From: an uncultured Acidobacteriota bacterium
Lineage (GTDB): Bacteria > Acidobacteriota > Thermoanaerobaculia > Multivoradales > SZUA-115
Direction: 5' to 3'
NCBI GenBank assembly: GCA_937867335.1
Contig: CALMKX010000390.1
Location: forward strand, 1 to 39,014
Length of the DNA stretch: 39,014 nt
Every line of letters begins with the position of its first letter. Position 1 is the first letter of the stretch. This document shows, piece by piece, positions 1-39,014 of this stretch. The notes beneath the pieces are model-generated. The model had not been told where the DNA came from. It saw nothing but the letters and a program-made list of their open reading frames with translations, and made no database searches. The translations under genes and the position numbers were made by a program.

Positions 1-106
1 ATGAGCCTATCTTGTCTTTCAGGTTCCAGCTTTGTCGCAAAGCGGCGCAAAGAACTTGTGATTCAAGTTCAACGCGGTTTACGGGACCTGCCCCTTTTGC
101 CTGCAT
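1..106 (-). CDS. possible 5' fragment of an unknown gene, cut by the window edge
   Basis: An ATG at 106 opens a frame that stays open to base 1 (about 35 codons, beginning MQAKGAGPVNRVELE). It lies downstream of the FHA gene on the same strand and shares its AT-richer third positions. The nearest purine-rich stretch is too far upstream to be a convincing ribosome site. I recognise no family. It could be chance, since 35 open codons is short. Confidence 0.25.
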   Translation of the reverse strand, partial: MQAKGAGPVNRVELESQVLCAALRQSWNLKDKIGS

Positions 107-196
107 ATCTGGGCTTCGCTTTCCTAATTGCCAACTGAACTCAAGGTGTGACTCGCCTATTGGCGCGCCCCATTACTAAGATACCCCTCGCGCGGA

Positions 197-508
197 TTAT
201 TTATTGTCATTGAGGAGACGGAAAGTAATATCCGTCTCGCCAATTTTTATTTTGTCACCGGAAGTGAGCAAAATGCGCTTTTGAACCGGCTGTTCGTTAA
301 GTAGTGTGCCGTTGGTCGAACCCAGGTCGCGCAGGAAACACTGGGGCGGAGCGATCTCTAAAATGCAATGATGGCGCGAGAAAAATCGGTCTTCCGGCAG
401 GCAGAGTTGGGCCGTTTCGGCGCGTCCGATCAGGAAAGTGTCGTGTTGGTCAAAACTGAAGGTGCGACCAAAATGTGGTCCCGCAGAGACCCTAAGCGTT
501 ACTTTCAT
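197..508 (-). CDS. small FHA-domain protein
   Basis: A 103-residue protein consisting of a single forkhead-associated domain, the phosphothreonine-peptide binding fold. All key FHA landmarks are visible: IGR near residue 28, FSRHH (the conserved Ser and His) and the DLGSTNGT turn followed by LLN. It should therefore be a functional pThr reader, presumably serving a Ser/Thr kinase encoded elsewhere. There is no membrane segment or extra domain. Its ATG directly follows the TAG of the preceding frame (TAGATG), so it is probably translationally coupled to the gene whose tail is at 509-565. The codons are AT-richer than in the rest of the window, and the gene lies left of a break at 566-569. It is not evidently related to the FHA proteins of the type III operon. 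Confidence 0.85.
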   Translation of the reverse strand: MKVTLRVSAGPHFGRTFSFDQHDTFLIGRAETAQLCLPEDRFFSRHHCILEIAPPQCFLRDLGSTNGTLLNEQPVQKRILLTSGDKIKIGETDITFRLLNDNK

Positions 509-565
509 CTACTCGTACGTCCGTTTTACCTCAGCAAAACCAACCGCAATTTCTTCTGACCATTT
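509..565 (-). CDS. 3' tail of an AT-richer gene, cut at the GATC break
   Basis: The last 18 codons ([18 protein letters not shown], then TAG) use AT-rich third positions (AAA, TCA, GAA, ATT, GTT, GGT), like the FHA gene that starts immediately after the stop. Upstream of the GATC at 566-569 the same frame continues in clearly GC-rich phage-like codons. I read this as the C-terminus of an unidentified gene in an operon with the FHA gene, joined artificially to phage sequence. The product cannot be named. Confidence 0.4.
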
Positions 566-568
566 GAT

Positions 569-697
569 CGGCGGAAACGCCGACCCGTGCATCCGCCAAC
601 CCGGGGCATCCACCGTGAGCACCCCGGCGGGGGCGTACACGGGGCCCGGCATCGGGGTCCCCGCGTAGACGACGCCCCGGCCCGTCAGGCGGGTCAC
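569..697 (-). CDS. small phage ORF, 3' end lost at the break
   Basis: A GTG start at 697 overlaps the stop of the upstream ORF in a GTGA arrangement (694-697), the coupling style used elsewhere in this phage block. About 43 GC-rich codons follow ([18 protein letters not shown] onward, ending near HGSAFPPI) before the sequence changes character at GATC 566-569. I recognise no domain. Its place after the scaffold gene is where head-decoration or capsid-accessory genes often sit, but nothing in the protein shows that role. The natural C-terminus is missing. Confidence 0.4.
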
Positions 698-903
698 CGC
701 GTCCGGCTGGAGGTGAGCAGCTCGAACTTCCCTCGCTTCGACCGGAACACGAACACAGGCGGTGACATCGCGAACGAAGCCGAGTTCCGGGTCGCGATCC
801 AGCGGGTGGCGCACTCGGCGGCGAAGCCGTCGGGGTGTCTTGGGTCCGGGTTACGCGCCGCCGCTTCGATGCAGCGCAACCGTATCTCGCGGGCGTCCAT
901 CAC
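694..903 (-). CDS. small phage protein of unknown function
   Basis: A 69-residue ORF beginning [15 protein letters not shown]. Its ATG overlaps the TGA of the scaffold gene (ATGA, 900-903), and its own stop overlaps the next ORF by four bases. The N-terminal half, ending near [10 protein letters not shown], resembles short helical proteins encoded beside scaffold genes in podovirus genomes. That is recognition by pattern only. The C-terminal half is basic and shows no motif. The tight coupling on both sides is the best evidence that it is translated. Confidence 0.5.
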
Positions 904-1775
904 TTGCTGTCCGGGTACATGATGGCGAAAAGCGCCCTCTGCTTCTTGGCGGCAGCCTCATGGTTCGGATGTGTCCGGTCAGACGCCTCCTTCTTCCATA
1001 CCGGGTCGTTCTGGAGCTGCTGCCACTGAATCCGGGCTTCGTCCGGCGTCAAGGTCGCATTACTGAAACTGGAGCCGGCTTTGCTATCGACGAAGCCGGG
1101 CTCGCCCAGCTTCTTGCCAAGTTCGGCGAAGAATTTCCACGTCCCGGCATAGCCACGCTCGCGCTCGATTGCATCGATTGTTTTCTCGTCGAAGCCAAGC
1201 GCCTTCGCCGCCGTCTTCGCGGCGTTCATCATGCGCTCGTGTCCGCCGCCCCATTCCGTCAACAGGGCCTTCTTGTCGGCTTCGACGGAAAGGTTGTAGT
1301 CGGCCGCCTGCTTCTGGAGGACGTTCGCCACGTACTGATTGTGCAGATCGGTCAGCCGCGTCGCCTGGGCCGGCAGAAGGCCGATATCGTGAAAGGCGCC
1401 GCGGGCGAACGCGACGTAGTTTTCATCCTGCGTGATGCCTTCAGGCGGCTTCGCGAACTCGTATTTGTCCGGCGTCTCGGGCAGCCCGAGCTTGGACAGC
1501 ACGCCGCGCAAGGCCGCCGGGTCGTCCGCTTTTGGGATGGTGAGCAGGGAACTCGGATCGCGGCCGATCAGCCTCTCAGCGCCTTGATAGGATTGAATAA
1601 CATCGGCCGGACTTTTCCAGCCCTTGTTCGCCACATAGGCGAGCGTGGCCGGATCGGTGTCCGGCAAACCGTGCCACGCCGGAGGCGGTGCAGGGTTGCT
1701 TGTCGGCGCTGGCGCAGGCGTGGCGGTAGGCGCGGGGTTGCTTGTCGGCGCGGGCGCCGGGCTTTCATCAGTCAT
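900..1775 (-). CDS. phage scaffold / capsid-assembly protein
   Basis: A 291-residue soluble protein. The N-terminus (residues about 5-35) is a proline/alanine-rich linker with an imperfect internal repeat. A helical, charged body follows with '[20 protein letters not shown]' and '[10 protein letters not shown]', a pattern I associate with scaffold proteins of podovirus-type phages, which guide procapsid assembly and are then lost. A strong ribosome site (AAGGAGCC, four bases before the ATG) fixes the start. It comes two genes after the Bbp19-like gene and would normally be followed by the major capsid gene, which is absent here because the phage block is cut at 566-569. Confidence 0.7.
1693..1751. 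repeat. 17-bp direct repeat in the scaffold Pro/Ala linker
   Basis: GGGTTGCTTGTCGGCGC occurs at 1693-1709 and again at 1735-1751. It encodes the duplicated PTSNPAP element of the linker. This looks like a local coding duplication, not a mobile or regulatory repeat. Confidence 0.8.
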
Positions 1776-1789
1776 ACTAGGCTCCTTGG

Positions 1790-2788
1790 TTACAGACCGA
1801 GTTCTTTCAGCCCGTTGATGAAATCGTCAGGGTGCAAAAGGTCCATGCAAGCGTTATCGCCGTAAGCGCAGCGCGTGAAGTGGAGCGTCGTCAGCGGCCA
1901 ATTCGACTGGCAGCCGTAGCACTCCAGGTCGCGCGGGCCGACGTAGCGAACGCGGTAGTTGTGGCTGCCGTGCCGGGCGATGTAGCGATGCTTCGGCAGC
2001 GTCGTCCCGGACGCGAACACGATCGGCACGTCCGTCGTGCCGGCGAGATGCAGCGTCCCACCATCGACCCCGACGACCGCGTTCGCGTGGCCGAGCAGAT
2101 CGCGGAGTTCGAGCAGCGTGGTCTTCTCGCGCATGTCGATGCAGCAATCGAAAACGTCTTTCGGTAGCAGCGCCGTCTGGTCGCGCAAGACGACTGGCGT
2201 CAGCTCGCCGTCGATCTGCGTATGGGTATGGCTGGTCTTCGTACCAACGATTACTGGAGTGTAGTCGTTATCGAGGCACCATTGCATGATCGGCCCCATG
2301 ACCGACGCCTTGAACAGCTTGTTGTCCGACGTGGCACCGACCGGGAAGACAACGTACTTCGTCCGCCACAGCGTCCGCTCGCCGAGAGGCGCGGCGGTGA
2401 CGTAGCTCCGCTGCTCCATGTTCTCGGGCCTGGCGTTAATGAGAAAGTTGAAAGCGTAGTCGACCATGTGGACACGGCAGCGCGTGTGCTGGTCGAAGAT
2501 GGCGGCGTTGTAAGAGACCGGCCCGAGGTCTGCCTTCTTGCGGTCCTCGTGCTTCGCCGGGAACTCCAGGAAGTTCCTGATCTCGAACTCACCGTAGGGC
2601 TTCAGCAAGTGCGCCACCAAGTCCATCTGCCACGGCGGCACCCACACCCGCATCTTCAGTTGCGGCACGTAGAACTTACGCGCGAAGGCAATCGCCGGCA
2701 ACGAGGTCAGCATGTCGCCGAGAGCCGCGTGGTTGAGCGCGAAGTTGTGAACTTCCGTGCTGAGAATCTGTTTCTTGTCGCGGTACAT
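1790..2788 (-). CDS. phage-encoded GT9-like glycosyltransferase
   Basis: A 332-residue protein related to glycosyltransferase family 9 (the ADP-heptose:LPS heptosyltransferase fold). The C-terminal nucleotide-sugar site is recognisable: VVGVDGGTLHLAGTTDVPIV, followed by FASGTT and a Cys-containing tail (CYGCQ). The N-terminal part has the expected 'GALGD'-like entry as AALGDMLTSLPAI. I use the ATG at 2788. It shares one base with the stop of the upstream gene (TGATG) and is preceded by GGAGAGGA, whereas an in-frame start at 2866 would overlap the upstream gene by 79 bases. GT9 enzymes add sugars to lipopolysaccharide or related glycans. In a phage this could alter the host surface or glycosylate a virion protein; the target is unknown. 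Its place inside the packaging/head module is unusual. Confidence 0.75.
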   Translation of the reverse strand: MYRDKKQILSTEVHNFALNHAALGDMLTSLPAIAFARKFYVPQLKMRVWVPPWQMDLVAHLLKPYGEFEIRNFLEFPAKHEDRKKADLGPVSYNAAIFDQHTRCRVHMVDYAFNFLINARPENMEQRSYVTAAPLGERTLWRTKYVVFPVGATSDNKLFKASVMGPIMQWCLDNDYTPVIVGTKTSHTHTQIDGELTPVVLRDQTALLPKDVFDCCIDMREKTTLLELRDLLGHANAVVGVDGGTLHLAGTTDVPIVFASGTTLPKHRYIARHGSHNYRVRYVGPRDLECYGCQSNWPLTTLHFTRCAYGDNACMDLLHPDDFINGLKELGL

Positions 2789-3042
2789 CAATCCTCTCCA
2801 GCCCCGTGGTAGAGTCGCCACAGTTCTCCGGGCGCGAGGTTTAGATGGTGCGCGATGCGCAGCCACACCTCACGCCGGCCGTCCAGCTTGCTCTGCACGC
2901 GCTCGTTGTCGTGAAAGGTGGATTCATGCGCGCGGCAAAACCGCGCCAGGTCTTTAAGAACGGCCTCGCCGAGCGGTCCTTTGAACGTCTGTCGGTAGGC
3001 ATGGCGCCGCTCCCCAAGCAGGGCGCGGAGCCGGTCTAGCAA
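2788..3042 (-). CDS. Bbp19-like phage protein
   Basis: An 84-residue helical protein whose core (FKGPLGEAVLKDLARFC, then STFH, then EVWLRIAHHLNL) matches the short phage family typified by Bbp19 of Bordetella phage BPP-1, usually encoded next to the portal gene. Function is not established. The best start is a TTG at 3042, six bases after the portal stop codon; no ATG or GTG lies upstream in frame within the gap. The stop overlaps the glycosyltransferase start by one base. Recognition is by pattern, so the family name needs a profile search. Confidence 0.7.
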   Translation of the reverse strand: MLDRLRALLGERRHAYRQTFKGPLGEAVLKDLARFCRAHESTFHDNERVQSKLDGRREVWLRIAHHLNLAPGELWRLYHGAGED

Positions 3043-3047
3043 TGCAC

Positions 3048-3930
3048 TCAGGCAGGCATCCCTTTCGGTACGGCTTTCGCCATCGCGGCCATGGACGGCG
3101 CGGCGTCAACCATCTGCTGTTGTTGCGCGGCCTGGGCGCGCCCCTCGCGCCGGGCCAGCACGTCTTCCTCGCTCCGCACCCACCGCGCCGGCGCCCCGAA
3201 GATGTCCAGTATCTCCGGCGTCGAGGTGTCGAAGTCGAACCAGTCCAGCGGCTCCAGGTCGCCGGTCATCTTGGCGTACTCGCCGGCCTGGCTGAGAGCC
3301 CGCATGAAGCCCGCCGCCCGCTCGGCCTTCGCCATCCGCGAAAGCGCGTTGTCGTACTCGATCCGATACTCCACTTCCGCATCGCGCAGGATCGGCGGCA
3401 TGTCTGGCAGAAGACCTTGCCGAGAAAGCAAATCGATCTCGCGCTCGATCATCGGCCCGAGCCATTCCGCCTGCAAGCGCCCGGCCGTGGGCGCGAGCAG
3501 CATACCCTTCTCCTTCGCCCGCTCCAGTACCTCGGTCGCCGTCATCTGCGGCGTATCAATAAGAATTTGGAACAAGGTGATAAGGAAGGCGTCGTTAATG
3601 ATGGATTTCTCCATGTCCATCATCTTGTCGCCGACCGCAATGTTCCCGGTCGGCAGCACGTCGATCAATCGCTTGCCGTCCTTGCTGATGCCACCGGGGT
3701 TGAGCGCCCCGGCTTTCAGGCTGAAGGAACCGAGGTTGCCGTCGTCGTGCGCCAGCAGGACAGGATCGACGATCCGATGCCCTTGCTTGAGAACGGTCTT
3801 CTTCTGCTCGTTCAGGATCTTGATCGACGGCAGCACCCACTGCGCCGGCCCTCGGCCGTAAGCCTCGCCCGACGCCTGGGTGTAGCGCGCGATCGCGTAG
3901 GGGAAACTGTAGTACCCGTCTTCCTCGATC
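3048..3930 (-). CDS. phage portal (head-tail connector), 5'-truncated
   Basis: The C-terminal part, about 294 residues, of a T7-type head-to-tail connector (portal), the dodecameric ring through which DNA enters and leaves the capsid. The frame runs upstream of the first available start. It includes [17 protein letters not shown] and the family hallmark YGRGPA, then NEQKK, the '[18 protein letters not shown]' helix and the conserved IEREIDLL region. It ends in a Gln/Ala-rich tail. The N-terminal half, normally 200 or more residues, is missing: at GATC 3927-3930 the portal frame gives way to nuoD on the opposite strand. It heads a tightly packed minus-strand phage operon (gaps or overlaps under 15 bases). 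Confidence 0.85.
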
Positions 3931-4491
3931 AGCGCCGCCGACGCCGTGAACTGGGGCTACACCGGCCCCTGCCTGCGGGCGAGCGGCGTGGCCTACGACG
4001 TGCGCAAGGCCTATCCGTACGACCTCTACGACACCGTGGACTTCGATGTGCCGACCTACCAGGGCGGGGACGTCTTCGATCGCTACCGGGTGCGGATGGA
4101 CGAGATCCGCCAGTCGCTCTCGATCATCCGCCAGCTGCTCGACCGCGGCATGCCGGAAGGTCCCCACATCGTCGACGACCCGCACGTGGCCCTGCCGCCC
4201 AAGGAAGCCTGCTACAACCAGATGGAAGCCATGATCTACCACTTCAAGCTGATCATGGACGGCATCCAGGTGCCGGCGGGCGAGGTGTACTCGATGGTGG
4301 AAGCCGCCAACGGCGAGCTCGGGTTCTACGCCGTGAGCGACGGCTCGGCGAAGCCCTACCGGCTGAAGTGCCGGCCACCGTGCTTCCCGATCTTCTCTTC
4401 CTTCACCGACCTGATCCAGGGCGGTACCCTCTCGGACTCGATCGTCTCGCTCGGAGGGTTGAACGTGATCGCCGGAGAGCTGGAACGATGA
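3927..4491 (+). CDS. nuoD: NADH-quinone oxidoreductase subunit D, 5'-truncated
   Basis: The C-terminal half (about 187 residues) of NuoD, the 49-kDa peripheral-arm subunit of complex I that forms the quinone pocket with NuoB. The frame starts at the GATC break with [20 protein letters not shown], a conserved internal block of the family, and ends with the usual [15 protein letters not shown]. The first 200 or so residues, including the quinone-binding His loop, are missing. No start codon is present, and the GTG within the block is an internal Val. The stop overlaps the nuoI start (ATGA), so the two are coupled. In an intact genome the gene should extend through this point. Confidence 0.93.
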
Positions 4492-5126
4492 CCGAGCCCC
4501 AGGCTTCCTCGAGCTCCTACGCCACCACCACTCGGCCCTACAAGATGAGCCTGGGCGAGCGGCTCTATCTGCCAATTCTGGGCGGCATGATGGTGACCCT
4601 GCGGCACTTCCTGCGCAACCTGTTCAAGGGGCCGGAGTACACCATCGAGTACCCGGAGGAGCGCCGCAACTACTCGCACCGCTTCCGCGGCCACCACATC
4701 CTGACCACCCGCCCGGACGGCTCGGTGCGCTGCGTGGCCTGCTTCCTGTGCTCCCAGAACTGCCCGGCCGAGTGCATCCGCATCGAGGCCGGCGAGCATC
4801 CGGACGTCAACATCGAGAAGTTCCCGCTGGTTTACGAGATCGACATGCTGCGCTGCGTCTTCTGCGGCTTCTGTGTGGACGCCTGCCCGGAAGAGGCCAT
4901 CATCATGAGCAACAACTACGACATGGCCTACTTCAGCCGCGCCCAGTCGATCGTGGGCAAAGCGGATCTGATGAAGCCTTTCACCTTCGACGAGAGCCAG
5001 CTGGGCTACCGGCCGCGCTTCCCGGAGGAGGACCTCGCCCGCGCCCGCCAGCGTCGCGAGGCTTTCAACCTGGTGGAAGCCGCTCGCTCCGCGGGCGCGC
5101 CGGTCGTCGGCTCGGCGACCCACTGA
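4488..5126 (+). CDS. nuoI: NADH-quinone oxidoreductase subunit I
   Basis: A 212-residue ferredoxin-like subunit that carries clusters N6a and N6b in the hydrophilic arm of complex I. Two complete 4Fe-4S motifs are visible: Cys82/85/88/92 ([11 protein letters not shown]) and Cys123/126/129/133 ([11 protein letters not shown]), each followed by Pro. The amphipathic N-terminal helix (residues about 25-50) that seats on NuoH is present, and a 50-residue charged tail follows the core. The start overlaps the nuoD stop by four bases. The usual partners nuoH and nuoG do not lie between nuoD and nuoI, and nothing from complex I follows, so this is the end of a split nuo cluster. Confidence 0.95.
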
Positions 5127-5257
5127 TCCCCCCTTCGCCCTGAAGCTCTTCTGAGCCCATCGACCTGAGCCCCTCGCGGTTCGCTCGGGCCGGTGAGGCT
5201 CGGACCGCGGGCTACGCGATCCCACCCCAGGGCGCGCGCTCGAGATCTTCCTCCGCC

Positions 5258-5286
5258 TTGAGTCAATCTCCTGCAGCTGTTAACAT
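5258..5286 (+). promoter_or_regulatory. candidate sigma-70 promoter of the DUF11 gene
   Basis: TTGAGT (5258-5263), a 17-base spacer and TAACAT (5281-5286), at the start of the only AT-rich patch between nuoI and the DUF11 gene. Each hexamer matches 4 of 6 consensus bases. This would give a leader of about 170 nt. Confidence 0.4.
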
Positions 5287-5297
5287 TCATAGAATGT
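5283..5297. promoter_or_regulatory. palindrome overlapping the -10 element, possible operator
   Basis: ACATTC-ATA-GAATGT is a perfect 6+6 inverted repeat with a 3-base spacer. It overlaps the candidate -10 hexamer, which is where a repressor dimer would sit. No known consensus was recognised. Confidence 0.35.
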
Positions 5298-5465
5298 CAA
5301 TAGCTTATCAGCTTACTGACTTTGATAAAGGTTGTCATCTCTCCCGATGGTCATGGGGACATCTGCAACTTCTGGAGATCGAGCGGATCTCCGGCGGCCG
5401 GCAACGGCCGGGAAGGGTGAAGGCCCGGACAGGAACGCTGGCGCTCGAGGGCTGAGGAGGCCAAG

Positions 5466-8186
5466 ATGTGCGAGAACGGTGAGTTCAGAACGCGAGGAGA
5501 GGGCAGGTTATCGTTGGAACCGACGCCAGCGGCGAGGCCCGGCGGGCGGGCGTGGCGGGTGCTCGCCTGGGCAGTCTCGCTCACGGCGGGGTGGCAGCTG
5601 GCAGCCGCCAGCGTCACGTCGGGCCAGGTGCTGGCCAGTAGCAGCTCGTCCTACGGCGAGTCCGTGTCGGTGACTCTGGTGCCGGTTCTTGGCCCTCCGG
5701 CGTCGGCGGTGAGCGGCCCGCTGCCCACGGCCGGCGGCCAGGCGCCTCCGGTGTACCACGCCGCCGACAGTCAGGCCAGTGTCGAGGTGAGCCTCTCCCT
5801 CGCCGGCAATATCCTGACCACCGGCCTGCTGACCGTGACAGCCGATGGCACCACCTCGGTGCCCCAGGGGGCGGCGGGGCGAGCGATCGTCGACGACCTG
5901 GCCATCCGCCTTGCCGGCTCGGCCCCGCTGCTGGTGCTCGCTGCCCAGGTGGTGGACGCCCAGGCGACGGTCGACGGCCCGTGCGGCTCGGCTCTGACCG
6001 CCACCGGTTCGACCACCTTCACCAACGGCTCGGTGGGAGGGCTCCTGGGAGCCGGTCTCTCGTTGCCCCCTCACCCGGCTCCGAACACACTGTTGCTCAA
6101 CACCGGCGGGGTCCGGGTTGTGCTCAACGAGCAGACCCTGGGCGGCGACGGCACCCACTCGCGCTCGCTCACGGTCCAAGCCATCCACATAACCCTCACC
6201 AACGCCCTGGTGAGCGGGCTGGGCTTGCTCTCCGGGGAGGTGGTGGTGGGCCACGCCCAGGCGAGCCTCAGCTGCGCGCCCGTGCAGGCGCAGACGGACC
6301 TCGGCCTGACGATGGTCGACGATCCAGATCCGGTGTTCTCCGGCGCCCAGCTCAGCTATCAGCTCACGGTGAGGAACCAGGGCCCGAACAACGCGAGCTC
6401 GGTGACTGTCACGGACCAGCTGCCGGCCGATGTGGGCTTGCTGAGCGCCACGCCCAGCCAAGGAAGCTGCACCGGCTCGAGCACCGTCACTTGCCACCTG
6501 GGAGCGATGGCTTCCGGCGCGAGCAGCACCATCACGATTCTGGTCGAAGCTGGCGCCACCGGCACGCTGCTCAACACGGCCTCGGTGGCGAGCGAGCTCG
6601 CGGACCCCAACCCGGCCAACAACCAGGCCAGCGCGGAGACGACGGTCACCGAAGAGGGTGGGGGCGCCTCCCGCGCCGACCTGGTGCTGGCCTGCCAGGA
6701 CTCGCCGGATCCGGTGACGGAGAACGGAACCTTGAGTTACGAGGCTCGAGTGACCAACGCCGGGCCGGACCCGGCGGAGAGCGCGGCGCTGATCCAGACC
6801 CTGCCGAACGGCTTCGAGGTCACGGCAGTCTCCACCACCCGCGGCAGTTGCACGGTGCAGACAGCCGTGAGCTGCGATCTCGGTACCTTGCCAGCGGGAG
6901 CCGAAGCGCGGGTGACGGTTCAGGGGCGGCCCAACCAACGGCACAGCTTGGTCAGCCACCTGCAAGCCGCCTCGCTCACTCCCGATCCGGACCTCACCAA
7001 CAACTCCGACCTGGTGCAGACCGAGATCGTGGTGCCGGTGGCGGCGGATCCCGCGCCATGCCGCCAGGGCATCCTCCCCGCCGCTACCCTGTTGATCCCC
7101 TACTTCGAGGTCGATCTCGGTTCGGCCGCCGGCCGCACCACGTTGGTGGGGATCACCAACTCGCTGCCGAGCCCCCAGCTGGTCCAGGCCACCCTGTGGA
7201 CGGATTGGGCGGTGCCCAGCCTGACCTTCGACCTCTACCTCAGCGGCTACGATGTTCAGACCCTCAACCTGCGCGACGTCTTCGCCGGGCGAGTGCCTTC
7301 GACCGGGGCGGCGGTCAGCCATCGCGGCGAGCTGTCCGCGGCGAACGACGGCTTCCCGGGCTGCAACAACGGCTCCACGGTGGGCGAAGGGCCTGTCTAC
7401 GGCCAGCTGGACGATGCCCTGGTGGCCCATCTGCGGGCCTGGCATACCGGCCACGCCTCGCCGCTCTCCGGGCTCTGCGGCGGCAGCGGCGAAGCGGGCG
7501 CCAACCTGGCCACCGGCTACCTCACCCTCGACGTGGTGAACGAGTGCTCCACCCTGACCCCCGCCGATCCGGGCTACTTCCGCTCCGGCGGCCGCGGCAT
7601 CGCGAGCAACACCAACGCCATCTGGGGCGAGTTCTTCCTGGTGGATCCGAGCCAGGACTACGCTCAGGGCGAGATGGCGGTGCACCTGGTGGCCGACGAC
7701 CGCTACTCCTCGGGCCCCACCTTCTATCAGCGGTACGTGCAGGGGACCGGCCAGGACAACCGCCAGCCCCTGGCTTCGGCCTATGCGTCTCGCTACCTGG
7801 CGGGCGGCGTGTTCACCGGTGGCACGGAGCTGATCGTCTGGCGGGACACCGGCTCTGCCGCCGCTCGCCCCGTGGCCTGCGGGCAGCAGCCGGCCTGGGC
7901 CCCCCTCGCTCACCCAGGGCTGCTGGCTTTCGACGAGGCCGAGAACCCGGATTTCCTGGGCCCGGCCAGCGACCGCTTCGGCCTGGCCACCCAGAGGGTG
8001 AAGGTCGGCTCGAGCAAGCTGGCCGTTCCCGGGCCGTTCGGCTTCGTGTCGATCGATCTCTCGCCGTTCCCGAATCCGCCCGGGTCACTCCGCGCCCAGG
8101 CCTGGATGATGACCCTGATGAGCGCCAACGGCCGTTTCAGCGTGGGAGTCCGTTCGGTGGCGCTGGACCAGGAATGTGGCTATTGA
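5466..8186 (+). CDS. secreted choice-of-anchor P / DUF11 repeat surface protein
   Basis: A 906-residue exported protein. Residues about 29-48 form a signal-peptide hydrophobic segment behind an unusually long 28-residue, Arg-rich N-region. The first 260 residues resemble the choice-of-anchor P domain (beta-rich, with a 'GPCGSALTATGSTTF' block). Two DUF11-type Ig-like repeats follow: about 275-390 (DPDPVFSGAQLSYQLTVRNQ, then DPNPANNQA) and about 400-510 (DSPDPVTENGTLSYEARVTN, then DPDLTNNSD). The remaining 400 residues are a Cys-poor beta-rich region with no family that I recognise. DUF11 repeats are typical of long cell-surface or extracellular proteins; the exact role is unknown. The start is fixed by GAGGAGG five bases upstream. 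No sortase or PEP-CTERM signal is visible at the C-terminus, so it is probably released or held by the outer membrane. It appears monocistronic. Confidence 0.75.
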   Translation: MCENGEFRTRGEGRLSLEPTPAARPGGRAWRVLAWAVSLTAGWQLAAASVTSGQVLASSSSSYGESVSVTLVPVLGPPASAVSGPLPTAGGQAPPVYHAADSQASVEVSLSLAGNILTTGLLTVTADGTTSVPQGAAGRAIVDDLAIRLAGSAPLLVLAAQVVDAQATVDGPCGSALTATGSTTFTNGSVGGLLGAGLSLPPHPAPNTLLLNTGGVRVVLNEQTLGGDGTHSRSLTVQAIHITLTNALVSGLGLLSGEVVVGHAQASLSCAPVQAQTDLGLTMVDDPDPVFSGAQLSYQLTVRNQGPNNASSVTVTDQLPADVGLLSATPSQGSCTGSSTVTCHLGAMASGASSTITILVEAGATGTLLNTASVASELADPNPANNQASAETTVTEEGGGASRADLVLACQDSPDPVTENGTLSYEARVTNAGPDPAESAALIQTLPNGFEVTAVSTTRGSCTVQTAVSCDLGTLPAGAEARVTVQGRPNQRHSLVSHLQAASLTPDPDLTNNSDLVQTEIVVPVAADPAPCRQGILPAATLLIPYFEVDLGSAAGRTTLVGITNSLPSPQLVQATLWTDWAVPSLTFDLYLSGYDVQTLNLRDVFAGRVPSTGAAVSHRGELSAANDGFPGCNNGSTVGEGPVYGQLDDALVAHLRAWHTGHASPLSGLCGGSGEAGANLATGYLTLDVVNECSTLTPADPGYFRSGGRGIASNTNAIWGEFFLVDPSQDYAQGEMAVHLVADDRYSSGPTFYQRYVQGTGQDNRQPLASAYASRYLAGGVFTGGTELIVWRDTGSAAARPVACGQQPAWAPLAHPGLLAFDEAENPDFLGPASDRFGLATQRVKVGSSKLAVPGPFGFVSIDLSPFPNPPGSLRAQAWMMTLMSANGRFSVGVRSVALDQECGY

Positions 8187-8515
8187 GCCCGGCAGAGAGC
8201 CGTCATCTTTCCCCGGGCTCTGGGCACTTGAGGTGTAAGGAGCCGAGGCGTCCGCTGGACGTCTCCAGGGCCCGGGATCGGCGGCGACGCCGCCCGCCCC
8301 GAATGGGTGCTCCCGAGCGGGACTGAACGCCCTCCGAGCCCGGGGCCCCTGGCCCCGGGCGGCCGGCAAGACCTAGCGCCGCGACGGCCGGCCGAACCCC
8401 CGCGCTAAAGGACTATGTTACTGTTTTCTCCTCAGGTTACGCGCGGCTCGAAGCCCGCGAACCGAGGCGCCCGACGGGCTCGTTGGGCGCCTTCAATTGA
8501 TGGGAGCCCAACACA
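8187..8515 (+). other. 329-bp intergenic region, DUF11 gene to korA
   Basis: GC-rich, with a long hairpin at 8338-8360 (listed separately) and a short AT-rich patch at 8405-8432 containing TATGTT at 8414. The patch could be a -10 element, but no acceptable -35 lies 16-18 bases upstream, so no promoter is called. GGGAG about 12 bases before the korA ATG is the likely ribosome site. Confidence 0.5.
8338..8360. terminator. GC-rich hairpin after the DUF11 gene
   Basis: GCCCGGGGCC-CCT-GGCCCCGGGC is a perfect 10-bp stem with a 3-base loop, about 150 bases after the DUF11 stop. No T-run follows on either strand, so it may pause polymerase or protect the mRNA end rather than act as a classic intrinsic terminator. 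Confidence 0.35.
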
Positions 8516-10399
8516 ATGAGCGAGCCTGTTGCGAGCATCGATGCAGGCGAGCCGCGAGCTGTCTCGGTAGAGAAACTGGACGATGTGGTGATCCGCTTCG
8601 CTGGTGACTCCGGAGATGGCATGCAGCTGACCGGAGGCCAGTTCACCAGCACTTCCGCCCTGATGGGCAACGACCTCTCCACCCTTCCTGATTTTCCCGC
8701 CGAGATTCGCGCCCCGGCCGGCACCTTGCCCGGAGTTTCCTCCTTCCAGGTGCGCATCGCCGACTACGACATCCACACCCCCGGCGACGCTCCAGACGTG
8801 CTGGTGGCCATGAACCCGGCCGCCCTCATGAAGGAGCTGCGAGACCTCAAGCCGAACGGGGTGATCATCATCAACCAGGACGAATTCCACGACCGGGCCT
8901 TCAAGAAAGCGGGGCTCGCCACCAACCCGCTCGAGGATGGCTCGGTCTCGGGCTTCCGGGTGTTCCAGGCGGCGATCGGCTCGATGACCCGCCGCGCCCT
9001 CGAGGATTCCGGGCTCGACAACAAATCCCAGGAGCGCTGCAAGAACATGTTCGCCCTGGGCATGGCCTACTGGTTGTTCTCGCGTCCCCTCGACGCCACG
9101 GTGGCCTGGATCGAGCGCCGCTTCGCCGGCAAGCCGCTTCTCGCCGAAGCCAACACCAAGGCGCTCAAGGCCGGCTGGAACTTCTGCGAGATCACCGATG
9201 TCTTCCAGGTGCGCTACGAGGTGGAGCGGGCCCAGCTGCCGCCTGGCAGCTACCGCAACATCAATGGCAACTCGGCCCTGGCGATCGGCCTGGTGGCCGC
9301 CAGCCGGAAGAGTGGCCTGCCGCTGTTCCTGGGGGCCTACCCGATCACTCCGGCCTCCGGCGTGCTCGAGGAGGTGGCGGGGTACAAGCATTTCGGCGTC
9401 ACCACCTTCCAGGCCGAGGACGAAATCGCCGCGGTGTGCTCGGCGATCGGCGCCTCCTTCGGCGGGGCCCTGGGCGTGACGGTCTCGAGCGGCCCCGGTA
9501 TCGCCCTCAAGATGGAGGCGATCAACCTGGCGGTGATGGTGGAGCTGCCCCTGGTGGTGTGCGACATCCAGCGCAGCGGCCCTTCGACCGGCATGCCCAC
9601 CAAGACCGAGCAATCCGACCTGCTGCAGGTGATGTTCGGGCGCAACGGCGAGTCCCCCGTGCCGGTGCTCGCCGCCGCCTCGCCCAAGGACTGCTTCGAA
9701 ACTACCCTCGAGGCCTGCCGCATCGCCCTGAAGTACCGGGTGCCGGTGATGGTGCTGTCGGACGGCTACCTGGCCAACGGTTCCGAGCCCTGGCGCTTCC
9801 CCCGGGTGGAGGAGCTGCCGGACCTCTCGGTGGAATTCCACACCGACCCGGCGACCTTCAAGCCCTACCTGCGAGACCCGGAGACGCTCGCCCGGCTCTG
9901 GGCCATCCCGGGCACCCCGGGCCTCGAGCACCGCATCGGCGGCCTCGAGAAGGCCGACGGCTCCGGCAACATCTCCTACGATCCGGGCAACCACGAGAAG
10001 ATGAGCGCCCTGCGAGCCGCCAAAGTGGAGCGCGTGGCCCGCGAGATCCCGCCCCTGGCCGTGGACGGCGATCCGGAAGGCGAGCTCCTGGTGCTCGGCT
10101 GGGGCTCCACCGCCGGCGCCATCACCGGCGCGGTGAACCTGGCCCGGGCCGCGGGCTTGAAGGTGAGCCGGGCCCATCTGCGTTACCTGAACCCCTTGCC
10201 GCAGGACCTGGGCGCGGTGCTGTCCCGGTTCCGGCAGGTACTGCTTCCCGAGATGAACCTCGGCCAGTTGGCGATGCTGCTGCGTGCCCGCTACCTGAAG
10301 GACATCACCTCCTACCCCAAGGTCACGGGCAAGCCGTTCATCCGCCAGGAGATCGTCCACAAGATCCGCCAGATGCTGGAGGCAGGCCATGGCCGCTGA
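8516..10399 (+). CDS. korA: 2-oxoacid:ferredoxin oxidoreductase, fused gamma/alpha subunit
   Basis: A 627-residue KorA. With KorB it oxidatively decarboxylates a 2-oxoacid, most likely 2-oxoglutarate, to its acyl-CoA and reduces ferredoxin. This is either the oxygen-light branch of the TCA cycle or, in reverse, CO2 fixation. The gamma domain comes first (residues about 22-200, with RFAGDSGDGMQLTGGQF), then the alpha pyrimidine-binding domain (about 240-460, GAYPITPASGVLEEVA, SSGPGIALKMEAINLAV, QRSGPSTGMPTKTEQ) and the C-terminal transketolase-like domain (about 510-620, LGWGSTAGAITGAV). This gamma-alpha order and length match the two-subunit KorAB type rather than four-subunit PorABCD. It overlaps korB by 11 bases. 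No ferredoxin gene is adjacent. Substrate choice among 2-oxoacids cannot be read reliably from sequence. Confidence 0.93.
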   Translation: MSEPVASIDAGEPRAVSVEKLDDVVIRFAGDSGDGMQLTGGQFTSTSALMGNDLSTLPDFPAEIRAPAGTLPGVSSFQVRIADYDIHTPGDAPDVLVAMNPAALMKELRDLKPNGVIIINQDEFHDRAFKKAGLATNPLEDGSVSGFRVFQAAIGSMTRRALEDSGLDNKSQERCKNMFALGMAYWLFSRPLDATVAWIERRFAGKPLLAEANTKALKAGWNFCEITDVFQVRYEVERAQLPPGSYRNINGNSALAIGLVAASRKSGLPLFLGAYPITPASGVLEEVAGYKHFGVTTFQAEDEIAAVCSAIGASFGGALGVTVSSGPGIALKMEAINLAVMVELPLVVCDIQRSGPSTGMPTKTEQSDLLQVMFGRNGESPVPVLAAASPKDCFETTLEACRIALKYRVPVMVLSDGYLANGSEPWRFPRVEELPDLSVEFHTDPATFKPYLRDPETLARLWAIPGTPGLEHRIGGLEKADGSGNISYDPGNHEKMSALRAAKVERVAREIPPLAVDGDPEGELLVLGWGSTAGAITGAVNLARAAGLKVSRAHLRYLNPLPQDLGAVLSRFRQVLLPEMNLGQLAMLLRARYLKDITSYPKVTGKPFIRQEIVHKIRQMLEAGHGR

Positions 10400-11405
10400 A
10401 GCTCCGGTTTTGACCAAGAAGGATTTCCAGTCCGACCAGGAAGTGCGCTGGTGTCCGGGCTGTGGCGACTACGCCATTCTCTCCGCCGTGCAGACGGTGC
10501 TCCCGGAGCTCGGCATCCCCAAGGAGAAGTTCGTGATCGTTTCGGGAATCGGCTGCTCGAGCCGTTTTCCGTACTACATGAACACCTACGGCTTCCACAC
10601 CATCCACGGCCGAGCGCCGGCGATCGCCACCGGCCTGAAGCTCACCCGGCCGGATCTCGACGTGTGGGTGGTCACCGGCGACGGCGATGCCATGTCGATC
10701 GGCGGCAACCACTTGATCCACACCCTGAGGCGCAACGTCGGCCTCAAGGTGCTGATGTTCAACAACCGCATCTACGGCCTCACCAAGGGCCAGTACTCGC
10801 CCACCAGCGAGCTCGGCAAGCGCACCAAGTCGAGCCCCCAGGGCGCGCCGGACTATCCCTTCAACCCGCTCGCCCTGGCGCTCGGCGCCGGTGCCACCTT
10901 CGTGGCGCGCAGCGTGGACATCTTCCAGCCCCATCTGCGGGAAGTGCTGCGCCGGGCCCACCAGCACGAAGGCACCGCCTACGTGGAGATCTACCAGAAC
11001 TGCAACATCTTCAACGACGGCGCCTTCACCTACATGACCGAGAAGGACAGCCGGCTGGAGGAAGTGCTCTACCTCGAGCAGGGCAAGCCGCTGGTGTTCG
11101 GGGCCGAGCGCAACAAAGGCGTGCGGCTCGCGGGCACCCGCCTCGAGGTGATCGAGCTCGGCAACGGCTACTCCGCAGACGACTGCCTGGTGTGGGACGA
11201 GCACCAGAAGGACCCGATCTTCGCCTTCCTGATGAGCCAGCTCCTGCCGCCGGAATTCCCCACGCCGCTCGGCATCCTGCGCGATGTGCCGCTCGAGAGC
11301 TACGACCGACGGGTGGTGGGGCAGGTGGCGACCGCCCAGGCGGCCAAGCCGGCGCGGCTGGAGGACTTGATCCGCGGCAACGAGTCCTGGGTGGTTCCGG
11401 GCTGA
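10389..11405 (+). CDS. korB: 2-oxoacid:ferredoxin oxidoreductase beta subunit
   Basis: A 338-residue beta subunit that binds thiamine diphosphate and the single 4Fe-4S cluster. Cluster ligands are visible as Cys22 and Cys25 (WCPGCGDY), Cys56 (GIGCSSRF) and a Cys near residue 202 (YQNCNIF). The ThDP/Mg motif is GDGDAMSIGGNH followed by the FNNRIYGLTKGQYSPTS loop, the last part being typical of 2-oxoglutarate/pyruvate family members. The C-terminal 60 residues are the usual variable tail. It is translated from an ATG inside the end of korA (11-base overlap), which suggests coupled, equimolar synthesis. Confidence 0.94.
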   Translation: MAAEAPVLTKKDFQSDQEVRWCPGCGDYAILSAVQTVLPELGIPKEKFVIVSGIGCSSRFPYYMNTYGFHTIHGRAPAIATGLKLTRPDLDVWVVTGDGDAMSIGGNHLIHTLRRNVGLKVLMFNNRIYGLTKGQYSPTSELGKRTKSSPQGAPDYPFNPLALALGAGATFVARSVDIFQPHLREVLRRAHQHEGTAYVEIYQNCNIFNDGAFTYMTEKDSRLEEVLYLEQGKPLVFGAERNKGVRLAGTRLEVIELGNGYSADDCLVWDEHQKDPIFAFLMSQLLPPEFPTPLGILRDVPLESYDRRVVGQVATAQAAKPARLEDLIRGNESWVVPG

Positions 11406-11419
11406 GCCCGGCGGCGGGC

Positions 11420-11812
11420 GTGGCGGACCTGCTCATCCTCGCCCACGGCGGCAGCTGGCAGGGGCGGTTCCAGATCTCCTCTCTGGCCGCCTCGGCTGCC
11501 GCCGCCGGCTCGCAGGTGGAAATCGCTCTCTTCTTCGGCGCCCTCGAGAGCTGGGTGATGGGCCGTTGGGACGCGCTCGACCCGGAGCCGCCCCTCGGCC
11601 GCGAGCGCCTGCTCGCCAGCCAGGCGCCCATCCTCTCCGAACTCCTGGTGCCGCCCCGCGAAGCCGGCCGGCTGCGGCTCTACGCCTGCAGCGCCTCGGT
11701 GCGCTTCCTCGGCCTCGACCTCGCCCGGGTGCAAGCGAGCGTCGACGCCATCCTCGGCTGGCAAACCTTCGCCCAGAAGATCGCCGAGTCGGGGCGGGTG
11801 GTGACGTTGTAG
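11420..11812 (+). CDS. DsrE-family-like small protein
   Basis: A 130-residue protein with the alternating beta/alpha pattern of the DsrE/TusD fold: N-terminal strand ADLLILAHG, helix 'SLAASAAAAG', strand 'VEIALFFGAL'. A Cys in LYACSASVRFLGLD sits where the family's sulfur-carrying Cys is usually found. DsrE-like proteins bind or relay persulfide sulfur; the role here is not known. The GTG at 11420, 14 bases after the korB stop, is the first usable start; the ribosome site is weak. It probably belongs to the korAB operon, so a link to CoA or Fe-S chemistry is conceivable, but this is inference from position only. Confidence 0.65.
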   Translation: MADLLILAHGGSWQGRFQISSLAASAAAAGSQVEIALFFGALESWVMGRWDALDPEPPLGRERLLASQAPILSELLVPPREAGRLRLYACSASVRFLGLDLARVQASVDAILGWQTFAQKIAESGRVVTL

Positions 11813-11819
11813 GCGCGAC

Positions 11820-13160
11820 CTACGGGAACACCAACCCCCACGCCCCGGTGTTGCCGGTTTCGAAGCCGTCGCCGAAGATGAAGTTGCTGGCGGCGAGGTC
11901 GAGGCGGTAGAGCTGCACGTTGTCCGAGCTGCCGCCGAACACCCGCACGTAGTAGTTGCCGGCTCCCGGCAGGGCGAAGGTGGCGGTTTCGGCGGTTCCC
12001 GCCGGATTGACGTTGGCGGTGGTGAGCACGGTGGTGCCGTTGGTGTCCACCAGGCTCACGCCGAGGTCGTTCAGCACCAGGGAGTTGAAGTTGGTGCCCG
12101 CGGTGCAGCTGCCGTCGTTGTTCTGCGGGCCTTCGAGGTAGGTGAAGCCGATCGGCGTCACGGTGGCGCTGACCGAAGTGGCGCCGGTGACGGTGAAGCG
12201 GTAGTAGTCCACGTCGGCGTTGTCGTCGATGCTGACGTCGTTGACCGTGATGCTGCCGACGGTGGGATCGCCCAGCACGGTGGCGCTGCCGGCGGTGTCG
12301 TTGAGGTCGAAGTCCAGGGTGTCGCCGTAGCCCCGCTGGCCGGCGAGGATGTCGTCGTGCTGGGGGCCGTCGAAGGTGAGGGTGACGAAAGGCTCCATCA
12401 GCTTGGTGGCGTTGACCGGGCAGACGTGGTTGAAGCCCAATCCGTGGCCGTGCTCGTGGGCGGCCACGTTGCGCAGGCGCAGCGATGAGGTGCCGGTGTT
12501 GCTGAAGAAGCTGTCGTTGGCGTCGAGCACCATGTCGCCGCCGTTGGGAAAGAAGTTGTAGGCCAGGACGTTGCTGTTGCCGTCGATGAAGTGGGCGCCG
12601 ATCCGCACATCGCCGCGCACGCCCAGAACGCCGGGGCTCGAGAACATGGCGGCGCCGTCGTCCGTGGGCTGGTAGACGTAGCGGATGCCGGTGAGCTGAG
12701 ACCAGCGAGTGAACACCTGGACGAACACCTGATGCCAGGCGTTCTGGTTGCCGTAGATGCCGTTGAGCCAGGCGAAGAGCGAACTCGCCGAACTCGGCTC
12801 GCCGATCTGGCCGGGGATCGCCGTGCCGTCCGGAATGTAGCTCCAGGTCAAGGTGGTGGGATCGCCCTGGAGGAGGCCGCCGCCGTCCGTGGCGGTGGCG
12901 CTCCAGCGATTGGCGAAGCGGAACTTGCTGTGGCCGCCGTCGCCGGTCTGGAACAACGGATCGCTGCCGGAGCCGTAGAGCCTCGTGAGATGCTCGATGT
13001 AGTCGCTCGAGGTGCCGGGTGCGAAGCACACCGCCGGGCGAGTGGAGGTGGCGAGGCTTTGCAGGAAGGCCTCCTCGAACTCGGCGGGAGTGGGGCGCGG
13101 GGTGGCGGCGAGGGGAGCTGCGAGCAAGAGGGTGAGAAGGGCGATCGGACGAGCAAGCAT
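11820..13160 (-). CDS. secreted matrixin-type zinc metalloprotease
   Basis: A 446-residue exported protease. The start at 13160 has a good ribosome site (AGGAG, 7 nt upstream) and gives a clean signal peptide (MLARPIALLTLLLAAPLAA); an in-frame ATG 39 bases upstream does not. The catalytic zinc motif HEHGHGLGFNH fits HExxHxxGxxH of the metzincins, followed by TKLMEP as a probable Met-turn. After it come a PPC-like beta-sandwich (about residues 290-425, with 'VDYYRFTVTG' and 'GNYYVRVFGG') and a C-terminal IFGDGFETGNTGAW element. Such proteins are secreted peptidases or act on the cell surface. It stands convergent to the kor operon and divergent from the MBL gene, so it is monocistronic. Substrate unknown. 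Confidence 0.85.
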   Translation of the reverse strand: MLARPIALLTLLLAAPLAATPRPTPAEFEEAFLQSLATSTRPAVCFAPGTSSDYIEHLTRLYGSGSDPLFQTGDGGHSKFRFANRWSATATDGGGLLQGDPTTLTWSYIPDGTAIPGQIGEPSSASSLFAWLNGIYGNQNAWHQVFVQVFTRWSQLTGIRYVYQPTDDGAAMFSSPGVLGVRGDVRIGAHFIDGNSNVLAYNFFPNGGDMVLDANDSFFSNTGTSSLRLRNVAAHEHGHGLGFNHVCPVNATKLMEPFVTLTFDGPQHDDILAGQRGYGDTLDFDLNDTAGSATVLGDPTVGSITVNDVSIDDNADVDYYRFTVTGATSVSATVTPIGFTYLEGPQNNDGSCTAGTNFNSLVLNDLGVSLVDTNGTTVLTTANVNPAGTAETATFALPGAGNYYVRVFGGSSDNVQLYRLDLAASNFIFGDGFETGNTGAWGLVFP

Positions 13161-13200
13161 CTTCGGCTCCTGAGCATCGAATAAGAAGGTAGACACCAAG

Positions 13201-13238
13201 ACGGAGAAAGTTTAGGCCGCGGCGGTTACGTTCTCCGT
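13201..13238. promoter_or_regulatory. inverted repeat in the protease/MBL divergent region
   Basis: ACGGAGAA (13201-13208) and TTCTCCGT (13231-13238) are perfect 8-base complements separated by 22 bases, in the short region between the divergent protease and MBL-fold genes. The half-site spacing (30 bases, about three helical turns) would suit cooperative binding by a regulator, but no matching factor is known to me. Confidence 0.35.
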
Positions 13239-13309
13239 TAAAGAATAGACGGGTCGAAGAATCAGCTCATGGCTAATTCTACGACATCCTCCACTCCAGG
13301 TTCCTGCCC

Positions 13310-14230
13310 ATGCGCTTCCACAATCTCGACCCCGCTCACGAGCCCCAGCCGCTGGCCAAGGTGCTCAAGTGGGCCTTGATCGACCGCCTCAGCGGCCGCC
13401 GCAAGATCGCCCCTCCCGGCCCCCCTGCCCCGTTCTTCGCCGGCCCCCGGCGGCCCTGGGCCGAGGGCGGAGACCGGCTGCTGTGGATCGGCCACTCCTC
13501 GTTCCTGGGCCGGCTGGCCGGCCGCTCGTTCTTGATCGACCCGGTGCTCTCGTCGCGCATCGGCTTCACCTTTCCCCGCTACGGCGAGCCCGGGCTCACC
13601 GCGGCCGAACTGCCCGAGGTGTCGGTAGTGATGGTGTCCCACAACCACTACGACCACCTGGACGCCGCCTCTCTGCGCCGGCTGCCTCGCGGTGTGCCGG
13701 TGGTGGCGCCGGCGGGCCTGGGCGGCTGGTTCCGCCGCCGGGGCCATGAGCGGGTGGTGGAGCTCGGCTGGTGGCAGCGGGTGGAGGTGGACGGCCTCGC
13801 GATCACCTTCGTGCCGGCGCGACATTGGTCCAACCGGCGGGGCTTCGACGTTAACCGCAGCTGGTGGGGTGGCTTCGTGGTCGAGGCGGCAGGACGGCGG
13901 ATCTACCACGCGGGGGATACCGCCCGGTTCTCGGGCTTCGGCGAGATCGCACGCCGTTTCCCGGAGCTCGACGCCGCCTTGCTGCCGATCGGCGCCTACG
14001 CCCCGGCCTGGTTCATGGAGGCCCACCACTTGAACCCGGAACAGGCCGGCGAGGCCTTCGTCGAGCTCGGCGCCCGCCGGCTGGTGCCGATGCACTGGGG
14101 CGCCTTCCAGCTCACCGACGAGCCGATCTCCGAGCCGATCGAGCGGATGCGCCGCTGGTGGCAGGCGGCGAGCCCCGGCGGGGGCCGGGAGCTCGCGGAC
14201 CTCGCGGTGGGCGAGACCCTCGAGCTCTAG
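13310..14230 (+). CDS. MBL-fold metal-dependent hydrolase, NAPE-PLD/RomA-like
   Basis: A 306-residue cytoplasmic metallo-beta-lactamase-fold enzyme. Metal ligands are visible in SHNHYDHLD (HxHxDH), a later His in ARHWSNR, the Asp of HAGDTA and the His of PMHWGAF. The WSNR/'FDVNRSWWGGF' block and the overall length resemble the NAPE-PLD / RomA (UlaG-like) group, which acts on phosphodiester or lactone-type substrates; the substrate here cannot be inferred. There is no signal peptide or membrane segment. The ATG at 13310 is preceded only by a weak AGG. It is a single gene, convergent with the ABC permease (12-base gap). Confidence 0.85.
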   Translation: MRFHNLDPAHEPQPLAKVLKWALIDRLSGRRKIAPPGPPAPFFAGPRRPWAEGGDRLLWIGHSSFLGRLAGRSFLIDPVLSSRIGFTFPRYGEPGLTAAELPEVSVVMVSHNHYDHLDAASLRRLPRGVPVVAPAGLGGWFRRRGHERVVELGWWQRVEVDGLAITFVPARHWSNRRGFDVNRSWWGGFVVEAAGRRIYHAGDTARFSGFGEIARRFPELDAALLPIGAYAPAWFMEAHHLNPEQAGEAFVELGARRLVPMHWGAFQLTDEPISEPIERMRRWWQAASPGGGRELADLAVGETLEL

Positions 14231-14242
14231 CCGCCCGCGGGA

Positions 14243-15013
14243 CTAGAGGGACTTGAGGTAGCGCCGGAAGGCGCGGGTGGCGAACAGCGTGAGCACCCCG
14301 GCGAAGGCAGCGAGGAGCAGGAGCGAGACCAGCGTAGGCGAGCCGACCTGCCCTTCGAAGCCGCTCCGCGCCGAGGAGACCGCCCAGTTGATCGGGTTGA
14401 AGCGGGCCACCACCCCCAGCCAGCCGGGCATCAGGTGCTGGGACATCAGCATGCTCGAGGAGAAGATCATCGGCAGCAGGGTGAAGTTCGAGATGGCGAG
14501 GATCAGCTCCTGGCGGCGGGTGAGCAGGCCGAGCGCGTTCGAGAAGGCCGAGAGCGCCACCGAGAGGAGGGCCGCGGCGAGCAGCACCACCAGGAGGCCC
14601 AGGAGGCCGCCCTTGGCGCGGGCCCCCAGCAGCACGGCGACGCCCAGGATGATGGTGGCCTGGAGGATCACCTGGGCGGCCGAGTAGAGCAGTCGGCTCA
14701 CCATCAGGGCGGCCCTCGAGGCCGGCGTGGCGAGCATGCGGTCGAGCACGCCGCGGTCGATGTCCCCCAGGAGGCTCATGCCCGAGTAAGACGAGCTGAA
14801 GAGCGAGGTCATGATGGCGATGCCGGGGGCGAGGAACTGGATGTAGCTGTCGTTCTCGAAGCCGGGAATGGTGGCCACCGAGCGGAACAGCTGGCCGAAG
14901 AGCACCACCCAGAGCGCCGGCTGGACCACCGAGATGATCAGGAAAATCGGCATCCGGATCGAGGACTGCACCAGCCGGCCGAAGAGGTACCAGGTGTCGC
15001 GTAGGAAGTCCAT
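14243..15013 (-). CDS. ABC-2 type transporter permease, DrrB-like
   Basis: A 256-residue membrane protein with six predicted membrane segments, starting near residues 22-44 (IFLIISVVQPALWVVLFGQLF). The middle part 'GVLDRMLATPASRAALMVSR' and the later 'LPMIFSSSMLMSQHLMPGWL' and 'RFNPINWAV' are hallmarks of ABC-2 permeases in the DrrB/NodJ group. With the ATPase encoded nine bases upstream it forms an exporter, typically for drugs, lipids or polysaccharide precursors. The substrate is unknown. Confidence 0.9.
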   Translation of the reverse strand: MDFLRDTWYLFGRLVQSSIRMPIFLIISVVQPALWVVLFGQLFRSVATIPGFENDSYIQFLAPGIAIMTSLFSSSYSGMSLLGDIDRGVLDRMLATPASRAALMVSRLLYSAAQVILQATIILGVAVLLGARAKGGLLGLLVVLLAAALLSVALSAFSNALGLLTRRQELILAISNFTLLPMIFSSSMLMSQHLMPGWLGVVARFNPINWAVSSARSGFEGQVGSPTLVSLLLLAAFAGVLTLFATRAFRRYLKSL

Positions 15014-15022
15014 CGCATCTCC

Positions 15023-15991
15023 TCAGGCGCGAGCGGGCTTGTCGTCGCCGTCGGCGTGGTAGGCGTGGCCGGTGGCCGCGAGGTAGACGTCGTCGAGCGA
15101 GGGGCGGCGGGTGGCGACCTCGGCCACCTCGAAGCCGGCGCTTTCGAGGGCCGCCACCAGCGTGGGGATAGCCCGCGCTCCATGGCGCACCCGGGCATAG
15201 AGCAGGCCGGCGTCGATCACCACGGATTCCACGCCCTCCACCGACTGCAGGGCGGCGCTCGCCCCCTCCGCCTGCTCGGGGCGCGCCAGCTCGAGGGCCA
15301 CGCGGTCGCCGGCGAGCTTCTTCTTGAGCTGCTCGGGCGTGCCCTCGGCCACGATCTGGCCGTGGTCCACGATCGCCAGGCGGCGGGCCAGCTGGTCCGC
15401 CTCCTCGAGGTAGTGGGTGGTGAGCAGGATGGTCAACCCGCCCTGGGCCAGGCGGCGAATCTCGCTCCACATGCGGCTCCGGCTCTCGGGATCGAGGCCG
15501 GTGGTGGGTTCATCGAGGAACAGCACCTCGGGCTGGTGGATCAATCCCATCGCCACGTCGAGGCGGCGCTTCATGCCGCCGGAGTAGGTCTGGGCGGTGC
15601 GGTTCGCAGCGTCTTCCAGGCCGAAGAGGCGCAGCAGCTCGTCGCAGCGGGCGGCCAGGCGGTCCGGCGGCAGGCGGAACAGCCGCCCCTGGAGCATCAG
15701 GTTCTCCCGGCCGGTGGCGAACTGGTCCACGCCGGGGTTCTGGGCCACGTAGCCGATGCGCAGGCGAACCTTGGCTCCCTCTCGGGTGACGTCGAGCCCG
15801 GCCACGCGCGCCTCGCCGCCCGTGGGTGTAGAGAGCGTGGTGAGGATGCGCATGGTGGTGGACTTGCCGGCGCCGTTCGGCCCCAGCAGGGCGAAGACTT
15901 CGCCTTGGGCGACTTCGAAGGAAATGCCGCGCAGAGCTTCGATCCCGCCGGCGTACGTCTTCTTGAGGTCGGTCACTTGGATGGCGTTCAT
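15023..15991 (-). CDS. ABC transporter ATPase, DrrA-like
   Basis: A 322-residue ATPase. It has Walker [12 protein letters not shown]-loop YVAQNPG, signature [15 protein letters not shown], Walker [14 protein letters not shown] and the switch His in [11 protein letters not shown]. The YSGGMKRR form and the roughly 80-residue C-terminal extension are typical of the DrrA subfamily of drug and lipid exporters. I take the ATG at 15991 ([13 protein letters not shown]); the frame is open to 16084, but that extension is not part of the family. It forms a two-gene operon with the permease and is divergent from the solute-binding protein gene. Confidence 0.92.
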
Positions 15992-16151
15992 GGGCGTGTG
16001 GGTCTCGTCAGGAGCGAAGGGGGCCGCGGTAGTCTCTCGGCTGAGATTCGACGCATCATAGACAAAACGCGTGACAACTGGCACTGGCCGCGCGGCCGGA
16101 TTCTCGGGCTTGCCGGCCGTGAGAGGATAGGCGCCGAAGGAGACCCCGATC

Positions 16152-17240
16152 TTGGCTTCGATGGCATCGATCCTGCGCTCGAACTCACCTTTCTGGCGGC
16201 GCCTCGGGTTCTTGGGCCTCGGCGCTGCGATGCTCGCCGGCCTCGGCTGCGGCGGCAGCGGTCGCCAGCGGCTGGTGCTCTACTCTCCCCACGGACCCGA
16301 GCTGCTCGAAGTGGTGGAGAAGCGCTATGAGGAGCTCCATCCCGAGCTGGACGTGATCTGGCTCGACATGGGCTCTCAGGACGTCTTCGACCGCCTGCTC
16401 TCCGAGAAGGCGAATCCCCAGGCGGATGTCTGGTTCGGCGGGCCGGACACCATCCTCGCTCAGGGCGCCGCCCAAGGCCTCTTGGCGCCGTTCCGGCCGA
16501 GTTGGGCCGAAGCCGTGGCGCCGGAGTCCCAACACCCGGAGAATCTCTACTTCGGTCTCTACCGCACGGCCCCGGTTCTCGCCTGGAACTCGAAGCTGGT
16601 GGCCCCGGCCGACGCTCCGGCGGATTGGGAAGACCTGCTCGCTCCCCGTTTCCAGGGCAAGGTGCTGCTGCGGGACCCGCTCGCGAGCGGCACGCTGCGC
16701 ACCCTTTTCGGCTCGATCCTGGCTCGCTCGGTGGCCGAAACGGGCTCTCCCGAGCGAGGCTTCGGCTGGCTCGCACGGCTGGATACCCAGACTCGCGAGT
16801 ATGTGCTGAACCCGGCGCTGATGATGGAGAAGCTCGCCCGCGGCGAGGGCCTGGTGACGGTGTGGGAGCTCACCGACATGCTCTGGCAGAAGCAGCGGGG
16901 CCGGCCGCTCGAATTCGGCTTCCCGCGCTCCGGCACGCCGGTGATCGACGATTCGATCGGCCTGGTAGCCCGGGCGCCGCACGCCGAGCTGGCGAAGGCG
17001 TTCATCGAGTGGATCGGCAGCCCCGAGGCCCAGAGGCTGGCCGCCACGGCCTCGTTCCGGCTGCCGGCCCGGCAGGACTTGCCGGCGGCCGAGCTGCCGA
17101 CCTGGGCCCAGAAGGTGCTCGGGGACCTGGTGCCGGCGCCGGTGGACGGCCAGCTCCTCACCCGCGAGAGCGCCGGCTGGATGCGGCGCTGGGACCAGGA
17201 GATCCGCGGCAAGGGCGGGAGCTGGGCCGCGAAGCCATGA
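16152..17240 (+). CDS. periplasmic solute-binding lipoprotein, FbpA/iron(III) type
   Basis: A 362-residue extracytoplasmic binding protein of an ABC importer. The N-terminus is a lipoprotein signal ending in LAGLGC, so it is probably lipid-anchored. The body (LVLYSPHGPELLEVVEKRYE, 'ADVWFGGPDTILAQGAAQGL', 'GTPVIDDSIGLV') resembles the iron(III)/thiamine/2-aminoethylphosphonate group. The paired tyrosines of classical ferric-binding proteins are not obvious, so the ligand is left open. The start is chosen as TTG 16152 because AAGGAG ends nine bases before it; an ATG nine bases further on would have poor spacing. Its stop overlaps the next start (ATGA), so the importer genes are coupled. Confidence 0.85.
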   Translation: MASMASILRSNSPFWRRLGFLGLGAAMLAGLGCGGSGRQRLVLYSPHGPELLEVVEKRYEELHPELDVIWLDMGSQDVFDRLLSEKANPQADVWFGGPDTILAQGAAQGLLAPFRPSWAEAVAPESQHPENLYFGLYRTAPVLAWNSKLVAPADAPADWEDLLAPRFQGKVLLRDPLASGTLRTLFGSILARSVAETGSPERGFGWLARLDTQTREYVLNPALMMEKLARGEGLVTVWELTDMLWQKQRGRPLEFGFPRSGTPVIDDSIGLVARAPHAELAKAFIEWIGSPEAQRLAATASFRLPARQDLPAAELPTWAQKVLGDLVPAPVDGQLLTRESAGWMRRWDQEIRGKGGSWAAKP

Positions 17241-18325
17241 GCCCGCGGCCGGACTACCTGATTCTCGAAGCGCTGGGCAAGAACTTCGGCTCCGTGCCGG
17301 TGCTCGAGGAGCTTTCCCTCGCGGTGGCCGAGGGGGAGATCTTCGCCTTGTTGGGGCCCTCCGGCAGCGGCAAGACCACCGCTCTGCGCCTGCTGGCCGG
17401 CTTCGAGAAGCCGGATCGAGGGCGGATCCGGGTGGCCGGCGAGGACGTGACGGCCCAGCGGCCGGACCAGCGTCGCTTCGGCATGGTGTTCCAGCACTAC
17501 GCCCTCTTCCCCCATCTCTCCGTGGGCGAGAACGTGGCCTTCGGCCTGCCCCGCGGACCCGAGCAAGCCGAGCGGGTGGCGAAGGCTCTCGCCCAGGTCC
17601 AGCTGCCCGGCTTCGAAAGCCGGCCGGCGACCGCCCTTTCCGGCGGGCAGCAGCAGCGAGTGGCGCTCGCCCGGGCTCTGGCGCCGAGGCCGCGCATCCT
17701 GCTGCTCGACGAGCCGCTGTCGAACCTCGACCCGGCGCTGCGCGACCTCACCCGCCGAGCTCTGGCGGACACCGTGCGGGAGGTCGGGATTACCACGGTG
17801 ATCGTCACCCACGAGCAAGAAGAGGCCTTCGAGCTGGCGGATCGAGTGGGGGTGCTCTACCGGGGCCGCCTGGCGCAGGTGGGCACGCCGGAGGAGCTCT
17901 ACGCCCGCCCGGCGGACCGTTTCGTGGCCACGTTCGTGGGTCGGGCGTCGGTGATTCCCGCCCGGCCCGTCTCGGCCGGGGAAGGGGGCCGGGCGACGGT
18001 GGAGCTGGCCCTGCCGGGGAAGCCCGTCTGGCAGGCCGAGCTCGCCCCCGGGGCCGAGAAAGCGGCGGCTGGAGGGGGTGAGCTGGTGGTGCGCCCCGAG
18101 GCCCTCGAGCTCGCGGGGCCCGAGGCCGCGGGGGCCTTGGCAGGGGAGGTGGTTTCGCGCCGCTTCGCCGGGGCGAGCACCTTCTACCGCGTGGACCTAG
18201 GGGGCGAGCTCGAGCTCGAGGTGGCCGCCGAGGCAGGAGCCTGCCGCCTGGGCGACCGCGTGGCGGTGCGGCCCTCCGGGAGCGGCCCGGCGCCCCGCTT
18301 CTTCGCCTCGGAGCCGGCGGCATGA
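17237..18325 (+). CDS. ABC importer ATPase, FbpC/PotA type
   Basis: A 362-residue ATPase with Walker A GPSGSGKTTA, Q-loop FQHYALFPH, signature LSGGQQQRVALARAL, Walker B ILLLDEPLSNLDP and H-loop VTHEQEEA. After residue about 240 there is a TOBE-like C-terminal regulatory domain. The DQRRFGMVFQHYALFPHLSV block is typical of the iron/spermidine/thiamine importers. It is coupled by ATGA to the binding protein upstream and to the permease downstream. Confidence 0.92.
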   Translation: MSPRPDYLILEALGKNFGSVPVLEELSLAVAEGEIFALLGPSGSGKTTALRLLAGFEKPDRGRIRVAGEDVTAQRPDQRRFGMVFQHYALFPHLSVGENVAFGLPRGPEQAERVAKALAQVQLPGFESRPATALSGGQQQRVALARALAPRPRILLLDEPLSNLDPALRDLTRRALADTVREVGITTVIVTHEQEEAFELADRVGVLYRGRLAQVGTPEELYARPADRFVATFVGRASVIPARPVSAGEGGRATVELALPGKPVWQAELAPGAEKAAAGGGELVVRPEALELAGPEAAGALAGEVVSRRFAGASTFYRVDLGGELELEVAAEAGACRLGDRVAVRPSGSGPAPRFFASEPAA

Positions 18326-19959
18326 GGCGGCTGGCGCCGATCGCCCTCGGCCTGGTGCTGCTCTGGTTGGTGGGCTACCCCCTGCTGGTCACCTTCGGCG
18401 CTGCGCTCGCGGGGGGCGGCGGGCCGGACGCGCCTCTCGGCCGCTTCGCGCGGGCTCCGGCGGAGTGGCTGGCGCTGTGGCGCAGCTTCTGGATCTCGGT
18501 CGCCTCGGTGGCCGGCGCGGCCCTGCTGGGTATTCCGCTCGGCTTCCTGTTCGAGCGTCGGGACTTTCCCGGCAAGGCCCTGCTCGGGGCCCTGGTGGCC
18601 CTGCCGGTGGCCCTGCCGCCGCTGGTGGGCGTGATCGCCTTTCTGTTTCTCTTCGGCGAGAGCGGTTTTTTGTCGCGGGCGGTGATGGCGCTCCTCGGGC
18701 GCAGCGAGCCTCCCTGGCGGCTGGCGGGGCCCGGCGCCATCCTCCTGGTGCATGCCTACTCGATGTACGTCTACTTCTACCTGTTCACCCGAGCCGGTCT
18801 TGCCCGGCGGGACGGCGCCCTCGAGGAGGCGGCTGCAACCCTCGGGGCGAGCCCGCGTAAGGTGCTGTGGCGAATTACGCTGCCGATGCTCTCGCCGGCG
18901 TTCGCCGGAGCCGCCCTGCTGTGTTTCATGACCTCCCTGGGTTCGTTCTCCGCCCCCTACCTCTTCGGTGGCAGCTGGCGGGTGATGACCACGCAGATCG
19001 TGGCCTCGAAGCTGAACGGCGATCTCGGCCTCGCTCAGGTGGAGACGGTGGCCCTGGCGGCGGTGGCGGTGGTCTCGCTCCTGGGCTTGCGCCGCCTCGA
19101 GCCGCGCCGCAGGCTGACCGGCACGGTACGCGGCCTGGCGCCCCGGCCGCGGCCGCTGGCTTCTTCCTGGGCCCGCTGGGGAGCTTGTGCAGCGGCGACC
19201 GTGCTGACTTTGATTCTCCTTTCGCCCCATCTCACGCTGGTCCTGATCTCGCTGGTGCCGTTCGGCACCTGGACCCTCGAGCCGTTCCCGCCCGTGCTGG
19301 CCACCAGCAACTACACCGGCCTGCTCTCGAGCGCCGAGAGCTGGAGGCCGATTGCGAGCTCGCTGTGGATGGCGGCGGCGGCCACCTTGGTGGCCCTGGT
19401 CCTGGGCTTCCTGGCCGCCCGCCGGGCGGCGCGAGGTGGGGCGGGAGGGCGGTTCTTCGAGGGCCTCTTGGCCTTGCCCTGGGCGCTGCCCGGCACGGTC
19501 TTCGCCCTGGCTCTCGCCTCCACGTTCAGCGTCCACGCCCCCTGGCTGGGTCGTATCGTCTTGGTGGGCACGCCGTGGATCCTGCCGCTCGCTTATGTGG
19601 TCCGCGCCCTGCCGCTGACCGGTCGCTCCGCCCTGGCCGGCCTCGCCCAGCTCGACTCCAGCCTGGACGAAGCCGCCTCCACCCTGGGGGCCGGGCCCTG
19701 GCGGCGTTTCGCTCGCATCACCTTGCCTCTGCTCCGGCCGTCGCTGGTAGCCGGCGCCGGACTCGCCTTCATGACCGCCCTGGGAGACTACGTGACCTCG
19801 ATCGTGCTCTACACCTTTGACAACCGGCCGATCTCGATGGCGATCGACGGCATCCTGCGGCGCAACGACCTGGGCCTCGCCGCGGTCTACGGCGTGTTCC
19901 TGATGCTCGCCTCGAGCGCCGCTTTCCTCGCCTGGGGTCGCGAAAGGCAGGCCGGCTGA
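18322..19959 (+). CDS. ABC importer permease, fused two-domain FbpB type
   Basis: A 545-residue membrane protein built of two permease halves, each with about six membrane segments and one EAA loop: 'EEAAATLGASPRKVLWRITL' near residues 167-186 and 'DEAASTLGAGPWRRFARITL' near 450-469. The duplication in one chain is characteristic of FbpB-type ferric iron permeases and some thiamine systems (ThiP). It completes the importer with the two preceding genes. Its stop overlaps the following MFS gene by one base (TGATG). Confidence 0.92.
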   Translation: MRRLAPIALGLVLLWLVGYPLLVTFGAALAGGGGPDAPLGRFARAPAEWLALWRSFWISVASVAGAALLGIPLGFLFERRDFPGKALLGALVALPVALPPLVGVIAFLFLFGESGFLSRAVMALLGRSEPPWRLAGPGAILLVHAYSMYVYFYLFTRAGLARRDGALEEAAATLGASPRKVLWRITLPMLSPAFAGAALLCFMTSLGSFSAPYLFGGSWRVMTTQIVASKLNGDLGLAQVETVALAAVAVVSLLGLRRLEPRRRLTGTVRGLAPRPRPLASSWARWGACAAATVLTLILLSPHLTLVLISLVPFGTWTLEPFPPVLATSNYTGLLSSAESWRPIASSLWMAAAATLVALVLGFLAARRAARGGAGGRFFEGLLALPWALPGTVFALALASTFSVHAPWLGRIVLVGTPWILPLAYVVRALPLTGRSALAGLAQLDSSLDEAASTLGAGPWRRFARITLPLLRPSLVAGAGLAFMTALGDYVTSIVLYTFDNRPISMAIDGILRRNDLGLAAVYGVFLMLASSAAFLAWGRERQAG

Positions 19960-21257
19960 TGCTCTCGGGCGACGCTCTGCGGCGGCTGATCGTTCTGATG
20001 TTCACGGCCTTCGTGGACATGCTCGGCTCGTCGATCATCTTCAGCCAGCTACCGTTCTACGCCCAGCGCTACGGAGCCGCGGCCTGGCAGGTCGGGATCC
20101 TGATCTCGAGCTTCTTTCTCGCCCAGCTGGTGACCGCTCCGCTCTGGGGCCGCTTCTCGGACACCCGCGGCCGGCGGCCGGCGATCCTCGCCGGGCTCTT
20201 GATGTCCGGCCTGGCTTTCGCCCTTTTCGGTCTGGCCTCCACCGACACCGCTCATGCGCTCCTCGGCGGCTCGGATTGGGCTCGGCGGACGCTCGGCAAC
20301 TCGGACGCCCTGATCCTCGGCCTCCTGATGCTGATGCGTCTCGCTCAGGGTGTGGGGGGCGGCACGGTGAGCGTGGTGCAGGCCTACGTCAGCGACGCGA
20401 GCGCGCCCAAGGACCGGGCGATGGCGCTCGGCTGGGTGACGGCGGCGATCTCCGCCGGAGTGCTGATCGGGCCCCAGCTCGGCTCGCTCTCCTTCCGTTT
20501 CGGCCCGGCCACGCCCGGGCTGGTGGCGGCGAGCCTCTGCGCCTTGAACTTCCTCTCGGCGCTCACCTGGCTGCCGGAGTCCCTCGATCGCTCGGCGCCG
20601 CAGTCCGAGCCGGGGCGGCCACGCTTCTCCCTGCGCCAGGAGAGCCGAGATCTGCTGGCCCGACCCGGCTCGCCCGCGGGCACTCTGATGTGGACCTACA
20701 CCTTCGGCATGCTGGCCTTCTTCTCTCTCAACGGGGTGATCGGCCTCTACTTGAAGGATGTGTTCCACTTCACCGAGGTGACCATCGGCAACTTCTTCAC
20801 CTATGTGGCGGTGATCTCGCTGGTTTCCCGGGCCGCGATCATCGGCCTGGCGGTACGGGCGGTGGGCGAAGTGGCCACCTTGAGGCTGGGGGCCCTGGCG
20901 ATCGCCCTGGGCATGCTGACCATTCCGCTCGCCCACAATCTACCGGCCCTTGCCTTGACGGCGATCTTCATGCCCCTGGGGACGGCGCTTCTCTTCCCGG
21001 CCACGACCTCGCTGATCTCTCAGCAGTACGAGGCCCACGACACCGGCAAGGCGCTGGGTGTGCAGCAGGCCTTCGGCGGGGCGGCGCGGGTGGTGGCGCC
21101 GCTTTGGGCCACCTGGGCCTACCAGTTCGACCGCACGCTGCCGTTCTGGATCACCGGCGGCTTCATGGTGCTGGTGTGCGCCTACACGCTGAGAGTGCGC
21201 CCCGACGAAATGCGCAAGGCCGCCACCCCAGAGGCCGCGGCCGGCGGGGCGGGGTAG
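19959..21257 (+). CDS. MFS transporter, TetA-like
   Basis: A 432-residue major facilitator with about 12 membrane segments. The loop 2-3 signature appears as PLWGRFSDTRGRRPAIL, and motif C-like glycines appear in 'ISAGVLIGPQLGSL', which point to a drug:H+ antiporter of the TetA/DHA1 group. Substrate unknown. The start shares one base with the permease stop, so it belongs to the same transcript as the ABC importer. The association might mean import and efflux of related compounds (for example siderophore or metal chelates), but this is inference. Confidence 0.88.
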   Translation: MLSGDALRRLIVLMFTAFVDMLGSSIIFSQLPFYAQRYGAAAWQVGILISSFFLAQLVTAPLWGRFSDTRGRRPAILAGLLMSGLAFALFGLASTDTAHALLGGSDWARRTLGNSDALILGLLMLMRLAQGVGGGTVSVVQAYVSDASAPKDRAMALGWVTAAISAGVLIGPQLGSLSFRFGPATPGLVAASLCALNFLSALTWLPESLDRSAPQSEPGRPRFSLRQESRDLLARPGSPAGTLMWTYTFGMLAFFSLNGVIGLYLKDVFHFTEVTIGNFFTYVAVISLVSRAAIIGLAVRAVGEVATLRLGALAIALGMLTIPLAHNLPALALTAIFMPLGTALLFPATTSLISQQYEAHDTGKALGVQQAFGGAARVVAPLWATWAYQFDRTLPFWITGGFMVLVCAYTLRVRPDEMRKAATPEAAAGGAG

Positions 21258-21304
21258 GCAGAGGGCGCTGGAAGCTGGCGCCTGAAGAACCCTAGAAATG
21301 AGAA

Positions 21305-21327
21305 AGGCCGCCCGATCTGGGCGGCCT
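21305..21327 (-). terminator. intrinsic terminator of tRNA-fMet
   Basis: On the minus strand AGGCCGCCC-AGATC-GGGCGGCCT forms a perfect 9-bp stem followed by TTCTCATTTCT, starting about 10 bases after the tRNA CCA end. On the plus strand no T-run follows, so it serves the tRNA rather than the MFS gene. Confidence 0.75.
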
Positions 21328-21336
21328 GGAAGAAGC

Positions 21337-21414
<78 letters not shown>

Positions 21415-21757
21415 GCAAGCCGAACGCCCTTGGGCGTCCGGGGAGGGGCATTCTTGCAGAGTCCTGGTCCGGTGTCAAACCAGATTCGCAGCGGCAGTCG
21501 GCAGCACTTCCTCGGCGATGGAGCGCACGTGCATTTCGAGGTGCGCGACGAGCCTCTGTTCCCGTCAAAGCGATAAGACCCAAGAAAAGATAGGAATGAT
21601 TTGCCAGAGAAGGTTCCTCGCACTGGGTGGAGCTGTCACGCTTGATGGGCTTGCAGCTACTATAGAGATTGAACTGAGCGGATGGAGCCCGGGAGCCCGC
21701 CCCCTGCCGGCCAGGCGGTCGTCAAACCTCGGGACCGCGTTGCGAGAGGAGATTCTT
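21415..21757. other. 343-bp region between tRNA-fMet and the small exported gene
   Basis: The left part holds the tRNA leader (including a small hairpin ACGCCC-TT-GGGCGT near 21425-21438) and its promoter. The right part is AT-richer around 21580-21670 with TATAGA at 21661, a weak -10 candidate for the small exported gene; no good -35 is seen. No ORF in this stretch has a convincing start. Confidence 0.5.
21450..21478 (-). promoter_or_regulatory. sigma-70 promoter of tRNA-fMet
   Basis: On the minus strand TTGACA (21478-21473), a 17-base spacer and AAGAAT (21455-21450). The -35 is a perfect consensus and the -10 matches 4 of 6. The start site would be about 30 bases upstream of the mature tRNA. 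Confidence 0.7.
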
Positions 21758-22027
21758 ATGCGTCGAGGCAGCCTTCGCGGAGTGGTGGTATCTGCGTCGT
21801 TGGCGGCAACGCTGATGATGAGCTGGCCGGCTGGAGCCGGAACCGCGGGCGAGCCGGCAGGTGCATCCAGCTGGACAGCGGTGATAGAACAAGCCCGGAC
21901 CGAACTCTGGGGCCAGACGGTGCGGCTCTTGCAGTGGCTGGGCGAGAAGGCGGGCTGGCAGATCGTCGCCGACGGCGAGCCCCTGCAGGATCCGCCGGTT
22001 CCTCCGCCTGCTAACCTGGCGGGTTGA
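21758..22027 (+). CDS. small exported protein of unknown function
   Basis: An 89-residue protein. GAGAGGAG lies 6 bases before the ATG at 21758. The N-terminus (MRRGSLRGVVVSASLAATLM) is a signal peptide, probably cleaved after 'SWPAGAG'. The mature part is about 60 residues, with one amphipathic helix (AVIEQARTELWGQTVRLLQW) and a Pro-rich end (PVPPPANLAG). I know no family. It lies 111 bases upstream of the TPR gene on the same strand. A small exported polypeptide next to a cytoplasmic TPR protein recalls peptide-sensing pairs, but no processing site for a short signal is evident. Confidence 0.7.
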   Translation: MRRGSLRGVVVSASLAATLMMSWPAGAGTAGEPAGASSWTAVIEQARTELWGQTVRLLQWLGEKAGWQIVADGEPLQDPPVPPPANLAG

Positions 22028-22099
22028 GGGCTCCAATTCGGAGGGAGAGGCGTAGCAGGAACAGCAGGGAACGGAACAGGATTCTTCTTCCCCTGCGTA

Positions 22100-22127
22100 T
22101 TGTGGCAGAGGTCTTTTCGTGTACAAT
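22100..22127 (+). promoter_or_regulatory. promoter of the TPR gene
   Basis: TTGTGG (22100-22105), a 16-base spacer and TACAAT (22122-22127, 5 of 6). The -10 ends 11 bases before the TPR ATG, so transcription would start about 5 bases before the start codon. There is no ribosome site between them. Confidence 0.55.
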
Positions 22128-22138
22128 AGCGAGCGCTA

Positions 22139-23308
22139 ATGGCACACCAACGGGGCAGCTACGACGAAGCTTTCCACCGGGCCATCCGGGCGGCCAGTTC
22201 TCTGGCCTTGAACCGCTTGAGCGCCACCGAGTCGAATGAGTTCGCCCGCCTGCTTCTGGCCCAGGAGCCGGCGACTCGGAAGGCGCTGGTCGAGGCCGAA
22301 GCCCGGATGCGGCGGCCCGAGGTATTCGGGCGACTGGTCGCCCTCTCCTTCGCTCAGCGTCATCGGGATCCCCGGCGCATGCTGGAGATCGCCGAGGTGG
22401 CTCTGCTGGTGGCGCAGGCCTTCGATCGCGACCAGGCTGCCCTGGCGGGCCCCACTTCCCTGCTGGCTTCCGACCTCCAGGCCGAGGCCTGGGCCTATCT
22501 CGCCAACGCTCGCCGCATCTCCGGTGAGCACGGCGAGGCAGAGGCGTGCTGGCGGGAGGCCCGGAAGTACCTCGCGGCCGGCTCGGGAGACCCTCTGCTG
22601 GCGGCTCGACTCTCAGCCCTGGAAGCCAACCTCCGTGCCGATTTACGGCAGTTCGCTGACGCAGAGCGGCAGTTCCACCGCGCGGCGTCGCTCTACGAGG
22701 CGGCGGGAGATCGCCACCTCGCCGGCCGTACCCTGCTCGACCTCGCGCGGACCTTCCAGGAAGCCGGGGAGACCGCCAAGGCCATCGCAACTCTCTACGG
22801 CGGTGCCTCGCGACTGGACCTCGCGCGCGAGCCCAGCCTGTTCGTCATGGTGGTGCACAACCTCGCCGGCTATCTCGATGTGGCGGGCTTCCCGGCTCAC
22901 GCCTTGCGCCTGCTGCAGAGCCTGCGCGACCGTCGCACCTCGCGGCGCTCGAGGCTGCTCCTGCTGCGGGCCCGCTGGCTGGAGGCCCGCATCGCCGCTA
23001 CCCTGGGCCTCTCGGCTCTGGCCTCGGAAACCCTGCAGCGGGTATGCGCCGGCCTGCTGGACATGAAGCTGCCCTACGACGCCGCACTCGCGGCCCTAGA
23101 GATGGCCTCGGTGTACGCCGCCGAGAGTCGCCACGAAGAGGTGCAGCGCCTGGCCGAGGAGGTCTACCCGGTGTTCATTGCCCGGGCCATCCCGCGAGAA
23201 GCGAGCCTCGCGCTGCTGCTGTTCTACCGCTCGGCCCTCGCCCGCGAGACCACCCAGGAGCTGCTCTCAGGCCTGGAGTCGATGCTGCGCGAGAACCGCC
23301 GCGTCTAA
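22139..23308 (+). CDS. TPR-repeat protein, possible signal sensor
   Basis: A 389-residue all-helical protein with no signal peptide. From about residue 105 to 370 it consists of TPR-like helix pairs (AEAWAYLANARRISGEHGEA, LYEAAGDRHLAGRTLLDLAR, then 'VVHNLAGYLDVAGFPAHAL'). The first 100 residues are a separate helical domain (RAIRAASSLALNRLSATES onward). The architecture resembles the peptide-binding TPR regulators of the Rap/RRNPP type in outline and large TPR families in Acidobacteriota, but no HTH is fused. The ATG has no ribosome site and lies just after the promoter, suggesting leaderless translation. The gene converges on the double-HTH gene (8-base gap). Its function is unknown; a regulatory role is inference from the neighbourhood. 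Confidence 0.7.
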   Translation: MAHQRGSYDEAFHRAIRAASSLALNRLSATESNEFARLLLAQEPATRKALVEAEARMRRPEVFGRLVALSFAQRHRDPRRMLEIAEVALLVAQAFDRDQAALAGPTSLLASDLQAEAWAYLANARRISGEHGEAEACWREARKYLAAGSGDPLLAARLSALEANLRADLRQFADAERQFHRAASLYEAAGDRHLAGRTLLDLARTFQEAGETAKAIATLYGGASRLDLAREPSLFVMVVHNLAGYLDVAGFPAHALRLLQSLRDRRTSRRSRLLLLRARWLEARIAATLGLSALASETLQRVCAGLLDMKLPYDAALAALEMASVYAAESRHEEVQRLAEEVYPVFIARAIPREASLALLLFYRSALARETTQELLSGLESMLRENRRV

Positions 23309-23316
23309 CAGCCCGT

Positions 23317-24138
23317 TCAGGATTCGTCTTTTTCCGGGGGCCAGTCTTCCGGCTGCAGTGTCTCCGGACCGTCGCTCGAGCCCGCGCCGTCCCAGGCCGT
23401 CCTCGCGGTGGACCCCCAGCCGTCGGCCGGAGCGTCCGGCTCCTCCTGCTCCTCGGGGTCCTGCCAGCCGGAATCGGCGTCCAGCGCCGCAAGCTCCTCC
23501 TCCAACCGCTGAGCCAGGGCCCTGAGCTCGCTCCAGCGCCGGCCGCCCGGGAGCTGCCAATCCGGAAGGCCGTCCACCAGCCCGTAGAGCTCGTCGAAGA
23601 AGGCCGCCGAGCTTTCGCCCAGCAGCTTGAGCACCGCGAACACGTGCCACACCTTGAGCTCCACGCCGCCGCGCAGGATCTGGGCGAAATGGTCCGGGCG
23701 GAAGCCCAGCTCCACGCTGACGGCGCGGAGAGTCTTGCCCGCCCCCAGGATGCGCTGATGAAGCAGCTGGGCGAGCCGGCGCGGCTCTCCGGCGCCTGCC
23801 AGCTCGCCCAAGGGGTCGAAGTTGAGCGGCAGGGAGCGAGCGGCCTCGGCCAGCACTTTCATGTTCGGCAGGTAGCGGCCGGAGCGCTGGGGGCGCAGGC
23901 GCACGAAGAAATCCGCCGGATGGCAGGCAATCAGCTCGAGCAGCCGATAGAGGTGGCGCACCTCCAGGCGGGCCGGATCAGCCAGCAGGCGGGCGAGCGC
24001 CGACTCGCTCACCTCGAGGGCCTCGGCCAACCGCGAGGGCTGGAGGCCGGCGCCCTTGAGCTCCGCCTTGAGTCGCACCAAGAGGCCGCGGGTCGGGGCG
24101 GCGACATCCTCGTAGCGCAGGGGGGTGGGGTTGGTCAT
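23317..24138 (-). CDS. double helix-turn-helix regulator
   Basis: A 273-residue protein with two copies of an XRE-like helical unit: residues about 18-80 (LQPSRLAEALEVSESALARL, then RLLELIACHPADFF) and about 120-185 (KTLRAVSVELGFRPDHFAQI, then VLKLLGESSAAFFDEL). The 'HPADFF'/'SSAAFFDEL' ends are matching elements of the two units, so this is an internal duplication. The last 55 residues are acidic and disordered (DADSGWQDPEEQEEPDAPAD). DNA binding is likely from the fold, while the target is unknown. It is encoded tail-to-tail with the TPR gene. Confidence 0.65.
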   Translation of the reverse strand: MTNPTPLRYEDVAAPTRGLLVRLKAELKGAGLQPSRLAEALEVSESALARLLADPARLEVRHLYRLLELIACHPADFFVRLRPQRSGRYLPNMKVLAEAARSLPLNFDPLGELAGAGEPRRLAQLLHQRILGAGKTLRAVSVELGFRPDHFAQILRGGVELKVWHVFAVLKLLGESSAAFFDELYGLVDGLPDWQLPGGRRWSELRALAQRLEEELAALDADSGWQDPEEQEEPDAPADGWGSTARTAWDGAGSSDGPETLQPEDWPPEKDES

Positions 24139-24231
24139 GCCGGCGGTCGAGGATTCAGGCTTCAGGCCGCGTTCCGGCGGCGTGGGAAAGGGCGCCGGCA
24201 GGACATGGCTCGGTCGAGGTCGGATCGAGAA

Positions 24232-24912
24232 TCACGGCTGGGCTCGGCTGCTGGTTTCTTCCACGAAGATCTTCGAGGCGGCACGAAAACCCAAAGAAAG
24301 GGCCGAGCCGTCGGTGAGCGCTAGCTCTAGAGTGTCCGAAACCTCGTCTCGAGTGACCACCGACAGGGTCTTTCCCAGCGTGAGGCCCCGGCGTTCGAGC
24401 AGGCGGAGGAACTCCGGGCTTTGGTCCACCACCCGGGCCACCCGGACCGGGGTCGAGAGCGGGCAGCTCAGCAGGCTCGGCAACGCCACCATCTCCACGA
24501 AGCCCTCGGCGCTGGGAATCGGGTCGCCGTGCGGGTCGACGGAAGGGTGGCCGAGGATCTCGTCCATGCGCTCGAGCAAGCGGTCCGAGATCGCATGCTC
24601 GAGTCGATCGGCCTCGGAATGCACTTCGCTCCAGTCCATGCCCAGGACCTGGACCAGGAAGAGCTCCACCAGGCGGTGGCGTCGCACCACGTGCAAGGCC
24701 AGCTGGCCACCGGCCGCGGTGAGGTGCACGCCGCTGTAGGGCTCGTACACCACCAGGCCGCTGTCTGACAGGGTCTTGATCATGGCCGTCGCCGTGCCGG
24801 GCGCGACTCCCAAGGCGAGCGCAATCTGGCCGGTCGAGACGCGCTCGCCGGGCGCTCGCTGCTCTTCGAGCAGGATGTGCTTGAGGTAATCCTCGACGGT
24901 GCTGGTCGCCAC
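24232..24912 (-). CDS. DtxR/MntR-family metal-dependent repressor
   Basis: A 226-residue regulator. Residues 1-65 are the winged HTH (VEDYLKHILLEEQ, then VAPGTATAMIKTLSDSGLV). Then comes the dimerisation and metal-binding domain with HRLVELFLVQVLGMDWSEVH and ADRLEHAISDRL, the HPSVDPHGDPIP loop, and a C-terminal FeoA-like SH3 domain (from about 150). The His/Glu ligands of both metal sites of the family appear present. It would repress metal-uptake genes when iron or manganese is sufficient. The FbpABC-type importer 5 kb upstream is an obvious candidate target, though no operator was identified. Confidence 0.92.
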   Translation of the reverse strand: MATSTVEDYLKHILLEEQRAPGERVSTGQIALALGVAPGTATAMIKTLSDSGLVVYEPYSGVHLTAAGGQLALHVVRRHRLVELFLVQVLGMDWSEVHSEADRLEHAISDRLLERMDEILGHPSVDPHGDPIPSAEGFVEMVALPSLLSCPLSTPVRVARVVDQSPEFLRLLERRGLTLGKTLSVVTRDEVSDTLELALTDGSALSLGFRAASKIFVEETSSRAQP

Positions 24913-24970
24913 GGCCCTAGCTTAGCTCGAAGCGCGGCAGGCGCCGCGGTGCGGCGTCGGCTGCCACGGC

Positions 24971-25564
24971 CTAGGGCCTGGCCCCTGGGGGAGGGTGGCT
25001 CTTCAAATCCACCGCCAGCACCTCCTGGAGGGCTCGGCGCAGCTTCTCGAGCTCGTCGCTCTTGGCCTTGAGCTCGGTGACGCAGCTCGTTCGCTCCCGG
25101 GGGCAGGCCTTGGGGCAGGGCTGGGCCTGGGCCGGAGCGGCAGAGGGGCTGAGGTCCGACCCGCTGGGCGGCTCGGTCGCGCCCAGGCGGGCTTCCAGGC
25201 CGGCGGTGGTGGTCTCGAGCTCGGCGATGCGATCGAGCAGGTGGAGCGAGAGCTGGGCGGCCATGGCGTAGTCGCTCGCGGGGGCTCCCCAGATCACCTG
25301 CCGGAAGGCCTCCCGAGCGCGGCTCGCGCTCGCCAGGGGATTGCCCGGTCGCACGTAGCAGAGCCCGAGGCGGAAGTAGACGCGCTCGCTTCTCGAGGTG
25401 GCCGGTCCGTGCCAGAGGGCACGCTCGTAGGCCGGCACCGCGCTCGCGCAGTCTCCGGCGGCGAAGGCGTCGTCCGCCCGCTCGAGCCAGGAGCTCGAAG
25501 CGCAGGCGCCGAGCAGCCCGGCCAGGGCGAAGAGCAGGGCCGCCGCCGAGGCCCGCGAGCTCAC
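24971..25564 (-). CDS. lipoprotein with TPR-like region, QseG-like position
   Basis: A 197-residue lipoprotein: the signal ends in LAGLLGAC, and the next residues (Ala-Ser) allow sorting to the outer membrane. A TPR-like stretch (WLERADDAFAAGDCASAVPA, 'RVYFRLGLCYV') is followed by a helical segment, a Pro/Ser linker and a C-terminal coiled coil ('ELKAKSDELEKLRRALQEVL'). The GTG start overlaps the kinase stop (GTGA), so it is the third gene of the two-component operon. Its place matches QseG/YfhG, the outer-membrane lipoprotein that modulates the QseE(GlrK) kinase in enterobacteria. The sequence itself is not an obvious homologue, so the role is inferred from context. Confidence 0.7.
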   Translation of the reverse strand: MSSRASAAALLFALAGLLGACASSSWLERADDAFAAGDCASAVPAYERALWHGPATSRSERVYFRLGLCYVRPGNPLASASRAREAFRQVIWGAPASDYAMAAQLSLHLLDRIAELETTTAGLEARLGATEPPSGSDLSPSAAPAQAQPCPKACPRERTSCVTELKAKSDELEKLRRALQEVLAVDLKSHPPPGARP

Positions 25565-27149
25565 GCCGCCGCCTCCTGCCCTCGTAGGAGCGGCACCGGT
25601 CCCCGCTGGCCTTCGGCATCGAGGCTCGAAGGCCCGGGCAAGAGCACCGAGAAGATGCTGCCGCCGCCGCGGCGATCGCTCACCCAGATGGCGCCGTCGT
25701 GGGCGCCGACGATCTCCGAGCTGATCGCCAGGCCGAGGCCGATGCCGCTGCCCCGCGAGCGCGATGCGCGGGCCGCCTGGTGGAATTTGCGGAAGATCAG
25801 GTCCTTCTGATTGTCCGGCACGCCGGGCCCCGAATCCGCCACCGAGAGCAAGGCGAAGGACCTGCCGCGACCTTCGTTCACCAACCTGCCGGCGAGGTAG
25901 GCCGGCAGCGGCTTGGGCAGCTTGGCCAGCATGCGCAGGCTCACTTCCACTCGGCCGCCCGCCGGGGAGAATTTGAGGGCGTTGTCGATCAGGTTCTCGA
26001 GCACCTGGATCAGACGGTCCCGGTCGCACGGCACCACGATCTGTGGAGCGGGCGGCAGGTCGAGGCGCATCTGCAGCTTGCGCTCGACCAGCCGGCCTTC
26101 GAACTCGGTGGCGATGGCGCGCACCAGCTCGCTCAGATCGACCTGCTTGAACTCGTAGGTCATCACGCCGGCCTCGAGGCTCGACAGGTCCAGGAGGTTC
26201 GAGATCATCGCCGAGAGCCGGCGCCCGCTCTCGATGTTGAGGGCCAGCATGCGCCGCTGCTTCTCGGTCAGGGGGCCGGCGAGCTCGTCGATCAGCAGCT
26301 GGTTGGTTTCCTGCAACACCACCAGGGGGTTGCGCAGCTCGTGGGAGACGTGGGCCACGAAATCCCGCTTCATGCGATCGAGCTCGGAGAGGTGCTCCAC
26401 CATCGAGTTGAAGGAAGCGGCGAGCCGCGAGAACTCGTCGCCCGTCGAGGCGTCGAGACGGACGTCGAAGTTGCCCTGGGCCACCGCGTCGTTGGCGGTG
26501 ATCAACCGCTTCAAGGGCGCGTTGATCGAACGGATGGTGAAGTTCATCAGGTAGATCGACAGGGCGAGCGCGAGCGCCGTGACTAGGATCACCACCCGCC
26601 GGGCCCGGCTCGAGGTGACCGTTGAGGCGCGGACATCCTCGTTCGATTCCTGGGTGAGCGTGGTCTGCAGCCGGGCGAGCTGGCTCTTGAGCAGCTGGAA
26701 AGACTCCGGAAGCTCGCGGGAGAGCAGCCCGGCCTCGCCGAGCGGGGTCGCCGGCGGCGTTTCGAGGATCGGCGCGAGGACCTGCAGATGCTTGCGCCAG
26801 AGGATGTAGAGGTCCTTGATCTGGTCGTCCTCGGTGGCCGCCAGGCTCAGGCTGCGCAGCTTGTCGAGGTTGGCCCGGAAGCCGTCGTTCAGGGTGCGCA
26901 GCTCCTCGACCAGGTTGGGCAGGTTGTCCGGCAAGAGCGGCCACACCTTGAGCAGGCGCTGGGCGAGGTCGTCCGCCTGGCCCACGAGGGAGAGGCTGTC
27001 GGCCGTCAGCCGGGCGGCGTCGAGCTTGTTGCGCACCAGGTTGCGGGCCGTGCGCTCGGATTCCTTCACCGTGTACAAGCTGTAACCGAGCGCAAAGAGC
27101 AACAAGCCCATGAGCAGCACGGAGCTAGTGGCGATCTTGCTCGCTACCT

Positions 27150-27153
<4 letters not shown>
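25561..27153 (-). CDS. membrane sensor histidine kinase, GlrK/QseE type
   Basis: A 530-residue kinase. TM1 spans about residues 9-28, a periplasmic helical sensor of about 155 residues follows, TM2 is at about 187-208, then HAMP (LKRLITANDAVAQGNFDVRL). The phospho-acceptor is in DFVAHVSHELRNPLVV, and the ATPase domain has the N box LIDNALKFSPAG, G1 VADSGPGVP, F box FHQA and G2 GSGIGLGLAI. The start overlaps the stop of the regulator gene (ATGA), so the pair is coupled. It presumably phosphorylates the NtrC-type regulator encoded upstream. The periplasmic signal is unknown. Confidence 0.93.
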
Positions 27154-28523
<1,370 letters not shown>

Positions 28524-28627
28524 GAGTTTCCTGTCGAGTTCAAGAGCATCGAATCAACATTCTACGCTGCTCGCTCACAGGCTCCCGGCGCCGCCCTTCG
28601 GCGCAACGCTCCTCGACATCGGCGCGC

Positions 28628-30751
28628 TCAGCCACCACCGGTCAAGGAGCGGGGTGCCGCGCCGCTTCCGGCCGCGAGTTCCACGGCCGGCTCGGCCAGA
28701 GCCGGCTCGAGCGGTTGGAGGCCCTGGAAGCGGCCGGAGATGCGACCCTCCTTGGCCGTGAACACGCCTTCCAGGCCGAATCGACCGAGCCGGCCCTCGA
28801 GGGTGATCTGGCCCACGGGCTTGGGGAAATCGAGCACGAAGTGGATGCGTGGCGGCGAGCTCGCTTCGAGCTCGCCGTGGCCCGCGGTGCGGGGCAGCTT
28901 CATCTCCATCTTGTCGGTGGCCAGGCTGAGCTCGCCGTCGCCGGAGAGGGTTCTTTCCTGCTGGGACAGGGTGAGGCGGAGCACGGCCTGGTAGGGGATC
29001 TCCCGCGAGAAGATGTTCTCGAGCTCGAGCACCCAGGGGCCGGCGATCGAGGCTGCCGCCTTGGGCGGCGGATAGAGAGCCTGAGCCAGCACCTGGCGCT
29101 CGGAGCGGGAGAGCGCGTCGATCTCCCGCTGCTCGGGCCGGCCGTAGCCGCCCCCTGCGCGGTTGGCCGCCACCAGGCGGTTGAGCACGGTGACGTAGGT
29201 CGGGGTGGTGATCTTCTGGGGGATCTGATGACCGCGGCTGAAGGCCTCGAGGAAGTGGTTCCAGGCGCCGGCCATCCAGGAGCAGACCAGCTCGGAGCTC
29301 AGCTGCGAGCCGCTGCCACCGGCGAGGCGGGCGAGCTCGCCCTGGCGCCAGGTGACCAGGGCGAGCGGCGGTTCGAGGCCTCGGCCGCGGGCCACCAGAG
29401 TGCAATGGCGCTCGGCGGTCTCGGCTTCCACTCGCACGCCCGGGTTGTCGCGGGCGAGCTCGAAGAGCTGGTCCCAGCGATCGAGAGCGAGGGCCACGAG
29501 AGGCGGCGGTGCGGCATCTTCTCCTTCCGGCCCGGGCAGGTAGAAGGCTGGGCCGAAGGGATGGGAGACCCGCCAGGCCGCGCGCTCGGGGTCGAAGTGG
29601 GCGCTCAGGCGGAACGCCAGCGGCTCTTCGTTCCTGGGCTCCACCGAGAGCAGCTGGGGCAGGACGGCGGTCCAGTTGTCGACCGAGATCTCCACCGGCA
29701 CGGCTACCGCCGCCAGCCGCGCCACCGCTGGCACCCGCACCTCGATGCGTTCCGGCTCGGCGGCTTCGGGCACCACCGCGGTATTGCCGAAGCGCACCGT
29801 GACGCGCTCGCGGTCGTCGGTGAGCCCCTTGCCCTCGAGGGTCACGAGGTCGCCCACCCGAGCCTTCTCGGGTCGGGCCCGGAACAGCTGGGGGCGAACG
29901 GCGTAGGGCAGCACGCGGTGGTAGAGCAGATGGCCGCCGGAGCGAACGTCCATCGGCACGTCGTAGAGCCCGGTCGAGCGGGCCGGCAGCTCCGGCACCC
30001 GCAGGACCAGCTGGCCCGGGCCGAGCTCCACCTGCGGCAGGGTGATCCCGGCGAGCAGCACCGTGAGCTGCTCTCGAGGCCGGATGTCCGGGCTGCGTAG
30101 CACCAGGTTGGCGCCCCCGGTGGCCACGGCCGGCGCCAGCTGTACCGAGCGCCAGAACGGCGAGGCCGGCTGCAGGTAGGAAAGGAGGGTCCACACCAGG
30201 GCCACCGCGCCTGCCGTGGCCACGCTGGCGACCAGCGGCAGCCAGGGCCGGGGGATCAGCGGGCGAGCAGCCGGCGGCGGTTCCGCGGCGGCTTCGGCGG
30301 CAGCCGCGCTCGCCTCCTTGCCGGGTTCTTGAGCGAGGTCGGCGAGGATGGACTCGGCGGTGCGCTCGGCTTTCGGCCGCTCCTTCTTGGCCGGCGCCAG
30401 CAGGCCGAGGTCTTCCAGGAGCTGAGAGGCCGGATCCTCGAACTTGAGCACCAGGGGCGGCCCCTCGGGCTGGCCGAGCACGATCTGCTGGCCGTGGCGC
30501 AGCCGGGCGGGTCCGTCGATCCGCTGGCCGTCGAGGTAGGTGCCTTCGCCGCTGCCGAGATCTTCCAGCACCAGGTGCCCGTCCTCGGCGTAGATGCGAG
30601 CATGGCTCTCGGAAACCGCCGGATGGGCCACCACCAGGTCGGCGCCCGGCGCGCTGCCCAAGACCAGGTCCCGGTCGCCCTGGAGTGGGTGCTCGGCGCG
30701 CAGCTTCCCCTCTTCGAGGACCTTCAGGCTGGGTACGGGGATCTCGGGCAT
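28628..30751 (-). CDS. FHA-TM-IPT/TIG protein, possible SctD analogue
   Basis: A 707-residue protein, last of the type III operon. The order is: N-terminal FHA domain (about 20-105), an Ala/Pro/Glu-rich linker, one membrane segment (about 171-193, WLPLVASVATAGAVALVW), then a large outer part that includes an IPT/TIG Ig-like domain (about 288-372, RPEKARVGDLVTLEGKGLTD). The C-terminal 300 residues are of no recognised family. FHA-TM-periplasmic is the layout of SctD (YscD/PrgH), the inner-membrane ring protein of injectisomes, but SctD is usually about 400 residues with ring-building motifs rather than IPT. The FHA has Ser and His (AVSESH) but GS in place of GR, so pThr binding is doubtful. 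A strong GGAGGT precedes the ATG. Confidence 0.65.
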   Translation of the reverse strand: MPEIPVPSLKVLEEGKLRAEHPLQGDRDLVLGSAPGADLVVAHPAVSESHARIYAEDGHLVLEDLGSGEGTYLDGQRIDGPARLRHGQQIVLGQPEGPPLVLKFEDPASQLLEDLGLLAPAKKERPKAERTAESILADLAQEPGKEASAAAAEAAAEPPPAARPLIPRPWLPLVASVATAGAVALVWTLLSYLQPASPFWRSVQLAPAVATGGANLVLRSPDIRPREQLTVLLAGITLPQVELGPGQLVLRVPELPARSTGLYDVPMDVRSGGHLLYHRVLPYAVRPQLFRARPEKARVGDLVTLEGKGLTDDRERVTVRFGNTAVVPEAAEPERIEVRVPAVARLAAVAVPVEISVDNWTAVLPQLLSVEPRNEEPLAFRLSAHFDPERAAWRVSHPFGPAFYLPGPEGEDAAPPPLVALALDRWDQLFELARDNPGVRVEAETAERHCTLVARGRGLEPPLALVTWRQGELARLAGGSGSQLSSELVCSWMAGAWNHFLEAFSRGHQIPQKITTPTYVTVLNRLVAANRAGGGYGRPEQREIDALSRSERQVLAQALYPPPKAAASIAGPWVLELENIFSREIPYQAVLRLTLSQQERTLSGDGELSLATDKMEMKLPRTAGHGELEASSPPRIHFVLDFPKPVGQITLEGRLGRFGLEGVFTAKEGRISGRFQGLQPLEPALAEPAVELAAGSGAAPRSLTGGG

Positions 30752-30773
30752 GGGAGCACCTCCAAGGGTGTTT

Positions 30774-31445
30774 TCAAGAGATCAGGACCGCCAGCAGGGC
30801 CGCCAACGTGCTCGCCAGGAGCACGCCGCCCACAGCGTAGAGCAGGGTGCGCCGCAGGCGCTGCCGAGAGCCGCGCGGGGGCAGCGCCGGCAGGCCGCGG
30901 GGAAAGCTGCCGGCCGCTTCCAGCCAGCCGAGGGGAGCCCGCTCGGCGAAAGCCCCGGCGGCGGCCGGACTGGTTCCTCCCGGCTCTAGGTCCAGCCGAG
31001 GATAGGTGCCGGCCTCGCTCTCCCAGCCACGCTGCAGCCCGCGGCCGCGGCGGGGGTTCACGCTGAGCGGCTCCTCGTGGGTGTCCGAGAGCACCTCGGC
31101 TTCGAGGATGCGCGAAAGCGTGAGCTTCAAGGGGCCGAGCTCGACCACGTCCCCTTCGCGCACCGGCTGCTCCACCAGCGGCACCAGAAGCGTGCCGCCC
31201 AGGCGGGTGCCGGTGGTCGAGCCGAGATCCGTGATGCGGAACTCGCCGCCCACCACCCGCAGCACCAGGTGGCGGGCCGAGACAAAGGGATGGGCCAGCC
31301 GCAGATCGTTGCCCTGGGTGCGGCCGATGTAGAGCAGGCGGCGCTTGGACTCGAGGTCGATCGAGCGGCCGTTCGGGTAGACCACCCGGATCTGGTAGCA
31401 GAGGGCGGCCTCCGGGCTCGGGTGGGCGAAGCGGTCAGCTCGCAT
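30774..31445 (-). CDS. tail-anchored FHA-domain protein of the type III operon
   Basis: A 223-residue protein with an FHA domain at about residues 20-115 and a single C-terminal membrane segment (LLYAVGGVLLASTLAALLAV) separated by a Pro/Gly-rich linker. All pThr-binding landmarks are near canonical: YIGRTQGNDL, FVSARH, DLGSTTGT (the usual Asn is Thr). It should therefore bring phosphorylated partners to the membrane next to the export apparatus. The gene overlaps the end of sctV by 11 bases and is followed after 22 bases by the FHA-IPT gene. It is not a standard injectisome component. Confidence 0.8.
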   Translation of the reverse strand: MRADRFAHPSPEAALCYQIRVVYPNGRSIDLESKRRLLYIGRTQGNDLRLAHPFVSARHLVLRVVGGEFRITDLGSTTGTRLGGTLLVPLVEQPVREGDVVELGPLKLTLSRILEAEVLSDTHEEPLSVNPRRGRGLQRGWESEAGTYPRLDLEPGGTSPAAAGAFAERAPLGWLEAAGSFPRGLPALPPRGSRQRLRRTLLYAVGGVLLASTLAALLAVLIS

Positions 31446-33594
31446 GGGCCACCTCGGCGCCGCGTGGGGAAGCGGCCGGCAGCATGATGCGGCCGATCGG
31501 CTGCAGCCGCAGATCCGGCGGCAGCTCCTGGAAGGAGAGCACCACCACGTCCTGGTACTGCAGCTCCAGCAGGCGTTTGACGAAGTAGCGCACTTCCATC
31601 TGAGTGACCACGATCAGCTGGTGGCCGGGCCTCAAGCTGCTGATGGTGGCCGCGAAGGCGTCCACCAGGGCGCGCGAGACCTGCGGATCGAGGGTGAGCG
31701 CGCTGCCGGCCGGCGAGGGATGGATGGCGTCTGCCACGGCCTGCTCGATGCGCGGGTCGAGCACGTAGACCGAGACCACCGGCCGGCCCTTGCCGAAGCG
31801 GTGGGCGATGTAGCGCTTGAGGGCGATGCGCACCCGCTCGGTCAGGTAGACCGGGTCGGTCTCGTAGCGCCCCCACTCGGCCAGGGCTTCGAGGATCGCC
31901 CTCATGTTGCGGATCGAGATGTCCTCGCGCAGCAGGCGGCGCAGCACATCGGTCAGCCGCTGGACGGTCAACAGCTCGGGGATCACCGACTTGACCAGGG
32001 CGCCGTAGCCCTGCTCGTCCAGGGTATCGAGCATGTTCTGCACGTCCTGGATGCCCAGCAGCTGGTCGCCGTGCTTGCGCAGCACCTGGGCCAGGTGGAG
32101 CGCTAGGTATTCGTCCGGGGCGATCGCGTTGCCCAACCCCTGGGGCAGCTCCGAGGCCTTCTGGCGGCCGATCCACAGCCCCTGGCCGGGGCCGGAAGGG
32201 TGCGGGGCGGGCTTGCCGTCCACGCCCAGCAGAGCGAGCTGCTCGAGGTGCTCGTGGACGAAGACCTGCTCCGGGTAGGTGAAGCCGGTCGCCACCGGGA
32301 TCTCGTTGATGTAGATCACGTAGGAGTTCGCCTGGGCGAGCGGCGCCGAGCCCCGCACCCGCACCCCGGGCACCGTGACGCCCAGCTCGCCGAAGATCCA
32401 GTCGCGCATCTGCGGCACCAGCTGCTGGATGAAGCGGGTGCCCTGGATCTCCACATCCACCATGTCGGTGACTTCCTTGCTCATCTCCACCAGGATCGGC
32501 ACCGGCATCGGCAGCCGCGCCTGCTCGTCGCTCGCCTTGGCGCCCATCACCTCCGCCCGCACGGCTTCGATGTCCTTCTTCTCGCGGGTGCGGGTGAGCC
32601 CCCACGCGGTGCCGGCGGCGAGGGTGGCGAGCACCAGGAAGGGGATGGCCGGCAGGCCGGGCACGATCGCCAGGGCGAGCAGCAGCACACTCGTGATGGC
32701 GATCGCCTTGGGCTGGGAGAGGATCTGCACCCCGATCTCCTTGCCCAAGGAGGAGTGCTCGTCGGTGCCCGAGGCCACCCGGGTGGTAATGATGCCGGCG
32801 GCGGTCGCCACCACCAGCGAAGGCAGGGCCGAGACCAGGCCGTCGCCCACCGTGAGCAGGGTGTAGACGCGGGCCGCCTCGCCGGCCGGCATGCCCTTCT
32901 TGAGCACGCCGATGGCGAGGCCGGCCAGGATGTTCACCAGGCAGATCAGGATGCCGGCGATGGCGTCGCCCTTGACGAACTTCATCGCCCCGTCCATGTT
33001 GCCGTAGAACTGCGACTCCCGGGCCAGGTTGAGCCGCCGCCGGCGCGCCTCGTCGATGTCGATGATGCCCGAGCGCAGGTCGGCGTCGATCGACATCTGC
33101 TTGCCCGGCAGGGCGTCGAGGGTGAAGCGGGCGGCCACTTCCGAAACCCTTTCCGCGCCCTTGGCGATGACGATGAACTGCACGATCAAGATCACCACGA
33201 AGACCACGAAGCCCACCACGTAGTCGCCGCCGACCACGAATTTGCCGAAGGCCTTGATCACCTCGCCGGCGCGGGCGTAAGTCAAGATCATGCGGGTGGA
33301 GGAGATGTTGAGCCCCAGGCGGAACAGCGTGGTGACCAGCAGAATGCTGGGGAACGATGCCAGGGCCAGGGCGTTCGGCACGTAGAGCGAGATCATCAAG
33401 ATGGTGACCGAAAGCGTGATGTTGGCGGCCAGGAGCAAGTCCAGCAGCCACATCGGCATCGGCACGATGATGATGGCGACGATCGCCATCACCAGGACCG
33501 CGAGCAGGATGTCGGCGTAGCGGGTGAGGACGGCGTTGATGTCCCCCGCGAAGATGCGGTTGCGCAGGCTGCCCAGGTCCGGGATGGCGGTCAT
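31435..33594 (-). CDS. sctV: type III export gate protein SctV/FlhA
   Basis: A 719-residue export gate, the nonameric ring that takes up substrate from the ATPase side. The N-terminal membrane domain (about 20-340) shows the family blocks MISLYVPNALALASFPSILL, LFRLGLNISSTRMIL and the FHIPEP-type region KQMSIDADLRSGIIDIDEA. The cytoplasmic C-terminal domain contains 'VTVPGVRVRGS', 'LLREDISIRNMRAILEALAE' and 'EVRYFVKRLLE'. It is the sole copy here. The start overlaps the sctU stop (ATGA). Sequence alone does not settle whether it is nearer SctV or FlhA; I use the Sct name because no flagellar genes are present. Confidence 0.95.
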   Translation of the reverse strand: MTAIPDLGSLRNRIFAGDINAVLTRYADILLAVLVMAIVAIIIVPMPMWLLDLLLAANITLSVTILMISLYVPNALALASFPSILLVTTLFRLGLNISSTRMILTYARAGEVIKAFGKFVVGGDYVVGFVVFVVILIVQFIVIAKGAERVSEVAARFTLDALPGKQMSIDADLRSGIIDIDEARRRRLNLARESQFYGNMDGAMKFVKGDAIAGILICLVNILAGLAIGVLKKGMPAGEAARVYTLLTVGDGLVSALPSLVVATAAGIITTRVASGTDEHSSLGKEIGVQILSQPKAIAITSVLLLALAIVPGLPAIPFLVLATLAAGTAWGLTRTREKKDIEAVRAEVMGAKASDEQARLPMPVPILVEMSKEVTDMVDVEIQGTRFIQQLVPQMRDWIFGELGVTVPGVRVRGSAPLAQANSYVIYINEIPVATGFTYPEQVFVHEHLEQLALLGVDGKPAPHPSGPGQGLWIGRQKASELPQGLGNAIAPDEYLALHLAQVLRKHGDQLLGIQDVQNMLDTLDEQGYGALVKSVIPELLTVQRLTDVLRRLLREDISIRNMRAILEALAEWGRYETDPVYLTERVRIALKRYIAHRFGKGRPVVSVYVLDPRIEQAVADAIHPSPAGSALTLDPQVSRALVDAFAATISSLRPGHQLIVVTQMEVRYFVKRLLELQYQDVVVLSFQELPPDLRLQPIGRIMLPAASPRGAEVAHAS

Positions 33595-34724
33595 CGGAAG
33601 GTCCTCGCGGAAGGGTCGCCGGCCGAAGCCGAAGCCCCGGTGAGCCAGCGGGAGAGGGGGTCGCGGCGGCGGCGCTCGCGCTCTTTCAATCGGTACACGA
33701 AGGCCAGCACCTCGGCCACGGCGGCGTAGAGCTCGCGCGGCACTTCTTCGGCCACGGAGAGCCTGGCGAGGGCGCGGGCGAGCTCGCGGTTCTCGACGAT
33801 CGGCACCCCCGCGCGACGGGCGAAGGAGCGGATGCGCCGGGCGGCGGAATCCTGCCCTCTGGCGGTGACCCGCGGCGCCGCCATCTTGTCTCGCTGGTAG
33901 GCGAGCGCCACCGCGTAATGGGTGGGGTTCACCAACACCACGTCGGCGTTGCCCACGGCCTTTCTCACGTCGGCGAGCGCCAGCTGCTGGTGGAGGGAGC
34001 GGCGGTGGGATTTCAGGTGCGGATCCCCCTCCATCTCCTTGTACTCCTGCTTCACCTCGTACTTGCTCATCTTGAGCTGGCGCTCGTTGTTCCAGCGCTG
34101 GAACAGGAAATCGAGCACCGCGAGCACCAGGAAGACCACGCCGATCGACACCAAAAAGGTTTTCACCAGAGCGGTGACCACGATCGCGAAGGCCTGCAGG
34201 CTGTCGGTGTAGATCAGCCTCAGGATCAGCGCCAGGCGATCCGAGAACACCCAATAGGCCACGCCGAGCACGATCACCAGCTTGAGCAGGGTCTTGGCGA
34301 ACTCGAACAGCCCTTGCACCGAAAACCATTGCTTGAGGCGGGTGGCGGGGTTGATCTTCTCGAGCCGGGGCTGGAGCGGGTAGGCCGAGAAGTTGAAGCG
34401 GGTTTGGATCACGCCCACGGCGAGGCCGGCACCGGCCAGCACCAGAAGCAGGGTGAGCGGCAGATGGGCGGCGCGCTCGAAGTTGCGCGCCATGGCGTCG
34501 GCCGCCACCTGGGGGCTCAGGCGATCGAAACGGGTGAGCTCGGTGGCCTCGTGGAAGGAGGCGAGAAAGGCCTGCACCATCTTGGTGCCGAGCCCGAAGG
34601 CCGCGAAGACGCCGATCAGGAACAGCACCGCGCCGCTGGTATCCCGCGAGAACGGCACCTGTCCCTTCTTGCGCGCTTCGCGCAGCTTCTTCGGGGTGGG
34701 TTTCTCGGTTTTCTGCTCGCTCAT
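33591..34724 (-). CDS. sctU: type III export switch protein SctU/FlhB
   Basis: A 377-residue autoproteolytic switch protein. The N-terminus SEQKTEKPTPKKLREARKKG is the family hallmark. Four membrane segments follow (to about residue 205), then the cytoplasmic domain with the cleavage motif NPTH at 266-269, intact Asn and Pro. Cleavage between Asn266 and Pro267 switches export specificity in relatives. The downstream LAYQRDKMAAPRVTARGQD is also typical. It is coupled by ATGA on both sides, to sctT and sctV. A Ser/Ala-rich tail of about 15 residues is extra. Confidence 0.95.
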   Translation of the reverse strand: MSEQKTEKPTPKKLREARKKGQVPFSRDTSGAVLFLIGVFAAFGLGTKMVQAFLASFHEATELTRFDRLSPQVAADAMARNFERAAHLPLTLLLVLAGAGLAVGVIQTRFNFSAYPLQPRLEKINPATRLKQWFSVQGLFEFAKTLLKLVIVLGVAYWVFSDRLALILRLIYTDSLQAFAIVVTALVKTFLVSIGVVFLVLAVLDFLFQRWNNERQLKMSKYEVKQEYKEMEGDPHLKSHRRSLHQQLALADVRKAVGNADVVLVNPTHYAVALAYQRDKMAAPRVTARGQDSAARRIRSFARRAGVPIVENRELARALARLSVAEEVPRELYAAVAEVLAFVYRLKERERRRRDPLSRWLTGASASAGDPSARTFR

Positions 34725-35584
34725 TTCGCGGCCGTCCCGGTCTCGATGGCGATGCGCTCGGTGGTGGCCAGGAACCAGCGGTGGTGGCCCTCGAAATACT
34801 CGTTGGCGACGTCGATCAAGCCGTAGACCGAAAGGCCGATCACCAGGGCGGAGAGCGCCGACTTGAGCGGCAGGCTCATGAAGAACACGTCGAGCTGCGG
34901 GGCCATGCGATTGGCCACCCCCAGCACCACGTCGAGGAGGATCACCACCACCAGGGCCGGCGCGATGATGCGCAGCGCGATGCTGAGCATCATCGCGGTC
35001 TGGTCGATGAACGAATAGGCCGCGAGGCCCAGCTCCAGGCCGGGAACGAGGGGCGGCAGCAGGCGGTTGGCGTCGAGGGCGGCCTCGAGAAAGAAGCGAT
35101 GGCCGCCGCCCAGGAAATACAGCACGATGAACAGCTGGTGGTAGAAGTCGCCGAGGATCGAGCTCTGCAGCCGCGTCTGGGGCACGATCAGATTGGCCAC
35201 CGTGGTGCCGCGGGCGGCGTCGATCGCCTGGCCGGCCATCTCGGCGGCGAAGAACGGCAGGCTGGCGGCGAAGCCCAGGGTGACGCCGATCGCCAGCTCC
35301 TTGAGCACCAGCGCCCACCACACCGGAGTCGAGAAGGCGAGAGGCACGGGCGCCGCGGCCGAGAGCGAGGGCAGCAGCACCAGGGCGAACAGGAAGCCGA
35401 AGCCGATGCGCACCACTGCCGGCACCAATCGCCCGCCGAGAAACGGCGCGAGGGCCGCCACCGGCAGCCAGCGGGCGAGGCCCAGGGTGAACAGGGAGAC
35501 CGTGTCGAAGGCGTTGTGGCGCACCCCGAGCTCCGCCGTCAAGGTGGAGAAGAAGGCGTCGTAGAGGGTGGCCGGGGCGCTCAC
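34721..35584 (-). CDS. sctT: type III export membrane protein SctT/FliR
   Basis: A 287-residue protein with about six membrane segments (for example LPVAALAPFLGGRLVPAVVR and FIDQTAMMLSIALRIIAPAL) and the conserved ELAIGVTLGFAASLPFFAAE block. It forms the export gate core with SctR and SctS. The start is the ATG at 35584, five bases after sctS; the stop overlaps sctU. Confidence 0.93.
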   Translation of the reverse strand: MSAPATLYDAFFSTLTAELGVRHNAFDTVSLFTLGLARWLPVAALAPFLGGRLVPAVVRIGFGFLFALVLLPSLSAAAPVPLAFSTPVWWALVLKELAIGVTLGFAASLPFFAAEMAGQAIDAARGTTVANLIVPQTRLQSSILGDFYHQLFIVLYFLGGGHRFFLEAALDANRLLPPLVPGLELGLAAYSFIDQTAMMLSIALRIIAPALVVVILLDVVLGVANRMAPQLDVFFMSLPLKSALSALVIGLSVYGLIDVANEYFEGHHRWFLATTERIAIETGTAAK

Positions 35585-35589
35585 GGCGG

Positions 35590-35862
35590 CTAGCTCACCC
35601 AGGTGCCGAAGTTGTTGAAGATGTTCACCGCGAAGGCCAGCACCTGCAGCGCCATCCAGTAGCCGGCGAAGATCAGCACGGCGAAGACCACCACCAGCCG
35701 GGCGGCGGTCTGCAGCGTCTGCTCCTGGATCTGGGTCAGGGCCTGGAGGATCGCCAGGGTGAGGCCCACGGCGAGCGCCGCCACGATCGGCGGCGCCGAG
35801 ACGAGCACCACCAGCATCATGGCCTGGCGGCTGAGGTAGAGGAACTGCTCGGTGTTGCCCAT
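35590..35862 (-). CDS. sctS: type III export membrane protein SctS/FliQ
   Basis: A 90-residue protein with two membrane helices (LVVLVSAPPIVAALAVGLTL and VFAVLIFAGYWMALQVLAF) joined by the charged loop TQIQEQTLQTAARL, exactly the FliQ/SctS architecture and length. Confidence 0.94.
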   Translation of the reverse strand: MGNTEQFLYLSRQAMMLVVLVSAPPIVAALAVGLTLAILQALTQIQEQTLQTAARLVVVFAVLIFAGYWMALQVLAFAVNIFNNFGTWVS

Positions 35863-35869
35863 GGCGGCC

Positions 35870-36598
35870 TCAGCTGATGTAGGGCTGCATCAGCCCCTGG
35901 GCGAGGTGCCGCCAGCCGTCCACCATCACGAAGAGCAGCAGCTTGAAGGGCAGCGAAACCGTGGTGGGAGAGAGCATGTGCATGCCCATGGCGAGCAGGA
36001 TGTTGGAGACCACCATGTCGATCACCAGGAAGGGCAGGAAGAGCAGGAAGCCGATGGCGAAGGCCTCGCCCAGCTCGCTGACGGCGAACGAAGGCAGCAG
36101 CACCAGGAGGTCGTCCTCCTTCACTTCCGAGGCCTTCTTGCCCTGCACTTCGGCCGAGCGCTGGGCGTTGACGTAGAACACCGCTACGTCGTCGCGGTGG
36201 GCGTGCTTCTTCAGGAACTCGCGCACCGGCTCGCGGCTCGCCGACAAAGCCGAGAGCACCGAGCGGGCGCCGCCGGGAGTGAGCACGCCGTGGTCGCTCT
36301 GCTCGACGATCTGGCCTTCGATGCGGTGGTAGATCTGGCCGCCCAGGGGAGCCATCACGTAGAGCGAGAGCACCATGGCGAGGCCCATCACCACCGGCGC
36401 CGGCGGTACTTGCTGGGTGCCCAGGGCCACCCGCAGGATGGACAGCACCACCGAGAATTTGAGAAACGAGGTCATCATCATCAACAGGAAGGGCAGCAGG
36501 GAAAGCGCTGCCAGAAGCAGGACCGTGGAGATCGGGTTGGCACCGATTTCCGGGCCCGGCACAGGGGTGCCGACGATGCCCGAGAGGCTGGCTTGCAT
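35870..36598 (-). CDS. sctR: type III export membrane protein SctR/FliP
   Basis: A 242-residue pentameric core protein of the export gate. Family signatures: SLLPFLLMMMTSFLKFSVVL with LRVALGTQQVPP near the N-terminus, and DMVVSNILLAMGMHMLSPTT with LPFKLLLFVMVDGW near the C-terminus. The length suits SctR. FliP usually has a cleaved signal peptide; the first 20 residues here are not a convincing one. A GGAAGGG stretch precedes the start. Confidence 0.95.
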   Translation of the reverse strand: MQASLSGIVGTPVPGPEIGANPISTVLLLAALSLLPFLLMMMTSFLKFSVVLSILRVALGTQQVPPAPVVMGLAMVLSLYVMAPLGGQIYHRIEGQIVEQSDHGVLTPGGARSVLSALSASREPVREFLKKHAHRDDVAVFYVNAQRSAEVQGKKASEVKEDDLLVLLPSFAVSELGEAFAIGFLLFLPFLVIDMVVSNILLAMGMHMLSPTTVSLPFKLLLFVMVDGWRHLAQGLMQPYIS

Positions 36599-36611
36599 GG
36601 TTACCCTTCCC

Positions 36612-36938
36612 TCAATGGACCGCGTCCTCGGGACGCGAAAGATCGCGCGGCAACGGCACCCGGCGAGCGGGGGCGGTGGGCTCGGGCTCCCGAGTGAGGC
36701 CCTGGAGGCGGTGGATGCCGCCCGGGCCGTAGCCGACGAGCATCCGCTCGCCGTCGACTTCCACCACCGCCAGACGATGGTGGCGGTCGAGAGCCCGAGT
36801 CTCGAGCACTTGGATGCGGCTGGTCTTGCGCGTCCCGCCGAGCGCGGTGGCCCGGGGCAGCACGAAGCGCAGCAGCACCACCGCGAGAGCCAGCACCACT
36901 ACCAGGGAGACGACGACCCGGGCGAGCTCGGCGGCCAT
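36612..36938 (-). CDS. FliO-like export assembly factor
   Basis: A 108-residue protein with one N-terminal membrane segment (LARVVVSLVVVLALAVVLLR) and a cytoplasmic SH3-like domain (IQVLETRALDRHHRLAVVEV, then GERMLVGYG). This is the FliO architecture. FliO helps FliP assemble in flagella and is normally missing from injectisome operons, so its presence immediately before sctR is notable. The start shares one base with the sctQ stop (TGATG). Confidence 0.75.
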   Translation of the reverse strand: MAAELARVVVSLVVVLALAVVLLRFVLPRATALGGTRKTSRIQVLETRALDRHHRLAVVEVDGERMLVGYGPGGIHRLQGLTREPEPTAPARRVPLPRDLSRPEDAVH

Positions 36939-38506
36939 CAGCCGTCCGCCTCGGTGGTGCCCCACCACTGCTCGACGGCGATGCCCACCCGGCCGTCGAT
37001 CACCAACACCCGGCCATGGCCCATCACCCGGCTGCCGGCGGCGTCGTGCACCAGGATGCGCACCGGCTCCTCGGGGCTGCGCTCGAGGCGGATCGCCGTG
37101 CCCTCCTGCCAGGAGGCGAGCTCGGCGAAGGGCACGCTCAGGCGATCGAGCTCGAAAGAAACCGCCACTTCGAGCTCGCGAGGCAGTCCGGTGGGCAGGG
37201 CGGGGGCGTTCTTGGTTTCCTTGATTTCCGGCACGTTGGGCATCCCTCCTTGAGGCGAGGCGGTCCAATGGGAAGAGGCCAGGCTGAGCTCCAGGCGGCC
37301 GCGGTCCAGGCCCACGGCGACTGGCCGCTCGAGGTGTTGGATCGAAAGCGTGGCCTCGCCGGCGAAGGGCGCGGCGGCGGCCTCCTGGGCGCTGCGGCCC
37401 AGCCAGCGCTCGGGTACCAGCACATCCCCCGGGCCCACCGAGGCGAGCTCGAGGCTGGAGAGCCGGCTCTCGCCGTAGCGCACCTGGGCGTCGAAGCGCA
37501 GCCGCCCGAGCGCGCTGCGCAGGCCGGGCTCCGGGGCCGGCTTGGGCCCGGAAGCGGCGCTCCACAGCACGGTGGCCGGCAGGCGGCGCTCGGCGAAGGC
37601 CGCCTCGAGGGCGGCGAAGAACCACAGCTCGCCGCTTTCCTCGGGCCGCTCCAGGGGCTGGCCGGTCTCGACCGCCAGGCCGATCTCCGCCGCCAGGGCC
37701 GCCGCCACCCGGCCCCACGCGAAGGTGGTGATGGCCCGGTCGACGGGGTTGGCGAGCCCCACCACCACGCCGGGAGGGCTCCAGCCGAGCGAGGCGTAGG
37801 CGAAGGAAAGCCAGCTCTCCGGCACCCGCAGGTAGCCCCGGAAGCCGCCGGCGGTGAAGGGCAGCCAGATCTCCCCTCTTCCGCCCAGAGCCGCGAAGGG
37901 CTCGCGACTGGCGAGGGCCTTGGCGGCCACCACCCTGAGGCGCACCGAGCCCTGCCGGTCGGGCCCGCGCAGGCGGCCCACCTCCACGCGCAGCTCACCG
38001 GCTTCGATCACGTCGCCGGCGGCGATCTTGCGGGGCGAGCGGGCTCGCAGGGCCTGGCTGCCGAGGCGGGTCGAGCCCTCGGCGACGTCCACCAGGTACA
38101 CCTCGCCTTTCTCCAGCTTGAGCTCGCATTGCTCCCGGGCCAGGCCGAGATCCGAGATGCGCACGTGGCAGGAAGGGCCGCTACCGATGCGGATCGGCAT
38201 CTCGCCCAGGGGCAGATCGAGGCGCTGGCGGCCGCGGTGCCCGGCCTTGGTGAGCACCAGCTCGAGGGTGGAGCTTCTGGCCTCGCCCAGGCGCCAAACC
38301 TCGGAAAGCGCCGCCTCGGTCGCCGCCAGCACGGGGGCCGGCAGCGTCGCGAGAGTGGCCTCGGCCAGGCGGTCGAGGCGGGTGAGCTCGAGCTCGGCGG
38401 CGCTCGCGAGCGGCAGGAAGCCGACCCAGGAGGGAGCGTCGAGCGCCTGGGCAGAGGCCAGCAAGGACCAGTTTCGGGCGACAGAGGGTGGCTGGGTGGC
38501 GATCAT
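36938..38506 (-). CDS. sctQ: SctQ/FliN-family C-ring protein with FHA domain
   Basis: A 522-residue protein. Residues 1-95 are helical and unassigned. About 95-180 is an FHA domain (MPIRIGSGPSCHVRISDLGL, then 'GEVYLVDVAEGSTRLGS'). About 195-330 is the SctQ/FliM-like middle part. Two SpoA domains follow, a first one around 340-420 (RYGESRLSSLELASVGPGDV) and a C-terminal one at about 445-515 (VSFELDRLSVPFAELASWQE, 'GHGRVLVIDGRVGIAVEQ'). SctQ builds the cytoplasmic sorting platform (the C-ring equivalent). An FHA inside it is not in the standard proteins; usually SctD supplies the FHA. This FHA lacks the pThr-binding Arg (GS for GR), the Ser and the His (LAREQ), so it is probably structural. The ATG at 38506 has only a weak ribosome site. 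Confidence 0.85.
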   Translation of the reverse strand: MIATQPPSVARNWSLLASAQALDAPSWVGFLPLASAAELELTRLDRLAEATLATLPAPVLAATEAALSEVWRLGEARSSTLELVLTKAGHRGRQRLDLPLGEMPIRIGSGPSCHVRISDLGLAREQCELKLEKGEVYLVDVAEGSTRLGSQALRARSPRKIAAGDVIEAGELRVEVGRLRGPDRQGSVRLRVVAAKALASREPFAALGGRGEIWLPFTAGGFRGYLRVPESWLSFAYASLGWSPPGVVVGLANPVDRAITTFAWGRVAAALAAEIGLAVETGQPLERPEESGELWFFAALEAAFAERRLPATVLWSAASGPKPAPEPGLRSALGRLRFDAQVRYGESRLSSLELASVGPGDVLVPERWLGRSAQEAAAAPFAGEATLSIQHLERPVAVGLDRGRLELSLASSHWTASPQGGMPNVPEIKETKNAPALPTGLPRELEVAVSFELDRLSVPFAELASWQEGTAIRLERSPEEPVRILVHDAAGSRVMGHGRVLVIDGRVGIAVEQWWGTTEADG

Positions 38507-38533
38507 GGTATCCCGGTTCCGCGGTGACTCCGC

Positions 38534-38699
38534 TCAGTCCTCGTCGAGACGGTGGGGGTGGTCGAACCAGGCCCGGCCGCGGGATTGCTGGCCCTGCTGG
38601 AATTGGCCGTCGAAGCCCGAGCCCTGGCCTTTCTGGGCCGCGGCGATCTCGGGGCGGGAGGGGTCCAGGCTGCGGTGGGGGCGAAGCCGCGTTGAGCAT
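38534..38699 (-). pseudogene. possible small first gene of the type III operon, frame broken
   Basis: The last 47 codons before the stop at 38534 (SLDPSRPEIAAAQKGQGSGF onward, ending AWFDHPHRLDED) have the strong G/C third-position bias of real genes here. That frame has no sensible start. An ATG at 38699 opens a neighbouring frame (MLNAASPPPQPGPLP) that would join it if one C were removed from the CCCC run near 38650. That would give a protein of about 54 residues, 27 bases before sctQ. This may be a sequencing indel or a real frameshift; function unknown. Confidence 0.35.
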
Positions 38700-38741
38700 G
38701 TCGCCCGCCGAGATTTGCCACCCCCGCCGGGCCTGTGCAAC

Positions 38742-38747
38742 ATTATA
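38742..38747 (-). promoter_or_regulatory. perfect TATAAT -10 box upstream of the type III operon
   Basis: On the minus strand TATAAT (38747-38742), in an otherwise GC-rich stretch, about 40 bases before the ATG at 38699. The -35 position (about 38765-38770) falls on the GATC break, so the native -35 has probably been lost from this sequence. Confidence 0.45.
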
Positions 38748-38774
38748 GCTCGCGTGCCGGGCCTGATCGATCGC

Positions 38775-39014
38775 GAGATCGCTTGCGGCGTGCAGTCGTC
38801 TTCACCGTCGCTAAAGTCAATCCATATACATGTGTCTTCCGACCCCGGACACCACAACGTCGTAGACTCTTCCCGTATTCGCAGAAGTCCATTGAGTCGG
38901 ATATTCCGGTTATCGAATCGCTCTGGATGTCTAACCAACTCCGACAGCGACACGTCGTCGACGCCCAACGGTGTCTCGACACTCGCGCTTCCTAAGGTCG
39001 CCGGTTCTCGAATT
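38775..39014 (-). CDS. fragment of an unrelated gene, cut at both ends
   Basis: A frame open to the window edge reads ...VSLSELVRHPERFDNRNIRL, then LNGLLRIREESTTLWCPG and CIWIDFSDGEDDC. It resembles short proteins or domains with a 'L..NPERFDGK.VRV.GYL' strand pattern, of unknown function. The codons are less GC-biased than in the type III operon. At the cluster of GATC sites (38765-38780) it runs out into sequence that belongs to the operon side. A TTG at 38968 could be a start, but the frame is open further upstream. Confidence 0.45.

What the first reader, a model, noticed from the sequence alone, without database searches (positions are those of the whole stretch)
28628..38506. Type III export operon in flagellar gene order with a FliO-like gene and three FHA proteins
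The order sctQ-fliO-R-S-T-U-V copies flagellar fliN-O-P-Q-R-flhB-flhA, and FliO is a flagellar factor. Yet there is no other flagellar gene, and the accessory genes are FHA membrane proteins. It has neither the usual injectisome nor the usual flagellar gene set, and could be an early-branching or secretin-less non-flagellar system of the kind reported in Myxococcus. The ATPase, SctJ, SctL, secretin and needle are not in the window.
Basis: partly seen in the sequence, partly recalled or inferred. Interest (0 to 1): 0.85.

Follow-up and report, generated by a model that had tools for sequence, protein, structure and literature searches.

The report
Acidobacterial cousin of Myxococcus secretion machine
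An uncultured acidobacterium carries a protein-export machine related to those that build flagella and injection needles; it belongs to the little-known branch studied in the predator Myxococcus, seems to lack an outer-membrane gate of its own, and shows that this possible evolutionary halfway form is more widespread than thought.

Summary
Confirmed: an intact minus-strand operon sctQ-fliO-sctR-S-T-U-V-FHA-FHA at 38506-28628. It is a non-flagellar type III system: SctV and SctR pass the SctV/SctR, not the FlhA/FliP, cut-offs, and a five-protein tree separates it from flagella at 100/100. The host is a Thermoanaerobaculia MAG (Acidobacteriota); about 17 of 396 phylum genomes carry this SctV type. 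Relative G017 has the full locus. New points: (1) the class extends to Acidobacteriota; (2) SctQ is fused to an FHA domain; (3) three genomes with the system have no SctC-type secretin, only PilQ/GspD-like ones; (4) a needle-like small protein sits near sctI here and in the 'needleless' Myxococcota loci; (5) DUF1521/GDPH self-cleaving proteins, known T3SS substrates elsewhere, occur in 5/17 system-positive versus 2/379 negative genomes. Caveats: SctN is missing from this assembly; deep branching order is unresolved; the bin also holds stray flgB, flgC and broken flgK pieces; needle and SctD identities are inferred.

The parts
36938..38506 (-). sctQ: cytoplasmic ring protein, 522 aa, FHA domain (about 98-174) fused in front of the SpoA/FliN-type C-terminus
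   Evidence: PF01052 4e-13, PF00498 7e-7; TIGR02551 SctQ best NCBIfam, below cut-off; same fusion in G087, G162, G182, G220 with FHA E 4e-18 to 7e-16
36612..36938 (-). fliO: 108 aa, one N-terminal TM (8-26), cytoplasmic beta domain
   Evidence: PF04347 3e-11, TIGR03500 4e-12 below cut-off, TM scan, alignment with E. coli, Pontibacillus and Myxococcota FliO
35870..36598 (-). sctR export gate subunit
   Evidence: PF00813 1.5e-66; TIGR01102 SctR above cut-off, FliP below
35590..35862 (-). sctS export gate subunit
   Evidence: PF01313 3.5e-22
34721..35584 (-). sctT export gate subunit
   Evidence: PF01311 3.6e-50; SctT model scores better than FliR
33591..34724 (-). sctU substrate-switch protein
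   Evidence: PF01312 3e-111; FlhB and SctU models tie
31435..33594 (-). sctV export gate
   Evidence: PF00771 2.9e-219; TIGR01399 SctV above cut-off, FlhA below
30774..31445 (-). FHA protein 1, 223 aa, tail-anchored (TM 204-222), keeps the GR...SxxH phosphothreonine-type signature
   Evidence: PF00498 5e-14, PF16697 (SctD cytoplasmic domain) 6e-10; TM and residues
28628..30751 (-). FHA-TM-TIG protein, 707 aa: cytoplasmic FHA, one TM (173-191), about 500 aa periplasmic with TIG/Ig-like domains; SctD-like layout, candidate inner-ring protein
   Evidence: PF00498 2.5e-16, PF16697 7e-12, TIG 2e-5; model and fold matches to FHA and IPT/Ig domains, not to the SctD periplasmic part
27150..28523 (-). 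neighbouring sigma-54 response regulator; co-directional, possible regulator, membership not shown
   Evidence: PF00158 3e-66, PF00072 4e-28
25561..27153 (-). neighbouring HAMP histidine kinase; possible partner of the regulator, membership not shown
   Evidence: HisKA, HATPase_c, HAMP

Best explanation
[quoted passage not shown] Proposed working: FliO assists assembly of the SctR/T/S core; SctV and SctU complete the gate; SctJ and an FHA membrane protein (probably FHA-TM-TIG in the place of SctD) form the inner ring; the FHA domain on SctQ ties the cytoplasmic ring to it; the SctN/L/O ATPase complex, seen in relatives, energises loading. The gate exports SctI and a needle-like SctF-type protein, then TPR-chaperoned substrates such as self-cleaving DUF1521 (NopE-type) proteins. 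No SctC secretin is encoded, so the last step across the outer membrane uses another route (PilQ, a GspD-like secretin, a pilus partner as proposed in M. xanthus) or the structure ends in the periplasm. Shown: gene content, phylogenetic class, absence of SctC-type secretins, DUF1521 association. Inferred: assembly roles, SctD and needle identity, substrate export, outer-membrane route.
For: Gene and domain calls (13, 84). Full syntenic locus in G017: SctF-like, TPR, SctI, J, K, L, N, O, probable SctP, Q, FliO, R-V, FHA, FHA-TIG. Tree: flagella split off 100/100, close Acidobacteriota clade 100/100; 60-row SctV tree agrees. Same order in Myxo long loci. FliO in 8 of 8 Acidobacteriota loci with a SctQ/SctR context. 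No SctC: PilQ/GspD-like only, positive controls pass. DUF1521 proteins with conserved GDPH, followed by TPR genes, in G000 and next to the T3SS locus in G017; 5/17 against 2/379 genomes; DUF1521/MIIA proteins are T3SS-secreted or T3SS-linked elsewhere (PMC6506597).
Against: SctN, SctL and SctO are not found in this assembly (for SctN); the contig with SctJ breaks inside SctK. The sctQ-side tip of the window does not look like SctO/SctP, so the two halves may be separate loci or the tip may be misassembled. SctD and needle assignments rest on layout, position and weak profile similarity (PDB sequence search negative; fold search shows no SctD match). The DUF1521 counts are not corrected for relatedness; the two exceptions are congeners of a positive genome. 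No experiment.
Confidence: 0.8

Rival explanations
1. A complete injectisome whose outer-membrane secretin is simply unlinked, divergent, or borrowed (the PilQ, GspD-like or orphan secretin of the genome acts as SctC).
For: Abby & Rocha report secretins recruited from other systems at least three times (PMC3459982); G000 has a third, orphan GspD-like secretin on C80; a needle-like protein and SctI are encoded.
Against: G017 and G087 have only two secretins, one in pilMNOP and one in a gspE/F/G-type cluster; none reaches the SctC model cut-off that control SctC proteins pass; a same-genus relative without the T3SS (G009) also has two, so none is extra.
Confidence: 0.2
2. It is the export gate of a flagellum that is only partly assembled in this bin.
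For: Flagellar gene order with FliO; flgB, flgC, a fliE start and two flgK pieces exist in the bin.
Against: SctV/SctR pass the non-flagellar models; tree split 100/100; SctJ, not FliF (TIGR02544 150 against 53 bits); five relatives with the same kind of operon have no rod/hook protein at all; the flgK pieces are frameshifted or fused to unrelated sequence at contig tips; none of 149 class genomes has a flagellar FlhA.
Confidence: 0.04
3. A degenerate relic of a former type III system.
For: SctN/L/O missing from the assembly; relatives in the same family lack the system; the Myxo loci too were once called relics (PMC3459982).
Against: All nine genes intact and tightly packed; 59-67% SctV identity and the same order kept across families and classes; SctN present and intact in G017, G168, G182, G220; M. 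xanthus T3SS* is functional in predation (PMC12075869).
Confidence: 0.05

Closest known systems
Myxo-type NF-T3SS / M. xanthus T3SS* 'long locus' (PMC3459982; PMC12075869; PMC10433427)
   Same: Gene order I-J-..-L-N-O-Q-FliO-R-S-T-U-..-V-FHA, FliO present, no SctC secretin, TPR genes, among the nearest SctV outside Acidobacteriota (48-51%)
   Different: Acidobacteriota host; SctQ carries an FHA domain (Myxo-long SctQ has FliM plus SpoA); FHA-TM-TIG instead of the double-FHA protein; DUF1521 proteins present (none in the two Myxococcota genomes searched); a Kil-type partner was not looked for
Myxo 'short locus' NF-T3SS
   Same: SctF-like, SctI, SctJ, SctQ, FliO, R-S-T-U-V
   Different: In the RSTUV tree it groups with classical injectisomes (95/98), not with this system; SctQ short, no FHA
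Classical injectisomes (Hrp, Rhc, Desulfo and Verrucomicrobia-type examples used here)
   Same: SctF-I-J-K-L-N-O-P-Q-R-S-T-U-V parts list in G017; SctV/SctR models
   Different: FliO present, SctC absent, FHA on SctQ, about 42% SctV identity or less
Flagellar fT3SS
   Same: Gene order fliN-O-P-Q-R-flhB-flhA, FliO
   Different: No FliF/FlhA/FliI found, tree split 100/100, SctJ and SctI instead of FliF and rod

Membership tests
Non-flagellar T3SS | SctRSTUV export gate closer to Sct than to Fli/Flh homologues | tested here: met
   NCBIfam SctV, SctR above cut-off, FlhA/FliP below; tree 100/100
Non-flagellar T3SS | SctJ, SctI, SctQ, SctL, SctN | tested here: inconclusive
   SctJ, SctI, SctQ in this genome; SctN not found in this assembly but SctL and SctN present in G017, G168, G182
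Non-flagellar T3SS | No rod/hook/motor genes as part of the system | tested here: met
   Relatives G017, G087, G168, G182, G220 have no Flg_bb_rod protein; stray pieces in G000 lie on other contigs
Myxo-type (T3SS*) NF-T3SS | Position outside classical injectisomes near the base of NF-T3SS, with the Myxo systems | tested here: inconclusive
   Trees favour it; AU does not reject Acido8+MyxoLong (p 0.55), nor the close clade plus injectisomes (p 0.11)
Myxo-type (T3SS*) NF-T3SS | No secretin | tested here: met
   No SctC-model secretin in G000, G017, G087
Myxo-type (T3SS*) NF-T3SS | No needle subunit (as published) | tested here: not met
   SctF-like protein near SctI in G000, G017, G182 and also in the Myxo long and short loci; profile match to SctF 84% against 18% to SctI. 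The published absence may itself be a sensitivity limit, so I describe the system as related to this class rather than a plain member
Myxo-type (T3SS*) NF-T3SS | FliO in the operon, order Q-FliO-R-S-T-U-V | tested here: met
Classical injectisome | SctC secretin in or near the locus | tested here: not met
Flagellum | FliF, FlhA, FliI, complete hook/rod/filament set | tested here: not met
   only flgB, flgC, fliE start and broken flgK found
DUF1521/NopE-type T3SS substrate | DUF1521 domain with GDPH cleavage motif | tested here: met
   PF07481 in G000, G017, G431, G193, G172, G220, all with GDPH
DUF1521/NopE-type T3SS substrate | Secretion through the T3SS and metal-induced self-cleavage | not testable with these tools
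   needs experiment

The most novel reading that the evidence does not exclude
The FliO-bearing, secretin-less systems of Acidobacteriota and Myxococcota are one old, widespread class that does make a needle-like filament and exports substrates without a dedicated outer-membrane ring. It would be a living intermediate between flagellum and injectisome, with FliO as an ancestral trait that classical injectisomes lost, and 'needleless' would be wrong for Myxococcus T3SS*.
Probability: 0.35. Interest if true: 0.85.

Novelty: new variant of a known kind. Interest (0 to 1): 0.68.

Why it matters
How the injectisome arose from the flagellum rests largely on one lineage, the Myxococcus systems. Finding the same FliO-bearing, SctC-less class in many Acidobacteriota families, with a probable needle-like subunit and with candidate substrates, gives an independent second lineage for that argument. 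It makes two open questions directly testable: whether these machines make a needle, and how a type III system exports without its own secretin. The 2012 survey found NF-T3SS only in Chlamydiae, Proteobacteria and Verrucomicrobia (PMC3459982), and my searches of the held paper library found none reporting an Acidobacteriota NF-T3SS; subscription papers are not covered.

Tried and rejected
Flagellar origin or relic: rejected on models, tree, intact genes and conservation. SctN hidden elsewhere in G000: PF00006 hits are two on C194 whose lengths fit V-type ATPase A and B subunits, and Rho. Secretin on C219 as SctC: it scores as PilQ. Window tip 38534-39013 as SctO/SctP: no similarity; a probable SctP (FliK-like) was instead read by eye in the G017 gap between SctO and SctQ. 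AlphaFold of SctQ from two sequences: pLDDT 41, only the FHA part usable. FHA-TM-TIG model: pLDDT 66; PDB matches to FHA and IPT/Ig domains, no SctD periplasmic match among the best 50. Needle by PDB sequence search: no hit; the Pfam needle model hits the Myxo proteins only weakly, E about 0.05. First family labels mixed FHA proteins through their shared domain and were redone (replaced). FliO apparently missing in G087 and G162: gene-finder misses, found in the gaps. Pathogen virulence plasmids that came up as SctV hits were not fetched; symbiont, commensal and environmental records served as references.
Full report
OBSERVATION. The window is one complete contig (C390, 39014 bp) of a 5.56 Mb, 391-contig MAG, 97% complete, 2.2% contaminated. 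On the minus strand, 38506 to 28628, lie sctQ, fliO, sctR, sctS, sctT, sctU, sctV, an FHA gene and an FHA-TIG gene, overlapping or separated by a few bases. Pfam assigns each with strong scores, FliO at 3e-11.

FLAGELLAR OR NOT. NCBIfam puts SctV (750 bits, cut-off 692) and SctR (238, cut-off 209) above the non-flagellar cut-offs, while FlhA and FliP models stay below theirs; SctT, SctQ and SctJ also prefer the Sct models, SctU ties. A careful tree of concatenated R-S-T-U-V with 23 systems separates all flagella from all non-flagellar systems at 100/100 and puts the window with G017, G087, G168 and G162 in a clade at 100/100. In a 60-row SctV tree the same split has SH-aLRT 99 and the window sits in an eight-genome Acidobacteriota clade at 98.

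WHICH KIND OF NON-FLAGELLAR SYSTEM. In Myxococcota genomes the long locus reads I-J-?-L-N-O-?-Q-FliO-R-S-T-U-small genes-V, then an FHA gene on the other strand; the short locus reads SctF-like, I, J, Q, FliO, R-S-T-U-V. The window has the long-locus order. SctV identity is 48-51% to that group, about 42% or less to plasmid-borne injectisomes, 36-42% to Acidobacteriota FlhA. Deep branching is not resolved: the best tree attaches the flagellar root next to the close Acidobacteriota clade with support 48/24; holding all Acidobacteriota systems plus Myxo-long together is as good as the free tree (AU p 0.55); Acidobacteriota plus both Myxo types is not rejected (0.20); the close clade plus injectisomes is not rejected either (0.11). 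'Early-branching' is thus consistent, not proven.

THE REST OF THE MACHINE. In this genome, contig C135 carries a glycine-rich protein, a TPR protein, an 87-aa SctF-like protein, a second TPR, SctI, SctJ and the start of SctK, where the contig ends. SctN is not in the assembly; PF00006 finds only two subunits on C194 whose lengths fit V-type ATPase A and B, and Rho. G017, same order, has the whole set on one contig: glycine-rich, TPR, 83-aa, SctF-like, TPR, SctI, SctJ, SctK, SctL, SctN, SctO, probable SctP, SctQ, FliO, R-S-T-U-V, FHA, FHA-TIG. The part order F-(TPR)-I-J-K-L-N-O-P-Q-R-S-T-U resembles the Ysc order (general knowledge, not tested). FliO is present in all eight Acidobacteriota loci with a SctQ/SctR context, two of them found only by translating gaps. 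It is established that FliO assists FliP/FliR assembly in Salmonella and that FliO occurs in Myxococcota and some Pseudomonadota non-flagellar systems (PMC12403147); so FliO here is expected for the class, not an anomaly.

SECRETIN. G017 and G087 each hold two secretins: one in a pilM-N-O-P operon, one in a gspE/F/G-like cluster. G000 holds these two types plus an orphan on C80. None passes TIGR02516 (SctC; best 136 bits, cut-off 238), while two control SctC proteins score 330 and 477. A same-genus relative of G017 without the system, G009, also has two. The system has no dedicated SctC in these genomes; borrowing of another secretin cannot be excluded.

FHA. SctQ carries an FHA domain ahead of its SpoA part in the window and, with FHA E-values of 4e-18 to 7e-16, in G182, G087, G162 and G220; Myxo-long SctQ has FliM plus SpoA and no FHA. 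In the window's SctQ the phosphothreonine signature is lost, while the tail-anchored FHA protein keeps GR...SxxH. The 707-aa protein has a cytoplasmic FHA, one TM at 173-191 and about 500 periplasmic residues: the layout of SctD, whose own cytoplasmic part is an FHA-like domain (Pfam PF16697, matched here at 7e-12). Its periplasmic part models as TIG/Ig-like, without a match to the SctD ring domains. Its role as SctD is inference.

NEEDLE-LIKE PROTEIN. A one-sequence profile of the G017 protein, run over 896 predicted proteins, picks out at E below 1e-5 only proteins of type III loci lying upstream of sctI: G000, G182, both Myxo long loci and both Myxo short loci; the reverse search finds them too. 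The seven align along a C-terminal helix. Profile comparison with two needle proteins of other loci, one above and one slightly below the Pfam SctF cut-off, gives 84% probability over the last 40 columns; the control with SctI gives 18%, and SctI against needles 13%. PDB sequence search is negative. I take it as a probable SctF homologue. The published view is that the Myxo systems lack SctF (PMC3459982, PMC10433427).

SUBSTRATES. Beside the G017 locus lies a DUF1521 protein followed by a TPR gene; G000 has one on C376 (PF07481 2.6e-10), also followed by a TPR gene, with another protein-plus-TPR pair behind it. All six Acidobacteriota proteins examined keep GDPH, the self-cleavage site shown for the T3SS-linked Vibrio coralliilyticus protein and conserved in NopE1/E2 (PMC6506597). 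In the same evenly drawn 396 phylum genomes, DUF1521 above cut-off occurs in 5 of 17 with the system and 2 of 379 without (Fisher p 1.6e-6; relatedness not corrected; the two exceptions share the genus of a positive). This supports export of such proteins; no secretion is shown.

DISTRIBUTION. 3 of 149 class genomes and about 17 of 396 phylum genomes have this SctV type, in nine or more families, with a clear score gap (570 to 472 bits) to flagellar FlhA; two of them (G162, G431) also have a flagellum.

A CAUTION ON FLAGELLA. The bin contains flgB, flgC and a fliE start on C37 and two flgK pieces on C246 and C374; one flgK runs into a rhomboid protein, the other is frameshifted; all lie at contig ends. 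No flhA, fliF or fliI is found. Tetranucleotide make-up does not mark C246 and C374 as foreign. Whether the organism has a flagellum is open; it does not affect the class of the operon.

VERDICT. A real, probably working, non-flagellar type III system related to the Myxococcus class, in Acidobacteriota, with a new SctQ architecture, a probable needle-like subunit, candidate substrates, and no SctC secretin of its own.

Noticed in passing
window 900-5126: Phage structural genes at the low-coordinate tip of the contig: a head-tail connector (PF12236 2e-34, phrog_332 7e-57) and a protein of phrog_3742; likely a prophage edge.
   Followed up: partly
L225 13060-14556, L227 10601-11644, L226 5491-6427 (contigs C246, C374, C37 of the window's genome): flgB, flgC, fliE start and two broken flgK pieces at contig ends, one flgK in frame with a rhomboid protein; no flhA, fliF or fliI in the bin. 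Contamination, misassembly or relic flagellum.
   Followed up: partly
L178 14487-15056, L179 14338-14883, L155 4049-4537, L163 60-479: SctF-like proteins near sctI in Myxococcota long and short T3SS loci, which are described in the literature as needleless.
   Followed up: yes
L152 263-2479: In a Myxococcota long locus the 738-aa protein just before sctL has a borderline FliG C-terminal match (E 1e-4, 23.0 bits, cut-off 23.3); possibly a FliG-like SctK.
   Followed up: no
L192 7031-8449 and 6406-6981: Second protein-plus-TPR pair directly behind the DUF1521 pair in G000; the 472-aa protein has no Pfam match; candidate further substrate and chaperone.
   Followed up: no
L017, L019, L020: A separate, long-branched SctV group in Myxococcota/Deltaproteobacteria MAGs (SH-aLRT 100), with a TPR gene before sctV; in L019 and L020 many small proteins lie around it. 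Not studied.
   Followed up: no
L152 11294-11575, L165 12123-12401: Short second copy of the SctU C-terminal domain right after sctU in the Myxococcota long loci.
   Followed up: no
G000 C194 (L008, L009): The genome's only rotary ATPase hits are two adjacent genes whose lengths fit V/A-type A and B subunits; no F-type alpha/beta was found.
   Followed up: no
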